Below are positions 1 through 64,000 of a stretch of DNA of 64,000 nt, piece by piece. How positions within the stretch are numbered: the first letter of the stretch is position 1; every line of letters starts with the position of its first letter. The stretch is taken from assembly GCF_003056725.1 (NCBI RefSeq), contig NZ_QBKZ01000025.1, positions 88,613-152,612 of the forward strand, given 5' to 3'. Under the pieces are notes generated by a model, which was given only the letters and a program-made list of their open reading frames with translations, ran no database searches and was not told the origin of the DNA. Position numbers and translations under genes: made by a program. The DNA comes from Mangrovicoccus ximenensis. GTDB lineage: Bacteria > Pseudomonadota > Alphaproteobacteria > Rhodobacterales > Rhodobacteraceae.

Positions 1-204
1 GCCCGCGGAGAAGGCGTCGCGGTCGACTGCCAGCGCGCCGCCCGCGGGCAGCCGGTGGCGGTCGGCCATCTCCATGATCAGGCCCTTGGCCGCGCGCATT
101 TCCCAGTGCAGGAGGCCCACGGCATTCTGCTCGCTGTCATCCGAGCGGAAGGAGTTGGAGCAGACCATCTCGGCAAGGTCGCCGCGTTTGGGATCGAAGC
201 GCAT
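1..204 (-). CDS. trmFO: tRNA (uracil-5-)-methyltransferase TrmFO, partial
   Basis: The gene runs off the left edge; 68 residues are visible. They contain [13 protein letters not shown] followed by [10 protein letters not shown] and [11 protein letters not shown], which are hallmarks of TrmFO, the folate- and FAD-dependent enzyme that makes m5U54 in tRNA. The usual N-terminal Rossmann segment (a GxGxxG motif, then HEMRP) is absent. Codons upstream of the ATG at 204 do not resemble it and reach an in-frame stop at 244-246. The copy is therefore 5'-truncated relative to the family by roughly 35-40 residues and would lack FAD-binding residues. It follows the complete oxidoreductase gene on the same strand after about 95 bases of unassigned sequence. 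Family identity is secure; functionality is doubtful. Confidence 0.8.
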
Positions 205-299
205 GGGGCGCGGGTCCTTCTCTTCGGACGCGGAGGCCCCGGGTCAGGCCCGGGGCGCGCAGGGGCGGGGCAGGCGGCGTCGCGCCCCTGCCGCATCTG

Positions 300-1973
300 T
301 CATTCGGCGCTGACCGGTTCCGGCTTCGCCATCCATTCCTTGCCGCGCAGCATCGCCTTCCAGTAGATCGGCGGCAGCGCGCGTTCCTTCAGCCACCAGG
401 CGGCGCGGGTCGGCTTGGTGCCATCAACCAGCCAGGACGGGAAGCTCGGCTTCAGCGTACCGCCATAGCCGAATTCGGCGAGCACGATCTTGCCGCGTTC
501 GACGGTCAGCGGGCAGGAGCCGTAGCCGTCATAGCCGCCCGCGGGCGAGCGGCCCTCGATATCGGCGACGACATTGGCCGCCACCACCGGCGCCTGCTTC
601 CGCGCCGCGGCCGCAGTCTTGGCATTCGGCGCGTTCATCACGTCGCCGAGCGACCAGATGTTGTCATGGCTCTTGTGGCGCAGCGTGGTCTGGTCGACAT
701 CGACCCATCCGGCCGCATCGGCGAGCGGCGAGACCCGGATGAAATCGGGCGCTGCCTGCGGCGGGCAGACATGGATCATGTCGAAACCGATGGTGACTTC
801 GGAGGGCGCGGCATCCGGTTCCGACACTTGGAAGGTCGCGGTTTTCCCCCGCCCGTCGATGTGGATAAGATTGTGGAAGAAGTTCAGGCCGGCCCGGTAC
901 TTCCGCACGTACTCCATCAGCGCCGGAACGTAGTCTTTTACGCCGAAAAGCACGCCTCCGGCACTCATGAAACCGATCTCGATGTCCTCCAGAACGCCTG
1001 TGCGGAACCAGTGGTCGGCGGAGAGATACATCGCCTTCTGCGGGGCGCCGGCGCATTTGATCGGCATCGGCGGCTGGGTGAAGATCGCCCGCCCCCGGCG
1101 CAGTCCGCGGACCAGCTCCCAGGTATAGGGCGCGAGGTCGGACCGGTAGTTCGAGGTGACGCCGTTCTTGCCCAGCGTCTCGGCCAGCCCGTCGATCCGG
1201 CCCCAGTCGAGCTTCAGCCCCGGGCAGACGATCAGACGTTTGTACTTCACCACCCGGCAGCCATCGAGGATGACGGCATTGTCCTGCGGCTCGAAGGCGG
1301 CGACGAAGGACTTGATCCAATGGACGCCCTTCGGGATCAGGCTGCCCATGGTCCGCGCCGTGACGGCCGGATCGAAGACGCCGCCGCCGACCAGGGTCCA
1401 GCCCGGCTGGTAGTAATGGATGTCGGCCGGATCGATCACCGCGATGTCGAGCCCGGGCTTCCGCGCCTTCAGCGAGGCGGCAACCGAGATGCCGGCCGCG
1501 CCGCCGCCGACGATCACCACCTCGTAGGAGGCGTCGCCGGCATCGGTGGGCGTCCGGCCGCCATTGGCGATCCGCCGCACGACGCCGGCCATGTCATAGC
1601 CCGCCGCCTTGGTCCGCGACAGGATCTCCGGCAGGGTGCGGGTCCCGGCCTCGGAGAGCGACCACAGGATCGTGCTGCGCGTGCCGGTCCGGCAATAGCC
1701 GAGCGCGGGCTTCGGCGCGCGGGCGAGGAGCTTGCCGAAGGCGGCGGCATCCTCGTCGGAGACCTTTCCGGAGATGACGGGCCGGTGGATCGCCTCGATC
1801 CCGGCCGCCTTCGCGGCGGCCTCTATTTCGGCAAAGGCGGGCTCGCCCGCGCTTTCGCCGTCGGGGCGGTTGCAGATCACCGTGCGGTAGCCCAGCCGTG
1901 CGATCTCCCCGAGATCGGCGGGCTGGATCTGCGGCGACACGGAAAAGTCCGGGGTGATGGAGCGGATGTCCAT
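300..1973 (-). CDS. DUF442 (PTP/rhodanese-like) - FAD-dependent oxidoreductase fusion, SQR-like
   Basis: This 557-residue fusion has two parts. Residues 1-110 form a TIGR01244/DUF442 dual-specificity-phosphatase-like domain with the loop YCRTGTRS (Cys94). Residues 150-540 form an FAD/NAD(P) disulfide oxidoreductase related to sulfide:quinone oxidoreductase, with the dinucleotide motif VIVGGGAAG (residues 153-161), QPGWTLVGGG (189-198) and a KCAGAPQK segment in the middle. Members of this family sit next to ETHE1-like dioxygenases and probably pass sulfane sulfur or reduce quinone with sulfide; that role is inferred from family and context. It is the last gene of a four-gene minus-strand operon with the MBL enzyme, a DUF2892 protein and a Crp/Fnr regulator. 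The start at 1973 is preceded by a GAGGAGACG-type ribosome-binding site. Confidence 0.88.
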   Translation of the reverse strand: MDIRSITPDFSVSPQIQPADLGEIARLGYRTVICNRPDGESAGEPAFAEIEAAAKAAGIEAIHRPVISGKVSDEDAAAFGKLLARAPKPALGYCRTGTRSTILWSLSEAGTRTLPEILSRTKAAGYDMAGVVRRIANGGRTPTDAGDASYEVVIVGGGAAGISVAASLKARKPGLDIAVIDPADIHYYQPGWTLVGGGVFDPAVTARTMGSLIPKGVHWIKSFVAAFEPQDNAVILDGCRVVKYKRLIVCPGLKLDWGRIDGLAETLGKNGVTSNYRSDLAPYTWELVRGLRRGRAIFTQPPMPIKCAGAPQKAMYLSADHWFRTGVLEDIEIGFMSAGGVLFGVKDYVPALMEYVRKYRAGLNFFHNLIHIDGRGKTATFQVSEPDAAPSEVTIGFDMIHVCPPQAAPDFIRVSPLADAAGWVDVDQTTLRHKSHDNIWSLGDVMNAPNAKTAAAARKQAPVVAANVVADIEGRSPAGGYDGYGSCPLTVERGKIVLAEFGYGGTLKPSFPSWLVDGTKPTRAAWWLKERALPPIYWKAMLRGKEWMAKPEPVSAE

Positions 1974-2039
1974 TGGCGTCTCCTCGACAAGCAGGTCACG
2001 GGCGGGGGCCGTTGTGTCCCGGCCCTCCGCGACAGGCAG

Positions 2040-2924
2040 TCAGAGCTGGTTGATCGGCAGCTTCAGCATCGGGCGCCCGTCCTTGTCGGTCGGGATCTCG
2101 CCGGCCCGCATGTTGACCTGCAGCGACGGCAGGATCAGCCGCGGCACGTCCAGCGTGGCGTCGCGCTCGGTGCGGAACTTGATGAAGTCCTCGCGGGTCT
2201 TGCCCTGGCCGACATGGATGTTGTGCCGCTTCTCCTCGCCGACCGAGGTCAGGTACTCGATGTCCCGGCCGTTGGGGCCGTAGTCATGGCACATGAAGAC
2301 GCGCATCTCGTCCGGCAGGGCGAGGACCTTCTGGATCGAGTCGTAGAGCGTGCCGGCATCGCCGCCCGGGAAATCCGCCCGCGCGGAACCGCCGTCGGGC
2401 ATGAACAGCGTGTCGCCGACGAAGGCGGCATTGCCGATCACATGGGTCATGCAGGCCGGGGTATGGCCCGGCGTGTGCATGGCAAAGCCCTGCATCGTGC
2501 CGATCATGAAGGTGTCGCCGTCCTTGAACAGCGCGTCGAACTGGCTGCCGTCGCGCTGGAACTCGGTGCCTTCGTTGAAGATCTTGCCGAAGGTGTCCTG
2601 CACGACGGTGATCTTCTCGCCGATGCCGATCTTGCCGCCGAGCGCCTCCTGGATATAGGGCGCGGCCGAGAGGTGGTCGGCATGGACATGGGTTTCCAGA
2701 AGCCATTCCAGCTTCAGGCCCTTCTCCCTGATATAGGCGATCACCCGGTCGGCATTGTCATAGGTGATCCGGCCGGCCGCATAGTCGATGTCCATCACGG
2801 AATCGACCACGGCGCAGGCATCCGAATTCGGATCCTTCACCACATGGGTGAAGGTCCAGGTGGCCGGATCGAAGAAGGTCTCGACCTCGGGCGTGACGGT
2901 CATGTCCACGGGATAGGCGGTCAT
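2040..2924 (-). CDS. MBL-fold hydrolase, persulfide dioxygenase (ETHE1/Blh)-like
   Basis: A metallo-beta-lactamase fold protein of 294 residues. Metal ligands are visible: THVHADH at residues 78-84, TPGHT at 151-155, Asp171 (GDTLF) and His213. This is the ETHE1/Blh-type pattern, whose members oxidise glutathione persulfide to sulfite. The start at 2924 is chosen over an upstream ATG at 2969 because it begins MTAYPVDM and has a strong ribosome-binding site (CTGAGGAGACC). It lies between the DUF2892 gene (stop at 2957, 32 bases upstream) and the FAD oxidoreductase (start at 1973, 66 bases downstream), so the genes are probably co-transcribed. Substrate is inferred from family and neighbours. 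Confidence 0.88.
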   Translation of the reverse strand: MTAYPVDMTVTPEVETFFDPATWTFTHVVKDPNSDACAVVDSVMDIDYAAGRITYDNADRVIAYIREKGLKLEWLLETHVHADHLSAAPYIQEALGGKIGIGEKITVVQDTFGKIFNEGTEFQRDGSQFDALFKDGDTFMIGTMQGFAMHTPGHTPACMTHVIGNAAFVGDTLFMPDGGSARADFPGGDAGTLYDSIQKVLALPDEMRVFMCHDYGPNGRDIEYLTSVGEEKRHNIHVGQGKTREDFIKFRTERDATLDVPRLILPSLQVNMRAGEIPTDKDGRPMLKLPINQL

Positions 2925-2956
2925 AAGGGTCTCCTCAGGAGGCAGGGCGGCGGGGC

Positions 2957-3154
2957 TCAGATCTTGCATGTGTTCACCCCCAGCACGCGGTAGAGCGGGC
3001 AGAAGCGCATGCCCGCGGTCGCCAGAAGGACGATCCCGGCGACGATGGCGGCGATCTGCAAAGCGCCGGTCAACCCGAGCGCGCCGAAAAGCACCAGGAT
3101 TGCACCAAGTATCAGTCGAATGATGCGGTCGACATTTCCGATATTCGTGGTCAT
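2957..3154 (-). CDS. DUF2892 (YgaP-like) inner-membrane protein
   Basis: A 65-residue protein beginning MTTNIGNVDRIIRLILG, with two closely spaced hydrophobic segments at about residues 10-28 and 32-50 and a C-terminal RFCPLYRVLG motif. This is the DUF2892 pattern found as the membrane domain of YgaP and as a stand-alone gene in sulfide and persulfide operons. The start at 3154 is preceded by GGGAGTCC. It is the first gene after the Crp/Fnr regulator, and a palindrome lies about 60 bases upstream of the start. A role in sulfur trafficking at the membrane is inference. Confidence 0.85.
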   Translation of the reverse strand: MTTNIGNVDRIIRLILGAILVLFGALGLTGALQIAAIVAGIVLLATAGMRFCPLYRVLGVNTCKI

Positions 3155-3209
3155 CACGGACTCCCGTTCCTGTTGGGACCCAGATACCGCGAACACTATT
3201 CTGCCGTCT

Positions 3210-3222
3210 GTGAGTTTGTCAC
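3210..3222. promoter_or_regulatory. Candidate Crp/Fnr-type operator
   Basis: GTGAGTTTGTCAC is an inverted repeat GTGA-N5-TCAC in the 110-base gap between the Crp/Fnr gene and the DUF2892 gene. It is centred about 62 bases upstream of the DUF2892 start. The half-sites match the GTGA/TCAC type used by Crp-family regulators, with a spacer one base shorter than the classic N6. It is the natural place for the neighbouring regulator to bind. Proposed from sequence only. Confidence 0.45.
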
Positions 3223-3264
3223 CGAGCCAGATCAGAAAGGCCGAATATTTTCAGCCGCCGGGCG

Positions 3265-3918
3265 TCATTCCGCCGCGAGCGCCTCCAGCGCGGCCCGGTC
3301 GATCAGCGTGACGCTGCCGCGGTTCTGTTCGACCCATCCCCTGCGCTGGAATTCCCTGAGCTGGCGGCTGACCACCTCGCGCGCGGTGCCCAGCTCGGTG
3401 GCAAGCTTCTGGTGGGTGGTGTCCAGCGTATCCGCCGCGCCCGCGAGCTTCAGCAGCCGCTGCGCCAGCCGGATGTCCACCCGCTGGAAGGCCAGCGCCT
3501 CGATCACGCCGAAGAGGTCGGTGATGCGGCGGGCATAGGAGGAGAAGACGAATTGCCGGAAGGCGTCGGATTTCGCCGCGAGATCGTCGAAGACCTTGCG
3601 CGGGATCGCCACGGCGCGGCAGGCGGTCTCGGTGATGCCCTCGGCGGCGTAATCCTCGTGGGCGATCAGGCAGGCGGTGGTCATCACGCAGCTTTCGCCG
3701 GCCTCGACACGGTAGAGGACGATTTCCCGTCCGGATTCCGAGACCTGCTGCACCCGCACCGTGCCCGAGAGCAGCAGCAGCAGGTTGTCGGCATGCATGC
3801 CCGGCGCGAAGACGGTGGTGCCTTCGGGCACGTCCATCACCTGGCTGCGGGTCTCCAGCTCGTCGCGGATCTCCTTCGGCAGGCTGGCCAGCCCCTCGAA
3901 TCTCTCGCTCCAGCCCAT
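3265..3918 (-). CDS. Crp/Fnr family transcriptional regulator
   Basis: A regulator of 217 residues with an N-terminal cyclic-nucleotide-binding-type jelly roll (VPEGTTVFAPGMHADNLLL, then SGTVRV) and a C-terminal HTH_Crp domain. The recognition region reads TELGTAREVVSRQLREFQRR. There is no N-terminal Fnr-type cysteine cluster for an Fe-S cluster, but a few scattered cysteines remain (CVMTTACL), so redox or sulfide sensing through thiols is possible. ATG at 3918 is preferred over 3942 because the family begins near this point. It heads the sulfur operon on the minus strand and is its likely local regulator. Confidence 0.9.
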   Translation of the reverse strand: MGWSERFEGLASLPKEIRDELETRSQVMDVPEGTTVFAPGMHADNLLLLLSGTVRVQQVSESGREIVLYRVEAGESCVMTTACLIAHEDYAAEGITETACRAVAIPRKVFDDLAAKSDAFRQFVFSSYARRITDLFGVIEALAFQRVDIRLAQRLLKLAGAADTLDTTHQKLATELGTAREVVSRQLREFQRRGWVEQNRGSVTLIDRAALEALAAE

Positions 3919-3942
3919 CGCCCGCTCTCCCGCCCTGCGCAA

Positions 3943-4221
3943 CTGCCTGTCCCTGCTACGGCATCCCGGCCCGCGCGGAAAGCCTGCGGCGCCGCGTCAG
4001 CGTACGCCTCGATGCCGCGATCCCTGCGGCAGCTCATCGATCCGCCTATGCCGCAGCACCGGCCGGCAGAAAAACGCCTGCGCGCGGGTCTCCAGGTCTT
4101 CCCTGATCCGCCGCAGGCCGGTCCGCCGCACTGCCGCTCCGGACAGGGCCGGAAGAGAGCCGCGCTGCCATCGCGCCGGCGGGCTTTGCGACGGACCGGG
4201 AGACCGCGCCTTCCGGCCCTT
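3943..4221. other. Non-coding or degenerate stretch next to a breakpoint
   Basis: No convincing gene was found on either strand between the Crp/Fnr start and the reductase remnant. A short minus-strand open stretch (about 3997-4130) has some protein-like composition but no recognised motif. It may hold the 5' part of the Crp gene's promoter and sequence that came in at the breakpoint near 4222. Confidence 0.4.
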
Positions 4222-4324
4222 GCTGGCTGCCGCGCGCGATGCCCGCGACCGGCACGCCCGCGCGTGCCAGCCCCGCAGCGACGGTGCCGCCCACGGCACC
4301 CAGTCCGTAGACGACGACCCGCAT
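4222..4324 (-). pseudogene. N-terminal remnant of a ketopantoate reductase (PanE/ApbA)-like gene
   Basis: The ATG at 4324 overlaps the ahcY stop as TGATG, the classic translational-coupling arrangement. About 33 residues match the start of 2-dehydropantoate 2-reductases: [19 protein letters not shown] with the GxGxxG NADP site, followed by GIARG. After about 4222 the frame stays open to 4046 but the protein loses all resemblance to the family. The gene is truncated to its nucleotide-binding tip. A C-terminal piece of the same family lies at about 20640-20840, but the two pieces do not sum to a whole gene. Confidence 0.65.
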
Positions 4325-5712
4325 CAGTAGCGGTAGTGCTCGGGCTTGAACGGGCCTTCCGGCTTCACGCCGATATAGGCCGCCTGCTCCGCCGTCAGCT
4401 TGGTCAGCTTGGCGCCGACCTTGGCGAGATGCAGCGCCGCGACCTTCTCGTCGAGATGCTTCGGCAGCACGTAGACCTCGTTCTGGTAGGCGTCGCCGCG
4501 GGTGTAGAGCTCGATCTGCGCCAGCACCTGGTTGGTGAAGGAGGCCGACATCACGAAGGACGGGTGCCCGGTGGCGTTGCCGAGGTTCAGCAGGCGGCCT
4601 TCGGACAGAAGGATGATCCGCGCGCCCGAGGGCATCTCGATCATGTCCACCTGGTCCTTGATGTTGGTCCACTTGTGGTTCTTGAGGGCCGCGACCTGGA
4701 TCTCGTTGTCGAAATGGCCGATGTTGCCGACGATCGCCATATCCTTCATCTCGCGCATGTGCTCGATGCGGATGATGTCCTTGTTGCCGGTCGTGGTGAT
4801 GAAGATGTCCGCGCTGTCGACAACATCTTCCAGCAGGACCACCTCGAACCCGTCCATCGCCGCCTGCAGCGCGCAGATCGGATCGGCCTCGGTGACCTTC
4901 ACGCGGGCGCCCGCGCCGCGCAGCGAGGCGGCCGAGCCCTTGCCCACGTCGCCATAGCCGCAGACCACGGCGACCTTGCCGGCCATCATCGTGTCGGTGG
5001 CGCGGCGGATGCCGTCGACCAGCGATTCCTTGCAGCCGTACTTGTTGTCGAATTTCGACTTGGTCACGCTGTCATTGACGTTGATCGCCGGGAAGGGCAG
5101 CCGTCCGTCGCGCTGCAGCTCGTAGAGCCGGTGCACGCCGGTGGTGGTCTCTTCCGAAACGCCCATGATCTGGTCGCGCATCTTGGTGAACCAGCCCGGG
5201 GAGGCCTCCATCCGCTTGGCGATCTGCGCCTTGATGACGGCCTCTTCCTCGGAGCCCGGCACCGGGATGATGTCCTCGCCCGCCTCGGCGCGCGCGCCGA
5301 GCAGGATGTAGAGCGTCGCATCGCCGCCGTCGTCGAGGATCAGGTTCGGGCCGTCGGCGAACATGAAGGAGCGGTCGAGATAGTCCCAGTGCTCTTCCAG
5401 CGTCTGGCCCTTGATCGCGAAGACCGGCACGCCCGCCGCGGCGATCGCGGCTGCGGCGTGGTCCTGGGTCGAGAAGATGTTGCAGGACGCCCAGCGGACA
5501 TCGGCGCCGAGCGCCACCAGCGTCTCGATCAGCACGCCGGTCTGGATCGTCATGTGCAGCGAACCGACGATGCGCGCGCCCTTCAGCGGCTTCTCGGCGC
5601 CGTATTCCTCGCGCAGCGCCATCAGGCCCGGCATCTCGGTTTCTGCGATGTCGAGTTCCTTGCGGCCGAACTCGGCGAGGCTGATGTCCTTGACGATGTA
5701 ATCCTGGGACAT
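4324..5712 (-). CDS. ahcY: Adenosylhomocysteinase
   Basis: A full-length SAH hydrolase of 462 residues, beginning [20 protein letters not shown] and ending in the KPEHYRY tail that completes the neighbouring subunit's NAD site. [20 protein letters not shown] is the NAD-binding motif, and [13 protein letters not shown] lies in the substrate region. It cleaves S-adenosylhomocysteine to adenosine and homocysteine and so drains product inhibition of methyltransferases in the cytosol. Its stop overlaps the start of a truncated reductase-like gene, suggesting a former operon. No SAH riboswitch was recognised upstream. Confidence 0.98.
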
Positions 5713-6682
5713 GGGAGGCGCTCCTGATGCTTTTCTGCTGGGCAGCTAGCATTCCCGGAGCCATCCGTAAATGGCCCAGTTCCCCCGGTTCGGCGCCGGA
5801 ACAACAGGGCAGCGAGGGGTACCCCGCGGCCGCTCCGGTCACGTCGGGGCCGTGCCTCTCCGGAAGCGTCCCGGGATCGCCGCCCGTCCGGTGCGGCCCC
5901 GAGATGCACTGGCCCGCCATGCCATCCGCCTCGCTCCGCCGCAGGGAAAGCCCCATGCATGATTGGCTTGCGGAGACGTGCGGCACTCGCCGCCGACAGT
6001 ACCGCGAGGCCCTTCCCGCGTTGGACACGGCGACGGATGCCAGCCCGGCCACGGGGTGCGCTCCAACCGCGCCCCGGTCCTGGCCGCACGTCTCGTCCAG
6101 ATCCCTGGGGGAGGGACAGATCGGCACCGCATCCGGCGACAGGACATTCAGCGCCCGGCGCCGCCAGTCACCGCTCCTGCCCCGCCGCGCCCGGTAGCGT
6201 CAGCGGTGCCCGGACCGATGGCGCATCCGCTGGCAATTTCCCCCGATCCGATGGCCGACAATGCCTGCCCGGGAATGGCGTCCTCCCGGAAACTTTGCAC
6301 CGCGGCCGAACGAGCCGAAAGCAGCCGTCGGCGAGCGCATCGCCTCGAAGGACCCCGATCGTCGGCCCGCCAAGTTCCGGAGCCGCCTCTTTCGCGGCCG
6401 CACCGGGAGCGGTGGCGCCGCGATGGATGACCGCATGCCGCCCAGCCTTGAACCGCCTGCCGGTCTTCGAAACCGCCGGGATCGAAGGCGAGGCCTGACA
6501 TTTCGCAAAGGAAAGAAGCATCGCGTCTTGGCATCGGCTTCTGAAAAGCACCACCCCAAGCCGACACGCCGGAAGGCCCCATGCTGCGATGGCGACCGTA
6601 TTCGGCGGGACGGCAATCCGGACCTCCGGGACCGTGATGAAACAAGCGGCTTCTGGGCAGGAGGCCGCCAAGGTCCTGCCTG
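5713..6682. other. 970-base stretch with no recognisable gene
   Basis: All six frames carry short open frames, but none shows family motifs, a plausible start with a ribosome-binding site, or coding-like composition. The first 50 bases are the ahcY leader. The rest may be a decayed gene or region left by rearrangement; nothing in it could be identified. Confidence 0.5.
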
Positions 6683-6976
6683 TCAGTCCCCCGCGAGCGC
6701 CAGGAGTCCGCTGCCGCCGCCTTCGGTCCAGTTTTCGCCCTGCTCCAGAACGCAGGCCTTGCCGCTGCGGTCGTCGTAGTCCACCAGCGCCCAGACGCCG
6801 CTGCCCGAGGAGGCCCAGATCACCGAATTCTCGGTCGAGGTCCAGCTGACCGGCTGCAGCTGGTACCAGTCGATCAGCGCCGCCTCCATCTCGTCGCTGT
6901 CCATGCAGACGATGTCGGCGGTCGCCGCCGCGGCGGGGAAGAGAAGTGCAAGCGCGGTCAGAATTGCAGGTTTCAT
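6683..6976 (-). CDS. Small secreted hypothetical protein
   Basis: A 97-residue protein with a clear Sec signal peptide (MKPAILTALALLFPAAAATA, cleavage near residue 20) and a short mature part with two cysteines (Cys24 near the start and the one in GKACVLEQ) that could form a disulfide. The mature part has WTSTENSVIWASS and GVWALVDYDDRSGK, which looks like a small beta-rich periplasmic domain. ATG at 6976 is supported by AAGGAGG seven bases upstream. The family is not recognised. It is divergent from the HD hydrolase gene across a short shared promoter region. Confidence 0.75.
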   Translation of the reverse strand: MKPAILTALALLFPAAAATADIVCMDSDEMEAALIDWYQLQPVSWTSTENSVIWASSGSGVWALVDYDDRSGKACVLEQGENWTEGGGSGLLALAGD

Positions 6977-7044
6977 GTCGGCCTCCTTCGTGGGATCAAC
7001 GTCGAAGTTGGACGGCGGTTCCCTGATGATCGGTGAGTTCGGGC

Positions 7045-7638
7045 ATGGCGAAACAGGCAAGGGCATGGCAGCGGATGCTCTCGGGGCGCAGGCTGGACCT
7101 GCTGGACCCGACCCCGCTCGACATCGAGGTCGAAGATATCGCCCACGGGCTGGCCTTCGTGGCGCGCTGGAACGGCCAGACCCTGGGCGACTATCCCTAT
7201 TCCGTGGCCGAACATTCGCTGCTGGTCGAGGCGATCTATGCCCGCATGGCCCCGGCGGCGCCTGCGAAATGGCGGCTGGCCGCATTGCTGCACGATGCCC
7301 CGGAATACGTGATCGGCGACATGATCTCGCCGGTGAAGGCGGCGGTCGGGCCGGGCTATGGCGAGCTGGACGCGCGGCTGACCGCGGCCATCCACCTGCG
7401 CTTCGGCCTGCCCGCGCAGTTGCCGAAGGCAGTGAAGGCGGCAATCAAGCGCGCCGACAATGTCTCTGCCTGGATGGAGGCGACGCAGATCGCGGGCTTC
7501 GCCGAAGCCGAGGCGTCGAAATTCTTCGGCCGCCCCCGCCCGGAGCTGATCGCGGGCTTCGAGGTGCGGCTTCGGCCGCCGGTGGAGGCGCGGGCCGGCT
7601 ACACGGCGCGCCATGCCGCGCTCCTGTCCGCGATGTGA
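7045..7638 (+). CDS. HD-domain hydrolase (YfbR-like)
   Basis: A 197-residue HD-superfamily phosphohydrolase. Visible metal-binding elements are SVAEHSLLVE (first His), ALLHDAPEYVIGD (the HD pair) and KRADNVSAW (distal Asp). The layout resembles the YfbR-type 5'-deoxynucleotidase family, so a nucleotide monophosphatase role is plausible, but substrate cannot be read from sequence. The start at ATG 7045 (MAKQARAWQRM) is preferred over a GTG at 7033. It is followed after about 80 bases by an alpha/beta hydrolase on the same strand. Confidence 0.82.
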   Translation: MAKQARAWQRMLSGRRLDLLDPTPLDIEVEDIAHGLAFVARWNGQTLGDYPYSVAEHSLLVEAIYARMAPAAPAKWRLAALLHDAPEYVIGDMISPVKAAVGPGYGELDARLTAAIHLRFGLPAQLPKAVKAAIKRADNVSAWMEATQIAGFAEAEASKFFGRPRPELIAGFEVRLRPPVEARAGYTARHAALLSAM

Positions 7639-7719
7639 TCCGCTGCGTCAGCAATGACCATGCTGCGACGCAGCATTCCGTGCTAGAAGGGGGTGTCTTC
7701 AGAAACCCCGAGTCGTCAC

Positions 7720-8676
7720 ATGAGCGATACCTTCACCCGGATGGCCCCCGGCGAGGCTGCGGCCGAAGAAGCCCTGCAGGGCTGGGCCATGACCCGCACC
7801 GATCCCGTCGCGGGCCCCGAGCGGCCCTTCGACCTGCTCTTCGTCCACGGCATGGCCTCGGGCGGCTGGATCTGGAGCCGCGACTGGCTCGACCGCTTCG
7901 CCGCCGCAGGCTACCGCAGCTGGACGATCACCCTGCCCGGCCGCAGCACCGGCGGATCGATCGCCACCAATCCGGCCGTGCTCGACACCGTTCTCAGCCT
8001 TGCCTTCGAGACGGGCGACAGCCGCGCCGCGCTGGAGCTGTTGGCCCAGTCCTTCCCGGGCATGCCCGCGCTTGACGGTCCGACGCTCGACGATTTCAGC
8101 GATGCGATCTCCACCTGCCTCGACCAGATCGGCCGCCCCGCCGCCGTGGTCGCCCATTCGCTCGGCGGCGCCGCCACCCAGAACCTGATGCGCCGCGGCC
8201 GCCGCCCGGAAGCGACGGTGCTCCTGGCCTCGGTGCCGCCCTACGGGCTGTGGCGCGCCTCGATGGAGATGGCCTGGTTCAATCCCGAACTCTACCTGGC
8301 GCTGATGGATTTCTCGATGGCCGGGCTCAATGCCGGGAATGTCGGCGTCATGCGCCACAACCTGTTCCCGAGCGGCATCTCCGACCGGGAATTCGACGCG
8401 CTGGTGCCGCAGATGACCGACGAGAGCCTGCGCGCGATGACCCAAGCGCTCGGCTTCCCGCCCTTTGCGCCCCTGCCCGGCCCGCAGGCCGACGTGCTGG
8501 TGATCGGCGGCGCGCTCGACCGGATGGTGCCGATGGCGGATGTCTACGGCACGGCGCTCTATTACGGCGGGCTGCCCCGGATCATCCCCGGCGCGGGCCA
8601 TGTGCTGATGATGGGCGAGCCGGTTGCCCCCGCCACCTCCGAAATCATCGCTTTCCTGGAAACCCGCCAGGGCTGA
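7720..8676 (+). CDS. Alpha/beta hydrolase
   Basis: A 318-residue alpha/beta-hydrolase fold protein. The oxyanion strand LLFVHGMASGGWIW comes first, the nucleophile elbow is AHSLGGAA (Ser in the GxSxG-like position, with Ala replacing the first Gly), an acid candidate lies in IGGALDRMVP, and the catalytic His is in GAGHVLMM. ATG at 7720 is chosen because the codons before it do not look conserved, although a GTG at 7693 is in frame. Substrate is unknown. It ends just before a strong hairpin. Confidence 0.85.
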   Translation: MSDTFTRMAPGEAAAEEALQGWAMTRTDPVAGPERPFDLLFVHGMASGGWIWSRDWLDRFAAAGYRSWTITLPGRSTGGSIATNPAVLDTVLSLAFETGDSRAALELLAQSFPGMPALDGPTLDDFSDAISTCLDQIGRPAAVVAHSLGGAATQNLMRRGRRPEATVLLASVPPYGLWRASMEMAWFNPELYLALMDFSMAGLNAGNVGVMRHNLFPSGISDREFDALVPQMTDESLRAMTQALGFPPFAPLPGPQADVLVIGGALDRMVPMADVYGTALYYGGLPRIIPGAGHVLMMGEPVAPATSEIIAFLETRQG

Positions 8677-8697
8677 GCCTGCGCCCGCAAAAGGAAA

Positions 8698-8727
8698 GCC
8701 CCGGAACCGGAATTTCCGGACCGGGGC
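8698..8727 (+). terminator. Hairpin downstream of the alpha/beta hydrolase
   Basis: A long imperfect inverted repeat (GCCCCGG and CCGGAA arms with their complements) starts 22 bases after the hydrolase stop. It is GC-rich with no clear T-tract. It probably terminates or stabilises the transcript from the left and also lies opposite the convergent TRAP gene. Confidence 0.5.
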
Positions 8728-8921
8728 AGTGCAATTCGCGAGTTTCAGAACGCTTTTTGCGCTCCTTATGCGGGCTTCGGGCCGGCCAGGCGGGTTTTCC
8801 GCAGGCCCTGAAGCCCATGGACGCTTTCTGCGCCCTGTCAGCTTCGACGCCGCTTCCGGCCCCCCGAGTCCTAAGCTTTTTAGGTAAACTCGAGGTTAAC
8901 CAAACCTGACCGGAGCGCCCG

Positions 8922-9986
8922 TCAGCCGCGCTGCGTCATCGACGGTGCGTTGAACGCCTTGGAATACGGGATCGCGACCTCGAGGAAGGCGTAGTAGCTC
9001 TCCATGCATTTCGCGAAATCCGGATTCGCCGCGGCCTGCTCGTCCATGACTTCCTTCACCGCGCCGCGCAGCGCATCCAGCACCTCCGGCGGGAAGGTCT
9101 TGAACTCGACCCCGGCCTCCTGGAGCTGCTTGAAGGCGACGGCGTTGTAGTACTCGTACTGGCCGATATTCTGCGACAGCGCGCCATCGGCGGCCGAGCG
9201 CAGGATCGCCTGCAGGTCCGCGGGCAGGCTGTCCCAGGCATCCTTGTTGACGACGACTTCGAGGCCGGCGCCCGGCTCGTGGAAGGCCGGCGCGTAGCAG
9301 ATGTTCGCCACCTTGTTCAAGCCGAAGGCCTGGTCGAGCATCGGGCCGACCCATTCCGCCGCGTCGATCGCGCCCGACTGGAAGGCCGGGAAGATCTCGG
9401 TCGGCGGCATCAGCACCGCGTTGACGCCGAGCTTGCGCATCGCTTCGCCGCCGAGGCCCGCGATCCGCATGTTCAGCCCCGACAGGTCGGCAGCCGAGTT
9501 GATTTCCTTCTTGAACCAGCCCGCCGCCTGAACGGTGGAGTTGCCGGCATAGAGCGGCATCAGGTTCCGCTGGGCGTAGATTTCCTCGAAGAGCTGCTGG
9601 CCGCCGCCGTAATACATCCAGCCCGACAGCTCGCCCGCGGTCATCCCGAAGGGAATGGTGGTGAAGAAATGCAGCGCCGAGTTCTTGCTGGCATTGTAGT
9701 AGGGCGTGGAATGGCCGATCTCGGCCGTGCCCTGCTGCACCGCATCCTCGACCGCGAAGGCCGGAACCAGCTCGCCTGCCGAGAACAGCTTCAGGTGCAG
9801 CCGTCCCTCGGCCATGGCGTTGACGCGCTCGACGAAGTTCACGGCGTTGTGGCCGACGCCCGGCGCCTGGGCCGGGAAGGAGGTCGGGCATTTCCACTCG
9901 ATCACGCCCTGCGCGATCGCGGGGGCGGCAAGGGCTGCGGCGGGGGCGGCAACGGCCCCGGTCTTCAGGAAGTCACGGCGTTTCAT
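8922..9986 (-). CDS. TRAP transporter substrate-binding protein (DctP family)
   Basis: A 354-residue periplasmic solute-binding protein with a twin-arginine-type signal (MKRRDFLKTGAVAAPAAA, cleavage after APAIA). DctP-family features include NFVERVNAMAEGRL, LSGLNMRIAGLGGEAM and the conserved PTEIFPAFQSGAIDAAEWVG segment that contacts carboxylate ligands. It belongs to the subfamily that binds 2-oxoacids and related acids; the ligand is not determinable here. The start at ATG 9986 has GAGGGAGAG upstream. The next gene upstream on this strand is the truncated large permease, and the small permease (DctQ) is missing, so the transporter is non-functional as it stands. Confidence 0.93.
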   Translation of the reverse strand: MKRRDFLKTGAVAAPAAALAAPAIAQGVIEWKCPTSFPAQAPGVGHNAVNFVERVNAMAEGRLHLKLFSAGELVPAFAVEDAVQQGTAEIGHSTPYYNASKNSALHFFTTIPFGMTAGELSGWMYYGGGQQLFEEIYAQRNLMPLYAGNSTVQAAGWFKKEINSAADLSGLNMRIAGLGGEAMRKLGVNAVLMPPTEIFPAFQSGAIDAAEWVGPMLDQAFGLNKVANICYAPAFHEPGAGLEVVVNKDAWDSLPADLQAILRSAADGALSQNIGQYEYYNAVAFKQLQEAGVEFKTFPPEVLDALRGAVKEVMDEQAAANPDFAKCMESYYAFLEVAIPYSKAFNAPSMTQRG

Positions 9987-10024
9987 CAATTCTCTCCCTC
10001 GAGGCGCGGGGCCCCGTCTTCATG

Positions 10025-10634
10025 TCAGCCAAAAAGCATGTCCGGCAGCCAGGTCGCAAGATCCGGCCAGAGGAAAACGATCGCCAGCGTGACGATCTGG
10101 ATCGCCACGAAGGGAATGACCGAACGGTAGATCGTGCCGGTCGTGATGTCGGGCGGCGCCACCGAGCGGTAGTAGAACAGCGCGAAGCCGAAGGGCGGCG
10201 TCAGGAACGAGGTCTGCAGGTTCAGCGCGATCAGCACCGCGAACCAGACAGGATCGACGTCCTGCAGGATGATCGGGCCCACCAGCGGCACGACGATGAA
10301 GACGATCTCGACGAATTCCAGCACGAAGCCCATGACGAAGATGATCGCCAGCGTGATCAGGAGCATGGTGCGGTGGTCGCCCGGCAGCCCGGTCAGCATC
10401 TCGTGCACCCAGGCGTCGCCCTCGAAGCCGCGGAACACCAGCGACAGCATCGAGGCGGCGAGGATGATGCCGAAGATCATCGCCGAAACCTTCACAGTCT
10501 CGTAGAGCGCCGCCGCCATCACCCCGGCGCGCCACAGCGCGATCACCGCGACGGCCAGGCCGAGAACCAGGAGCACGGTCAGCCCCAGCGCCAGCGCGGC
10601 GCCGCCGCTCAGCGCAACATCGGCCGAGCTCAGG
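10025..10634 (-). pseudogene. TRAP transporter large permease (DctM), 5'-truncated
   Basis: About 200 residues of the C-terminal half of a DctM-type permease are present, with several membrane helices, FGIILAASMLSLVF, a GFVLEFVEIVFIVVPL segment and NLQTSFLTPPFGFALFYYRS, which is diagnostic of TRAP large subunits. Reading upstream, resemblance stops near 10634, where the opposite strand starts to encode the end of a histidine kinase. The N-terminal half of the permease and the DctQ gene are gone. Both genes at this joint have lost their 5' parts. Confidence 0.85.
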
Positions 10635-10798
10635 TCGACGCGGCCGCGGGCTTCGGCATCGGCCTGGCGCTGTCGCGCTGGGTCATGGAGGAACAGGGCG
10701 GCCGCATCGCCATCGAAAGCCCGGTCGCCGCGCCGCAGCGGCTGGGCGAGGGCCCGGGATGCGCGCTCTGCCTGGTCCTGCCGCGGCGTCCGGGCTGA
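10635..10798 (+). pseudogene. C-terminal remnant of a sensor histidine kinase (HATPase_c)
   Basis: About 53 residues with the G2 box of a histidine-kinase ATPase domain: GFGIGLALSRWVMEEQGGRI, then a short tail ending LVLPRRPG. This is the last fifth of a kinase; the phosphoacceptor His and N-box are missing. It abuts the 5'-truncated TRAP permease head-to-head, so no start or promoter exists. Confidence 0.75.
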
Positions 10799-10849
10799 CC
10801 GGGACGCGAAACGGATTGCGACCTAAGAAGGAGAAAGATTCGGTACAAA

Positions 10850-10861
10850 ATTGTTAACAAT
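10850..10861. promoter_or_regulatory. Perfect palindrome ATTGTTAACAAT upstream of the NCS1 transporter
   Basis: This 12-base perfect palindrome sits in an AT-rich patch about 220 bases before the NCS1 start, in an otherwise GC-rich region. The TTGTnnACAA type fits GntR- or LacI-type operators. Its partner regulator is not in the window. Proposed as an operator or promoter element only. Confidence 0.35.
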
Positions 10862-11077
10862 CTTATTGCCACATTTTTGTAAAATGCGCAGTGTCGCGGC
10901 ATCGGACCAAGACAGACGGAAATTCCGCGCAAATAATCATCAAAGGCACGCGCCATGTGCGATTCCGCCGCTTGCGGCGTATCGGAGCCCCTGCCGCAAC
11001 GTATAGCTGCGCGCCATGCGCGGCGGCCGGGGTAGAAAGCGGGTGCCGCAGGATCCATCGGAGGCAAGAGGGACAGG

Positions 11078-12517
11078 ATGACAGCAACAGCAGAGGCAGG
11101 CGCCGCGGCCGCGCCGCAGGGCCATGGCGACACCCTTCACCCGATCCCGCCCGAGGAGAAGACCTGGGGCTGGTTCGCGATCTTCAACATCTGGGCGAAC
11201 GACATCCAGTCGCTGTTCGGCTATTCGCTGGTCGCCTCGCTCTTCATCTCCTACGGGGTGTCGGGCTGGACCGCCTTCGCCGCGCTGATCGTGGCGGGGC
11301 TGATGGTGATGTTCCTCGTCAACCTCTCGGGCCGTGCGGGCGAGAAATACGGCATCCCCTATCCGGTGCTGGCGCGCGCCAGCCTCGGCACCGCAGGCGC
11401 CAAGCTGCCGGCGATATTGCGCGCCACCGTTGCCGTCTTCTGGTACGGGGTGCAGGTCTATTTCGCCTCCACCGCGGTGTCGCTGCTGATCTACACCGTC
11501 ACCGGCGCGGAGCCGGGCGCGACCATGCTGGGGCTGACCGCCGTCGACTGGCTGGCCTTCCTGCTGGTCTGGGTGTTCCACATCCTGATCTTCTGGCGCG
11601 GCATGGGCTGGGTCGAGACCTTCCTCAACATCGCCGGCCCCTTCGTCTATGCGGTGATGATCGGCCTCGTCATCGTGCTGTGGCAGAAATCCGACGGCCA
11701 GCTTCTGGCGCAGGCGCAGACCATCTTCGCCAATCCCGAGGGCACCTTCTGGAGCGAGTTCTCCGGATTCATCGCCATCATCGGCACGATGGTCGCCTAT
11801 TTCGCCGCCGTGATGCTGAACTTCAGCGACTTCTCGCGCTTCGCCAAGGACCGCAAGGCGATGGTGCTGGGCAATCTCGCGGGCCTGCCCTTCAACATGA
11901 TCATCTTCTCGGCGCTGGCGCTGCTGACCACCGCGGGCGCGGCCGTCGTCTATGGCGAGGCGATCATCAACCCGACCGAGATCGTCGAGCGCACCGACAG
12001 CGTGATCCTCGGCATGATTGCGGCGATCACCTTCTTCGCGGCGACCGTCGGCATCAACCTGGTGGCCAACTTCATCCCGGCGGTGAACGGCATCGCCAAC
12101 CTGGCGCCGACCAAGATCAGCTTCCGCGCCGCGGGCCTGATCACCTCGGTCTTCGCGCTGGTGATCGGCGGGTTCTGGAACAGCTTCATCAGCGAGTTCG
12201 GCATCGCGGGCTTCGTCAACACGCTGGGCGCGACCCTGGCGCCGATCTACGGCATCATGATCGTCGACTACTACCTGCTGCGCAACGAGGAACTCGACCG
12301 CGACCACCTCTACGAGACCGGCGGCGGCAAGTACCATTACGGCAACGGCTGGAACGATGCGGCGCTGATCGCCTTCGCCACGGCGGCGGTGTTCTCGGTG
12401 GCGACCGTCTGGCTGCCTTTCCTGGCCTTCCTGTCGGGCTATGCCTGGATCTGCGGCGCGGTGCTGGGCGGGGTGATCTACCACCGGCTGGCGAAGAAGC
12501 GCGGCCTCGCCGCCTGA
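11078..12517 (+). CDS. NCS1-family nucleobase/allantoin:cation symporter
   Basis: A 479-residue membrane protein with about 12 hydrophobic segments. NCS1 signatures are visible: WFAIFNIWANDIQSLFGYS near the N-terminus, GIPYPVLARASLG (the substrate-cavity loop), WYGVQVYFAS, and FSRFAKDRKAMVLGN in the middle. The family imports purines, pyrimidines, allantoin, hydantoins or thiamine precursors with Na+ or H+; substrate cannot be chosen here. GAGGCAAGAGGGACAGG precedes the ATG. A strong terminator follows. Confidence 0.95.
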   Translation: MTATAEAGAAAAPQGHGDTLHPIPPEEKTWGWFAIFNIWANDIQSLFGYSLVASLFISYGVSGWTAFAALIVAGLMVMFLVNLSGRAGEKYGIPYPVLARASLGTAGAKLPAILRATVAVFWYGVQVYFASTAVSLLIYTVTGAEPGATMLGLTAVDWLAFLLVWVFHILIFWRGMGWVETFLNIAGPFVYAVMIGLVIVLWQKSDGQLLAQAQTIFANPEGTFWSEFSGFIAIIGTMVAYFAAVMLNFSDFSRFAKDRKAMVLGNLAGLPFNMIIFSALALLTTAGAAVVYGEAIINPTEIVERTDSVILGMIAAITFFAATVGINLVANFIPAVNGIANLAPTKISFRAAGLITSVFALVIGGFWNSFISEFGIAGFVNTLGATLAPIYGIMIVDYYLLRNEELDRDHLYETGGGKYHYGNGWNDAALIAFATAAVFSVATVWLPFLAFLSGYAWICGAVLGGVIYHRLAKKRGLAA

Positions 12518-12537
12518 TCCGCTCCGGAGCCGCAACG

Positions 12538-12564
12538 GGGGCCGCGCGATGGCGCGGCCCCTTT
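12538..12564 (+). terminator. Rho-independent terminator after the NCS1 gene
   Basis: A 10-bp perfect stem GGGGCCGCGC with its complement around the loop GATG, followed by TTT, 20 bases after the NCS1 stop. It probably works in both directions because the cupin gene is convergent. Confidence 0.85.
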
Positions 12565-12573
12565 CCGTTGCGC

Positions 12574-12921
12574 TCAGCCTCCGGCCAGCTCGGTGCGGTC
12601 GCCGCGGGCCGCGGGCGCCGAGATCACCAGGAAGAGCACGTCGTCCGGCCCGTCATTGCGGGCCCGGTGTGCCAGGCCGGGCGGGATTTCCAGCGATTGC
12701 TGCGGGCCGATGCGGAAGGTCTCCGGACCGCGCTCCATCGTCAGCACGCCCTCCAGCACGAAGAACACCTGCCGCGCCTTGCCATGCACATGCCGCGTCT
12801 CGGCGGTTCCGGACGGCATGCGCTCGTGGATGACCGACAGCTCCGGCGATCCGCCGAGGATCCATCCGTCGCAGCCCGCGCCCCAGTTGTAATGTTCGGC
12901 ATTGCTCCGGTCGATGATCAT
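12574..12921 (-). CDS. Cupin-domain protein
   Basis: A 115-residue single-domain cupin. The metal-binding motif is seen as ETRHVHGKARQVFFVLEG (two His and a Glu) and the second motif as PPGLAHRARN. The start at 12921 (MIIDRSNAEHYNW) has AAAGG upstream and matches the family's usual N-terminus, whereas an upstream ATG at 13020 would add an unlike extension overlapping the divergent gene. Function is not predictable beyond small-molecule binding or isomerisation. Confidence 0.82.
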   Translation of the reverse strand: MIIDRSNAEHYNWGAGCDGWILGGSPELSVIHERMPSGTAETRHVHGKARQVFFVLEGVLTMERGPETFRIGPQQSLEIPPGLAHRARNDGPDDVLFLVISAPAARGDRTELAGG

Positions 12922-13009
12922 GCGCTGCTGCCTTTCCGTCCCGCGTAAGCTTCCCTTAACCATGATTTCCCAATGCTGGGGAAGGCGGTTCCTTTCTGCG
13001 GAGACATCC

Positions 13010-13387
13010 ATGCCCGGCACTTTCAGGCTGCTTCTTCCGGCGCTGCTGCCGTCCTGGCGGTTCTTTTCGGGGGTCGGCCCGTCGCCCAGGATCGAGATCC
13101 GCGAAGAGGGCGGGCTCTGGCGCGAATTCGGCCCGCGCCCCGCCCATGTGCCGCCCCGGCGGATGCTGCGGCGTCTGTTCTGGAACCCGCGCTGGAACGA
13201 CCGGCTCTACCTCGCCAGCCTGGCCGAGCGCATGGCCGAGGCGCCCACGGCGCACAGCCTGTCGGAATTGCGGACCCGCATCCTGCGCGATCTGCCGCCG
13301 GGGCGCTGGTCCTTCCGCCTGATCTTCGTCTTCGATCACGGCGCCGGGCTGGAGCGCGAGGTGCTCTGGTCTTCCGAAGATCCGTGA
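13010..13387 (+). CDS. Conserved hypothetical protein
   Basis: A 125-residue protein starting MPGTFRLLLPALLPSWRFF. It has an N-terminal hydrophobic segment and a basic, aromatic-rich remainder (WREFGPRP, RLFWNPRWNDRLYL, RWSFRLIFVFD). No family was recognised. Its stop overlaps the GTG start of the next membrane protein (GTGA), so the two are translationally coupled and probably act together. Confidence 0.7.
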   Translation: MPGTFRLLLPALLPSWRFFSGVGPSPRIEIREEGGLWREFGPRPAHVPPRRMLRRLFWNPRWNDRLYLASLAERMAEAPTAHSLSELRTRILRDLPPGRWSFRLIFVFDHGAGLEREVLWSSEDP

Positions 13388-13948
13388 CGCTCGAGGCCGC
13401 CCTCCGCCTGACCGAGATCCTGCTCGGGCTGGCGCTCTTGCAGGCAGCGGCGGAGCACATGGTGCGGCCGGGCGACCGGGCGGTCCATGCGGTCCGGGCG
13501 GTGCTCTGCCTGGCGCTGGTGGCGGGGCTGCGGACCGATGCGGTTCTGGCGGCGCTCTTCGCGACCTCGCTGCTGCTGCTGCACCGCTGGCAGGGGCCCT
13601 ACAATGGCGGCTCCGACCGGATGGGGCTGCTGATCCTCGCCTGCCTCTGCGCCGCGCGGTTCCTGCCGTCGCAGGCGGAACTGGCCTTCGGCTATCTCGC
13701 GGCGCAGCTTGTGCTGAGCTATGCCGTCTCGGGCTGGGTCAAGATCGTCAATCCGGACTGGCGCAGCGGGCAGGCGCTGTCGGATGTGTTCCGCTTCTCC
13801 GCCTATCCGGTGGCGGAAGACCTGCGCGCGCTGGCCCGGCGCCGCCGCCTGCTTTTCGCGGGGTCCTGGGCGGTGATGGCGCTGGAGCTCCTCTTCCCGC
13901 TGGCGCTCGCGACGCCCTGGACGCTGGGCGCGGCCCTCGCGGCGGGAA
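13384..13948 (+). pseudogene. Polytopic membrane protein (HTTM/DoxX-like), 3'-truncated
   Basis: It starts at GTG 13384 overlapping the previous stop. Roughly 185 residues with 5-6 hydrophobic segments remain, including LLLLHRWQGPYNGGSDRM, SYAVSGWVKIVNPDWRSG and FSAYPVAEDLRAL, an arrangement seen in HTTM/DoxX-like membrane proteins. After about 13948 the frame continues open but the sequence is antisense to a methyltransferase. The C-terminal part is therefore lost at a joint. Confidence 0.65.
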
Positions 13949-14260
13949 GCCCGGCAGCGCGCGGGTCACCCGCCAGATATCGGCCATCAGCGTGCCGCGG
14001 CCGGGGCCGAGCTCGGCGAGGCAGAAGGGCGCGGGGCGGCCGCGGTCGATCCAGGCCTGGGCCAGCCACAGCCCCAGCATCTCGCCGAAGAGCTGGCTGA
14101 TCTCGGGGGCGGTGGTGAAATCCCCCTCTGCGCCGAAGGGCGTCCGCGTCGTGTAGTAGCCGTGTTCGGGATGCAGCAGGCACTCGGCCATGTACTCCGA
14201 GACCGGCATCGGACCGCCGGCCGCGATCCGCCGCAGCAGGATCCCGCCGAGCGGCGTCAT
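13946..14260 (-). pseudogene. NDUFAF7/MidA-family SAM methyltransferase, 3'-truncated
   Basis: The first 105 residues of the family are intact: [56 protein letters not shown] and the SAM-binding start ELGPGRGTLMADIWR. The remaining two thirds are missing, because sequence past 13946 belongs to the membrane protein on the other strand. Its start overlaps the lgt stop (ATGA). The lgt-NDUFAF7 pair is a common alphaproteobacterial order. The family methylates an arginine in respiratory complex I; this copy cannot be active. Confidence 0.85.
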
Positions 14261-15150
14261 GCTTTCGGGCGGCGCAGCGTCACCGCGAGGATCGCGAGGC
14301 CGAGCAGCAGCATCGGCAGGGACAGGGCCTGGCCCTGGGTCAGGCCCCAGTCGCCGATCCGGATGACATGGCCCCAGGGATTGTCCGGGGTGACGAACTG
14401 GGCATCGGCCTGGCGGAAATATTCCACGAAGACCCGCGCCGCGCCATAGCCGGCGAAGAACACCCCCGCCACGCGCCCGGGCGAGCGCAGCCAGCGCAGC
14501 CTGACCGCAACGACCCAGATGGCGGCGCCGAGCAGCAGGCCTTCGAGCCCTGCCTCGTAGAGCTGCGAGGGATGGCGCGCGCAGAGCCCCTCGGCGATGC
14601 CGGGGCAGGCCTGGGCCTCGTAGCCGGGGAAGATCACGCCCCAGGGCATGTCGGTCGGCCGGCCCCAGAGTTCGGCATTGATGAAATTCGCGATCCGGCC
14701 GAGGAACAGGCCCGGCGTGACGGCCAGCGCCATGCAGTCAGCGACCGAGGCCACCGGCACGTTGTAGCGGCGGCAGAACAGCAGCCCGGCGACCGCGACG
14801 CCGATCAGCCCGCCATGGAAGGACATGCCGCCCTGCCAGACCTTCAGGATGTCGCCGGGATGGGCGAGGTACCAGGAGGGCTGGTAGAACAGCACGAAGC
14901 CCAGCCGGCCGCCGAGGATCACGCCGAGGATCACCCAGGTCAGCATCGCCTCGGCAAGGTCCGGCCCCATCGGCGGGCGGCCGAGCGGCCAGAGCGGCGG
15001 ACGCGACACGGCGCGGCGGATCAGGAACAGGCCGGCCAGCAGGCCGACGATATAGGCAAGCGCATACCAGCGGAGCGCGAAGGCAAATCCGCCGATTTCG
15101 AAGGAGAAGATCTCGGGCGAGAGATCGGGGAAGGGAATCGCGAGCAGCAT
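14257..15150 (-). CDS. lgt: Prolipoprotein diacylglyceryl transferase
   Basis: A 297-residue inner-membrane enzyme with seven hydrophobic segments. Lgt signatures include [26 protein letters not shown] (essential His region), [20 protein letters not shown] (the Lgt box with catalytic Arg) and [12 protein letters not shown]. It transfers diacylglycerol from phosphatidylglycerol to the lipobox cysteine, the first step of lipoprotein maturation. The start at 15150 ([13 protein letters not shown]) fits the family better than 15192. It is coupled to the truncated NDUFAF7 gene. Confidence 0.97.
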
Positions 15151-15289
15151 GGCCGCCTGATGGAAGCCCCGGCCCCCCAAGTCAACGCGCATCCGCGCGC
15201 AGGACCGCGCGACGCCTTTCCCCCGCCGGTCGCATCGCCTACATGTGAAGCTGAGTGTTCGTGAAAATCATCCGAGACCAGAGGTTCCC

Positions 15290-15535
15290 ATGCAGACCCG
15301 CAACCGCATCTTCGACGACCTGTCCCAGCTCATGACCAATGCGATGGGCGTGGCCCAGGGCGCCAAGGACGAAGCCGAGACCGCCATGAAGAGCATGCTC
15401 GACCGCTGGCTGGCCGACCGTGATTTCGTCACCCGCGAAGAATTCGACGCGGTCCGCGCGATGGCGCAGAAGGCCCGCGAGGAGAACGAGGCGCTGAAGG
15501 CCCGTCTCGACGCGCTGGAAGCCGCGAAGGACTGA
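15290..15535 (+). CDS. ubiK: UbiK accessory factor (BMFP domain)
   Basis: An 81-residue protein beginning MQTRNRIFDDLSQLMTNAMG with the BMFP fold: an amphipathic N-terminal helix and a C-terminal trimeric coiled coil (REENEALKARLDALEA). The DFVTREEFDAVRAMAQKAR segment is diagnostic. UbiK helps aerobic ubiquinone biosynthesis and binds lipids. It is divergent from lgt across 140 bases, with AGAGG before the ATG. A terminator follows. Confidence 0.92.
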   Translation: MQTRNRIFDDLSQLMTNAMGVAQGAKDEAETAMKSMLDRWLADRDFVTREEFDAVRAMAQKAREENEALKARLDALEAAKD

Positions 15536-15547
15536 GCGTCCGCGTCG

Positions 15548-15570
15548 GCCCGGCGGGGGCTCCGCCGGGC
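15548..15570 (+). terminator. Terminator hairpin after ubiK
   Basis: A 9-bp perfect stem (GCCCGGCGG) with loop GGGCT, 12 bases after the ubiK stop. There is an A-rich rather than T-rich flank, so efficiency is uncertain. Confidence 0.6.
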
Positions 15571-16135
15571 AAACGAGGCACCGTCGGCAACAATGCCCCC
15601 GCCGGGGCGATCTTGGCTGCGGCCTCTGCCGTCCTGCCAACGCCCCGATACCGGTGCCTGAAATCTCTGCCGGGCATCCCGGCGGGACGCAGACGGCTCC
15701 GATTGGCAGCACCGGAACCGCAACTGGAGGTCCTTGGCCCTCAGGGGGGCGGGATGGCGGTCAGGGAAGCCCGGCATTTTTCCCGCTGGCGAAAATTTTG
15801 ATGGCGCGGCGCGACCATTGCGGCATTGGCCGTCTCTAGGTCCGGCTTCCGGCAGGATCGTTGCCAGTACCAGTACCAGTGGGTCGTGGGCTGCGCGCAC
15901 GCCTCCGGCAGGCGCGGCTGGCGGAGGTGCCATGGTCCCTGGTAAACGCGCGCCGGACATTCCGCCATCCGGCGATCGGCGGCGGGTCTTTCCTGCGCAG
16001 GGCTGAGGAACATGTCCTCCAAGCAGCGGCCGACACGCGGCGAAGCTCCGGCAGGAGGTTGCGGAACGGACGGTCGGGCGAGCTTCGGCCCGCCCCGCGG
16101 TGCCGGTTCCTGTCGGCGGCACGTCCCCTTGCGGG
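15571..16135. other. 565-base stretch without a recognisable gene
   Basis: No supported gene on either strand. A short tandem CCAGTA repeat occurs around 15864-15880 and several GC-rich hairpins are present. It may contain decayed sequence. Confidence 0.45.
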
Positions 16136-16540
16136 TCAGCCCCGCGGCGCGGCCGCCCGGGCCAGCCGGTCGTTGATCGCCAGCCCCAGCCCCTCCTCGG
16201 GGATCGGCGCGACGGCAATGGCCGAAATCCCGGCGGCATCCATCTGGTGCAGCCGGATGAAGAGATTGGCCGCCGCCTCGCCGAGATCGCCGTTCTCGGA
16301 CAGCATCCAGTCCGCTTTCACCGGGCCGAAGCCCAGCAGCGTCTCTCCGGGCAGCGGCGCGGTCACGTTCAGCCGCACGCCCGCGCGCGGCGCGTAATGG
16401 CTCGACAGCATGCCGGGCGCGACCGGCGCATCGCTCACCTCGGTCTCGGCGCGGATCAGCCCGGTTCCCAGCACCTCCTCCAGCGCCTCGGCGGGCACCC
16501 CGCCGGCGCGCAGAAGACGGGGCACGCCGGTCAGGTCGAG
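16136..16540 (-). pseudogene. L-threonylcarbamoyladenylate synthase (Sua5), C-terminal domain only
   Basis: About 135 residues of the Sua5 C-terminal domain: VPRLLRAGGVPAEALEEVLG, the linker motif APGMLSSHYAPR, and an alpha/beta tail. The YrdC catalytic domain that makes threonylcarbamoyl-AMP is missing; homology stops near 16540, where the other strand encodes a TpsB fragment. The start shown by a GTG at 16525 is internal. Sua5/TsaC activity is essential in most bacteria, so another copy should exist elsewhere, or the joint is artificial. Confidence 0.85.
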
Positions 16541-16875
16541 GAGGCGAGCCCTATGGCTGGGCCTTCGACAGCGGCAGCCTGTCGGGCGACCGCGGCGCGG
16601 CGGCGGCGCTGGGGCTGTCGCAGGGATTCGAGACCGGCGTCGAGGCGCTGCCCGAACTGACCGCCACCGCCTTCGCTGATTACGGCGCGGTCTGGAACCA
16701 TGGCGCGGATGCCGAACAGGACGGGGCGACGCTGGGCTCGGCCGGGCTGGGGCTGTCGGGGGTGATCGGTTCGCGGCTGGCCTTCGAGCTGATCGCGGCC
16801 ACGCCCTGGGACCGCGACGACAGTTTCGACGATCCCGGCACGCGGGTCTTCTTCCGGATCTCCATGCCGCTCTGA
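16538..16875 (+). pseudogene. TpsB/ShlB-type two-partner secretion outer-membrane protein, C-terminal fragment
   Basis: About 112 residues of the beta-barrel end of a ShlB/FhaC/HecB transporter: YGWAFDSGSLSGDRGAAAAL (the conserved GxFD...GD region), TAFADYGAVWN, LGSAGLGLSG and a C-terminal strand ending RVFFRISMPL. POTRA domains and most of the barrel are missing. It starts abruptly at the joint with Sua5. The next gene, 118 bases on, begins with an adhesin-like secreted N-terminus, which is consistent with a broken secretion locus. Confidence 0.75.
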
Positions 16876-16969
16876 CACGGGCCGTCCAGCCGGCCGGGCC
16901 GCCTGCTGCGCGGCCGCCTCCTGTCCCTTCTGTCGACGGGGCGGGGGATCTGAAAAATCTAGTTTTTGT

Positions 16970-16982
16970 CCAATTGAATTGG
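16970..16982. promoter_or_regulatory. Palindrome CCAATTGAATTGG before the adhesin-like start
   Basis: A 13-base perfect inverted repeat with one central base, ending 10 bases before the ATG at 16993. It is immediately preceded by an A5-TCTAG-T5 stretch. The patch is strikingly AT-rich for this genome. It would overlap the ribosome-binding region, so it could be an operator or an mRNA hairpin controlling translation. Confidence 0.4.
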
Positions 16983-16992
16983 GGTTTTACCG

Positions 16993-17754
16993 ATGCTGCG
17001 GAGCCATTTGCTTCTGACCGCTGCGGTCGTTTCGACCGGAACCTGCTTCACCCTGCCGGCGCTTGCCGATTGCGTGGCCGCCGACGGCAACGCGACCTGC
17101 TCCGGCGATCTCTACAACGGCCGCGGCGTCGAGTACCAGCGCGCCGACGGCGCCGGGGTCCGGACGGCCATCGTCCAGGACCTGACCCGCGACATCGAAA
17201 CGCCGCAGAACCCGCATGCCGCCCTTGTCGAATGGCACGGCGATGACGGCGGCGCCGGGCAGGCCGGCGGCAGCAGCGACCATGTCACCCTGGAATTCGT
17301 CGGCGGCGCGCATGGCGTCAACGGCATCGCCGGGCGGTTCCTCTCCGGCGCCACGACGCTCTCGACGGCCTGCGTGCAGCGCAGCCTGGAGCTGAATCCG
17401 ATGCTCGCCGCCCAGGAACGGGCGCTGGCGCGCCATGCCGGGGAAGCGGCCGCCGCCGCGGTCCGCGCGATCTGCGGGCTGCCCGATGCCGAGGTGATCC
17501 GACGGCTTTTCGCCGCGGCAGGTTTCCGCGAGATCTCCGTGGACAGCGTTGCTCTGGAGCTGCACCATCCCGACGCCCGCGCCTTCGCACGGGGCGCGAT
17601 GGGGGGCATGCATACCGGCGACAAGCTGTCGGGCCTCGGAGGCGCGGATGCAGAGGCGGCGGTGGAGACATTCCTCGACGGGCTCGGCCCCTGTTTCGAC
17701 GGCACCGGCATGCGGTTTCCGCATGTCTCCCATGTCATCGAAGCGCGGGCCTGA
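16993..17754 (+). CDS. Open chimera: autotransporter/adhesin N-terminus fused to a methyltransferase C-terminus
   Basis: The frame is open for 253 residues but looks like two unrelated proteins. Residues 1-26 are a Sec signal ending ALA-DC. Residues 27-115 resemble the first beta-helix turns of an autotransporter or beta-strand-repeat adhesin (ADGNATCSGDL, then VTLEFVGGAHGVNGIAGRF). From about residue 116 the sequence resembles the tail of a class I SAM methyltransferase: NPMLAAQERALARHAGEAAA, VIRRLFAAAGFREISVDSV. The joint lies near base 17340. A secreted methyltransferase tail with no SAM site is unlikely to be functional, and no passenger or barrel domain remains. Confidence 0.6.
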   Translation: MLRSHLLLTAAVVSTGTCFTLPALADCVAADGNATCSGDLYNGRGVEYQRADGAGVRTAIVQDLTRDIETPQNPHAALVEWHGDDGGAGQAGGSSDHVTLEFVGGAHGVNGIAGRFLSGATTLSTACVQRSLELNPMLAAQERALARHAGEAAAAAVRAICGLPDAEVIRRLFAAAGFREISVDSVALELHHPDARAFARGAMGGMHTGDKLSGLGGADAEAAVETFLDGLGPCFDGTGMRFPHVSHVIEARA

Positions 17755-17795
17755 GCGCGCCGCTTGCGGCGGCCAGGGCGCCGCGCTAACCGTTT

Positions 17796-17827
17796 GCGGC
17801 CCGGCTGCCGCGGCCCCTCCGGGCCGC
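17796..17827 (+). terminator. GC hairpin between the chimera and the bestrophin gene
   Basis: Perfect 9-bp arms GCGGCCCGG and CCGGGCCGC separated by 14 bases, 41 bases after the stop at 17754. No T-tract. It may be a weak terminator or a leader hairpin of the next gene. Confidence 0.4.
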
Positions 17828-17859
17828 CTACCGCGCCGGCCGCGCGAAAGGGCCGTTCC

Positions 17860-18714
17860 GTGATCATCCGCAAGCGTCCGGGAATGCTGGAGCTTTTCTT
17901 CGTCCTAAAGGGCTCGGTCATCCAGAAGATCTGGGTGCAGGTGCTGGCCGTGATGCTGATCTCGGTCGCCGTGGTCTTTGCCCACCGCAACCTTCCGGGG
18001 ATCGTTCCCTCGCTCGACCCCTCTCCTTTCGCGCTGATCGGCATCGCGCTGTCGATCTTCCTGAGCTTCCGCAACAGCGCCTGCTACGACCGCTGGTGGG
18101 AGGCGCGCAAGCTCTGGGGGCTGATGGTGCAGACCTCCCGCGACATCCTGCGCCAGACCGTCATGCTGGAGGGCAGCCCGGAGCGCCGCAGCATCCTGAT
18201 GGCGCTGGCCAGCTTCGCCCGCCGCTCGGGCGCGCAGCTGCGGGCCCGGCCGCAGGAGGAGGAGACCGCAGATGCCGCGCTGACCGGCGCCGGACGGACG
18301 GTCTCGGAGCTGGAACGCGCGGGACGGATCACCGCCACCGAGGCGCTGGTGCTGCATGAAAGCCTGAACCGTATGTCGGCGGCGCTTCTGGGCTGCGAGC
18401 GGCTGGCCAGCACGCCGGTGCCGTTCGCCTATACTCTCCTGCTGCACCGCACCGCCTATATCTACTGCACGATCCTGCCCTTCGGCTTCGCCGACACGCT
18501 GGGCTGGGTGGCGCCGCTGGCCACCGGGCTGGTCGCCTATGCCTTCTTCGGGCTCGACGCGCTTGCCGAGGAACTGGAGGAGCCGTTCTCCGACAAGCAG
18601 AACGCCATGCCGCTGACCGCCTATGCCGCGGCGATCGACATTTCCATGCGCCGCGGGCTGGGCGAGACCGACCTGCCGGAAATGCCGAAGCCCGAGGGCT
18701 ATGTCCTGACCTGA
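17860..18714 (+). CDS. Bestrophin family membrane protein
   Basis: A 284-residue bestrophin-like (YneE/RFP-TM) protein. Signatures are IIRKRPGMLELFFVLKGSVI at the start, LSIFLSFRNSACYDRWWEAR (the conserved FRN..YDRWWE motif) and FFGLDALAEELEEPFSDKQN (a DELEDPFG-like acidic motif). The family forms pentameric anion or cation channels in the inner membrane. The GTG start at 17860 has AAAGGG upstream and matches the family's N-terminus; an upstream ATG at 17764 would add an arginine-rich non-conserved tail. Confidence 0.93.
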   Translation: MIIRKRPGMLELFFVLKGSVIQKIWVQVLAVMLISVAVVFAHRNLPGIVPSLDPSPFALIGIALSIFLSFRNSACYDRWWEARKLWGLMVQTSRDILRQTVMLEGSPERRSILMALASFARRSGAQLRARPQEEETADAALTGAGRTVSELERAGRITATEALVLHESLNRMSAALLGCERLASTPVPFAYTLLLHRTAYIYCTILPFGFADTLGWVAPLATGLVAYAFFGLDALAEELEEPFSDKQNAMPLTAYAAAIDISMRRGLGETDLPEMPKPEGYVLT

Positions 18715-18942
18715 TCTGCATTCCCCAGCGGAAGATATGGGACGGGCGGAAATCGGCCCCTGCGCGCCCAAGACGCCTGCAACTTGCGCCATGTCATGTT
18801 ACCGTTTTCCTGCATATGGCATCCGGCTGCCCGAAGGGACGGTGCGCCCCGGCTGCGGCGGCGCAAGCGGGACCGGATGCCCGCAGAGATTCCGGCCGGA
18901 GCGGCCCCGGGCCCTCCGGCCCAGAGAGGTGAGGACAGGTAG

Positions 18943-20691
18943 ATGATGCACGACAAGATCCCCGGCGCGGACGCCAATGCCGTCCGTCCGGCCCGCAATG
19001 ACCGCGACCGGGAATTCCATGCCGCGATCGGCCGCTATACCGGCGGGCTGTCGCCGGCCGCGCTCGGCACCGCGACGCTGGACTGGTGGATGCACCTGCT
19101 GGGATCGCCGAACAAGCAGACCGAGCTCTACAACCTCGCCTGGGACCAGGCGATGGAGACGCTGAAGCTGCCCGCCGCCTGCCTCGCAGGCAAGGAAGAC
19201 TGCCCCGAGATGGCGGCCATGCAGAAGGACCGCCGCTTTGCCGCCCCGGGCTGGCGCAAGTTCCCGTTCAACGTGATGGCGCGCGGCTTCCTCAAGCAGG
19301 AAGCCTGGTGGAACGAGGCGACCTCCAAAGTCCACGGCACCGATCCGCGCCATGAACGGATCGTCAATTTCGCGATCCGCCAGATCGTCGATACCTGTTC
19401 GCCGTCGAATTATTTCTGGACCAACCCGGCGGTTCTGGAGAAGACCCGCGAGGAGCGGGGCCAGAACATCATGCGCGGCTTCCAGAACTATTTCGAGGAC
19501 CTCAAGGACCAGACCACCGGCGAGAAGGAACTCGACCCCGACTACAAGGTCGGCGAGGTGCTGGGGATCACGCCGGGCGAGGTGGTGCTGCGCAACGACC
19601 TGATCGAGCTGATCCGCTACACCCCATCCACCGCCGAGGTCCGCCCCGAGCCGGTGCTGATCGTGCCCGCCTGGATCATGAAATACTACATCCTCGATCT
19701 CGAACAGCGGAACTCGATGGTGAAATACCTCGTGGACCAGGGCTTCGAGGTCTACATGATCTCCTGGAAGAACCCCGGCAAGGAAGACGCCGAGAAGGGC
19801 ATGGACGACTATGTCCGCAACGGCAGCCTCGCCGCGCTCGACTTCGTCTCGCAGGGCACGCGCAAGGTCCATGCCGCGGGCTACTGCCTCGGCGGCACGC
19901 TCCTGTCGGCGACGGCGGCGCATGTCGCGCATCGCGCGTTCCAGCCGGTCGCCTCGATGACTCTGATGGCGGCGCAGGTCGATTTCACAGAAGCCGGCGA
20001 GCTGTCGCTCTTCATCTCCGAGTCCCAGGTGTCCTTCCTCGAGGACATCATGAAGACCCAGGGCTATCTCGATGCCGAGCAGATGGCCGGGGCCTTCACC
20101 ATGCTGCGCTCGAACGACCTGTTCTGGAGCCGGATCATCACCCAGTACATGATGGGCCAGAAATCCGGGAAGAACGCGCTGATGGCCTGGAATGCAGACA
20201 GCACGCGGATGCCTGCGCGGATGCATACCGAATACCTGCGCGGCCTGTTCCTGGAAAACCAGCTGGCGCGCGGCCAGTGGCGGGTGCTGGGCCACACGGT
20301 GAACCTGACCGATCTCGACATGCCGATCTTCGCGGTGGGCACCGAGACCGATCACGTCGCGCCCTGGCGCTCGGTCTACAAGATCAACCTGCTGACCGAC
20401 ACGGACGTGACCTTCGCGCTGACCTCGGGCGGCCACAATGCCGGCATCGTCTCGGAGCCCGGCCATCCGCGGCGGCACTACCGGCTGCTCGACAAGCCGC
20501 AGGGCGCGCCGCATCTGTCGGCCGACAGCTGGCTGAACAATGCCGAGATGCGCGACGGCTCGTGGTGGGAGGCCTGGTCGGCCTGGCTCGGCGCCCGCTC
20601 GGGCGCGCCGGTCCCGGCCCCCTCCGCGCCGGGACGTCGACCACGCAGAGCCTCGCCCGCGGCGCGGCGCAGCTGGAAACCGCGTATCTGA
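18943..20691 (+). CDS. phaC: Class I poly-3-hydroxyalkanoate synthase PhaC, C-terminus replaced
   Basis: A PHA synthase with the lipase-like box AAGYCLGGTLL (catalytic Cys), the acid in VGTETDHVAPW and the His in TSGGHNAGIV. The N-terminal domain (WWMHLLGSPNKQTELYNLAW, YFWTNPAVL) is present and the order is normal through GSWWEAWSAWLGARSG. PHA synthases of this group then end in a short conserved tail (YVLQR-type). Here, after about base 20630, the frame continues with an arginine-rich stretch because the DNA is the end of a ketopantoate-reductase-like gene. The enzyme polymerises 3-hydroxyacyl-CoA on granules. Activity without the tail is uncertain. Confidence 0.93.
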   Translation: MMHDKIPGADANAVRPARNDRDREFHAAIGRYTGGLSPAALGTATLDWWMHLLGSPNKQTELYNLAWDQAMETLKLPAACLAGKEDCPEMAAMQKDRRFAAPGWRKFPFNVMARGFLKQEAWWNEATSKVHGTDPRHERIVNFAIRQIVDTCSPSNYFWTNPAVLEKTREERGQNIMRGFQNYFEDLKDQTTGEKELDPDYKVGEVLGITPGEVVLRNDLIELIRYTPSTAEVRPEPVLIVPAWIMKYYILDLEQRNSMVKYLVDQGFEVYMISWKNPGKEDAEKGMDDYVRNGSLAALDFVSQGTRKVHAAGYCLGGTLLSATAAHVAHRAFQPVASMTLMAAQVDFTEAGELSLFISESQVSFLEDIMKTQGYLDAEQMAGAFTMLRSNDLFWSRIITQYMMGQKSGKNALMAWNADSTRMPARMHTEYLRGLFLENQLARGQWRVLGHTVNLTDLDMPIFAVGTETDHVAPWRSVYKINLLTDTDVTFALTSGGHNAGIVSEPGHPRRHYRLLDKPQGAPHLSADSWLNNAEMRDGSWWEAWSAWLGARSGAPVPAPSAPGRRPRRASPAARRSWKPRI

Positions 20692-20840
20692 ACGGCGAGA
20701 TCGTCACCATGGCGCGGGCGGCCGGCCTCGATGCGCCGGTGAATGCCGCGCTTGTCCGCCTCGGCGCGCATCTTGCCGGGAACAAGGCGGCGCCCGGCGC
20801 GATGACCGTGGGTGAACTGGAAGACTGGATCCGGACCTGA
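20640..20840 (+). pseudogene. C-terminal remnant of a ketopantoate reductase (PanE/ApbA)-like gene
   Basis: In the frame one base shifted from phaC, about 62 residues match the C-terminal helical domain of 2-dehydropantoate 2-reductases: LETAYLNGEIVTMARAAGLD and APVNAALVRLGAHLAGNK, ending ELEDWIRT. The NADP domain is missing. It overlaps the misread phaC tail. A remnant with the opposite end of this family lies next to ahcY at about 4222-4324. Confidence 0.7.
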
Positions 20841-20877
20841 CCCTTTGCGGGCGGGACCGCTGGCAGGGGAATGACGG

Positions 20878-21804
20878 ATGAGCTCGGGACTTCTGGCGCT
20901 CTTGGATGACGTGGCGTTGATCGCGAAGACGGCGGCGGCCTCGGTGGATGACGTGGCGGGGATGACCGCCAAGGCCGGCTCGAAGGCCGCGGGCGTGGTG
21001 ATCGACGATGCCGCGGTGACGCCGCGCTATGTGATGGGCTTTTCGCCGACGCGGGAGATCCCGATCGTCTGGAAGATCGCCAAGGGCTCGATCTTCAACA
21101 AGCTCGTCATCCTGCTGCCCGGCGCGCTGATCCTCAGCCAGTTCGCCCCCTGGGCGATCACCCCGATCCTGATGGCCGGCGGCCTGTTCCTCTGCTTCGA
21201 GGGCGCCGAGAAGGTGATGGAGCTCTTCGGGCCGAAGGAAAAGGCGGAGGAGGAGCTGCCCGAGCCCGGCACCGACCTGGAGAAGACCCGGGTTGCCTCG
21301 GCGATCAAGACCGACCTGATCCTCTCGGCCGAGATCATGGCGATCGCGCTCAGCTCGCTGCCCGACTCGCCGCTCTGGGAGCAGGCCGTGGTGCTGGCCG
21401 CGGTCGGCGTGGCGATCACCGCGGGCGTCTACGGCGCGGTGGCGCTGATCGTGAAGGCCGACGATATCGGGCTGCACCTGTCGGAGAACAGCCGCTCGGG
21501 CGCGGTCAAGGCCTTCGGCCGCGGGCTGGTGCGGGCGATGCCCTGGGTGCTGTTCGCGCTGGCCAAGATCGGCATGGTCGCGATGCTCTGGGTCGGCGGC
21601 GGCATCCTGCTGCACGGCACCGAGGAGCTCGGCTGGCACGGACCCGCCGGGATCGTCCACCACCTGCAGGAGGGCATCGGCCATGCGGTGCCGTTCTTCG
21701 GATGGCTCGCGGGGGCGGTGGCCTCCTCGGCGATCGGGCTGGCGGTGGGCTTCTGCCTGGTGCCGCTCGGCCATGCCGTGGCGCGGCTGCGCGGCGGCCA
21801 CTGA
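20878..21804 (+). CDS. DUF808 (YedI-like) membrane protein
   Basis: A 308-residue protein starting MSSGLLALLDDVALIAKTAA with the DUF808 signature DDVAGMTAKAGSKAAGVVID, followed by PTREIPIVWKIAKGSIFNKL and about six hydrophobic segments. It is a widely conserved inner-membrane protein of unknown function. GGGAATGACGG precedes the ATG. The gene appears intact and stands alone between the reductase remnant and a convergent symporter. Confidence 0.92.
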   Translation: MSSGLLALLDDVALIAKTAAASVDDVAGMTAKAGSKAAGVVIDDAAVTPRYVMGFSPTREIPIVWKIAKGSIFNKLVILLPGALILSQFAPWAITPILMAGGLFLCFEGAEKVMELFGPKEKAEEELPEPGTDLEKTRVASAIKTDLILSAEIMAIALSSLPDSPLWEQAVVLAAVGVAITAGVYGAVALIVKADDIGLHLSENSRSGAVKAFGRGLVRAMPWVLFALAKIGMVAMLWVGGGILLHGTEELGWHGPAGIVHHLQEGIGHAVPFFGWLAGAVASSAIGLAVGFCLVPLGHAVARLRGGH

Positions 21805-21981
21805 CCGGCGGGCGAACCTTGCCAGCCCCCTAAGACGGGTGCCTGATTTTTAGACATTCGGTGCTTTGGAAAAGCGGGTGATTCCGGTATTGTCATGGGA
21901 CATCGGCAACCGGCGCGCCGCCACCTGATGCGGACCGGGATGCCAGCGGAATCGCGGACAGGGGTGTGTCCGGGGTGGAAG

Positions 21982-22009
21982 AGAGGGTTCCGGACCGCCG
22001 GAACCCTCT
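21982..22009. terminator. Bidirectional terminator between DUF808 and the symporter
   Basis: A 12-bp perfect stem AGAGGGTTCCGG with its complement around loop ACCG, located between two convergent genes. No long T-tract but a very stable hairpin. Confidence 0.7.
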
Positions 22010-22085
22010 TCGCGTTCCAGGCCCGGCGCCTCGTCCCTGCCGGGCAGCCCCCGCCGCATCCTGGGACGCGGCGGGGGGAACCGTC

Positions 22086-23459
22086 CTATTCGGCCGGGGA
22101 ATGGCCCTGCGGATGAACGGCGTCGGCGAGGCGCTTCTCGGCCTCGGGGTCGATGTCCAGCTCGTGGCCGCTTTCCAGCGCCGCATCGGGATCGTTGAAC
22201 TTCGCGATGTCGAGCTTGCCCTCGGTCTTGGCCACGACCACCGTCACCATCGCATCGCCGGTGACGTTCACCGCGGTGCGCAGCATGTCCATCAGGCGGT
22301 CGACGCCGAGGATGATCGCGATCCCGTCAAGCGGCAGCCCGACCTGTCCCAGCACCATGGTCAGCATCACCATGCCGACGCCGGGAACGCCCGCGGTGCC
22401 GATCGAGGCCAGCACCGCCATGCCGATCACCGTCAGGTAGCCCGAGACGCCCAGATCGACGCCGTAGACATTGGCGATGAACACCGTCGCCACGCCCTGC
22501 ATGATCGCGGTGCCGTCCATGTTGATTGTGGCGCCGAACGGGATGGTGAAGGAGGCGACCGACTGGTCCGCGCCCATCCGCTCGGTCACGTTGCGGTAGT
22601 TGACCGGGATCGTCGCCGAGGAGGAGGCGGTCGAGAAGGCGAAGACCTGGGTCGGCCACATCTTCTTCAGGAAGGTGACGGGGCTCAGCCCCGAGGTCGC
22701 CTTGAAGATGATCATCAGCACGACGAAACAGTGCAGCACGAGCGCCAGCACCAGCGACGAGACATAGCCCAGCACCGGCAGGAAGACGACCAGGCCTTCC
22801 TGGGCGAAGACCTTGGCGATCAGGCAGAACACGCCGTAGGGCGCGAAATGCATGACGATCTCGACGATCTTCATCATCAGCTCGTTCATGTATTCGCAGC
22901 CCTGCAGGAACGGCTTCGAGATGTCGCCCAGCATCAGCGCCGCGACCGCGAGCACGATGACATAGAAGATGATCTGCAGCATCTGGCCGTTCGCCGCCGC
23001 CGCGATCGGGTTCGAGGGCACGATGTCGGCGATCACGCTCCAGGCCGAGGGGGCCTCCTTGCCGGCCACCGAGCCGACCTCTACGCCGGACATCTCGAAG
23101 CCGCTGCCCGGTCCGATGATCAGCGAGACGCCGATCGCCATCATGATGGCGAGCGCCGTGGTCGCGATGTAGAGCACCAGAGACTTGCCGCCGACCCGGC
23201 CGAGCGCGCCGATATCGCCAATCCCGGCGACGCCGCAGATCAGCGAGAAGATCACCAGCGGCACGACCAACATCTTCAGCGCGTTCATGAAGATCGTGCC
23301 GATCATGGTGAACAGGCCGTCGACGAGCAGGCTGTTCAGGAAGCCGAGGTCGATTGCGTTCAGGATCAGGCCGGTGACGATGCCGCCGCCCATCGCGATG
23401 AGTATCTTGGCGGTCAGCGACATGCGCCCTCCGCCTGCCGTTGCATCCGGACTTGCCAT
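22086..23459 (-). CDS. Dicarboxylate/amino acid:cation symporter (DAACS family)
   Basis: A 457-residue GltP/DctA-type secondary transporter. DAACS motifs are visible: STASSSATIPVNYRN (the serine-rich hairpin loop), IPFGATINMDGTAIMQGVAT (the NMDGT substrate and cation motif) and GVDRLMDMLRTAVNVTGDAM (HP2 and TM8, binding the amino group). It imports glutamate, aspartate or C4-dicarboxylates with Na+ or H+. The start at 23459 (MASPDATAGGG) has a near-perfect AGGAG eight bases upstream; an internal ATG at 23423 is the alternative. The C-terminus is acidic and cytosolic. Confidence 0.95.
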   Translation of the reverse strand: MASPDATAGGGRMSLTAKILIAMGGGIVTGLILNAIDLGFLNSLLVDGLFTMIGTIFMNALKMLVVPLVIFSLICGVAGIGDIGALGRVGGKSLVLYIATTALAIMMAIGVSLIIGPGSGFEMSGVEVGSVAGKEAPSAWSVIADIVPSNPIAAAANGQMLQIIFYVIVLAVAALMLGDISKPFLQGCEYMNELMMKIVEIVMHFAPYGVFCLIAKVFAQEGLVVFLPVLGYVSSLVLALVLHCFVVLMIIFKATSGLSPVTFLKKMWPTQVFAFSTASSSATIPVNYRNVTERMGADQSVASFTIPFGATINMDGTAIMQGVATVFIANVYGVDLGVSGYLTVIGMAVLASIGTAGVPGVGMVMLTMVLGQVGLPLDGIAIILGVDRLMDMLRTAVNVTGDAMVTVVVAKTEGKLDIAKFNDPDAALESGHELDIDPEAEKRLADAVHPQGHSPAE

Positions 23460-23623
23460 GCGGATTCTCCTGCATTCCCTGTTGTCCTTGCGGACAAGGA
23501 TATGCCGGGAGCGGCTCCGGCAAAGCCGGGCGGCGCAGTTTGGCCCGGATGTCATGCGCTAACATGCATCCTTTGCGGCAGGATTAGGCAATTTCACGGG
23601 ATCGGCGGCGCCTGTTTCCCGCC

Positions 23624-24049
23624 TCAGCTGCCGGGATCGGTGCCGCCGAGCGCGCAGATCGCGGCGAATTCCGCCTCGGTCACCGGCTGCACCGAGAGGC
23701 GGGAATTCTTCGCCAGCACCATCTCCGAGAGGCGCGGATCGGCCTTGACCATGTCCAGCGTCACCGGGGTCTCCAGGGGGCGGACGGCCTTGATGTCGAC
23801 GCATTCCCAGCGCGGATCGCCGGCCTTGCTGTCGGGATGGACCTCGGCAATCACCTCGATGATGCCGACCACGGCCTTCTCCTTCTGCGAATGGTAGAAG
23901 AAGCCGCGGTCGCCTTTCTTCATCTCGCGCATGAAGTTGCGCGCCTGATAGTTGCGCACCCCGTCCCATTCCTCGCCGGCATCGCCTTTCGCGGCCTGGT
24001 CGTCCCAGGACCAGGTGGAGGGTTCGGACTTGAACAGCCAGTAGCGCAT
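23624..24049 (-). CDS. EVE-domain protein
   Basis: A 141-residue EVE (PUA-like) protein beginning MRYWLFKSEPSTWSWDDQAA. WDGVRNYQARNFMREMKKGD and FFYHSQKEKAVVGIIEV form the hydrophobic pocket that, in the fold, recognises modified bases. Bacterial members are conserved but poorly characterised. It is complete and divergent from the Nramp gene. Confidence 0.95.
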   Translation of the reverse strand: MRYWLFKSEPSTWSWDDQAAKGDAGEEWDGVRNYQARNFMREMKKGDRGFFYHSQKEKAVVGIIEVIAEVHPDSKAGDPRWECVDIKAVRPLETPVTLDMVKADPRLSEMVLAKNSRLSVQPVTEAEFAAICALGGTDPGS

Positions 24050-24187
24050 CGCGGTCTCCGTGCTTGGTCGCGCCTTGGATGGCGTCCGGGCCCTGTGCGA
24101 GTCAAGCTGTGTCGCATCGCCGGGAACGGTTTGAAATGCTAGCGGTTCGCAACTAGAGCCAGTGCCGTTTTCCGGAAGCGTAGTGCG

Positions 24188-25477
24188 ATGCCAAGTTTGA
24201 CCGACAGGACCCGGGCAGGGATTTCCGCCGCTTTGGCGGGAGAGACGGGGGGCTGGCGGCGCAGGCTGCTCTTTGCCGGCCCGGCGGTGGTGGCCTCGGT
24301 CGCCTATATGGACCCCGGCAATTACGCGACCAACATCCAGGCGGGGGCGGGCTACGGCTACCAGCTGCTGTGGGTGGTGCTGCTGGCGAACCTGATCGCC
24401 ATGCTGTTCCAGGCGCTCTCGGCGCGGCTCGGGATCGTCACCGGCCGGAACCTCGCCGAGCTGTCGCGCGACCGCCTGCCGAAGCCGCTGGTCTGGGTGA
24501 TGTGGGCGGTGAGCGAGGTCGCCGCGATGGCCACGGACCTGGCCGAGTTCCTCGGCGGCGCGATCGGCCTGTCGCTGCTTTTCGGGCTGCCGCTGCTGGC
24601 GGGGATGGCGGTGACGGCAATCGTGACCTACGGGCTCCTGATGTTCGAAGGCCGCGGCTTCCGCCCGATGGAGCTGATCATCGGCGCCATGGTGGGCGTG
24701 ATCGGCCTTTGCTACCTCGCCGAGATGCTGATCGCGCCGGTCGACTGGCCGGCCGCGGCGGCCGGGCTGGTGACGCCTGCCATGCCGGACAGCGCCGCGC
24801 TGACCATCGCGGTCGGGATCATCGGCGCCACGGTGATGCCGCATGCGATCTACCTGCATTCCGGCCTGACCCAGGCCCGCGCCCGTCCGCGCGACCTGGC
24901 CGAGCGCCGCAAGCTGGTGTCCTATTCCAATACCGAGGTGGTCTGCGCGCTGGCCGTGGCCGGGATGATCAACATGGCGATGGTGATCATGGCCGCCAGC
25001 GCCTTCCATCGCGGCCATTCCGAGGTGGCCGAGATCGAGACCGCCTACCACACGCTGACGCCGCTTCTGGGCGGCGCGGCGGCGGTGGCCTTCCTGACCT
25101 CGCTGATCGCCTCGGGCGTTTCCAGCTCTGTCGTCGGCACCATGGCGGGGCAGATGATCATGCAGGGCTTCCTGCGGTTCCGCGTGCCGATCTGGCTGCG
25201 CCGCGCGGTAACCATGGTGCCGGCCTTCGCGGTGGTGCTGGCCGGGGCGAATGCGACCCAGGCGCTGGTGATGAGCCAGGTGGTGCTGTCGATCGCCCTG
25301 CCGGTGCCGATGCTGGCGCTCCTGGCCTTCGTCGGGCGGCAGGACGTCATGGGCGAGCTTGCCGTGAAGCGCCCGGTGCTGGTTGCGGCAGGGGGCGGCG
25401 CGGTGCTGGTCCTGGGGCTGAACTTCGTTCTGCTCGCCGACTTTTTCGGCGTCAGCCTGCCGTTCCTGGCGGGCTGA
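24188..25477 (+). CDS. mntH: Nramp family divalent metal (Mn2+/Fe2+) transporter
   Basis: A 429-residue Nramp transporter with 11 predicted helices. The metal-site motif in TM1 is YMDPGNYATN (DPGN) and the TM6 motif is MPHAIYLHSG (MPH). It imports Mn2+ and Fe2+ with protons. Upstream at 24135-24155 a TGC-N9-GCA-like dyad (ATGCTAGCGGTTCGCAAC) could be a Mur/Fur-type site, but the match is weak. A cluster of GCCGGCT repeats follows the stop. The symbol is assigned from family; metal preference is not proven. Confidence 0.93.
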   Translation: MPSLTDRTRAGISAALAGETGGWRRRLLFAGPAVVASVAYMDPGNYATNIQAGAGYGYQLLWVVLLANLIAMLFQALSARLGIVTGRNLAELSRDRLPKPLVWVMWAVSEVAAMATDLAEFLGGAIGLSLLFGLPLLAGMAVTAIVTYGLLMFEGRGFRPMELIIGAMVGVIGLCYLAEMLIAPVDWPAAAAGLVTPAMPDSAALTIAVGIIGATVMPHAIYLHSGLTQARARPRDLAERRKLVSYSNTEVVCALAVAGMINMAMVIMAASAFHRGHSEVAEIETAYHTLTPLLGGAAAVAFLTSLIASGVSSSVVGTMAGQMIMQGFLRFRVPIWLRRAVTMVPAFAVVLAGANATQALVMSQVVLSIALPVPMLALLAFVGRQDVMGELAVKRPVLVAAGGGAVLVLGLNFVLLADFFGVSLPFLAG

Positions 25478-25585
25478 GCCGGCTTTCCGGGCCGGCCCGG
25501 CCGATGGTCACGCGTGGCGCCGGCTGAGCCGGCTTCCTGCCTTGAGCCGGCTCAGCTGACTTTCAGTCTTGCGCCGGCTCAGCCG
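25478..25585. repeat. Cluster of GCCGGCTCAG-type short repeats
   Basis: Between the convergent Nramp and YciI genes the motif GAGCCGGC/GCCGGCTC occurs five times in both orientations, including the perfect palindrome TGAGCCGGCTCA around 25543 and two GCGCCGGCT(C/G)AGCC copies. They can fold into alternative hairpins, so the cluster may serve as a bidirectional terminator or be a small repetitive element. Confidence 0.6.
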
Positions 25586-25851
25586 ACGACGCGTTTCCAG
25601 TGCATGATCTGCACGCTGTCGAACAGGTCGGCCTTGGCATAGGGGTCGTTGGCCGCCCATTCGGCTGCCTGCTCTTCGGTTTCCACGGTCAGGATCACCA
25701 GCGAACCGATCATCTGCCCCTCGGGGTCGAGGAACGGGCCGGCCTGCTCGACCGCGCCGGTTTCGGCGATATAGGCCAGATGCGCGTCGCGGTTGGCCTT
25801 GCGGATCTCGAGCGCGCCGGGCTTGTCGAGGCAGATCAGGGTATAGGGCAT
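25579..25851 (-). CDS. YciI-family protein
   Basis: A 90-residue YCII dimeric alpha/beta-barrel protein starting MPYTLICLDKPGALEIRKAN. AHLAYIAETGAVEQAGPFLD contains the conserved His/Asp-type pair and PYAKADLFDSVQIMHWKRV the C-terminal strand. ATG at 25851 is preceded by AAGAGGAGCC, a good ribosome-binding site. In related genomes this gene often sits close to gpsA and an EVE gene, both of which are nearby here. Function is unknown. Confidence 0.92.
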   Translation of the reverse strand: MPYTLICLDKPGALEIRKANRDAHLAYIAETGAVEQAGPFLDPEGQMIGSLVILTVETEEQAAEWAANDPYAKADLFDSVQIMHWKRVVG

Positions 25852-25920
25852 GGAACGGCTCCTCTTGCGTCTGCCCGTTCCTAGCAGCCCCGGCGCGCCG
25901 ATCAAGGCGGCATCCACGCG

Positions 25921-28640
25921 TCAGGCAAAGGCGATGTCTGGCGCCAGCCCGTCGCGGCCGGTCAGCCCCGGCAGGTCACCGGTCCCGAAGCCGAAATGCA
26001 CGCCGTTCGGCGCCGCCGCGGCATGGTCCGTCATCGTCTGCGCCCCGGTCCCGCCGCCGCCACAGGGCGTCTCGTCTAAGCTCGGCCGGTTGCGGCCGGT
26101 TTGGAAATCGGTGACGAAGCCCGTTTCGCAACCCGGGGCGAGGATGAAGTCATCGGCGCCGCTACCGCCGGTCCGCGTGTCCCGGCCGCAGTCGCCATCG
26201 AGCCGGTCATTGCCCTTGCTGCCTTCGCGCAGCTCGTCGTACGGAAAGCCGCCGCGCAGCGGTATCGAAGCCGATCCCGCCCAGGATCGTGTCCCGCCCC
26301 ATGCTGCCGCAAATCCCGCCGAAGACCGGATCTCAGCCGCGCCCGGCCAAGACAAGGTTCCGGCCATTGCTGCCTTGAGGCTGTCGGAGCCCGCGCCGCC
26401 GTCGACCATGTGATGTCCGGTCCCGCGCGAGACCAGGTCGCCGCCGTGGCCCGCGAGGATGTCGTCCTCGCCGGCCTGGCCCGGCAGGTAATCCGGCCTG
26501 TTCGGGCCCGCGAAGCTTTGCGCGCCGCTGTCGTCGAAATAGCCGATCTCGTCCTTGCGCAGATAGCCGTCCAGCAGCGCGTAGCGGGCGCCGCCGCAAT
26601 CTGCAACGCGGGCGTAATCCGCCAGGCCGAAGTCCGGCTTCCGGCCGGTGCAATGCGGCAGCAGCGGGTCATTGGCCAGCGCCGTGATACTGGCCCGGCC
26701 TGGCGCCCGGCGCCGAAGCCGGCCTCGGCCGGCTTCAGCCGAGACCCTCGCAATGGTCGTCAGTGTTCTCCATGCCGGGGATGTTGAGCTCGGTCATCGC
26801 GCCGTCGAAATCGGCGTTGTCGTTCAGCACTTCTCTGGTGACGGTCTAGGTGTCGGGCCAGTCGGCGCGCTCGGGGAAGGTGACGGATTTCCGCGGATGC
26901 GACAGGCCGATGTGGGAATCCCCCGCGATCAGCCGGAGATGGCGGTCGACAAGCATGCCGCCGGCATCGAGCTGCGCCGGATCGGACTGGCCGTCGAAGC
27001 CGTAGGCCAGCGGAGCGTCGTCATTGATGCAGACATCCTGGCCGATCCCGGCATAGGCCAGCGCCACTACCGTCAGGTCGGCCGCATCGCGCAGCCGGTG
27101 GCCATCGACCGCGGCGAAGATGGCCAACGCCGAGCCGCCGAGGCTGTGCCCCGCCACACCCATCCCGGCGATGCCGTTCGCCGGATCGTTGGCATGGGCG
27201 AGCGCCGCCATCACCGAGGGCCGCAGGGCGGCATGGCTTTCGTGCAGCCCGTTGCCGGTCCAGGCCTGGCCAGTGGCGGTCTTTGCCCCGTCCTTGCTGT
27301 CGGTGCGGAGGAAGGACAGGAACAGCGTCTTCGTCCCCCCGGCCTGCAGCGCCGGGCGGGCCGTCTCGCGGTGTCGAACGTTCCGGTCCAGGCGCGGCCC
27401 TCGCGGAGCCCGCAGGAATTGAACCGGGGCCGCCCGCTGTCGAAGAAGCTGCCGCCGAGGTCGCCGCGGGTCAATGCCCTTGGCCCGGCCTGGCCGAGAT
27501 AGCCGTCGTCGTGGCCATTGTCTTCCACTCTGGTGCGCCAGGCCTGCGGAATGTCAGCGTCGCCATGGCCGCTGCGCGCCTGCCAGCGGCGATTTCCGCC
27601 GCTTCGGCGGAGTTGCAAAGGTCTGCCGCGGCCGTCATGGGCGTTGCCGAAGAGCTGCGGCAGGCTGTTGCTGCCGTCCTTGCCGTCGCCGTCGTAGCAG
27701 CCGCACCCGCAGCTTGACCTCGTGAGGCCTGTCCGAGGCAAGGGTATGGGTGATGGTCCCGCTGTCCGTGCCGATCCGGGTGCCGTCGACGAAATGGTCA
27801 AGCTTGATCTGCTCCGCGGGCAGCGCCGCCCGCGGAATAGCCGTTATCGCCGGTCACCGCCTTGATTTCGATTTCGCTGCCGGCCGCCCGGCTCTCGGCC
27901 CGGACCTTCAGGTCGCTGAAGATCAGCTCGGGGTTCCGCCCCGCGACGGTCTCCGTGCGGGGGGTGTTCGAGCTCTCGGACCCGCCGCGGCTGTTGGCGA
28001 TGCGGACCTCGACCTCGTGCTGGCCGTCGGTGGCGAAGTCATGCAGTTCGGTCTCGGAATTCGACTGGCCCGCCGCCAGCTCTCCAGGAGCTCCCGCTTT
28101 CGCCGATCTTGCTGCCGTCTGCACCGCATTCAGGATGGATCGGATCGCAGTCGAACCAGTCCCGCCAGGCGCTGCAATCGGCGGCGCCCGGGGGCGGGCG
28201 GTCGGGGAGATGATCACCGGCCGCCCGCTGGCCGGGTTGACGGCGATGTCGATGTTGCAGACAGCCAGATCGGGCAGCAGCGCGGCGCCGGAGCTGCGGG
28301 TTGCGTTGCGGATGTAGTTGCCGGTGCCCGAAATCGAGGCGCCGGGGAGGGCGCCAGCTGATCTCCCCGGAATTCGACAGGCAGGGTCCGGGCCCGGGCG
28401 GGAGCACGTCCCCGCCGACCTCGCTGCCATTGTCATGGAGCCCGATGCGGATGGAGGCGGAACAGTCGTCCCGGAGGCAATCCGCATCGTTGCAGGCCGT
28501 CCTCCGAAGGGGGACGGTCCCGCCGGCGGCGAGCGTGCCGGGCACGTCGATGTCGGTGACCTTGAGATGGGTCGCAATGGCCCGTTCTCCGCATCTTCCG
28601 CAGGGGACGATTGCCAGGCGGAGCTTGGTCCCGGCGTGCC
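25921..28640 (-). pseudogene. Decayed RTX/CARDB-type secreted hydrolase gene
   Basis: A long minus-strand relic whose protein similarity hops between frames. From 5' to 3': cysteine-rich segments (ACNDADCLRDDCSASIRIGL near 28500; NYIRNATRSSGAALLPDLAV near 28300), CARDB/Ig-like beta segments (IFSDLKVRAESRAAGSEIEI near 27900), a hydrolase segment with nucleophile elbow GVAGHSLGGSAL (about 27150), and a C-terminal RTX-like glycine/aspartate part (GQAGEDDILAGHGGDLV near 26460; GGAGSDSL; GGSGADDFILAPG near 26140). It resembles a type I-secreted, calcium-binding multidomain hydrolase of about 850-900 residues. At least four frameshifts and several stops make it inactive. Exact boundaries are uncertain. 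Confidence 0.55.
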
Positions 28641-28664
28641 GCTCCGCGCCGAACCGGGCGGAAA

Positions 28665-29339
28665 TCAGTCCAGATAGATCATTTTTGCCGTCATCCCGCC
28701 ATCCACGGGCAGGGTCTGCCCGGTGACGAAGCCGGCTCCGGCGAGGTAGAGCACCGCCTCGGCGATGTCGGCGGGGCGGCCGACGCGGCCCGCAGGATGC
28801 TGGGCATGGTCCTCTTCCGACAGATCGACGGCATCGGTGATCCAGCCCGGCGCGATGGCGTTGACGCGGATCCGCGGGCCGAGCTGCACCGCCAGCGCGC
28901 GGGTCATCGCGACCAGCCCGCCCTTGGCCGCGGCATAGGCGAAATCCCAGCCCTCGGACATCAGCGCCCGGGTCGAGGCCATCATCACCACCGATCCGCC
29001 GGCCCGCATCAGCGGCACCGCAGCACGGGTGACGAGGAAGGCGCCGGTCAGGTGGCTGCCGGTCATCGCGGTCCAGTCGGCAAGCGGGGTGGCGGCGATG
29101 TCGGGCGTCGCGGTGCCGACCAGCCCGCCATTGTTGACGACAAGGTCGATCCGGTCCCAGCCGAGCGCCTCGAAGGCGGCTGCGACCGAGGCCTCGTCGG
29201 AGATGTCGCAGCGGATCTGGCGTCCGGCATGGCCCTGCTTCAGGTCGAGGCTGGCGACCTCCCAGCCTTCGGCGATCAGCGCCTCGCAGATGGCGGTGCC
29301 GATCAGACCCGCGCCGCCGGTGACGATTGCCCGCTTCAT
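28665..29339 (-). CDS. SDR-family oxidoreductase
   Basis: A 224-residue classical short-chain dehydrogenase: TGGAGLIGTAI (TGxxxGxG cofactor site), NNGG (residues about 88-91), catalytic Ser in MMASTRAL, and YAAAKGG (YxxxK). Asp in SLDLK after strand 2 suggests NAD(H) preference. The C-terminal DGG segment is present, so the protein is complete. Substrate is unknown. It lies just downstream of a gpsA remnant on the same strand. Confidence 0.92.
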   Translation of the reverse strand: MKRAIVTGGAGLIGTAICEALIAEGWEVASLDLKQGHAGRQIRCDISDEASVAAAFEALGWDRIDLVVNNGGLVGTATPDIAATPLADWTAMTGSHLTGAFLVTRAAVPLMRAGGSVVMMASTRALMSEGWDFAYAAAKGGLVAMTRALAVQLGPRIRVNAIAPGWITDAVDLSEEDHAQHPAGRVGRPADIAEAVLYLAGAGFVTGQTLPVDGGMTAKMIYLD

Positions 29340-29370
29340 GCGCGACCCTCCGTTGCGGCCCCTCCGGGGC

Positions 29371-29523
29371 CTATTCCTCCTTCAGCGGCCGCGCCATCAG
29401 CGCGGCCAGCGCATCATGCACCGAGACCTCGCCATCGACCAGCGCGGCGACGGCACGGGTGATCGGCAGATCGAGCCCGACGCGGGCGCCCAGCCGCGCC
29501 ATCGCCCGCGCGGTTGCCCGGGA
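29371..29523 (-). pseudogene. gpsA: gpsA, 3' remnant (glycerol-3-phosphate dehydrogenase)
   Basis: About 50 residues matching the C-terminal helical end of NAD(P)-dependent glycerol-3-phosphate dehydrogenase: ARLGARVGLDLPITRAVAAL, then VDGEVSVHDALAALMARP and a KEE tail. Everything upstream, including the NAD domain, is replaced near 29523 by a multicopper-oxidase relic. GpsA supplies the phospholipid backbone and is normally indispensable, so a second copy would be needed. Confidence 0.7.
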
Positions 29524-30340
29524 CCCCGCGGCCCGCCAGCAGCAGGACCCGATCGCCGCCGACCGCGGCAAGCGTGCCGTCCACGTCTCCGGCGTCGATC
29601 CAGTGGGGGATCATCGACGAGGCATTGACGGTCCGCAGCGGCACGCGCCAGCCGCGCTCCGCCGCAACCACGTCGGGATCGTCGAGCGTGCGGTCATTGG
29701 CGGGTCAGGCCTCGAAGCCGAAATCGTTCAGGTCCATCGCCATGCCGCCCGGTCCCGGCATCGACCCGGGCCGCGGCATGTCCGAGGCCTGGCCATGCCC
29801 GGCATCCGATGCTGCATCTTGCCCGGCGCGGCGGCGCCCTCTCCTTGCTGCCTGCCGCCCGGGATCTTGGCCGGCACCTCCTCCGGCGTCCCGCAGCTGA
29901 CATCATGCAGGAACATCGTCACCTCCTGGCAGTCGGCGGCGATGCCCTCCGAACGGCGGACGACCAGCGGCGCGATTTGCTGCTGCGGGATGGGGCTGTG
30001 CATCCAGAAGGTGCCCGGCCGCGGCGCGAAGTCGGAACTGCGCGGCTCGCCCGGGCGGAGCATCGGGTTGGCGTTGGGCCTGCCGTCCTGGGCGTTGCGC
30101 GGGTTCCGGCCGTGCCAGCGGATGATGGTCACGGCGTCCAAAGTCTTGGCCAGCTCGACGCGGACGTGCTGGCCAAGACCGGGGACCAGCCCCCGGCCGC
30201 CCGCGCCGTTTTCCAGCCCGAGGACAATGACGGCGCGGCCCTTGACCTTCATGGGCGGGTCGCGGCGGCGAGAGACAGCCTGTCCGCAGCGGCGGGCGGG
30301 CGGCGGCAGGGACGTGGACAGGACGGCCGCTGCGCAAGGG
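29524..30340 (-). pseudogene. Multicopper oxidase (FtsP/CotA-like) relic
   Basis: Recognisable cupredoxin stretches remain on the minus strand. Near 30110 is TIIRWHGRNPRNAQDGRPNA (type 2/3 copper WHG box), followed by APRPGTFWMHSPIPQQQIAP, in which the second HxH is lost (S-P instead of S-H), then CQEVTMFLHDVS. Near 29690 is NDRTLDDPDVVAAERGWRVP, then DVDGTLAAVGG. An in-frame TGA at 29704-29706 splits the second domain, frames shift in between, and the C-terminal copper domain is gone. Clearly dead. Confidence 0.65.
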
Positions 30341-30451
30341 AAGCCGCCGCAGGCATGGCAGATCATGACGATCTCGCGGGGAACGGTGCGGGGCGGTTCC
30401 CCCGCAGGTCAGATCCGGGGCGGCAGGATGGCAGGCGCGATGGCGCACGAG

Positions 30452-30675
30452 ACCATCGGCAGTGGGGGCAGCCGTTCTGCGCGCCCTGCACGGCCTTCCT
30501 CGGCTGGGCCGACCGCTACGAGGCAGGCGACCGTCCGGGGCGCAACCTGAAGGACGACACCGCCTGGGCGCGGGCGCTCGACTGCCCGGTGCTGCTCCTG
30601 GACAGCGCGCGGCCGCCCGGCGAGCTGCTGCAATCCGTTCTCGACAGGCTTGACCAGATCGCGGCGCTCGCCTAG
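30452..30675 (+). pseudogene. C-terminal fragment, unidentified (kinase-like?)
   Basis: An open plus-strand tail of about 70 residues with good coding character (WADRYEAGDRPGRNLKDD, ALDCPVLLLDSARPPGELL) stops at 30675, 35 bases before prmA. It has no start of its own and begins in the region where the multicopper-oxidase relic ends. The pattern vaguely recalls the end of P-loop AAA-type small kinases; this is not secure. Confidence 0.4.
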
Positions 30676-30710
30676 GGCCGGAGCCTGACTCCGAAAGCCC
30701 CGAGGATGCC

Positions 30711-31577
30711 ATGCCCACCTGGACCGCCCTGACCACGCTTGCCGACCGCGACATGGCGGAAGCCCTTGCCGACCGTCTCGAGGATCTCGAGCCCGAGCCC
30801 TATGGCGTCGGCGCCTTCGAAATGGAGGACGGCTCCGGCCTGTGGGAGATCGGCGGCTATTTCACCGAGGAACCCGACGAGGTCGGCCTGGCGCTGCTGG
30901 CGGCATCGCATGGCGCCAAGCCCTTCACCGTCTCCGAACTGCCCGAGACCGACTGGGTCGCCAAGGTGCGGCGCGAGCTCGCGCCGGTCGAGGCCGGCCG
31001 GTTCTGGCTCTATGGCAGCCATGATGCCGACACCGTCCCGGAAGAAAAGGTTTCGCTGCTGATCGAGGCGGCGATGGCCTTCGGCACCGGCCATCACGGC
31101 ACCACCCAGGGCTGCCTCGTGGCCTTCGACCGGCTCCTGAACAACGGGCTGCAGCCCGGGCCGGTGGCCGATGTCGGCTGCGGCACCGCGGTCCTGGCGA
31201 TGGCGGCGGCGAAGGTCTGGGACATCGTTCCGGTGGCCAGCGACATCGATCCGGTCGCCGTCGAGGTGGCCGACGCCAATGCCGCGGCAAACGGGCTCGC
31301 GGGCCGCATCCATGCGGTCGAGGCGACGGGCTTCGGCCATCCCGACCTGGCCGGGCCGTTCCGGCTGATCTTCGCCAACATCCTGAAGGGGCCGCTGATC
31401 GACCTGGCGCCCGACATGGCCAAGGCGGCGGAACCGGGCGGGGCGATCATCCTGTCGGGCCTGCTCAACGACCAGGCCGACGAGGTGAAGGCCGCCTACG
31501 AAGCCGCGGGCTTCGCCCTCGACGACCACCTGGTCATCGGCGACTGGTCGACCCTGACGATGATCCGCGCGGCCTGA
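30711..31577 (+). CDS. prmA: Ribosomal protein L11 methyltransferase
   Basis: A complete PrmA of 288 residues. An N-terminal substrate-recognition domain precedes the Rossmann-fold methyltransferase with AFGTGHHGTTQGCL, the SAM loop VADVGCGTAVLAMAAAK and the catalytic-site motif FANILKGPLIDLAP (NxxL-type). It trimethylates L11 at several amino groups. Its N-terminus (MPTWTALTTLADRDMAEAL) fits the family. A strong bidirectional terminator follows. Confidence 0.96.
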   Translation: MPTWTALTTLADRDMAEALADRLEDLEPEPYGVGAFEMEDGSGLWEIGGYFTEEPDEVGLALLAASHGAKPFTVSELPETDWVAKVRRELAPVEAGRFWLYGSHDADTVPEEKVSLLIEAAMAFGTGHHGTTQGCLVAFDRLLNNGLQPGPVADVGCGTAVLAMAAAKVWDIVPVASDIDPVAVEVADANAAANGLAGRIHAVEATGFGHPDLAGPFRLIFANILKGPLIDLAPDMAKAAEPGGAIILSGLLNDQADEVKAAYEAAGFALDDHLVIGDWSTLTMIRAA

Positions 31578-31632
31578 GGCGCGGACCCGGCCCGGCGCGA
31601 TGCCGGGCCTGTTCCTGCATCCGGACATGGAA

Positions 31633-31665
31633 AAAGCCTGCCGACCTCGCGGTCGGGCAGGCTTT
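31633..31665. terminator. Bidirectional terminator between prmA and the DUF1127 gene
   Basis: Stem AAAGCCTGCCGACC pairs with GGTCGGGCAGGCTTT (one bulged G) around TCGC, flanked by A and T runs on both sides. It fits convergent transcription from prmA and the small DUF1127 gene. A second weaker hairpin (GCCCGGC arms) lies at 31590-31608. Confidence 0.85.
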
Positions 31666-31703
31666 CTCGTTCCGGTCCCTCCCGGCATCGCGCCGGGCGG
31701 CGG

Positions 31704-31907
31704 TCACTTGCGCGGGAATTTCATGTGGCGGATGTCATAGCGGGTGATGCCCAGATCCTGCAGCTCGAAATCGTCGAGGGCGGCGAGCTCGGCGCGGGCG
31801 CGCTCGTTGGCGAACCACTCCTTCACGGCCGCGATCTGATGGCTGATGACTTCGCCGAGGCTGATTTCGTGCTGGTTGCGCAGCATGTTCGGAGTGAGGA
31901 CGGCCAT
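31704..31907 (-). CDS. DUF1127 domain protein
   Basis: A 67-residue protein with the C-terminal DUF1127 signature RARAELAALDDFELQDLGIT followed by RYDIRHMKFPRK. The start at 31907 is supported by AGGAGCC nine bases upstream. Small DUF1127 proteins in this group are arginine-rich and act in RNA turnover or phosphate and carbon metabolism; the specific role here is unknown. The long leader (31908-32220) is relatively AT-rich and probably holds the promoter. Confidence 0.92.
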   Translation of the reverse strand: MAVLTPNMLRNQHEISLGEVISHQIAAVKEWFANERARAELAALDDFELQDLGITRYDIRHMKFPRK

Positions 31908-32224
31908 CTTGCAGGCTCCTTGTCTTGGCAGGGTATCGGGTCGCGGCCAGTGCCGTTCAAGGCGGCAGATAGGCTTGGTGCCGCGCCGCCGCAAGCTCGG
32001 TCTCGGCATGACTGCGTTGCACATTCCGCATGACTGATGAAAGGTGTAAGTGGTTGTAACAAAAAGGTAATAATACTCACGCCTGATGTCGTTTCCGGAC
32101 CTCCGAACGCCGCTTCCGGACCTCGGCGCCAAGCTGGCGCTGCGGAATGGCATTGCCGGATGTTCGCTTTTCGTGCTAGTCCGTTGCAAAACGGCGACAA
32201 CAAGAATTGGCGGGCGGGCAGGCC

Positions 32225-32731
32225 ATGCGCATCATCGGCATCGATCCGGGCCTGCAGAGGCTCGGCTGGGGCGTGATCGAATCTCACGGATCGCGGCTGC
32301 GCCATGTCGGCAACGGCGTGCTGCGCTCGGGCGACGGGCCGCTGGGGCTGCGCCTGGCGCGGCTCTTCGAGGAGCTGACCGAGGTGGTGAAGCGCTTTGC
32401 GCCCGACGGCGCGGCGGTGGAGGCGACCTTCGTCAACAAGGACGCGGCGGGCACGCTGAAGCTCGGACAGGCGCGCGGCGTGGCGATGCTGGTCCCGGCG
32501 CTGGCGGGGCTCGATGTCGGCGAGTATGCTCCGAATGCGGTCAAGAAGGCCGTGGTGGGCGTTGGACATGCGGAGAAACATCAGGTGGAGCACATGATCC
32601 GGCTGCAATTCCCGGGGGTGACCCTGGCCAATGCCGACGCGACCGACGCGCTGGCGATCGCGCTGTGCCACCTGCGGCACAGCCAGGCGAACCACAAGCT
32701 CAACGCGGCGATCCTGAGGGCGAAGGGATGA
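32225..32731 (+). CDS. ruvC: Crossover junction endodeoxyribonuclease RuvC
   Basis: A complete 168-residue RuvC. The four acidic catalytic residues are in place: Asp7 in IIGIDPG, Glu in [11 protein letters not shown], and the Asp pair in [19 protein letters not shown] and the basic [15 protein letters not shown] lie in the DNA-binding face. It resolves Holliday junctions with RuvAB. Its stop overlaps the ruvA start (ATGA), giving the standard ruvC-ruvA order. Confidence 0.97.
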
Positions 32732-33195
32732 TCGGGCGGCTTTCGGGACAGCTGGTCTACCGCGCCACCGACCATGTGATGATCGACGTGCAGGGCGTGG
32801 GCTATCTGGTCTATTGCGCGGAGCGCACGCTGGCCGGGCTGCCCGCGCCGGGGCAGATGGTGTCGCTCTATACCGACATGCTGGTGCGCGAGGACCTGCT
32901 GCAGCTCTTCGGCTTCCGCACGCTGGCGGAGAAGGAATGGTACGGCTGCTGTGCACCGTGCAGGGGGTCGGCGCCAAGGCGGCTCTGGCGATCCTGTCGG
33001 CGCTGGGGCCGGACGGGACCGGGCGGGCGATCACGCTGGGCGATGCCAATGCGATCCGCCAGGCCCAGGGCGTCGGTCCGAAGCTGGCGCAGCGCATCGT
33101 CATGGAGCTGAAGGACAAGGCGGCGAACGTGCTGGCCATGTCGACGCCGATCGCGGCCGCCCCGGCGATGCCGCGCCCGGCGCCGCAGGGGCATC
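32728..33195 (+). pseudogene. ruvA: ruvA, frameshifted and 3'-truncated
   Basis: The first 72 codons are a normal RuvA start ([20 protein letters not shown], then [12 protein letters not shown]). At about 32942 one base is missing (TGGTACGGCTG where TGGTACCGGCTG restores the family sequence), and the HhH region continues one frame over: [20 protein letters not shown], then [20 protein letters not shown]. The C-terminal domain III that contacts RuvB is absent, replaced near 33195 by an IS5-type transposase relic. The chromosome would lack RuvA unless another copy exists. Confidence 0.85.
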
Positions 33196-33484
33196 CGCTG
33201 GCAACTCGCCGGTAACGGTGCCAATCTCCTCGCCCTCGGGGATCTGGTCCAGAAGGTCCGGCAGAACCGGGCTGTCGCCGTCTCGGCTGGAGGTGAATTC
33301 CCCCGCCCGGATGTCACCGGTGGCCGTGTCCATCGTCGGATGGACCTTGCGGTCCTGGCGGCGGCGGCGCGAGCCAGGTCATGTCCTTGTCCAGCCAGAC
33401 GAGCAGAGAACCGCGCCGCTTAAAGGCGGCATAGTAGCATTTCCAGTTGGTCGTTCGGTAGCGGGCGGCTCTTGGTTGCCGTCA
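33196..33484 (-). mobile_element. IS5-family transposase relic
   Basis: On the minus strand near 33480-33370 a transposase N-terminus reads RYRTTNWKCYYAAFKRRGSL then LVWLDKDMTW. Near 33370-33200 a middle part reads KVHPTMDTATGDIRAGEFTS then [20 protein letters not shown]. The segment between the two is deleted and the frame shifts. The DDE catalytic core is incomplete. It abuts the truncated ruvA. Confidence 0.8.
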
Positions 33485-34440
33485 GACGGTTCCGGTGCAT
33501 GTCGCGCAGGTGTTGGCAGGCGATCTTCTCCGAACGGCTTCGGCCCGAAGCTGCTCGCCCTTGGGGGCGGCGAACCACGCGGATGCAGAGCCTGCTCGGT
33601 CATCTCGCGCTGGCATTGGGCGGCCGTCCTGTCCAGGCGCTCGGACGGCGGCTCCTGCTCTGCGTCAGCAAGGATGCCTTCCTGCGCAGCCTGGGGACTC
33701 CCGAACCCCATGAGACGACGGAACCGAGGGTCATCGGGATCGATGACCGGGCCTGCCGGATGCGCCGCATGCGCGCGAAGCTTTCCTGCTGGCAGTGCCG
33801 CGAAGCCTGCCCATGATCCGCAAGGCGGTCGGCGCCCGGACGCGGTCGGGCATCCCTTACGCCCTATGGCAGTCAGGCACTCGCCCCGAAGATCCTGACG
33901 CCCGCGGAAAAATTGCAGCATGAGGGCTTGCCTCGCAGCGCCAGCAGGCCAACCGCGTGCCGCGGGGCTTTCGCCGTGCAACTGGCGCGACGGTCCCCTG
34001 TGCACTCTGCCAGCGGGCCGATCTCGGCATGGCCCGGCCGGCGGATCATGCGACAGATCGGGCGCAGCCGACAGGTCCTCCGCGGCGAGCGCGAGGATGT
34101 CTTCCGCATCCCGGAGAGCAGCCTGGCGCCTTGGCTGCCCAAGCTGGAACGGGACTGGTCCGGCGGTTGCCGGAACGGCGCAGACCTCTGGCACCGCCTG
34201 CCTGCTGACGGCTTCAAGGGCAGGCTGCGTGTTCTGCGACTTTGATCGCTCCCCCAGATCGATCGGCCTGCTTCGCAGACCGTCCTGAACTCGGCGATTA
34301 GGCCACCCGCCCGCGCAGCGCCGAGCAGGCTGCGTTGGCGGGACCAAGCAAATCGCCGCCCGCCCGCAAGATCGCGCGGCTGCTGAAACTGGGCCGGATC
34401 ATCTGAAACGGGAAGAGGCGCTCACACTGAAACGCATCGC
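33470..34440 (+). mobile_element. ISL3-family transposase relic
   Basis: Plus-strand fragments resemble ISL3 transposases: AIFSERLRPEAARPWGRRTT, HLALALGGRPVQALGRRLLL, RVIGIDDRACR (a degraded IDDWAWR box) at 33472-33790, then LERDWSGGCRNGADLWHRLP at about 34140-34210 and ARKIARLLKLGR with LKREEALTLKRIA at about 34350-34440. Deletions and frameshifts separate them. No terminal inverted repeats were recognised. Confidence 0.65.
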
Positions 34441-34982
34441 GTGAGAATCCCGCCAAAGCCACAGGAGCACCCAGACAGCGCGCGTTGCCTTGACGCTTGT
34501 GCAGGAGACTTGTGCTGCAAAGCTTAGAATTGCGCATCTCAGAAAGGGGCTTCACGTCAGTCTCGCCTGAACGGCATCAATCACGATGGAACAGCTGTCG
34601 CACAGTCAAAGCATTGTCCCGGAACAGGATTCCTCGTCAGCATGGAGGAGCCGGAATGGGCGAACATCCCAGGCGCTCGTCCGGCGCAACGAGAACACGA
34701 AGTAGGCACTGTCGGATGCCTTCCGTAGCGCGCGCTCCGGAGCGGCGCTGTTGAAGGTCGCTGTGCGCGGCGAAGAAGCTCGGCATCATGCAACACTCGG
34801 TTGCTGGAAGAATGAAGGAGACCTTCCAAAGCAACGGGAAGCCAATCTCCCCTGCCCTTCCGGAACGCCGCGTCCAGTCGTCAGGAAAAGCCTCCGGCAT
34901 CCGGGTCTTGCGGCAGGCTTGATGGCCGCATGCACACTTCAGGAGCATAGGCGGCAGACCGCAAGAACCTCGGAACCGGCAC
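34441..34982. other. 540 bases without a recognisable gene
   Basis: Lies between the ISL3 relic and parB. Short open stretches carry no family motifs. Composition is slightly less GC-rich than the flanks. Possibly further IS debris. Confidence 0.4.
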
Positions 34983-35026
34983 GCGGTCATCGGTCCCGTT
35001 CCGGCCGGAACGGGACCGATGACCGC
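34983..35026. promoter_or_regulatory. 44-base perfect palindrome downstream of parB (candidate parS)
   Basis: Bases 34983-35004 and 35005-35026 are exact reverse complements, with GTTCCGGCCGGAAC at the centre (34998-35011). It sits two bases from the parB stop. The same 14-base core recurs at 37618 and 40158, so it is not just a terminator. The core resembles the GTT...AAC palindromes bound by plasmid ParB proteins. It can also fold into a long hairpin that ends the parAB transcript. Confidence 0.65.
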
Positions 35027-35028
35027 AT

Positions 35029-36024
35029 TCAGAGCCGCTCGATCGACCGCATCAGCTTGGCGAGACGCTCGTCATCGAGATCGGCGCTTTCCAATGTCAG
35101 AACCCGCGTGCCGTCCGGCTTCTGCTTCAGCTTCACCTGGCCGATCCCCAGTTCCCTCTTCCGGAACGGCAGTGCCGTCGCAGCCTTCTCGCGACGCGCA
35201 CGCGACCTCACAGCCTCCTTCGAGGTCGACGGCCCCTGATCGCGAAGCTGCTTCAGCGCGGCATCGATCTGGTCCCGGCTTGCGCTCCCGAGATCGAGCA
35301 TTTCGCCAAGAGCGCCGTGGAACTCGACGGCAGCAAGGCCGCGGGACACCGTGGCACGCGGCACGCCGATGATCTCGGCGATCTGCTGCTGGGTAACCCC
35401 TGTCGTTTCCTGCGCGATCAGGCCAATTGAATAGAGCCGCTCGAACATGGTCAGGTCGCGGCGGATCGTGTTCTCGAAATAGCGCTCCTGCAGATCGTCG
35501 AGCCGCGCCCCGTCCGCCTCCGGAAAGGTCAGGAAGCACAGCGGTTCGATGCCCAGCTCGATGCAGGCACGCAGGCGGCGGCGCCCCGACTGCAGGGCAA
35601 AGCGCTGGCCGGACACGTCCCGCGGAAACGCCGGATTCGGCCGCCAGTCGGGTTCGGCCGCCCTCACCCGCAGCGGCGTGCGCAGGCCCCGGCGGCGGAT
35701 GTTTTCCAGCAAGGCGCGGAAGCTGTCCTCGCTCTCGTCATCTTCCGGAGCGGGCGCGATCCGGTCGGAACCGACCTTGTCCTCGATGCTCGTCGCCGGA
35801 ATGCGGATCGGAACGACGCCTTCTAGGATCCCCTCGTACACCGCCTCGTTGGCCAGCGCCGCTTCCTTCTTGGCACTTTCCAGCCGGTCCTGCATGCCGC
35901 GCATTGCCTGGCGCGACCAGTTGCCGGCGGTCGGCTGTTCCTCGGGCGTCACTTCGGGCAGGTCGCGGCCACTGGCCATGCCCCCCAGAATGGCGCTGCC
36001 CGCGCGCCTGCGTCCCACGCTCAT
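35029..36024 (-). CDS. parB: ParB/Spo0J-family plasmid partition protein
   Basis: A 331-residue ParB. After a variable N-terminus (residues 1-95) comes the ParB/Srx domain with NIRRRGLRTPLRVR and SGRRRLRACIELGIEPLCFL (the CTP-binding GxRRxxA region), RYFENTIRRDLTMFERLYSI, then an HTH TQQQIAEIIGVPRATVSRGL. The C-terminal part is a probable dimerisation domain. It binds centromere sites and works with ParA to segregate the replicon. Its start overlaps the parA stop (ATGA), so the pair is translationally coupled. Confidence 0.93.
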   Translation of the reverse strand: MSVGRRRAGSAILGGMASGRDLPEVTPEEQPTAGNWSRQAMRGMQDRLESAKKEAALANEAVYEGILEGVVPIRIPATSIEDKVGSDRIAPAPEDDESEDSFRALLENIRRRGLRTPLRVRAAEPDWRPNPAFPRDVSGQRFALQSGRRRLRACIELGIEPLCFLTFPEADGARLDDLQERYFENTIRRDLTMFERLYSIGLIAQETTGVTQQQIAEIIGVPRATVSRGLAAVEFHGALGEMLDLGSASRDQIDAALKQLRDQGPSTSKEAVRSRARREKAATALPFRKRELGIGQVKLKQKPDGTRVLTLESADLDDERLAKLMRSIERL

Positions 36025-37424
36025 GCTGCATCCTCCTCAAGGCTCGGCTTCGCCTTCTGCGACCATCCTTCGACCTCGCCATCCGGGAACAGCCGCTCCA
36101 GGAATGCCTGCGCGTAGCCCCGCGCCGGCAGGGACGGGATCGCCCGCATGACGATGGCATCGTTGACCGCATTGGCATTGTCGATGAAGGCCTGCAGGGA
36201 AGCTTTACGGGTTTTCGGCGGCTCGTATTCATAGGCCGACTTGAACTCCCGGAAGGCATTCGCCGCGCCTTCGGAATACTGGTAGTAGATCGGTGAAATG
36301 ATGTCGGGATTGCCTGCCATGATCTCGCCGATCGTGCGCAGGTCGGTATCGGAGGAGCGGTTGACGATGGTCGGCAGGATCATCGGCTTGGCATCCTTGA
36401 ACTTCACCGGATTGGTGTCGCCTTCGATGAAGCTGAAATAGTCCCGCAAGCTCGCCAGGTAGATATGCAGCGTCGACAGGTCGAAGCCCTTCATCGTCTG
36501 CGGAATGATCAGCGTGTCCGCGGCGACGATGGTGTTGAGCGTCGCGAGGGTGAGCGACGGCGGCGTGTCGATGATGACGACGTCCAGCGTCTCCTTCAGC
36601 GCTGCCTCGTAGGACTCGTGGCGGAAGCGCCCGTCCGGTCCGGACAGGTCCTTCGCAGTCGTGCGCGGCGGATGCGCGTCGCGCCAGCGGTCCAGAGAGT
36701 CCCGCAGCATCCGGTAGATCTTCTTCTGTTCCGGATCTTCCGTCTGGGTCAGGTAGTACATCGCGATGTCGGCTTCCTGGATCCCGGCTCCGCCCGGAAT
36801 GAGGCGCAGCCCCGGCCAGGGCGTCGGCCGCCAGAACACGTTCAGCCGGTCCGGTGCATGGTGGATCTTCTCGCGCTGCCCGGCCTCGGGCACGCCCATG
36901 AAGTCAGTGTAGACCTCGACGTCGTAGCCCGCGATCGAGGTCGTGTCGTCAACGAAGTAAAGCGAGCAGGTTGCCTGAGGGTCGCCGTCGATCAGCCCGA
37001 CGCGCAAACCGTAATAAAGGGTCAGATACTGGGCCAGATGCGCGCTCGACAGGGATTTCGCTACGCCGCCTTTCTGCGAGCTCAAAACGATTACCGGCAA
37101 ATCTTCTCCGGGCTTGCGCCAGTAGAGCGTCGTGCGGCGGGCCTCGGGGCGGCTGTCGGCGATGGCCCGCAGCTTCATGATGTCATGCACGGAGAGCGTT
37201 CGTTCCCGGCCGCGGATTTCGCCTTCGGGAGCATCCGGGTGCTTCATGAGCGCGTTGACGAAACTGCGGTCGCAGCCGAAGAACTCGGTCACCTCGGCGA
37301 TCGAATAACGCCTGAGCACGCGCAGAGACTGGGTGCGGTGCATCCGGGCCGATGAGGCCGCGCGGGACACGCAATCGATCGCGGCCTCCACGAAGGACGG
37401 GATGTTGTGAAAGGATTTCGCCAT
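36021..37424 (-). CDS. parA: ParA-family plasmid partition ATPase
   Basis: A 467-residue type Ia ParA. The N-terminus carries a MerR-like HTH (RRYSIAEVTEFFGCDRSFVN, residues 39-58) that in relatives autorepresses the par operon. The ATPase has a deviant Walker A KGGVAKS (residues 118-124), GDPQAT (147-152) and DVVIIDTPPSL. The start at 37424 (MAKSFHNIPSF) matches relatives; an ATG at 37565 would add an unlike extension. It moves ParB-bound plasmid on the nucleoid. Confidence 0.94.
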   Translation of the reverse strand: MAKSFHNIPSFVEAAIDCVSRAASSARMHRTQSLRVLRRYSIAEVTEFFGCDRSFVNALMKHPDAPEGEIRGRERTLSVHDIMKLRAIADSRPEARRTTLYWRKPGEDLPVIVLSSQKGGVAKSLSSAHLAQYLTLYYGLRVGLIDGDPQATCSLYFVDDTTSIAGYDVEVYTDFMGVPEAGQREKIHHAPDRLNVFWRPTPWPGLRLIPGGAGIQEADIAMYYLTQTEDPEQKKIYRMLRDSLDRWRDAHPPRTTAKDLSGPDGRFRHESYEAALKETLDVVIIDTPPSLTLATLNTIVAADTLIIPQTMKGFDLSTLHIYLASLRDYFSFIEGDTNPVKFKDAKPMILPTIVNRSSDTDLRTIGEIMAGNPDIISPIYYQYSEGAANAFREFKSAYEYEPPKTRKASLQAFIDNANAVNDAIVMRAIPSLPARGYAQAFLERLFPDGEVEGWSQKAKPSLEEDAA

Positions 37425-37586
37425 GCCTGGACATTCCTGCTCTGCCTCGAGAGCGCCTTTTGCAGCGCTTTTGCCGGAATAATCACATTGCCAGCGGAGG
37501 TGGGCAACATGTTTCCTCGTCTTTGCTTTCGAATATGGGGGGCAGGCGGCAATGCGTTGCAGCAATGCCCAGCCCGGCGGCAGCGA

Positions 37587-38552
37587 TCACGCAGCCTGTC
37601 CCTCCGCAACGGGTCCCGTTCCGGCCGGAACATGACCTTGAACCGACTGCTTGCGCAATTGCTGTTTCGCAATCCAAGCACGGTTGCGGAACCTGCCGAT
37701 GCGTTTCAAGTCCGCGGGACCGGGCATCGCCGCTGCTGCCGGAGCTGCAACGGTATTCACCAGCTGTCGCGGCAGGGGCAGTTTCTTCCAGTGTGGCTGC
37801 CATATGGCATCAAGCGCAGCGATTGCGGCCGCCAAGGCTTCGGCACTGCGCGCATGGGATGCGAGCAGCGCAGCGGTGGCCAGTCGGGCCTCGGGCTCCG
37901 GCGCCAGTCCATGCCTTGCCGAGAAAGCGCCAAGAGCCGCCGTGGCCTGCTGCCTTGCCTGTGCTTCGTCCCACAAGCAGACCTGCATGTTCTCTGCCTC
38001 GGCAATGACATGCTGAAGAAGTCCGGTGCGTGCGGTGCCGTGCCATACTCCGACCGGGTCGGAGTCGCTTGGCCGATGTTGGCGCCATTCGGCTTCGAGT
38101 TCGGGGGACCACTCTTTGACGGTATTGTTTTTATGGATCTTGTTTTTTGGACCCTTCGGGTCCTTGCGTTCAGCATCCCGGACGCTGCGTTCAGCTTTCG
38201 GTTCGGACGGTTTTCCACTGCCCGCGGCCATTGCCGACCAGCGGCTGCACATCTCCTGCCAGCCGCTGACGACGACACGGAGCCGGTAGTTGTAGCCGTT
38301 GCCGTAGGTCTGGCGGATGCAGTCGATCAGCCCATGCTCGCGCAGCTCCGCGACATAGGCGGAGATCGAGGATTTCGAGCGGTTGAGCAGGCGGCCGAGT
38401 TCTTCGTAGGAATGCCAGCTCTCGCCCTTGGCATCGGCGAAACCACAGAAGGCCAGAAGCAGGGTTTTCGCCTGGGGCGAGATGGCGAGCTGCAGCCAGG
38501 CGCGGGGCATGCGTACGAAACCGCCCTCGGCGAGGGACGCGGGAGATGTCAT
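37587..38552 (-). CDS. Winged-helix protein of the replicon, unknown role
   Basis: A 321-residue protein between the initiator and parA. Residues about 10-90 form a winged helix (SPQAKTLLLAFCGFADAKGE, SYEELGRLLNRSKSSISAYV, LIDCIRQTYGNGYNYRLRV), typical of replication or plasmid-control HTH proteins. A lysine-rich linker (KDPKGPKNKIHKNNTVKEW) follows, encoded by unusually AT-rich DNA around 38100-38150. The C-terminal half is alanine-rich and helical. One GTTCCGGCCGGAAC palindrome lies inside its last codons. ATG at 38552 is likelier than 38579. It may regulate or assist initiation; not identified further. Confidence 0.75.
   Translation of the reverse strand: MTSPASLAEGGFVRMPRAWLQLAISPQAKTLLLAFCGFADAKGESWHSYEELGRLLNRSKSSISAYVAELREHGLIDCIRQTYGNGYNYRLRVVVSGWQEMCSRWSAMAAGSGKPSEPKAERSVRDAERKDPKGPKNKIHKNNTVKEWSPELEAEWRQHRPSDSDPVGVWHGTARTGLLQHVIAEAENMQVCLWDEAQARQQATAALGAFSARHGLAPEPEARLATAALLASHARSAEALAAAIAALDAIWQPHWKKLPLPRQLVNTVAAPAAAAMPGPADLKRIGRFRNRAWIAKQQLRKQSVQGHVPAGTGPVAEGQAA
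37618..37631. promoter_or_regulatory. Second copy of the GTTCCGGCCGGAAC palindrome
   Basis: Exact 14-base palindrome, sharing the left flank GGTCCC with the copy at 34998. It is inside the 3' end of the winged-helix gene and about 190 bases upstream of the parA start, so it could serve both as a ParB site and as a par promoter operator. Confidence 0.6.
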
Positions 38553-38663
38553 CGGACAAAGCCTCTCTGTTCGGCTCAAGGCCGTTGCGCGTCGCCCGAT
38601 GCTGGGGTAGGGTCAGGTTGCGAAACTGGACCGTCGACGCAGGTAACTGTCTAGGCGGTGATC

Positions 38664-38697
38664 AAGGCTCCGGGATGTTGGCGCATTCCGGAGCCTT
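38664..38697. terminator. Hairpin downstream of the repA gene
   Basis: AAGGCTCCGG pairs with CCGGAGCCTT across 14 bases, followed by TTTC on the plus strand. It lies 13 bases beyond the initiator stop and before the winged-helix gene, so it may attenuate read-through from repA. Confidence 0.6.
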
Positions 38698-38709
38698 TTC
38701 GTTGGCGCT

Positions 38710-39684
38710 CTACATGCCGTCCTCCATCAGCGCGTCGCGCGCGGCCGATGCAGGCAGCAGGCGGTCGATTTCCGGCAGGGGCAGGGGCCCCTTGCGGACG
38801 CAGACATGGACCTTGTCGAGCCGCACCCGTTGGCGCGGGGCGATCTCGGCAAAGCCGTCTTCGGTTTCGGTTTCCAGCGTCAGGCTGATTGCGCCGGACA
38901 TTTGCGGATTGTCGGCGATCGCGGCCATCGAGGATTTCAACGTCCTCGCCTTGAAGACCTTGAGGTCCGAGGCGATCGGAATGCGGCGGCGCAATTCGTC
39001 GAGCGGGATCCAGACCGGATCGCCGCCATTGCGGATCAGGCGCGCCAGGCAGATCTCGAAGACGCGCCAGGACGAGGGGCGGGAGGCCGTGAGCGTGCGG
39101 AACTCGTCGCGCGGGATCTCGAAGCCTTCCATGCCGAGGATCCAGCGGAACGCGTCCTCGCTCAGCGTGATCTTCAAGCGCAGGACTTTCTGGCCGGCGC
39201 CGCCGGCCTGCACGTCCTGCTCGAAGGCGTCGATCCAGCGGAACTGCCGCTTGCGGCTGACATCGTCGCCGATGGGCATCTCGGTGGTGATCCAGGTCGC
39301 CGCCAGCCGTTCGAGCCGCTCGGTGATGCGGGCATATTCGCTGCCGCCCAGCGTCGGGTCGTAGGAGATCGCCTCCATGATGTCGCGGACGCCGATCTCG
39401 ACATGGCGGCTCGGAGGCGTGCCGGCCCGGATGGCAGTGCCGATCTGCGCGGCGAGGAGGTTGAGCACCTTGCGGTCGGTTGCCGTGGCGATCCGCGTCC
39501 CCGGCACCGAGGAGTGCATCCGCACGGTGTAGTCGCCGACTTGGGTGGTGAAATCCTCTTGGCCGTCCTCCGGGAAGAAGGGCAGTAGCATGGTCTCCAA
39601 GTCGCTGCGCATCGCAGGAACGCAGGAGCCTTGCCCATCCATGGCATCGGGCAATAAGGTATTGTTCAGCCGTTGGCTGGTCAT
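38710..39684 (-). CDS. repA: Plasmid replication initiator RepA (RPA family)
   Basis: A 324-residue initiator. Typical elements of alphaproteobacterial RepA proteins are YTVRMHSSVPGTRIATATDR, RHVEIGVRDIMEAISYDP, ITERLERLAATWITTEMP, FRWIDAFEQDV and SWRVFEICLARLIRNGGDP, giving two winged-helix domains that bind iterons. It should recruit the host helicase to the origin upstream of it (39690-40175), where iteron-like repeats are found. Complete. It defines the 33-44 kb block as a self-replicating element by origin. Confidence 0.9.
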   Translation of the reverse strand: MTSQRLNNTLLPDAMDGQGSCVPAMRSDLETMLLPFFPEDGQEDFTTQVGDYTVRMHSSVPGTRIATATDRKVLNLLAAQIGTAIRAGTPPSRHVEIGVRDIMEAISYDPTLGGSEYARITERLERLAATWITTEMPIGDDVSRKRQFRWIDAFEQDVQAGGAGQKVLRLKITLSEDAFRWILGMEGFEIPRDEFRTLTASRPSSWRVFEICLARLIRNGGDPVWIPLDELRRRIPIASDLKVFKARTLKSSMAAIADNPQMSGAISLTLETETEDGFAEIAPRQRVRLDKVHVCVRKGPLPLPEIDRLLPASAARDALMEDGM

Positions 39685-39945
39685 GGTACTGCTGCCTCGT
39701 CCGATGATCTTCTTTGGATCGTCTCGGTTGTTTCTTGTCTTCTATGCCAGAAAAGACCGCATTTCAGAATGGCTGGGCAATAGGTTTTTTTCCGGCGGAC
39801 GTCGAATATGCGGTCCAGATAGCGGGGCAGGGCGCTTAAGAGAGGTCAGCTTTGGCGCGTAACCTGTTGAGAACCCACAAGTGTTGATGCAGCTGCGGCG
39901 GATGCAGGAAATTTCGCGTCCCGTGGATCGGGTTTGCCGGGCAGA

Positions 39946-40151
39946 GGTTGCAGCCCACGGGCGCCGCGCAACTTCAAAAAGGCGGCGTGGTTGCAGTTCG
40001 CGGGCGCTGTGCAACTTCGGCTCCCGGACGGGATCCGGCTCCGACTCGGGCGCGGTGCAACCAAAGGGTCCGAGTCGCAAGCCCTTGATGCAAAAAGGCT
40101 TCCCGCTGGAGCGGGAAGCCAGGTTGCAGTTCACGGGCGCGGCGCAACTTC
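39946..40151 (+). repeat. Iteron-like 30-base direct repeats
   Basis: Full copies at 39946-39975, 39989-40018 and 40122-40151 share GGTTGCAG, then CGGGCGC, then GCAACTTC with only a few changes in between; a partial copy with CGGGCGC and GTGCAAC is at 40045-40061. The GTTGC and GCAAC ends are inverted within each repeat. The CGGGCGC cores are at 39958, 40001, 40048 and 40134, that is 43, 47 and 86 apart, or about four or eight helical turns. Confidence 0.75.
40097..40120 (-). terminator. Rho-independent terminator of the cydABX operon
   Basis: On the minus strand a perfect 10-bp stem GGCTTCCCGC / GCGGGAAGCC around a 4-base loop is followed by TTTTTG. It is 54 bases past the cydX stop, between two iteron copies, so the cyd transcript runs into the replication origin before stopping. 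Confidence 0.85.
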
Positions 40152-40157
40152 GGCCGT

Positions 40158-40171
40158 GTTCCGGCCGGAAC
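40158..40171. promoter_or_regulatory. Third copy of the GTTCCGGCCGGAAC palindrome
   Basis: Exact 14-base core, six bases from the last iteron and three bases from the cydX stop codon. It completes a set of three that brackets the whole parB-parA-HTH-repA-oriV cluster. Confidence 0.6.
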
Positions 40172-40174
40172 AGC

Positions 40175-40306
40175 TCAGCGCCGGTCAGTCTCCTTGGGAT
40201 GGTCGGCAGACAGCTTCGCATCCTCGCGCAGTTCCAGCCACATCGCGTTCATCACCGCGAAGAGCGCGGCCAGGGGAAGGCCCAGGAGCCAGGCGAAATA
40301 CCACAT
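40175..40306 (-). CDS. cydX: Cytochrome bd oxidase small subunit CydX
   Basis: A 43-residue single-span protein starting MWYFAWLLGLPLAALFAVMN, with the CydX pattern W-YFAW-LG...A and a Trp after the helix (NAMWLE), then a polar cytosolic tail. It starts 12 bases after the cydB stop with GGAGACAAAATC upstream, so it is the third gene of cydABX. CydX stabilises the haem d centre. Confidence 0.9.
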   Translation of the reverse strand: MWYFAWLLGLPLAALFAVMNAMWLELREDAKLSADHPKETDRR

Positions 40307-40318
40307 GATTTTGTCTCC

Positions 40319-41476
40319 TCAGTAGCTGTTCGCGTTTTCGTCCAGGTCGCGCTCGGTCACCTTGCCCCAGAGCACCTTGTAGACCCAGGCCGTGTAGCCG
40401 AGGATCAGCGGCATGAAGATCACCGCCGCCACCAGCATGACGAAGAGCGTCCGCTGCGAGGACGACGCATCCCAGACTGTCAGCGACGAATTGGGATCGA
40501 CCGAAGAGGGCAGGATGAACGGGAACATGGTCAGCCCCACGCTGGCGATCATGCCGAAGATGCCGAGCTTCGAAGCGAGGATGGTGAAGCCCCAGCCGCG
40601 TCGCAGCCCCAACACCGCCAGTCCCATGCCGGCAAAGCCCATCAGCGGCGCGGCAATGATCCAGGGCCGCCCGACATAGGCCGAGAGCCAGGTGCCGCCC
40701 TTGACGACTTCGTTCAGCAGCGGGTTCGACGGTCCGTCATGCGCCACCGCTCCGGCAAACTGGTAGCCGTCGGTCAGCACCAGCAGCCACAGCCCGGCCA
40801 GCGCATAGCCGCCGATTGCCACGAGCCCGGCCGCGGAGCCGATCTTCCGCGCCCGCTCGACGATCGGACCCTCGGATTTCAGCACCAGCCAGCCCGCGCC
40901 ATGCGCCAGCAGCATCGCCACCGACACCGCGCCGCAGACCAGCGCGAAGGGGTTCAGGAGCGCCAGAAGCTTCAGGAAGCCCCAGCCGTCATAGAACGGC
41001 ATCAGCCTGTCATTCAGGTGGAAAGGCACGCCGCGCAGCACGTTGCCGACCGCCACGCCGAAGATCGCCGCGGGAACTGCGCCGCCGGTGAAGAGCGCCC
41101 AGTCCCAGCGTTCCCGCCAGAGCTTGCCGGGCCGCTTCGAACGGTACTTGAAGGCCACGGGCCGCAGGATCAGTGCGGCGAGGATCAGCCACATCGCTAG
41201 GTAGAATCCCGAGAAGCTCACCGCGTAGAGCGGAGGCCAGGCGGCGAAGATCGCGCCGCCGCCGAGGATGAACCACACTTGGTTGCCTTCCCAGACCGGG
41301 CCGACTGTGTTGATCACCAGGCGCCGCTCGGTGTCGGTCTTCGCCACGAACGGGAGGAGCGCGCCCACTCCCATGTCGAAGCCGTCGGTCAGCGCGAAGC
41401 CGATCAGCAACACCCCGAGGAGCACCCACCAGATCACGCGCAGGGTGCCGTAGTCGATCAGTTCAGAGAGGATCAT
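40319..41476 (-). CDS. cydB: Cytochrome bd ubiquinol oxidase subunit II
   Basis: A 385-residue CydB with nine or so membrane helices. Hallmarks are [37 protein letters not shown] (WEGNQVW) and [20 protein letters not shown] (the FP...P.S..P..SLT.WDA motif). It pairs with CydA to reduce O2 at low oxygen tension. It starts 6 bases after the cydA stop, in one operon. Confidence 0.97.
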
Positions 41477-41482
41477 CGCTCG

Positions 41483-43078
41483 TTACTCCGCCGGGGCGGC
41501 CGCAGGGCCGCTGAGCCGCGCCTGGTGGCGCCGCATCCAGGTTTCGGTTTCCTCGACATCCTGCACCGGGCCCTTGCGGATGTATTTCAGCATCAGCGCC
41601 ATCTCGATGACGAAGAGTGTGGAGTAGAAGATGACGAAGCCCGCGATCGTGAACAGCACCTCGCCGACGCCCAGATGGCTGACCGACAGCGCGGTCGGCA
41701 GGATGCCGTCCACCGTCCAGGGCTGGCGCCCGTATTCGGCGACGATCCACCCCATCTCGGCCGCAATCCACGGGGCAGGGATCACCGCTACCGCGCCGTA
41801 GAGCGCCCATCGGGGATAGGTCATGCCCTTGAACGAGCTGCGCACGAAGAAGTAGCCGAGCACGCCGATGAAGGCGAAGCCGAGCGCGACCATGATCCGG
41901 AAGGCCCAGAAGATCGGGAAGACATGCGGGACCGTGTCGTCGGCGGCCTGCAGGATCTGTTCCTCGGTGGCGTTGCGCGGATCGTCCGTGTAGCGCAGCA
42001 GCAGGAAGGCATAGCCCAGATCGCCGGAATGCACTTCGAAGCGGTCCATCATGTCCGGAGTGACATCGCCGCCCGCGCCGCGGATCTCCATCAGCGCGTC
42101 ATAGGCGAGGATGCCGTTGCGGATGCGGCCCCGGGCCTCCTCGACCAATTGCTCGATGCCCGGGATCTCGGTGTCGAGCGACCGGGTGCCGATCAGCCCC
42201 ATGACATAGGGGACATGGACGGCGTAATGCGTTTCGCGCGCTTCGCTGTCGGGGATGCCGAACAGGGTGAAGGAGGCGGGCGCGGGCTCGGTCTCCCACA
42301 TCGCCTCGATCGCGGCGAGCTTCATCTTCTGGTTCAGCCCGGCGTCATAGCCTGACTCGTCGCCCAGCACGACCACCGACAGCGCGGAGGCGAGGCCGAA
42401 GGAGGCGGCGACCGTGATCGAGCGCCGCGCCAGGTCGGCATGGCGGCCCTTCAGCAGGTACCAGGCTGAAACGCCCAGCACGAAGACCGAGGCCGTCACG
42501 TAGCCTGCGGACACGGTATGGACGAATTTCGCCTGCGCGACCGGGTTGAACAGGACATCCGCGAAGCTGTCCATCTCCATCCGCATGGTCATCGGATTGA
42601 AGCTGGCGCCCACGGGGTTCTGCATCCAGCCATTGGCGATCAGGATCCAGAGCGCCGAGAAGTTCGAGCCGATCGCCACCAGCCAGGCGACGACGCAGTG
42701 GGCCACCTTCGACAGCTTGTCCCAGCCGAAGAAGAACAGCCCGACGAAGGTCGCCTCGAGGAAGAAGGCCATCAGGCCCTCGATCGCCAGCGGCGCGCCG
42801 AAGACATCGCCGACATAGTGGCTGTAGTAGCTCCAGTTCATGCCGAACTGGAACTCCATGGTGATGCCGGTGGCGACGCCGAGCACGAAGTTGATCCCGA
42901 ACAGGGACCCCCAGAACTTGGTCATCTGCCGCCAGATCGGCCGGCCCGTCATCACGTAGACGGTCTCCATGATCGCCACGAGGATCGACAGACCCAGCGT
43001 CAGCGGCACGAAGAGGAAGTGATAGAGCGCCGTCATTGCGAACTGCAATCGTGACAACTCTACGATATCGAGGTCCAT
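41483..43078 (-). CDS. cydA: Cytochrome bd ubiquinol oxidase subunit I
   Basis: A 531-residue CydA. Haem ligand His20 lies in MTALYHFLFVPLTLG. Other hallmarks are FWGSLFGINFVLGVATGITM, SAGYVTASVFVLGVSAWYLL preceded by the His of VHTVSAG (b558 ligand), and GWIVAEYGRQPWTVDGILPT. It oxidises quinol and carries haems b558, b595 and d. Just upstream, after the TTTTTCCCTCC leader and an AT-rich Fnr-like TTGATCTAAGTCAA (43153-43166), is the cydC fragment, whose remaining part is in the same orientation. Confidence 0.97.
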   Translation of the reverse strand: MDLDIVELSRLQFAMTALYHFLFVPLTLGLSILVAIMETVYVMTGRPIWRQMTKFWGSLFGINFVLGVATGITMEFQFGMNWSYYSHYVGDVFGAPLAIEGLMAFFLEATFVGLFFFGWDKLSKVAHCVVAWLVAIGSNFSALWILIANGWMQNPVGASFNPMTMRMEMDSFADVLFNPVAQAKFVHTVSAGYVTASVFVLGVSAWYLLKGRHADLARRSITVAASFGLASALSVVVLGDESGYDAGLNQKMKLAAIEAMWETEPAPASFTLFGIPDSEARETHYAVHVPYVMGLIGTRSLDTEIPGIEQLVEEARGRIRNGILAYDALMEIRGAGGDVTPDMMDRFEVHSGDLGYAFLLLRYTDDPRNATEEQILQAADDTVPHVFPIFWAFRIMVALGFAFIGVLGYFFVRSSFKGMTYPRWALYGAVAVIPAPWIAAEMGWIVAEYGRQPWTVDGILPTALSVSHLGVGEVLFTIAGFVIFYSTLFVIEMALMLKYIRKGPVQDVEETETWMRRHQARLSGPAAAPAE

Positions 43079-43152
43079 TTTTCCCTCCTGCTGCGCAAAA
43101 CATGCGCCGAAAATATACGTTCCGGGCTATGCAACGAAGAAGGAAATACCTG

Positions 43153-43166
43153 TTTGATCTAAGTCA
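43153..43166 (-). promoter_or_regulatory. Candidate FNR/Anr box upstream of cydA
   Basis: TTGATCTAAGTCAA matches the FNR consensus TTGAT-N4-ATCAA except for one base (GTCAA). It is about 75-90 bases upstream of the cydA start, a normal activator distance for an oxygen-limited bd oxidase. It also lies right after the cydC stop. Confidence 0.7.
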
Positions 43167-43189
43167 AAGGTAAGTGGTTCGTGACGAGG

Positions 43190-43452
43190 TCAAAGCGAAA
43201 AAATTCTGTCCGCCCAAATGCGTTCGGCCTCGCGATGGACCGCGCAGAGGATTGCCGCCTCCGGAAGCGCGGCCCGGAGGCCCGAAAGGACATGTTCTGC
43301 GGTAGCACGGTCGAGCCCTTCGGTCGGTTCGTCGAGCAGCAGCACCGCCGGCCGGCGCAATAGCGCGCGCGCCAGCGCCAGACGCCGCGACTCGCCGCCG
43401 GAAAGTCCCGAGCCGCCTTCGCCCAGGCGGGCATCGAGCCCGCCGGTCGGCG
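43190..43452 (-). pseudogene. cydC: cydC/cydD ABC exporter, 3' remnant
   Basis: About 87 residues of the nucleotide-binding domain of the CydDC thiol exporter: [20 protein letters not shown] (ABC signature), then [20 protein letters not shown] (Walker B), the H-loop Ala-Val-His, and a RIFSL-type end at 43190. The membrane domain and Walker A are missing; homology ends near 43452 against IS debris. CydDC is needed to assemble bd oxidase, so the adjacent cydABX may not mature unless cydDC exists elsewhere. Confidence 0.85.
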
Positions 43453-44470
43453 ATCTTACACCTCTCCTCGGGACACGATCCCAGGCCTGCCCAATGCCGG
43501 GAAGAACAGCCGTCCTGTGTGGTCTCGGCCTACACTGCCAGCGCCAGCGTTCACCCCAATCAGGTCACGGCCAAAGCGAAATGGCGCCTCTTCGTCGGCC
43601 AAGGGCGCTGTTGGACAAATCAGCTGGCGGCCGCGGTCCGCGTTTTCCGGACACACCTATCCCGCCCCCGTCCTCGGGGGGCCGTGGGCCATGTAGCGGT
43701 TCCGGACCGCCACCCGGATCCGGACCTCGGCAACCTGGCGGCAGACGTCGCGGAACATCAGCCGCTGGCCAAGGAGCTTCACGCAGGTCCTCCGGATCCT
43801 TTCCTGTTCCCGCGCATGTCCGTCCCCCGCTGCGGCGGTTCTCCCCGTTCCAGTTCCGCCACAGCGCCCGGCCCGAGTACGTCGATATCCGCAGGATCGC
43901 GTTGCGCGCTCTCCTGCCATGTCCGGCTTCCAAGGCCTGGCGTGTCCGGCCGAGCGGAAGCGGGGAGAACACGCAAAAGGTCCGGAGGACCTTTTGCCCG
44001 GCGAACCGCGGCGGCTCAGCGGCACAGACGGCGTCATGCCAGGCGCGCGGGCCGCAGGCGGTGCCCGGAGTTGCCCATCGCGGCGCCTTCGGTCCGAGCC
44101 CGATAGGCGACCGCGCATCCGTGCAACTCAGCGGTGACGGCGGCGATCTCCCTGTCCGCCGGGATCTGGGCGAGCAGGTCCGGCGGCCTCCCTCGCCAGT
44201 TCGCTCGGACAGGTGGCATGCAACGGCCCGCTAGCTAAGCCAGTTGGCGGCCGTGCATGCGGTCTTCGCCGGTGTGCTCTTGGCCGCCGGCCATCCTTCC
44301 GGAGCCGCCCCGTGCCTCCCCAGCCGCATTTGCGCAGAAAGGACCTGCCATTGCGCCAAACGACGGGCATGGACTCCAGCATCATCGAATTGGCGTAACC
44401 GCCGCGCGCAATCTTCCCCAAAGCGCCGGTTGAAATTTTCGTTGGTTGCCGTTCTTAGTGCACGTTGCTT
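43453..44470 (-). mobile_element. IS5-family transposase relic(s)
   Basis: Minus-strand pieces in several frames resemble an IS5-type transposase. PPDLLAQIPADREIAAVTAE lies near 44190-44130, ARPWKPDMAGERA near 43940, RALWRNWNG near 43870 and CVKLLGQRLMFRDVCRQVAE with VRIRVAVRNRYMAHG near 43790-43690. A further minus-strand patch at 44230-44420 is probably more IS debris. Frameshifts and gaps make it inactive. It borders the cydC remnant, mirroring the IS5 relic on the other side of the replicon at 33.2 kb. Confidence 0.7.
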
Positions 44471-44749
44471 CTGACTGCATGAGCCTGTGATCGAGCGCGA
44501 ACATCTGTCAGGCCTCCGTGGCCGGCGCTTGCAGAAGCCGCGGACCGGCATGGTGATCCGCGGACTAGGTCCAAATCTCCCCGACCGCGGGCGGGGTCGC
44601 CAATTGACGGACCTCATGGAACCGGAAATTGGCAGCGCCGCGAAATACCGGCCTGACGCTCCCGTCGAGAAGGCTCGGGCAGTCAGGTCTGAACCGTCCC
44701 AGATTGCCCTTAGGGCAAGTCTCTCAAAGGACAGCCCTCCATGGACGGG

Positions 44750-44960
44750 TGCCGCACCGCGCCGCGCCAGCCGCCCCCTGTTCCACCGGGGCGGCTGGCA
44801 CCAGGCGGCCATCCATGACCGCGACGCCCTGGGCGAAGGCGCCGTCCTTCCCGGCCCCGCGGTCGTCGAGCAGCCCGAAACCACCACCGTCATCCTGCCC
44901 GGCTGGACCGGCACCGTGGATGCGCAAGGCAACCTCGTCATCGAAAGGGCCCAGGCATGA
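44750..44960 (+). pseudogene. Hydantoinase/oxoprolinase A (HyuA), 3' remnant
   Basis: About 70 residues matching the end of HyuA: RPLFHRGGWHQAAIHDRDAL, the diagnostic GPAVVEQPETTTVILPGW, and GTVDAQGNLVIER. The ATPase core is missing. Its stop overlaps the hyuB start (ATGA), the usual coupling. The 5' side merges with featureless or IS sequence near 44750. Confidence 0.75.
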
Positions 44961-46399
44961 CCACCGACAGCTTCGATCCGGTCCTTCTGGAGATCCTCGG
45001 CAACAAGTTCGCCTCGGTCACCGAGGAGATGTGCCTGACGCTGCAGCGCACCGGGCGCACGCTCTATGTCAAGGAAACCGCCGATTTCGCCTGCGCGCTG
45101 GCCGGGAAGGACGGACGGTTCTTCGCCTATCCGCGTTCGATCGGAGTCTCGGGCTTCGTCGGGCTGGAATGCCTGCCCGCCATAGAGGCGGCGGTCGCGG
45201 CCTGCGGCGCGCTGGAGCCGGGCGACGTCATCCTGACGAATGACCCTTACCGCTCGACCGGCCTTGCCACCCACCTGCCCGACCTGCACATGATCGAGCC
45301 CTATTTCGACGGCGACGAGATCGTGGCCTATGGCTGGTGCTTCGTGCACTGCTCGGATGTGGGCGGGCGCGTGGCCTCGTCGATCTCGCCGGTCAACACC
45401 GAAATCTTCCAGGAAGGCCTGCGCATCCCTCCGGTGAAGCTGATGCGCCGGGGCCAGATGAGCCCCGAGGTGCGGCTCTTCCTCGACGCCAATTCGCGCA
45501 CGCCCGAGGCCAACATGGGCGACATCCGCGCGATGCTGGCATCATTGGCCACGGGGCGGCGGCGCGTCGCGCAGATGCTGGGCCAGCACGGCGCAGCGGA
45601 AATGGCGGCGGCGCAGGTCGCGCTGATGGATTATGCGGCCGGCAAGGCCGAGGCCGTGCTGCGCACGGTCCCCGAGGGCAGCTACCGGTTCAGCGACTAT
45701 CTCGACGACGACGCGGCGTCGCGCCTGCCGGTGCGGCTGGCGGTGACCGTCACGATCAAGGACGGCAAGGTGCATCTCGACTTCACCGGCTCCGATCCGC
45801 AGGTCTCGACCGCGATGAACATCCCCTCCTGCGGGCGGCCGCATGCCTGGCTGACGCTCAGGATGCTGGCGCTGGTGCAGACGCTCGACCGCTCCGCGCC
45901 GCTCAATGCCGGACTGCTGCGGCCCCTGAGCATCTACACCCCGCCGGGCAGCCTCGTGAACCCCGAGGAACCGGCGGCGACCGGCGTGCGCCATGCCGCC
46001 GCGATCCGCGTCAACGACATCCTCAACGGCGCCTTCGGCCTTGCGCTGCCCTCCGTCCTGCCGGCCGCCGCCTCGGGCACGGTGATCCCGATCGTGATGA
46101 GCGAGCCGAAAGCCACCGGCGGGCGCATGGTGCAGGTGATCGAGCCGCTGATCGGCGGCACCGGCGCGCGCCAGGGCCATGACGGCGTCGACTGGCGCGA
46201 CAGCGGGATCTCGAACCTCGCCAACAACCCCGTCGAGACCGTCGAGGCCGAGCTCGGCGTCGCCAGCATGCAGGCCGGCGGGGCGCCGTCGCCGAGCCGC
46301 CGCTCGACATGCAGGCGCAGCCAGTCCGCCAGCCCGGCCAGGGGCGAGGGCGCAGCGGCCATATGTGCCTCGAACACCTCGCCCATCCGCGCGTGGTAG
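44957..46399 (+). CDS. Hydantoinase B/oxoprolinase (HyuB), 3'-truncated
   Basis: A clear HyuB start and core: FDPVLLEILGNKFASVTEEM, TGRTLYVKETADFACALAG, GDVILTNDPYRSTGLATHLP, and the glycine-rich GGTGARQGHDGVDWRDSGIS close to the usual C-terminal region. After about base 46265 (ELGVAS) the frame continues to 46399 only by reading the opposite strand of a TetR gene. Roughly 100-150 residues of the family are missing. The family hydrolyses 5-oxoproline or hydantoins with ATP. Both HyuA and HyuB are broken, so the locus is probably dead. Confidence 0.88.
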   Translation: MTTDSFDPVLLEILGNKFASVTEEMCLTLQRTGRTLYVKETADFACALAGKDGRFFAYPRSIGVSGFVGLECLPAIEAAVAACGALEPGDVILTNDPYRSTGLATHLPDLHMIEPYFDGDEIVAYGWCFVHCSDVGGRVASSISPVNTEIFQEGLRIPPVKLMRRGQMSPEVRLFLDANSRTPEANMGDIRAMLASLATGRRRVAQMLGQHGAAEMAAAQVALMDYAAGKAEAVLRTVPEGSYRFSDYLDDDAASRLPVRLAVTVTIKDGKVHLDFTGSDPQVSTAMNIPSCGRPHAWLTLRMLALVQTLDRSAPLNAGLLRPLSIYTPPGSLVNPEEPAATGVRHAAAIRVNDILNGAFGLALPSVLPAAASGTVIPIVMSEPKATGGRMVQVIEPLIGGTGARQGHDGVDWRDSGISNLANNPVETVEAELGVASMQAGGAPSPSRRSTCRRSQSASPARGEGAAAICASNTSPIRAW

Positions 46400-46581
46400 C
46401 GTTCGAGCGCCAGCCGGAACAGCCCGTCCTTGCTCTTGAAGGCGGCGTAGATGCTGCCCGGGCGCATGTCGAGCGCGGCCTCGAGATCCTTCAGCGAGGT
46501 CGCGTGATAGCCCTGGCACCAGAAAAGCTGCATGGCCCGGTCCAGGGTCTTGTCGCGGTCATAGGGGGCGGCGCGTGTCAT
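46268..46581 (-). pseudogene. TetR-family regulator, 3'-truncated
   Basis: The N-terminal 100 residues are intact: DKTLDRAMQLFWCQGYHATS, then LKDLEAALDMRPGSIYAAFK (TetR HTH) and SKDGLFRLALERYHARMG. The rest of the ligand domain is lost at the joint with hyuB near 46268. The frame stays open through the joint. It is divergent from a CMD-family gene with two palindromic operators between them, so it used to repress that gene. Confidence 0.82.
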
Positions 46582-46619
46582 GGCCTGACATTTAGGCGCC
46601 TGGCCGCGGTCCGGCAAGA

Positions 46620-46635
46620 TTGAGTGATCACTCAA
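46620..46635. promoter_or_regulatory. TetR operator 1
   Basis: TTGAGTGATCACTCAA, a perfect 16-base palindrome 39 bases upstream of the tetR start. Confidence 0.8.
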
Positions 46636-46642
46636 ACGTAAT

Positions 46643-46658
46643 TTGAGTGTTTGCTCAA
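46643..46658. promoter_or_regulatory. TetR operator 2
   Basis: TTGAGTGTTTGCTCAA, with the same half-sites (TTGAGTG/GCTCAA) as operator 1 and 23 bases (about two turns) from it. Together they occupy the promoter region facing the CMD gene at 46721. Confidence 0.75.
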
Positions 46659-46720
46659 AATTTCCCAGCTTGCGGGCGAGGCCGGGCTGATCCGGCCGTT
46701 TTTCCCCAAAGGAGGCCCCC

Positions 46721-47284
46721 ATGGCCGAATTCACCCGCCACACGCTGGACACCGCGCCCGAGGCATCGAAGCCGCTGGTCGAGAACGCCATTGCCATGTT
46801 CGGCATGCTGCCGAACCTGACCGCAACCATGGCCGAGAGCCCGCAGCTGCTCGAGGTCTACCAGCTGGCGCATATCCGCTTCCAGGAGACCAGCTTCACG
46901 CCGGACGAGCTGAACACCGTCTGGCTGGCGATCAATGTCGAGCATGCCTGCCATTACTGCGTGCCTGCGCATACCGGCATCGCCCACCGCATGGGGGTGG
47001 CTCCGGAGGTGATCGAGGCGCTGCGCTGCGCCACGCCGCTGCCGGATGCGAAGCTGGAAACGCTTCGCAGCTTCACCCTGGCCATGGTGCGCGGCCGCGG
47101 CGTGGTCAGCGCGGCCGAGATGCAGGCCTTCCTAGATGCGGGCTACACCCAGAAGCACGTGCTGGAGGTGATCCTCGGCATCGCGCAGAAGGTGATGAGC
47201 AACTACGTCAACCATGTCGCGCAGACGCCGGTCGACGCGGCCTTCGCGAAATTCGCCTGGGCACCGGCGGAAGCGGCCGCCTGA
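46721..47284 (+). CDS. Carboxymuconolactone decarboxylase/AhpD-family protein
   Basis: A 187-residue all-alpha CMD protein. NVEHACHYCVPAHTGIAHRM holds the AhpD-type CxxC with downstream His (thiol peroxidase site). AAAGGAGGCCCCC precedes the ATG. Members reduce alkyl hydroperoxides or remodel small aromatics. It is divergent from tetR with two operators in between, implying induction by a ligand such as an organic peroxide or electrophile; that is inference. Confidence 0.93.
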   Translation: MAEFTRHTLDTAPEASKPLVENAIAMFGMLPNLTATMAESPQLLEVYQLAHIRFQETSFTPDELNTVWLAINVEHACHYCVPAHTGIAHRMGVAPEVIEALRCATPLPDAKLETLRSFTLAMVRGRGVVSAAEMQAFLDAGYTQKHVLEVILGIAQKVMSNYVNHVAQTPVDAAFAKFAWAPAEAAA

Positions 47285-47303
47285 TCCGCGGCGGGGCCGG
47301 CCC

Positions 47304-48224
47304 TCAGCCGACCGGGTCGGCCTCGCCCCTCAGCCGCGGCGCCACCGTCCGCGCCAGCCGCAGGATGTCGGCGATATACGGCTTCTCGGCCTCGTCGCTG
47401 CGGATCGCGGCATAGAGATGCCGGGTGATTCCGTCCCTGGTCAGCGGCCGGGTCACGTAATCGGAATTGTAGCGCACCTCGCGCACCACCCAGTCAGGCA
47501 GCACCGAGACGCCGCGGTTCGACGCCACCAGCAGCAGGATCACCGCGGTCAGCTCCACCTGCCGCACGGCGCGCGGTTCCACCCCGGCGGGCGACAGAAG
47601 CTGCGAGAACACGTCGAGCCGCGAGCGTTCCACCGGATAGGTGATCAGCAGCTCGTCGCGGAAATCGGCGGCCTCGACGAAGGGCTTCGCGGCCAGCGGA
47701 TGCTGCGCGGAGGCGACGAAGACCGGGTTGTATTCGAAGAGCGGCTCGAAGGTGACCCCGGCGAGGTTCTCGGGATCGGAGGAGACCACCAGGTCGACCT
47801 CTTCCTTCTGCAGCGCGGGCAGGGCGCCGAAGCTCAGCCCCGGGCGGATGTCGACATCGACATCGGGCCAGGACTTGCGGAACTCCTCCAGCACCGGGAA
47901 CAGCCATTCGAAACAGGCATGGCATTCGATCGCCATGTGCAGCCGTCCGGATTTTCCCGAACGGATCGAGCGGAAATCCTCCTCGGCGGCGGCGACTTCG
48001 GGCAGGATCTTCTCGGCGAGGCGCAAGAGCCGGTGGCCGGCCGCCGACAGCTTCAGCGGCCGCGAGCGGCGCACGAAGAGCTCCACCCCCGCCTGTTCCT
48101 CCAGCCCCTTGATCTGGTGCGACAGCGCCGACTGGGTTATGTTCAGCACATCCGCCGCGCGTGCGAGGCCGCCCGCGTCATGGATCGCCTTGATGGTCTT
48201 CAGGTGCCGGAATTCCAGGTGCAT
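47304..48224 (-). CDS. metR: LysR-type regulator MetR
   Basis: A 306-residue LysR regulator with N-terminal HTH (FRHLKTIKAIHDAGGLARAA, TQSALSHQIKGLEEQAG) and a MetR-type effector domain (MAIECHACFEWLFPVLEEFR, YPVERSRLDVFSQLL). Homocysteine-responsive MetR controls met genes. It is divergent from metF with a consensus MetR box between them, which supports the specific name. Confidence 0.92.
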   Translation of the reverse strand: MHLEFRHLKTIKAIHDAGGLARAADVLNITQSALSHQIKGLEEQAGVELFVRRSRPLKLSAAGHRLLRLAEKILPEVAAAEEDFRSIRSGKSGRLHMAIECHACFEWLFPVLEEFRKSWPDVDVDIRPGLSFGALPALQKEEVDLVVSSDPENLAGVTFEPLFEYNPVFVASAQHPLAAKPFVEAADFRDELLITYPVERSRLDVFSQLLSPAGVEPRAVRQVELTAVILLLVASNRGVSVLPDWVVREVRYNSDYVTRPLTRDGITRHLYAAIRSDEAEKPYIADILRLARTVAPRLRGEADPVG

Positions 48225-48226
48225 GT

Positions 48227-48239
48227 CGAAGTCTATTCA
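48227..48239. promoter_or_regulatory. Imperfect MetR half of a paired site
   Basis: CGAAGTCTATTCA differs from TGAA-N5-TTCA by one base and lies 3-15 bases upstream of the metR start. It probably gives autoregulation. Confidence 0.5.
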
Positions 48240-48268
48240 AACGCGGCTCATCTTGATCTTTAGCATTA

Positions 48269-48281
48269 TGAATTTGCTTCA
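48269..48281. promoter_or_regulatory. MetR box
   Basis: TGAATTTGCTTCA matches the consensus TGAA-N5-TTCA exactly, 50-62 bases upstream of the metF start and 42 bases centre to centre from the imperfect site. Confidence 0.85.
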
Positions 48282-48330
48282 CAGTGCTGTCGAGGGCTAT
48301 ATGCCGCTCAACCCGAAAAGGAGAGAGACC

Positions 48331-49200
48331 ATGTCCGCGCCCCGCGTGTCGTTCGAATTCTTCCCGCCCCGCTCGCTGGAGGCATCGTTCCGGCTGTGGG
48401 AAACGGTGCGCGTGCTGGCGCCGCTGAAGCCGACCTTCGTTTCCGTGACCTACGGGGCGGGCGGGACCACCCGCAAGCTGACCCACGAGGCGGTCACCAC
48501 GATCGGCAAGAACTATGGCCTGAACGTCGCGGCGCATCTGACCTGCGTCGATGCGAGCCGCGCGGAAACCCTTGAGATCGCGCAATCCTATGCCGAGGCC
48601 GGGGTGACCGAGCTGGTCGCTCTGCGCGGCGATCCGCCGAAGGGCGCCGACCGGTTCGAGCCCCATCCCGACGGCTTCCGCGACAGCTGCGAGCTGATCT
48701 CGGCACTGAAGGACACCGGCAAGTTCACCCTGCGCGTCGGCGCCTATCCCGACCCGCATCCCGAGGCCAAGGGCGACCCGATGGCCGATGTGCGCTGGCT
48801 GGCGCAGAAGTTCCGGGCAGGCGCCGATTCGGCGATCACCCAGTTCTTCTTCGAGCCCGAGACCTTCTTCCGCTTCCGCGACCGCTGCCGCGCCGAGGGC
48901 ATCGAGGGCCCGATCCTGCCGGGCATCCTGCCGATCGAGAACTGGCAGGGCGTCAGGAAATTCGCGCAGCGCTGCGGCACGCCGGTGCCCGCATGGCTCG
49001 ACGAGGCCTTCACCAAGGCCGGCGAGGAGGGCCGCGAGGAAGAGCTGTCCAAGGAACTCTGCATCAAGCTCTGCGAAGAGCTGATGGCCGAGGGCGTCGA
49101 GGACCTGCATTTCTACACGCTCAACAAGCCGACGCTCAGCCGCGACATCTGCGCCGCGCTCGGGGTGCATCCGCAGGCCTCGCTGGAAGACGTCGCCTGA
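48331..49200 (+). CDS. metF: 5,10-methylenetetrahydrofolate reductase
   Basis: A 289-residue MetF TIM barrel: VSFEFFPPRSLEASFRLWET, FVSVTYGAGGTTRKLTHEAV (VTYGAGG), AHLTCVDASRAE, LRGDPP, and a QFFFEPETFFRFRDRCRAEG segment. It uses FAD and NADH to make 5-methyl-THF for methionine synthesis. ATG at 48331 has AAGGAGAGAGACC upstream. MetR control is indicated by the box upstream; ahcY in this window serves the same cycle. Confidence 0.97.
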   Translation: MSAPRVSFEFFPPRSLEASFRLWETVRVLAPLKPTFVSVTYGAGGTTRKLTHEAVTTIGKNYGLNVAAHLTCVDASRAETLEIAQSYAEAGVTELVALRGDPPKGADRFEPHPDGFRDSCELISALKDTGKFTLRVGAYPDPHPEAKGDPMADVRWLAQKFRAGADSAITQFFFEPETFFRFRDRCRAEGIEGPILPGILPIENWQGVRKFAQRCGTPVPAWLDEAFTKAGEEGREEELSKELCIKLCEELMAEGVEDLHFYTLNKPTLSRDICAALGVHPQASLEDVA

Positions 49201-49275
49201 ACCGGGCCGGGCCAGGGTGCCGCAGGCGCGCGCTTGCGCTCGCCCGGACGGCGCTTTGGTGCTAGGTCAGGGATC

Positions 49276-49752
49276 ATGACCGAAAGAGCGCAGACATACG
49301 GCCCCCTCGCGGCCGGAGACCTGGCCGGGATGACCGGCCTCGACTTCCTTCTGGCCACCGCCGAAGGCCGCCTGCCCGAGGCGCCGATCCGCGGCCTGAT
49401 CAACGGCCGCATCTCGGCGGCCGAGAAGGGCCGGGTGGAGATGCTCGCCCGCCCGACCGAGGAGCACCTGAACCCGTTCGGCGCGGTGCAGGGCGGCTGG
49501 TACGGCGTGGTGCTCGATTCCGTGCTGGGCTTTGCCATCGTCTCCTGCCTGGGCGAGGGCTTCTCGGCGCCGACGCTGGAATTCAAGGTCAACATCACCC
49601 GCGCGATCCCGGTCGGCATGCAGGTGCTGGCGATCGGCACCGTGTCCCATGTCGGCCGCCGCACCGGCGTCTCGACCGCCGAGATCCGCGGCGTCGAGGA
49701 CGGCAAGCTCTACGCGACCGGCTCGACCACCTGCATCAACCTCACGCCCTGA
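49276..49752 (+). CDS. PaaI-family hotdog thioesterase
   Basis: A 158-residue hotdog-fold protein. LNPFGAVQGGWYGVVLDSVL contains the HGG-like catalytic turn (here VQGG) and SAPTLEFKVNITRAIPVG the central strand. AEIRGVEDGKLYATGSTTCI is the last strand. It hydrolyses acyl-CoA thioesters; the acyl group is unknown. It starts at ATG 49276 with no strong ribosome-binding site. Complete. Confidence 0.92.
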   Translation: MTERAQTYGPLAAGDLAGMTGLDFLLATAEGRLPEAPIRGLINGRISAAEKGRVEMLARPTEEHLNPFGAVQGGWYGVVLDSVLGFAIVSCLGEGFSAPTLEFKVNITRAIPVGMQVLAIGTVSHVGRRTGVSTAEIRGVEDGKLYATGSTTCINLTP

Positions 49753-49989
49753 CGGGGCTCCGGCCGCCACCCGGCCTGGGGCTCTGCCTCTGAGCGGACG
49801 GGCAGGCCATGCGCGCGGCGGTCTCAGGTGCCGGACATGCAGCCCGGCGCGCCGGGGCATCAGGGCATGTGCGCGGCGGTGGAACTTGCCCGCACTGCGC
49901 CGGTTCCGGCGAGGCGAGGCTGGGAGAAGATCGGCACAGGCGAAAGCCCGGTTCCGCCGGACATGCGCGGCGCGGCTGGGCAGCGTTTG

Positions 49990-50660
49990 CCCGTGCCTCG
50001 GCTTCCCCTCGGGCGATTCCGCCGGGGACCGCCCGCGTCCGGAGAGCGCCGGGCCTTTCCGGACCTCCGAGGAACTTCATCGCCCGCGCCATGTTGCAGG
50101 CCAGGACAGGCAGCGCCATCTCCGCGGCCACGGCGCTTCAAGCGCTTCGCCGTGAACCGCGCGGCGCCCCTCCGGGTCTTGACCGCGCCGAACGGTTGCT
50201 CCGCCGTTTGCCATCGCATGATCATGGGGATTGCCGGCAATCCGGAGCGGCACGTCCTCGTGGCCCCGGCGGCGCATCGGCAGTTCGGTCCCTGTCCCGC
50301 AAACGGGTCTCGACATGCGCTGCCGGCAGTGATTGGTCCGGCATCGACGCATCTCCGTGCGTGGACCGACAGGTCGGAGCCTGGCCCGCCGGACAGCAAT
50401 ACGCACCGCTTCCGGGATCATGGACGAAGTCCGCCTTGTGATCCTGCCCGCCGGCACCGGCGTCCGGCGTGTTCGGCTTGGGCACCGCAGCGGTGATCCC
50501 GGCGCGCCCGCAGGCCAATGCTGTTCGCTGCTGAAATGTCCCGAGGGAGAGCGATGGCCCGCAGATCGTCCGTGGCCATGACCTCCTGCGCCCCGACTGT
50601 CGTCTCTGCCGGCGCGTTGCGGCCATGGCCCGGCATTGTCAGCTCATTGAGCACGTCCAG
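49990..50660 (-). mobile_element. IS1182-family transposase relic
   Basis: Pieces of an IS1182 transposase C-terminal half in shifting frames on the minus strand: GITAAVPKPNTPDAGAGGQD, then HKADFVHDPGSGAYCCPAGQ, MRWQTAEQPFGAVKTRRGAA, and AAEMALPVLACNMARAMKFL near 50120-50060. The order is that of a complete element but stops and shifts break it. Ends and target duplications were not found. It fills part of the gap between the thioesterase and fadH. Confidence 0.75.
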
Positions 50661-53124
<2,464 letters not shown>

Positions 53125-53310
53125 GTCCGCGAACCGTTTCCAAGCGGCGGAAGTGACCTATCTTTGCGGCCTGGGTGGCAGCGCATGGGGCGCCGCCAAT
53201 AAATTGGTTGCTATGTTATGAATTTTATTCGCATATTATGAACCCACGTAACTTGTCGTAATTGTGTTAACCAGTCAAATGGCCGATGCTTGGCGTTTAC
53301 CCGGAATTAT

Positions 53311-53323
53311 GCAATTAATTTGC
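53311..53323. promoter_or_regulatory. GCAATTAATTTGC dyad in an AT-rich promoter
   Basis: A near-perfect inverted repeat of the T-N11-A type 61 bases upstream of the LysR start. The whole 53190-53350 region is markedly AT-rich compared with its surroundings and carries repeated TTATGAA motifs. A LysR autoregulatory site is the simplest reading. Confidence 0.45.
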
Positions 53324-53384
53324 TCGAATTGTACGTGATTTTTGCGCAATAGACGCCGCGCAGCTAGAATGGTCGGAGTGGAGT

Positions 53385-54302
53385 ATGGACAGACTGTCTG
53401 AAATGGAAGCCTTTGCCGCGGTCGTGGATCAGGGCGGCTTCACCGGAGCGGCGCAGAAGCTGGGGATCTCGAAATCCGCAGTTTCCAAGCATGTCTCCTC
53501 CCTCGAGGGCCGCCTCGGGGCCCGGCTGCTCAACCGCACGACGCGGCGCGTCAATCCCACGGATATCGGGCTGGTCTATTACGACCGCGCACGGACCGTG
53601 CTGAATGCCGCGCTCCAGGCGGATGCCGCCGTGCAGGGCATGCAGGCAGAGCCGACCGGCACGCTGCAGATCCTTGCCCCGTCGGATTTCGGCGCCTGCG
53701 TGCTGGCGCCGCTGGTCGCCGAGTACCTGTCGCGCAATCCGGGCGTCGACGTGAATCTCGTGCTGGGCCACGACACCGCCGAAGCGACCAGTGCCGACAT
53801 CGACCTGTCGATCAGCCTCGGCACGAAGCCCGACAGCGCGCTGCGCAGCCACAAGCTCGACACCGTGTCGCGCATGCTGGTGGCAAGCCCCGGGTATCTG
53901 GAACGGCACGGCCGCCCCGCGCGGATCGAGGATCTGGCCCAGCACGCGCTGCTGCACCAGCTCGACACCGGCGGCGACCCGTTCTGGACCCTGGTGTCGT
54001 CGAGCGGCGAAGCGCGGGTGGTGCGCAGCCGCGGACGCCTGGCGGCCAATAGCGGCAGCTGCCTGAAGGACAGCGCCATCGCCGGAATGGGCATTGCCTT
54101 CCTGCCGGATTTCCTGATCGAGGACGCCATCGCCAAGGGCCAGCTGCAGAATGCCATGCCGGTCCTGCCGCTGCAGACCGCGCCGCTCTACGTTGCCCAT
54201 GCCCCGAGCAACGGCAGCCTGCCGCGGGTCCGCAGCTTCGTCCAGTTCCTGCTGGACACCTATCAGGGCGAGGCCGAAACCGCCGACCGCGCGATCGCCT
54301 GA
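53385..54302 (+). CDS. LysR-family regulator
   Basis: A 305-residue LysR regulator of the CrgA/AaeR type: MDRLSEMEAFAAVVDQGGFT, LGISKSAVSKHVSSLEGRLG (HTH), TTRRVNPTDIGLVYYDRA, then a periplasmic-binding-like domain (PSDFGACVLAPLVAEYLSRN). Complete. The promoter region is AT-rich. Its target is unknown; its divergent partner may have been fadH or a gene lost here. Confidence 0.92.
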   Translation: MDRLSEMEAFAAVVDQGGFTGAAQKLGISKSAVSKHVSSLEGRLGARLLNRTTRRVNPTDIGLVYYDRARTVLNAALQADAAVQGMQAEPTGTLQILAPSDFGACVLAPLVAEYLSRNPGVDVNLVLGHDTAEATSADIDLSISLGTKPDSALRSHKLDTVSRMLVASPGYLERHGRPARIEDLAQHALLHQLDTGGDPFWTLVSSSGEARVVRSRGRLAANSGSCLKDSAIAGMGIAFLPDFLIEDAIAKGQLQNAMPVLPLQTAPLYVAHAPSNGSLPRVRSFVQFLLDTYQGEAETADRAIA

Positions 54303-54309
54303 GCCGGGA

Positions 54310-54999
54310 TCAGTCGAAGCCGATCACGACCTCGACGCGCCGGTTCTCGCGGCGCCCCTCTTCGGTGGCATTGCTGGCGCGCGGCGCCAGCGCCCCGGCC
54401 CCGGCGGCCTCGACCCGTCCGGGCGCCAGATCGGCCTGCATGCGGATCCGGTCGCGCAGGGTCGGCGCCCGCGTCACGCCGCCGGGCTGGATCGCCAGGG
54501 TGTGCGGCCATTTTCCGCCAAGGAGCCCGACGATGTGGAAGAGCCGCGCGCGGGCCTCGAGCGCGGCGCGCAGGCCCGAGCCTTCGGCGGCGGTGAAGCG
54601 CTCGGCCATATCTTCGTGCCAGTCCTGCCCGGCATAGGCGGGACGGGCGAAATCCGGCATGAAGAACAGGTAGAAATGGCTGAGGTGGTCGCAGAGGTTT
54701 TCCACCCCGTGCAGGATCGCGGCGGCGCGCATCGCCTCGGGCGGCATCCCGGCCCCTGCCAGATCGGCGAGCGCCAGCGCCGCCGCCATCGACTGGCTGA
54801 TCGAGCAGATGCCGCAGATCCGCGGCGTGATGGTCAGCGCATCCTCGGGGCTCTTGCCCAGCAGGATCCGCTCGAAGCCGCGGAACAGCGGCGAGTTCGC
54901 CTCGGCGCGCGTGACGCTGCCTCCGGCAATGTCGAGACGGATCTCCAGATCGCCCTCGACCCGGTTGAACGGCCCGACCAGCAGGGAAGTTTCGCTCAT
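54310..54999 (-). CDS. Open chimera: H2-sensor hydrogenase large subunit (HupV-like) N-terminus fused to an OmpA C-terminus
   Basis: 229 residues. Residues 1-176 are the N-terminal third of a [NiFe] hydrogenase large subunit: VGPFNRVEGDLEIRLD, and the L1 motif PRICGICSISQSMAAALALA, in which Gln stands where catalytic uptake enzymes have His. That is a feature of regulatory hydrogenases (HupV/HoxC). From about residue 177 (base 54468) the sequence is the end of an OmpA/peptidoglycan-binding domain: LASN-like APRASNATEEGRRENRRVEV. The L2 Cys pair of the Ni site is missing. The frame is open but the product would be non-functional as a sensor. Confidence 0.8.
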   Translation of the reverse strand: MSETSLLVGPFNRVEGDLEIRLDIAGGSVTRAEANSPLFRGFERILLGKSPEDALTITPRICGICSISQSMAAALALADLAGAGMPPEAMRAAAILHGVENLCDHLSHFYLFFMPDFARPAYAGQDWHEDMAERFTAAEGSGLRAALEARARLFHIVGLLGGKWPHTLAIQPGGVTRAPTLRDRIRMQADLAPGRVEAAGAGALAPRASNATEEGRRENRRVEVVIGFD

Positions 55000-55653
55000 C
55001 CGCGGGGCTTTCTCAGCGTTGGGGGGACCTCGATCCGGTCGGCGGTGGCGTTCTTCGCCACCCGTGCCGGGGTCGCGGCCTTCGACAGGGAGGCCAGCGC
55101 CATGAACCAGGCTTTCGGCATGTCGGTGGGCAGGCCAACGGGAATGCCCGCGAATTTCGGCGTCTCGGCGAAGCCGTGGCCCGGTTCCTCGAATTCGGGC
55201 GCGGTGCAGGCGATGCAGGGATAGCCCGCCCGCGTGCAGCTCTGCCCGCCGTTCCAGCCTCGGATGTTGCAATCGCCGACCGCCTGGGTGCCGATGCAGC
55301 CCAGATGCTCCATCATGCAGCCGATCTCCGAGAGGTGCTCGGCGCTGGCCTTGTATTCATAGAACTCGTTCTTCGGGCAGCCATGGTGGATCAGCGTGTC
55401 GGCATAGAAGCGCGGCCGCCCGAGCGCGTCGAGCGCCTGCGGGCGCAATTCGCCCGCGGCCAGCATCATCAGGGTCTCGGTCACCCAGTCGGGATGGGTC
55501 GGGCAGCCCGCCACGTTGACGACGGGCAGGCCGGAGGGGTCGCGGAACGTGCCGCCGAGAAGGCCGCCGCGGTGATGCCCCTCGAATTGCAGCCCCATCG
55601 CGTCGGTCAGGTTCTCGCCCGCCGAGGACACGCCGCCGAAGGCCGCGCAGGTG
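54996..55653 (-). pseudogene. hupU: H2-sensor hydrogenase small subunit (HupU-like), 5'-truncated
   Basis: About 218 residues of the C-terminal part remain: MGLQFEGHHRGGLLGGTF, VVNVAGCPTHPDWVTETLMM, YADTLIHHGCPKNEFYEYKA, MMEHLGCIGTQAVGDCNIRG, NGGQSCTRAGYPCIACTAPE. The cysteines ligate Fe-S clusters. It overlaps the hupV start (ATGA), giving the natural hupU-hupV order. The N-terminal part, with the proximal cluster's first cysteines, is missing beyond 55653, where an ATP12 fragment begins on the other strand. Confidence 0.85.
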
Positions 55654-55780
55654 CCGAATCGACGAGGACTGGCAGGCCGAGCAATGGGGCGCCGACGAGG
55701 AGGCCGCCGAGACGGCGGTGCTCAAGCGCGGCGAGTTCCTGACGGCGCACCGCGCCTTCTGCCTGATCCGCGCGGCCTGA
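55653..55780 (+). pseudogene. ATP12-family F1-ATPase chaperone, 3' remnant
   Basis: The last 41 residues of an ATP12-type assembly chaperone: RIDEDWQAEQWGADEEAAET, then LKRGEFLTAHRAFCLIR. The upstream 80 percent is absent because the sequence changes to the antisense of hupU near 55653. No start. Confidence 0.65.
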
Positions 55781-55792
55781 CCGGCCGCGCTC

Positions 55793-55817
55793 CGGCAGGC
55801 AGTCGCTCTGCCTGCCG
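55793..55817 (+). terminator. Hairpin after the ATP12 remnant
   Basis: CGGCAGGCAG pairs perfectly with CTGCCTGCCG around TCGCT, 12 bases after the stop. No T-tract. Confidence 0.55.
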
Positions 55818-56097
55818 ACGCGGCACTGCCGCAAAGTTCCGCTGGGCAAGCTGATTCCAAGGGGCGCGAAACCGGGAAATACTCCTCGGTGCCGTGCCCC
55901 TTTTTCGCTCCGGATCGAAACATCTGCTGAAAAAGTCATCGTTTTCGCTTGGGGAAGGGGGGGCAAACCCTTGACCCACGCCCTTTAACCTGCACGAATT
56001 CCGGCGGTGAGGGGCTCACCAACGATAAACAGGGACTGAAGCCGGAAGAGTGCACCGGCGAAAAACCGCCGAATGGCGGTCACAGGAAGAGGTACAC
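55818..56097. promoter_or_regulatory. Leader/promoter region of bztA
   Basis: No gene in these 280 bases. The stretch around 55910-55960 is less GC-rich (GAAACATCTGCTGAAAAAGT) and probably contains the bztABCD promoter. The leader ends in AGGAAGAGG before the ATG at 56098. Confidence 0.4.
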
Positions 56098-57114
56098 ATG
56101 ACCAAGAAGGTATTTTGGGGCGCGCTGGCAGCCGCGGGCGCCGCAGCAAGCATCGCATCCGCCGATACGCTCGAGGACGTCAAGGCGCGCGGCGAGCTGA
56201 TCTGCGGCACCTCCACCGGTCTGGCCGGGTTCTCGGCACCGGATGCCAATGGCCGCTACGAAGGCTTCGACGTTGCCTATTGCCGCGCACTCGCCGGCGC
56301 CATCTTCGGCGATCCGGATGCGGTCGAATTCAAGCCGCTGACCACCACCAACCGCTTCTCCGCGCTCTCCGCGGGCGAAGTCGACGTGCTGGCGCGCAAC
56401 ACCACCTGGACGCTGACCCGCGATGTCGACCTGAAGAACACCTTCATCGGTGTGAACTACTATGACGGCCAGGGCTTCATGGTTCCCAAGGAGCTGGGCG
56501 TCACCTCGGCGCGCGAGCTCGACGGCGCCACCGTCTGCATCCAGACCGGCACCACCACCGAGCTGAACCTCGCGGACTTCTTCCGCGCCAACAACATCAG
56601 CTACGAGCCTGTTCCGATCGAGACCAATGCCGAGGCGCAGCAGCAGTACCTGGCCGGCGCCTGCGACGTCTACACCACCGACGCCTCCGGCCTCGCCGCG
56701 ACCCGCGCCTCCTTCGAAGCGCCGGGCGAGCACGTGATCCTGCCGGAGATCATCTCCAAGGAGCCGCTCGGCCCGCTCGTGCGCCATGGCGACGACCACT
56801 GGGCCGACATCGCCCGCTGGACGCTCAACGCGCTGATCGCCGCCGAGGAGCTGGGCGTGACCTCCGCGAATATCGACGAGCTTGCCGCCTCCACCGAGAA
56901 TCCCGAGATCGCCCGCCTGCTGGGCACCGAGGGCAATCTGGGCGAGATGCTGGGCCTGTCGCAGGACTGGGCGATGAACGCCGTCAAGGCCGAAGGCAAC
57001 TACGGCGAGATCTTCGAGAAATACATCGGCGAAGGCACCCCGATCGGCCTGGCGCGCGGCCTGAACGCGCAGTGGACCGAGGGCGGCCTGATGTACGCAC
57101 CGCCGTTCCGCTGA
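56098..57114 (+). CDS. bztA: Glutamate/glutamine/aspartate/asparagine ABC transporter, binding protein
   Basis: A 338-residue periplasmic binding protein of the AapJ/BztA type with a Sec signal (MTKKVFWGALAAAGAAASIASA). Binding-fold motifs are LEDVKARGELICGTSTGLAG, YEGFDVAYCRALAGAIFGDP, LARNTTWTLTRDV and GATVCIQTGTTTELNLADFF. It captures acidic amino acids and amides. It is the first gene of bztABCD on the plus strand; the ribosome-binding site AGGAAGAGG is strong. Confidence 0.96.
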   Translation: MTKKVFWGALAAAGAAASIASADTLEDVKARGELICGTSTGLAGFSAPDANGRYEGFDVAYCRALAGAIFGDPDAVEFKPLTTTNRFSALSAGEVDVLARNTTWTLTRDVDLKNTFIGVNYYDGQGFMVPKELGVTSARELDGATVCIQTGTTTELNLADFFRANNISYEPVPIETNAEAQQQYLAGACDVYTTDASGLAATRASFEAPGEHVILPEIISKEPLGPLVRHGDDHWADIARWTLNALIAAEELGVTSANIDELAASTENPEIARLLGTEGNLGEMLGLSQDWAMNAVKAEGNYGEIFEKYIGEGTPIGLARGLNAQWTEGGLMYAPPFR

Positions 57115-57193
57115 AGACTGCACAGGGCGCGGGTCACTCCGCGCCCTTCGTCTATCCGGCGCAATCCCGGCTGCGTTTCCCGAAGGAGCATTT

Positions 57194-58447
57194 ATGGCCA
57201 CTGCGAGCGACCCGCCCCAGGGCGGCTTCCAATTCTCCCAGCTGATCTACGACACCCGCTACCGGTCGATGACCATCCAGGTGGCGACGCTGATCGGTGT
57301 GCTGGCCCTGTTTTTCTGGCTAGGTGCCAATGTCACCCAGAACCTCGCGGATCTGGGCAAGCCGATCGATTTCGGCTTCCTCGGCGAGCCGGCCGGCTAT
57401 GACATCAACCAGCGGCTCATCGAATACGACAACCAGGACATCCATGCCCGCGCCGCCTTCGTCGGGCTCCTGAACACGCTGCTGGTCGCCTTTCTCGGCT
57501 GCACGCTGGCGACGGTGATCGGCGTGCTGGTGGGGGTGCTGCGGCTGTCGCACAACTGGCTGGTGGCGCGGGTCATGACGATCTACGTCGAGACCTTCCG
57601 CAACGTGCCGGTGCTGCTGTGGATCGTGCTGGCCATGGCGGTGATGATCGAGGCGCTGCCGCAGCCGCGGGATTTCCGCGGCGACGATCCGGCGGCCTCG
57701 ATGGTCTTCGACGCCGCCGCCTTCACCAACCGCGGGGTCTACATCCCCGAACCGCTGTTCTCGCGCAGCCTCGGCGATTTCAGCTTCTTCGGCATCTTCG
57801 ACATCAGCATCGACCTCCTGGCGATCCTCGCCGTGCTGGGGGCGGGCATCTATGCCGCCAAGCTGATCGGGCGCCAGGCCGACCGCATCCAGAACCGCAC
57901 CGGGCTGCGCCCGACCACCTGGTACAAGACGCTGGGCGTCATCGTCGTGCCGGTGCTGGCGGTGCTGGCGATCCTCGGCTTCCATCTCGGCTATCCCGAG
58001 CTGAAGGGCTTCAATTTTGGCGGCGGCATCCACCTGCGCAACTCGCTGATCGCGCTCTGGCTGGCGCTGAGCTTCTACACGGCCGCCTTCATCGCCGAGA
58101 TCGTGCGCGGCGGCATCATGGCGATTTCCAAGGGCCAGAGCGAGGCCGCCGCCGCCCTCGGCCTGCGCCCGTCGCGCACCATGCGGCTGGTGATCCTGCC
58201 GCAGGCGCTGCGGGTCATCATCCCGCCGCTGATCTCGCAATACCTGAACCTGACCAAGAACAGCTCGCTGGCCATTGCGGTCGGCTACATGGACCTCACC
58301 GGCACGCTGATGGGGATCACGCTGAACCAGTCGGGGCGGGAACTCGAATGCGTGCTGCTGACCATGCTGGTCTATCTGGCGATCTCGCTGTGCATCTCGG
58401 GCGCGTTCAACATCTACAACCAGCGCGTCAAGCTGAAGGAGCGGTAG
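57194..58447 (+). CDS. bztB: Amino acid ABC transporter permease (AapQ/BztB)
   Basis: A 417-residue permease with a long central insertion characteristic of BztB/AapQ. The N-terminal YDTRYRSMTIQVATLIGVLA and first membrane segment are followed by FVGLLNTLLVAFLGCTLATV, VETFRNVPVLLWIVLAMAVM, and the EAA loop GQSEAAAALGLRPSRTMRLV. It pairs with BztC. KEGGAGCATTT-type spacing (AAGGAGCATTT) is seen before the ATG. Confidence 0.95.
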   Translation: MATASDPPQGGFQFSQLIYDTRYRSMTIQVATLIGVLALFFWLGANVTQNLADLGKPIDFGFLGEPAGYDINQRLIEYDNQDIHARAAFVGLLNTLLVAFLGCTLATVIGVLVGVLRLSHNWLVARVMTIYVETFRNVPVLLWIVLAMAVMIEALPQPRDFRGDDPAASMVFDAAAFTNRGVYIPEPLFSRSLGDFSFFGIFDISIDLLAILAVLGAGIYAAKLIGRQADRIQNRTGLRPTTWYKTLGVIVVPVLAVLAILGFHLGYPELKGFNFGGGIHLRNSLIALWLALSFYTAAFIAEIVRGGIMAISKGQSEAAAALGLRPSRTMRLVILPQALRVIIPPLISQYLNLTKNSSLAIAVGYMDLTGTLMGITLNQSGRELECVLLTMLVYLAISLCISGAFNIYNQRVKLKER

Positions 58448-58448
58448 A

Positions 58449-59747
58449 ATGGAGTTCCAACCCTTTGTCCGCACCCGGATGCTCGATGCCAAGCCTGCGC
58501 CGGTGACCTCGGTCGGTCCGGCCGGCTGGATCCGGCGCAACCTGTTCGACGGGCCGCTGAACGCGGCGATGACGCTGGTGATGGCCTTCGTCATCTTCCT
58601 GCTGCTGTCGCATCTGCTGCCCTGGGTCTTCCTGTCGGTCTGGCATGCCGAAAGCCTGGCCGAGTGCCGCGAGATCATCGACCAGCGCTACGGCACCGGC
58701 CATTCCGGCGCCTGCTGGGCGGTGATCCACGAACGGTTCTTCCAGCTGGTCTACGGCTTCTATCCGCCCGAGCTCTACTGGCGGCCGAACCTGACCTTCA
58801 TCCTGATGCTGGGGGCGCTGGCGCCGATCCTGTTCACCCAGCTGCCGCGCAAGATGATGGTCTTTTCGGCGCTGTTCCCGTTCCTCGGGGCCTGGCTGCT
58901 CTGGGGCGGCTCGGTCTGGCAGCCGGTGCTGGTGCTGGCGGGCTTCGGCATCGGCTTCGCCGCCTGGACGGCGCTGGCCAAGGTCAACGGCATCCTCGCC
59001 ATCGCCGCCGGGCTGATCCTGCCGGTGCTGTGGTGGGTCTTCGCCATGGAGCCGGTCGTGAACGGGCTGCATGCGGTCATCCCGCTGGGGCTGGAGCCGG
59101 TCGATTCCACCCAGTTCGGCGGCTTCATGGTCTCGGTCGTGATCGGCGTCACCGCGATCACCCTGTCGCTGCCCCTGGGCATCATGCTGGCGCTGGGACG
59201 GCAGACCGACCTCTTCATCGTGCGCACCGTGTCGATCGGCTTCATCGAGTTCATCCGCGGCGTGCCCTTGATCACGCTCCTCTTCGTCGCCTCGACGCTG
59301 CTGAACTACTTCATGCCGCCGGGGACGAATTTCGACCTGATCGTGCGCGTCATCATCATGGCGACGCTGTTCTCCGCCGCCTATATCGCCGAGGTGATCC
59401 GCGGCGGGCTCGCGGCGCTGCCCAAGGGGCAGTACGAGGCCGCCGACAGCCTCGGGCTCGACTACTGGCAGGCGCAGCGGCTGATCATCATGCCGCAGGC
59501 GCTGAAGATCGCCATTCCGGGGATCGTCTCGACCTTCATCGGCCTCTTCAAGGACACCACGCTGGTCTCGATCATCGGCATCCTCGATCCGATCGGCCTG
59601 TCGAACGCGATCCGCGCCGACAGCGCCTGGCAGGGCATCTACTGGGAGCTCTTCGCCTTCATCGGCTTCGTCTTCTTCATCTTCTGCTTCTCGATGTCGA
59701 GATACTCCATGTACCTCGAACGCAAGCTCAACACCGGCCACCGCTGA
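58449..59747 (+). CDS. bztC: Amino acid ABC transporter permease (AapM/BztC)
   Basis: A 432-residue permease, starting one base after the bztB stop. Motifs include EFIRGVPLITLLFVASTLLN and the EAA loop PKGQYEAADSLGLDYWQAQR, plus FIGLFKDTTLVSIIGILDPI, with six to eight membrane helices. It forms the heteromeric pore with BztB. Confidence 0.95.
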   Translation: MEFQPFVRTRMLDAKPAPVTSVGPAGWIRRNLFDGPLNAAMTLVMAFVIFLLLSHLLPWVFLSVWHAESLAECREIIDQRYGTGHSGACWAVIHERFFQLVYGFYPPELYWRPNLTFILMLGALAPILFTQLPRKMMVFSALFPFLGAWLLWGGSVWQPVLVLAGFGIGFAAWTALAKVNGILAIAAGLILPVLWWVFAMEPVVNGLHAVIPLGLEPVDSTQFGGFMVSVVIGVTAITLSLPLGIMLALGRQTDLFIVRTVSIGFIEFIRGVPLITLLFVASTLLNYFMPPGTNFDLIVRVIIMATLFSAAYIAEVIRGGLAALPKGQYEAADSLGLDYWQAQRLIIMPQALKIAIPGIVSTFIGLFKDTTLVSIIGILDPIGLSNAIRADSAWQGIYWELFAFIGFVFFIFCFSMSRYSMYLERKLNTGHR

Positions 59748-59756
59748 GGAAAACCC

Positions 59757-60539
59757 ATGACCGACACTGCAGTGAACACCGCCCCGGCCATGACCGTCTC
59801 CGACGAGGTGGCGATCTCGATCCAGGGCATGAACAAGTGGTACGGACAGTTCCACGTGCTGCGCGACATCGACCTGACCGTCTATCGCGGCGAGCGGATC
59901 GTGATCTGCGGGCCGTCCGGCTCCGGCAAGTCCACCATGATCCGCTGCATCAACGCGCTGGAGGAGCACCAGGAGGGCAAGATCACCGTCGACGGCACGG
60001 TCCTGTCGTCGGATCTGAAGAACATCGACAAGATCCGCTCCGAGGTCGGGATGTGCTTCCAGCATTTCAACCTCTTCCCGCATCTGACGATCCTCGAGAA
60101 CTGCACGCTGGCGCCGATCTGGGTCCGCAAGATCCCGAAGAAGGAAGCGATCGAGACGGCGATGCACTTCCTCGAGAAGGTGAAGATCCCGGATCAGGCC
60201 AACAAGTATCCCGGCCAGCTGTCGGGCGGCCAGCAGCAGCGGGTCGCCATCGCGCGCAGCCTCTGCATGCGGCCCAAGATCATGCTCTTCGACGAGCCGA
60301 CCTCGGCGCTCGATCCGGAGATGATCAAGGAGGTGCTCGACACCATGATCCAGCTCGCCGAGGAGGGCATGACCATGCTCTGCGTGACGCACGAAATGGG
60401 CTTTGCCCAGGCGGTGGCGAACCGGGTGATCTTCATGGACCAGGGCCAGATCGTCGAGCAGAACGAACCGAAGGCCTTCTTCAACAACCCGCAATCCGAG
60501 CGGACCAAGCTGTTCCTGAGCCAGATCCTCGGGCACTGA
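59757..60539 (+). CDS. bztD: Amino acid ABC transporter ATP-binding protein (AapP/BztD)
   Basis: A 260-residue ABC ATPase with Walker [11 protein letters not shown]-loop [11 protein letters not shown], signature [15 protein letters not shown], Walker [14 protein letters not shown] and H-loop CVTHEMGFA. It ends the bztABCD operon, 9 bases after the bztC stop. The complete operon suggests functional high-affinity uptake. Confidence 0.97.
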
Positions 60540-60642
60540 CCGCCTTGCGGGGGGCGCTCTGCCGTCCCCCGCCGCGGAAATCCTCGCGCGGCGGCCTGTC
60601 CGCCGTATCATGGCACCGCCTTGTCCCTGCCGGAGCGCCGCC

Positions 60643-61005
60643 ATGAACGTCTTTCCCTTCTCAGCCATCTTCCGTGCCCCCCTGTCGGGGGATGTCGCGC
60701 AGTCCATCGCGCCGGATTTCGCCGGCGTGCCGGAGGTCGAGCGCCGCATCACCGAGGAGGTCGCCAGCTACGGAAGCCAGCTCGGCACGCTGTTCGACGC
60801 GCTGAAGGCGCTTGCCGACCGGGATCCCGATCTGCGCCGGGAGCCGGAGATGGCGAAGGCGCTGGAGCTGCGCGACCGCATCGAGGCGGCGAAGGCTGCC
60901 GAGGCCGCGAGCATCCGCGACCGGGCCGAGCGCCTGATGGACAGCCTGCACGCGCTTGCGCCCGAGCTCCATGCCGAGCTGATGGCGCGGGAAAGCCGCC
61001 GCTGA
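60643..61005 (+). CDS. Hypothetical helical protein
   Basis: A 120-residue protein starting MNVFPFSAIFRAPLSGDVAQ. It is mostly charged helix (EVERRITEEVASYGSQLGTL, RDRIEAAKAAEAASIRDRAE), probably a coiled coil. No family recognised. The nearest upstream element is GGAGCGCC before the ATG. It may be a soluble scaffold or regulator; unknown. Confidence 0.7.
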   Translation: MNVFPFSAIFRAPLSGDVAQSIAPDFAGVPEVERRITEEVASYGSQLGTLFDALKALADRDPDLRREPEMAKALELRDRIEAAKAAEAASIRDRAERLMDSLHALAPELHAELMARESRR

Positions 61006-61136
61006 TCCGGCCAGTTCCGGTGTCCGGTCCCGCTTGGCCCGGTCCCTGCTCCGGCAGGATGCCGGGGGGTAGTCCTCCGGCACGTGACCTGGCCTGTCCG
61101 GCCTTCGCCCGGCAAGCCGCCAGAAGGGGACCAATC

Positions 61137-61508
61137 ATGGCCAACGTCACTTCCTCGTCGCCGATCATGCACCAGGACAAGACCGTCTATGCCAGCGCCG
61201 GCAGTGCCAGGACCGTGCTCGGCCTGGCCGAGGAGCACCGGATCCCGATCCCGTTCGATTGCCAGAACGGCGATTGCGGTTCCTGCCAGATCGAGGTGGA
61301 ATACTACAGCCCCGGCAGCAAGATGGGCCTGGCGCTGACCGAGAAGGAGAAATCCAAGCTGAAGGAGCTGGGCAAGCTCACCGCCGCGGATATCGAGGCG
61401 GCCGAGGTGAAGGACATGCCGCCGCGCTGGCGGCTGGCCTGCCAGTTCGTGGCCCGCGCCGAGGACGTGCGGATCATCTTCTCGGGCGCGCCGGGCGGCG
61501 CGGCCTGA
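61137..61508 (+). CDS. 2Fe-2S plant-type ferredoxin
   Basis: A 123-residue ferredoxin with cluster ligands in FDCQNGDCGSCQIEVEY (Cx4Cx2C) and the fourth cysteine in RLACQFVAR. There is an unusual helical insertion (TEKEKSKLKELGKLTAADIE) between the third and fourth ligands. It is an electron carrier; its partner is not in the window. AGAAGGGGACC precedes the ATG. Confidence 0.9.
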   Translation: MANVTSSSPIMHQDKTVYASAGSARTVLGLAEEHRIPIPFDCQNGDCGSCQIEVEYYSPGSKMGLALTEKEKSKLKELGKLTAADIEAAEVKDMPPRWRLACQFVARAEDVRIIFSGAPGGAA

Positions 61509-61523
61509 TCCGGCGGAGGCCGG

Positions 61524-62027
61524 TCAGGGATGGCCGGGCAGGTCGCGGGGGACGAAGAAATCCACCAGCCGTGCCCGGCCGTTCTCCAGCCCGGTCCAGT
61601 CGGCGATCTCGGCGACCAGTGTCGCGCCGGTCGGATAGATGCCGAATTTCGGATGCGCAGGACCGGCGCCCAGCAGCTGGTGGGCCAGTGCGCCGATGCC
61701 CGGATTGTGGCCGATCATCGCCACCACCTCGCCCTTGGCGCCCTGCAGCACGGCCAGCATGGTTTCCGGGGAGGCGTGGTAGAGCGCGGGCAGGATCTCG
61801 GCCTCTGCCGCGCCGGGCAGTTCGGCGGCGATGCCGGCCCAGGTTTCCTGGGTGCGCTGCGCCGAGGAGCAGAGCACCTGGTCGGGCACCAGGCCGCGCC
61901 CGGCCAGTTCGCGGCCGATCAGCGGCGCGGCGGCCCGGCCGCGGGCATTCAGCGGCCGGTCGTGATCGCTCAAATCCTCGTGCGACCAGTCGGATTTGGC
62001 ATGGCGGGTGAGGATCAGGCGGGGCAT
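61524..62027 (-). CDS. sixA: Histidine phosphatase (SixA-like)
   Basis: A 167-residue protein of the RHG/SixA family. The catalytic RHAKSDWSHEDLSDHDRPLN is at the N-terminus and the second His in IGHNPGIGALAHQL. It hydrolyses phosphohistidine or small phosphates. The family is clear and SixA is the usual name, but the natural partner is unproven. It is convergent with the ferredoxin gene and follows argB on the minus strand. Confidence 0.88.
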   Translation of the reverse strand: MPRLILTRHAKSDWSHEDLSDHDRPLNARGRAAAPLIGRELAGRGLVPDQVLCSSAQRTQETWAGIAAELPGAAEAEILPALYHASPETMLAVLQGAKGEVVAMIGHNPGIGALAHQLLGAGPAHPKFGIYPTGATLVAEIADWTGLENGRARLVDFFVPRDLPGHP

Positions 62028-62043
62028 GGCGGTCGCTCCCGTG

Positions 62044-62910
62044 TCAGCCGCGGCGGATCATCGAGCCGACACCGTGATCGGTGAACAGCTCCAGAAGGCA
62101 GGCATTCGGCACCCGGCCGTCGAGGATCACCGCCGCGCGGACGCCGCGCGCCAGCGCGTCGAGCGCGGTCTCCGTCTTCGGGATCATGCCGCCGGCGATC
62201 ACGCCCTCGTCGGTCATCTCGCGGATCTGCGTCGCGGTCAGCTCGGTCATGACATCGCCATTGGCGTTCTTCACGCCGGCCACGTCGGTCAGCAGCAGCA
62301 GGCGCCGTGCCTGCAGCGCGCCTGCGATGGCGCCGGCCGCGGTGTCGCCGTTCACGTTCATCGTCTCGCCGTCGCGGCTGACGCCCAGGGGCGCGATCAC
62401 CGGGATCAGCTCGCCCGCGGTCAGCGTTTCCAGGAGCCGCGTGTCGACGGTCTCGGGCGTGCCGACGAGGCCCAGCGACGGGTCGTCCTGGCGGCAGATC
62501 ATCAGCCCGGCATCCTTGCCGGAGATGCCGACCGCGCGGCCGCCCTGGTCGTTGATCGCCTGCACGACGCGCTTGTTGATCAGGCCGGACAGGACCATCT
62601 CGACCACCTCGACGGTGGCTTCGTCGGTGACGCGCTTGCCGTTGACGAATTCCGACTGGATGTCGAGCCGCTTGAGCATCGAGTTGATCATCGGACCGCC
62701 GCCATGGACGATCACCGGATGCACGCCGACCTGCCGCATCAGCACGATGTCGCGGGCGAATTCCTCCATCGCCTCGTCCGAGCCCATGGCGTGTCCGCCG
62801 AGCTTGATGACGATCGTCGCGCCTTCGTAGCGCTGCAGGTAGGGGAGCGCCTCGGACAGGGTCTTGGCGGTTGCGATCCAGTCGCGGGTCTGGGACATCT
62901 GTTTTTTCAT
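62044..62910 (-). CDS. argB: Acetylglutamate kinase
   Basis: A 288-residue Arg[21 protein letters not shown] is the ATP site, [20 protein letters not shown] the N-acetylglutamate site, and [20 protein letters not shown] the following conserved block; [20 protein letters not shown] is near the end. It phosphorylates N-acetylglutamate in arginine biosynthesis. Start 62910 ([11 protein letters not shown]) has GAGGTG 8 bases upstream; an ATG at 62964 is less likely. Complete. Confidence 0.97.
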
Positions 62911-63027
62911 CTCGCGCACCTCGGGGGACTGGCCCGTCCTAATCTGTCGGGGATGATCACTCAAGGGCAGCTTTCAAAGCCGCGGGACTGTGCCTAGATT
63001 GCGCAGGTAACGAGGAAGGAACGTGCC

Positions 63028-63759
63028 ATGGCATCCCAGAAGACCCTGCTCCTGACCGGCGCCAGCCGCGGGATCGGACATGCGACGGTGAAACGCTTCT
63101 CCGCCGAGGGCTGGAGGGTGCTGACCTGTTCGCGCCAGCCCTTCGATCCGCGCTGCCCCTGGCCCGGCGGCGAGGAGAACCACATCCAGATCGACCTGGG
63201 CGACCCGGCGAGCACGATCGACGCGATCGAGGTGATCCGCGGCAAGCTGGACGGCCGGCTCGACGCGCTGGTCAACAATGCGGGCATCTCGCCGAAGGAC
63301 GGGGAGGGCGGGCGCCTGAACACGCTCGACACCGACCTGCGCACCTGGGGCAAGGTGTTCCACGTGAACTTCTTCGCGCCGATCGTGCTGGCGCGCGGGC
63401 TGAAGGACGAGCTGTCGGCCGCCAAGGGGGCCGTGGTCAACGTCACCTCCATCGCCGGCAACCAGATCCATCCCTTCGCCGGGGCGGCCTATTCGACCTC
63501 GAAGGCGGCGCTGAAGGCCCTGACCCGCGAGATGGCGCATGATTTCGGGCCGATGGGCGTGCGGGTCAACGCGATCGCGCCGGGCGAGATCGAGACCTCG
63601 ATCCTGTCTCCGGGGACGGAGAAGATCGTCGAGACCCTGCCGCTGCGCCGGCTCGGCCAGCCCTCGGAGGTCGCCGACGTGATCTTCTTCCTCTGCTCGC
63701 CCGAGTCCTCCTATGTCACCGGTACCGAGATCGAGGTGAATGCCGGGCAGCATGTCTGA
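63028..63759 (+). CDS. SDR-family oxidoreductase
   Basis: A 243-residue classical SDR: LLTGASRGIGHATVKRF (TGxxxGIG), NNAG (about residue 86), catalytic Ser in VTSIAGNQ, Tyr/Lys in YSTSKAALK, and the C-terminal cofactor motif VTGTEIEVNAGQHV. It probably uses NADP(H), given the basic residue after strand 2. Substrate unknown. ATG 63028 has AGGAAGGAACGTGCC upstream. Complete. Confidence 0.93.
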   Translation: MASQKTLLLTGASRGIGHATVKRFSAEGWRVLTCSRQPFDPRCPWPGGEENHIQIDLGDPASTIDAIEVIRGKLDGRLDALVNNAGISPKDGEGGRLNTLDTDLRTWGKVFHVNFFAPIVLARGLKDELSAAKGAVVNVTSIAGNQIHPFAGAAYSTSKAALKALTREMAHDFGPMGVRVNAIAPGEIETSILSPGTEKIVETLPLRRLGQPSEVADVIFFLCSPESSYVTGTEIEVNAGQHV

Positions 63760-63855
63760 GCTTCGCCGCGACGCAGCACTTGGCAGGGGAGGGGATTTGG
63801 TGTTCCCTGACCCTGCCGGCACAACAGGCCGGCGGCAACGGAACGGAACAGCGCC

Positions 63856-64000
63856 CTGACCTGGCTTGTCTTCACCGATCTCGACGGAACGCTTCTCGAC
63901 CATGCCAGCTATGACTGGACGCCGGCCCGCCCGGCGCTGGAGCGGCTGAAGGCGCTGGGGATCCCGCTGGTCCTCGCCAGCTCCAAGACCGCCGCCGAGA
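63856..64000 (+). CDS. HAD-family mannosyl-3-phosphoglycerate phosphatase-like, partial
   Basis: The frame runs off the right edge. The first catalytic motif [20 protein letters not shown] is clear (DxDGT), then [20 protein letters not shown], typical of MPGP-type HAD phosphatases. No ATG, GTG or TTG start is in frame between the stop at 63808-63810 and the first conserved residue; CTG at 63856 falls where the family's Met would be. The protein may use CTG, or the 5' end may be damaged. Confidence 0.75.

Follow-up and report, generated by a model that had tools for sequence, protein, structure and literature searches.

Palindromic candidate parS sites at the parAB genes of an RPA-type replicon in Mangrovicoccus ximenensis

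Introduction

The chromosomal parS is GTTTCACGTGAAAC, and ParABS systems with clade-specific palindromes are already known. Such palindromes are reportedly credited to Petersen et al. 2009.

Published 14-nt palindromes are described as RepB sites that mark compatibility groups (PMC5613091); the half-sites are ATCCGCG for RepABC-9a and TTGCACG for RepABC-9b (PMC3910554), and a 191-kb plasmid of D. shibae is typed RepABC-9 (PMC9426580). The parS of repABC replicons is sometimes found inside genes or far away (PMC9040568). A further set of plasmids, which we call class II (e.g., pD4M1F and Sulfitobacter sp. S190 unnamed3), has a winged-helix gene followed by parA and parB, and sites of the type ATATCCG/CGGATAT.

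We have analysed a stretch of 64,000 nt from the alphaproteobacterium Mangrovicoccus ximenensis (the whole of it is called "the window" below), in which a short palindrome, GTTCCGGCCGGAAC, recurs around a parAB operon. This core and its gene set are a further member of the kind. Judging from sequence comparison, these palindromes very probably serve a ParABS partition system as its centromere (parS sites), and the replicon is of RPA type.

Results

The features of the locus are collected in Table 1. The earlier note spoke of a complete replicon, which we read as a prediction from gene content; the cumulative GC skew did not mark the locus as an origin (minimum at 6500 on contig C18 and at 4510 on the scaffold of the sister replicon, that of Poseidonocella sp. 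HB161398, ParB 93%). The PF10134 initiator together with the iteron-like repeats upstream of its gene (39946..40154), which are probably the origin, makes this an RPA-type (RepA-type) replicon, and comparable repeats are found upstream of rep in the sister and in locus L040, the closest relative outside the genus in our set. When the DNA of the locus was compared with plasmid records no close one was found, the best places covering 5% of the query.

Table 1. Coordinates (window positions) of the predicted genes, repeats and palindromic sites of the replicon.
Feature	Position	Strand	Description
Site 1	34983..35026		Perfect 44-bp palindrome, core GTTCCGGCCGGAAC at 34998-35011, 2 nt beyond parB stop
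parB	35029..36024	-	331 aa, ParB/RepB type
parA	36021..37424	-	467 aa; long N-terminal region ahead of ATPase domain
Winged-helix gene	37587..38552	-	Like phage O-type and DnaD-type replication proteins
Site 2	37618..37631		Core GTTCCGGCCGGAAC inside winged-helix gene 3' end, ~190 nt before likely parA start
rep	38710..39684	-	RPA-type replication initiator, 324 aa; PF10134 RPA 3.7e-16, above cut-off
Iteron-like repeats	39946-39978, 39989-40021, 40122-40154; 15-nt part at 40047		Upstream of rep
Site 3	40158..40171		Core GTTCCGGCCGGAAC between cydX and iterons; weak candidate
cydX, cydB, cydA	40175..43078 (40175-40306, 40319-41476, 41483-43078)	-	Beside probable origin; also beside sister replicon

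The start of parA at 37424 was chosen by us as the likely one, in an open frame that extends to 37565, and its product matched AAA_31 (9e-18) and, under the cut-off of that family, TIGR03453 RepA (1e-31). The open frame of the winged-helix gene extends to 38579 (the searches took 37587-38555), and the protein matched HTH_36 (1e-9) and the PHROGs of replication initiation (3e-8) and O-like proteins (4e-8). We base its role on these PHROGs and Pfam matches, since the structure model (pLDDT 71.5, pTM 0.42) had no match in the PDB at E <=0.001, the weak ones including DnaD and a replication initiator among MarR-type regulators. ParB matched TIGR00180 at 6e-12, under its cut-off, and a profile of its relatives matched the ParB 6t1f at 2e-7. 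The predicted structure has the ParB fold, with matches to KorB, Spo0J, Noc and ParB, and the protein is only 15-25% identical to the solved chains of the family (among the 23 best fold matches). It carries the GRRR and ENxxR motifs, G147-R150, E184, N185 and R188 being invariant in two alignments, and the predicted helices 212-219 and 223-234 form a helix-turn-helix, so that the locus has the cognate ParB expected of a parS set.

The three exact copies of the 14-base palindrome announced by the earlier note are present, and the first is indeed the heart of a perfect 44-base palindrome beyond parB. Seventeen perfect palindromes of at least 14 bp were found in the window. No 12-bp palindrome core other than that of GTTCCGGCCGGAAC is present three times, and the low-complexity GGCGCGCGCGCC is the one further core with two copies. 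Matches to GTTCCGGCCGGAAC with up to 3 mismatches numbered 21 in the window, whereas 100 shuffled versions gave 7.4 on average and 16 at most. The whole assembly (5.97 Mb, 34 contigs) contains 4 exact copies, the three of the locus and one at C1:324684, and not a single occurrence of the same pattern read backwards. In the 8.1-Mb genome of the sister there are also 4 copies, 3 of them on the replicon scaffold, so that the scattering away from par loci that would have spoken against a ParB site did not occur. The earlier note had considered the core specific to this replicon; within the genus (n=4 genomes) the 14-mer is found in the 2 that have this parA and is absent from the 2 that do not, and the specificity thus holds for the former two.

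The three copies are not equal. In the sister, copies 1 and 2 are located at the same two places, each within a perfect 28-bp palindrome, and a third copy on the same scaffold, 25.6 kb distant, agrees with this motif at 24 of 28 positions. Measured against it, the copies of the window agree at 28, 24 and 21 positions, and two isolated cores at other places, one from each genome, at 20 and 21, which makes copies 1 and 2 strong and copy 3 indistinguishable from an isolated core. The central 28 bp of site 1 are identical in the sister (28/28). Site 2 stands out only from its flanks (24/28 vs 57-61%), as about a third (0.34) of the 28-nt windows between 37424 and 38700 reach 24 identical positions as well. 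It had been placed between the end of the winged-helix gene and parA; it actually lies within the frame 37587-38579. Site 3 is conserved in the sister at 13 of its 14 positions, in flanks that are themselves conserved at 79-81%, i.e., not beyond its surroundings. Its claimed position at the origin fits in that it starts 3 nt after the nearest iteron-like repeat, but it is also 3 nt past the cydX stop and is weak as a site. We therefore dropped the equality of the three copies, on the motif scores and the conservation in the sister. By sequence criteria, sites 1 and 2 are firm members of a candidate parS set, and site 3 a weak candidate, either a poor or an accidental member of it.

Among the described systems, that of pDSHI01 resembles this locus in its homologous ParA and ParB, its perfect palindrome before parA, often with another in parB, and its clade-specific cores. 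The window differs in having no visible repC beside parB, the core GTTCCGG/CCGGAAC, and an RPA-type rep plus the winged-helix gene. The repABC parS consensus GTTNNCNGCNGNNAAC shares with our sites a GTT...AAC palindrome near the partition operon, but it measures 16 bp with a GC centre, whereas our frame spans 14 bp and does not match it in the inner bases. No GTT-N10-AAC near-palindrome of that form exists in window positions 30001-44000, nor does repC follow repAB directly, next to parB, in the window or the sister, and on these two grounds membership in repABC was rejected. The likeness to GTT...AAC centromere palindromes seen by the earlier note consequently stands for the frame and fails for the repABC consensus. 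With chromosomal parS and ParB/Noc the locus shares the 14-bp GTT-N8-AAC frame, the arginine at the R173 position and the ParB fold, while the inner eight bases are different. The class II plasmids carry the winged-helix gene, parA and parB in the order seen here, likewise with a palindrome before parA; in contrast to the window, none of the 4 searched (pD4M1F, S190 unnamed3 and two further plasmids) had an RPA gene.

We have extended the comparison to a family of 75 loci (76 minus L102, which has a short ParB and no ParA). Counts are given by ParB cluster rather than by locus because some loci are the same replicon taken twice. For the expected values, 40 first-order Markov samples were drawn per locus; the site classes were named after the data were seen, and the row of the window includes sites 1 and 2 only, as the stretch taken began 1.2 kb upstream of parA. 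Near parAB, 18 of 34 clusters have a perfect 12-mer palindrome that is repeated (0.28 expected), the cores being clade-specific, and 30 of 34 have a perfect palindrome of at least 14 bp (12.6 expected). An exactly repeated palindrome was absent in 16 of the 34 clusters, and any exact class core in 4. In L040, sites of all classes are lacking even when 2 mismatches are allowed, and there is only an imperfect repeated element at 6508, 8852 and 9120. The ParA tree has 34 of 35 rows, L108, whose ParA is truncated at the end of its contig, being left out; alignment A2 is without L061 and L064 and A3 without L064 (there is a stop in the coordinates of one), and A2 was in addition deliberately reduced to 19 rows.

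The first base of the site follows one residue of ParB. R173 of chromosomal ParB contacts guanine 1 of parS, and Q173 of Noc contacts adenine 1 of NBS (PMC7383237). The equivalent of R173 of the Caulobacter ParB is here R223. Loci with arginine at this position have G as first base in 3 of 3 cases (9 sites, 2 clusters), against 0 of 109 exact sites in the loci without it. All 5 loci with glutamine (4 clusters) have A, and the Q-type plasmids read afterwards also had A first (4/4, two with new cores). L192 is the same plasmid as L041 and therefore adds no new test. Proline goes with A or T. The column test was run in two variants, one without L063; when this locus is included, column 223 does not strictly separate G, A and T, as proline occurs with both A and T. 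Site sequence thus covaries with the recognition helix, but is confounded by clade: the window, the sister and L055 are set apart by 7 columns of ParB, R223 among them, and by 9 columns of ParA, so that clade effects are possible.

Discussion

The proposal of the earlier note that the copies are a set of ParB-binding sites draws support from repetition, position, conservation and the covariation with the ParB recognition helix, with the reservation that copy 3 is weak. Alternatively, the palindromes could be operators bound by another protein of the locus (ParA through its N-terminal region, the winged-helix protein, or Rep), serving the control of transcription or replication instead of segregation. 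Site 2 is located some 190 nt before parA, site 3 adjoins the iterons, the exact class core is found upstream of parA in 26 of 34 clusters (in 10 of these nowhere else in the searched stretch), and ParA columns track the clades too. Moreover, repression of repABC operons by RepA and RepB has been reported, as has transcriptional regulation through upstream sites (PMC9040568). However, 18 of 34 clusters have copies within parB or beyond it, the sister has one 25.6 kb away, and the 24 clusters (classes III-VI and near VI) in which tblastn did not find the winged-helix gene have sites of the same design. The first base follows the residue of ParB that would contact it, even in the two new cores. 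We consider the operator explanation unlikely.

That the 44-bp palindrome is the transcription terminator of the operon, the remaining copies being incidental, is suggested by a perfect inverted repeat that begins 2 nt after the parB stop, but no T run follows it, the core recurs within a coding sequence, where the sister has preserved it, and a terminator scan, on which we rejected this highly improbable reading, gave 5 candidates (5.2 expected), none at the palindrome and one, weak, ~180 nt beyond the parB stop.

We give as little credit to the idea that the recurrence is accidental or has arisen from the ends of mobile elements or from the assembly. Left of site 1 the assembly is doubtful. 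In favour of the idea, the left flank partly matches transposase genes, homology with the sister stops at 34987, at the edge of the palindrome, and the assembly contains broken genes. Six open frames of this flank had no Pfam match, and tblastx against the other stretches gave a mass of GC-rich matches that we set aside. Yet the same two sites are found in the sister, a separate assembly with a different left flank (the next genes beyond parB are a FAD-binding enzyme and an AraC-type regulator), and the same design appears with other cores across the family. Accident was rejected on the joint distribution of 14-mer and parA in the genus and on the palindrome counts of the family.

If the palindromes are parS sites, a ParB dimer would read the two 7-bp half-sites GTTCCGG through its recognition helix (approximately residues 223-234), in which the first G is most likely contacted by R223. 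Going by what other ParB proteins are known to do, ParB would then load CTP and spread on the adjoining DNA, and the ParA ATPase would move the ParB complexes apart, providing a copy for each daughter cell. Site 2 may also serve the autoregulation of parAB, as in the repABC relatives.

More tentatively, the window could hold a branch of a family of Rhodobacterales replicons in which a winged-helix O/DnaD-like replication gene is followed by RepAB-like parAB with parS codes of their own. In class II the winged-helix protein would itself act as initiator, and some loci would have parS within its gene (cf. the origin inside repC of repABC), and the RPA-type rep would have been added or kept here. 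The ParB-parS pairs would form a natural series of switches in specificity, with base 1 determined by the residue at the R173 position. This broader scenario has, in our opinion, somewhat less than an even chance of being right. We found no description of such a winged-helix and parAB family in the portions of the literature that were accessible to us, and four of the palindromes, looked up there letter for letter, occurred in no paper, which is not proof that they are unpublished.

Recognizing these palindromes as probable parS sites provides a testable core for a plasmid partition system outside repABC. It also provides natural pairs of ParB and site within one protein family, with the half-sites GTTCCGG, ATATCCG, GTATCCG, ATATCTG, ATTACCG, TTGAACG, TTGCACG, TTGAATA and TTGAATG. 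This set can test whether the specificity rules of chromosomal ParB/Noc hold for plasmids, and it yields predictions of compatibility among these plasmids.

Palindromes at the par locus of the window

The palindrome repeated around the parAB genes of the window very probably represents the binding site of ParB, judging, at the level of sequence, by the sites themselves, their conservation, the pattern across the family and the covariation between protein and DNA. The 14-mer GTTCCGGCCGGAAC has the three exact copies that had been described in the earlier note (sites 1 to 3). Site 1 indeed lies in the middle of a perfect 44-bp palindrome beyond parB, which starts 2 nt past the stop codon. Site 2 had been placed between the winged-helix gene and parA, a small error, as it falls within the winged-helix open frame, near its 3' end and ca. 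190 nt ahead of the likely parA start, while the end of site 3 is 3 nt beyond the cydX stop. All the genes point leftward, in the order cydA, cydB, cydX, iteron-like repeats, RPA-type rep, winged-helix gene, parA, parB and palindrome.

Positions of the palindromes and of other features mentioned in the text
Feature	Location
Site 1	window 34998
Perfect 44-bp palindrome	window 34983-35026
Site 2	window 37618
Site 3	window 40158
Broken ruvA beside IS5-like remnants	window 32207-34970
RuvB–chorismate-binding fusion	C1:1069223-1070464 (L058:7223-8464)
Main block shared with the sister	C18:123599-132057
Largest of the other shared blocks	C18:212573-218836
Third extended site of the sister	G588:C90:53141
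Imperfect repeated element	L040:6508, 8852, 9120
Two palindromes of one repABC locus	L190:6341, L190:9623
Second RPA-type gene	G000:C8:412446-412946 (L035)

Matches to the 14-mer with up to three mismatches numbered 21 in the window, against a mean of 7.4 and a maximum of 16 in 100 shuffles. Among the 17 perfect palindromes of at least 14 bp found there, only the 12-bp core of the 14-mer was present three times; the other repeated core, of low complexity, appeared twice. The genome-wide count that had been proposed as a test revealed no wide scatter, with four copies in the 5.97-Mb assembly, three of them at this locus, and no occurrence of the 14-mer read backwards. The fourth copy (contig C1) agrees at 20/28 positions with the extended motif, the 28-bp palindrome of the sister replicon.

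Conservation in a sister replicon

Scanning genome contigs, we found a ParB 93% identical to that of the window on scaffold 18 of Poseidonocella sp. HB161398 (the sister), and from the genus search we infer that the window's genome is a member of this genus. At this locus the two replicons align over 7.07 kb with 84.5% identity, beginning at 34987, the palindrome edge; with longer contigs the same block extends to 8.5 kb, and five more shared blocks (0.5-6.3 kb) are found elsewhere on C18, the window's contig. The sister carries the 14-mer at the places of sites 1 and 2, each time within the perfect 28-bp palindrome CGGTCCCGTTCCGGCCGGAACGGGACCG. In the pairwise alignment site 1 is identical (28/28), its flank towards parB having 82% identity and the opposite flank 42%. 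Site 2 reaches 24/28 (flanks 61% and 57%) within a gene that is 70% identical as a whole, and site 3 13/14 (flanks 81% and 79%). Conservation at site 2 is thus higher than in the adjoining sequence but does not exceed that of better conserved parts, since the fraction of 28-nt windows with at least 24 identical positions is 0.34 in the interval 37424 to 38700. The perfect symmetry of the window's palindrome is 8 bp longer on each side than that of the sister (44 vs. 28 bp).

The earlier note took the core to be specific to this replicon. This is so to the extent that, among four genus genomes, it appears only in the two with the window's parA (100% and 98% identity), each with four copies. The 14-mer was absent from the other two (4.4 and 7.2 Mb), where the strongest ParA matches were 37% and 35% identical over partial length. 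The four copies in the sister genome (8.1 Mb) are the two par sites, one on another contig (21/28 of the extended motif) and one on the same scaffold as the par locus, 25.6 kb away from it (24/28).

To the left of site 1 there is DNA partly matching transposase genes, followed by a truncated, out-of-frame ruvA and then by ruvC and prmA. On contig C1, the N-terminal part of RuvB continues in frame as a chorismate-binding domain. Because of the broken genes and a completeness of 84%, some assembly joins are doubtful, and either chimerism of the assembly or strong rearrangement through insertion sequences is possible. The palindrome-to-cyd link is safe, as the sister has the same link; the palindrome-to-ruv link in the window is not.

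Palindrome classes in the ParB family

We compared the window with 75 loci encoding ParB relatives (17 stretches and 58 loci from genome contigs); of the 76, 75 encoded ParA together with a ParB no shorter than 280 aa, and grouping the ParB proteins at 90% identity gave 34 clusters. In the region extending from 1.2 kb upstream of parA to 1.2 kb downstream of parB, perfect palindromes of at least 14 bp were found in 30/34 clusters (12.6 expected) and a repeated perfect 12-mer palindrome in 18/34 (0.28 expected).

Core classes, named after the data were seen
Class	Core	Clusters
I (window)	GTTCCGGCCGGAAC	1
II	TATCCGCGGATA	8
III	TGAACGCGTTCA	13
IV	TGCACGCGTGCA	4
V	TGAATGCATTCA	1
VI	TGAATATATTCA	3
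No exact core		4

Exact cores lie before parA in 26/34 clusters, in or after parB in 18/34 and in both places in 14/34, at 8 to 746 nt from parA (138-200 nt in about half of the cases). Some have long arms, as in the 44 bp of the window; ahead of parA, class III palindromes reach 40 bp. Three loci with no exact core (L078, L107, L108) have copies one mismatch off class VI, and L040 has no class core within two mismatches. Of the loci in the set that come from outside the genus, L040 is the most closely related. It has only an imperfect repeated element, with arms resembling CACGTTT...AAACGTG, close to the parA start and after parB, possibly a site of different geometry; its ParB helix has K at the position of Caulobacter R173.

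Of ten class II loci, eight were found to carry a winged-helix gene related to the window's; no such gene was found in the class III-VI loci of the set. In pDSHI01, the one class III context read in annotation, repC is next. Class III repABC loci such as L190 can combine two distinct perfect palindromes. One has TTGAACG half-sites and lies ahead of parA, the position common to the family; the second, ATCCGCG/CGCGGAT, is found ca. 740 nt after parB, ATCCGCG being the half-site published for RepABC-9a (PMC3910554).

ParB as the putative reader

The window ParB matches the NCBIfam ParB/RepB/Spo0J model at 6e-12, under the curated cut-off. Caulobacter ParB (6t1f) is matched at 2e-7 by a profile built from 19 relatives, with an alignment that spans the helix-turn-helix. 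The GRRR and ENxxR motifs, which in ParB serve CTP binding and spreading, are invariant in the alignments. All 25 PDB matches of the AlphaFold2 model (mean pLDDT 73, pTM 0.50) with E <=0.001 are KorB, Spo0J, Noc, ParB or PadC; their TM-scores are modest (0.20-0.37 by query length), as expected from the uncertain domain placement of the model.

By our reading of alignment and sequence, R223 would be the counterpart of Caulobacter R173, which contacts guanine 1 of parS, while Noc has Q there and reads adenine 1 of NBS with it (PMC7383237). Across the 75 loci, base 1 of the 14-mer is G wherever this residue is R (3/3 loci, 9/9 sites), the half-site being GTTCCGG in the window and the sister and GTATCCG in the distant member L055; it is A wherever the residue is Q (5/5 loci, 9/9 sites). 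The four loci with P have A or T, those with E or N have T, and none of the 109 exact sites of non-R loci starts with G. Five plasmid loci were read afterwards, one of them (L192) a repeat of L041; in the remaining four, approached with the rule already formulated, all had Q and base 1 was A in 4/4, two with unseen cores (ATATCTG, ATTACCG). This pairing, recurring in further plasmids, fits ParB as the reader of the palindromes. Its weight is limited, as seven ParB columns (R223 among them) distinguish the window, the sister and L055 from the 31 other clusters, nine ParA columns separate the same loci, and the ParB and ParA trees both group the palindrome classes.

ParB dimers would bind at sites 1 and 2 and then load CTP and spread, and ParA would drive the ParB-DNA complexes apart, segregating the replicon. 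Site 2, ahead of parA, may in addition serve repression of the operon by ParB and ParA, as described for repABC (PMC9040568), for which sites within genes and tens of kb distant are also described. In Rhodobacteraceae repABC plasmids, RepB-site palindromes set compatibility groups apart by as little as one exchanged base (PMC5613091; PMC9426580), with half-sites such as ATCCGCG for RepABC-9a and TTGCACG for RepABC-9b (PMC3910554). The system is ordinary in kind and its usefulness is in its details: the site is of a known kind, but its core is distinct, and the two replication genes make an unusual combination.

Related replicons

Among the Rhodobacterales plasmid types described in the passages of PMC9025767 that we consulted, none has a winged-helix, O-like gene. 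A winged-helix gene related to the window's precedes parAB in the complete plasmids L191, L193, L194 and L195, and L192 is without it. No RPA gene was found in the four plasmids searched (L191, L192, L194, L195) and no RepC domain in any of the five; DnaA-type matches in two of the five were weak, one just at the cut-off. In the four plasmids that carry it, the winged-helix protein is a possible initiator. The window's own assembly has a second RPA-type replication gene with a much stronger match (216 bits), so another RPA replicon is probably present.
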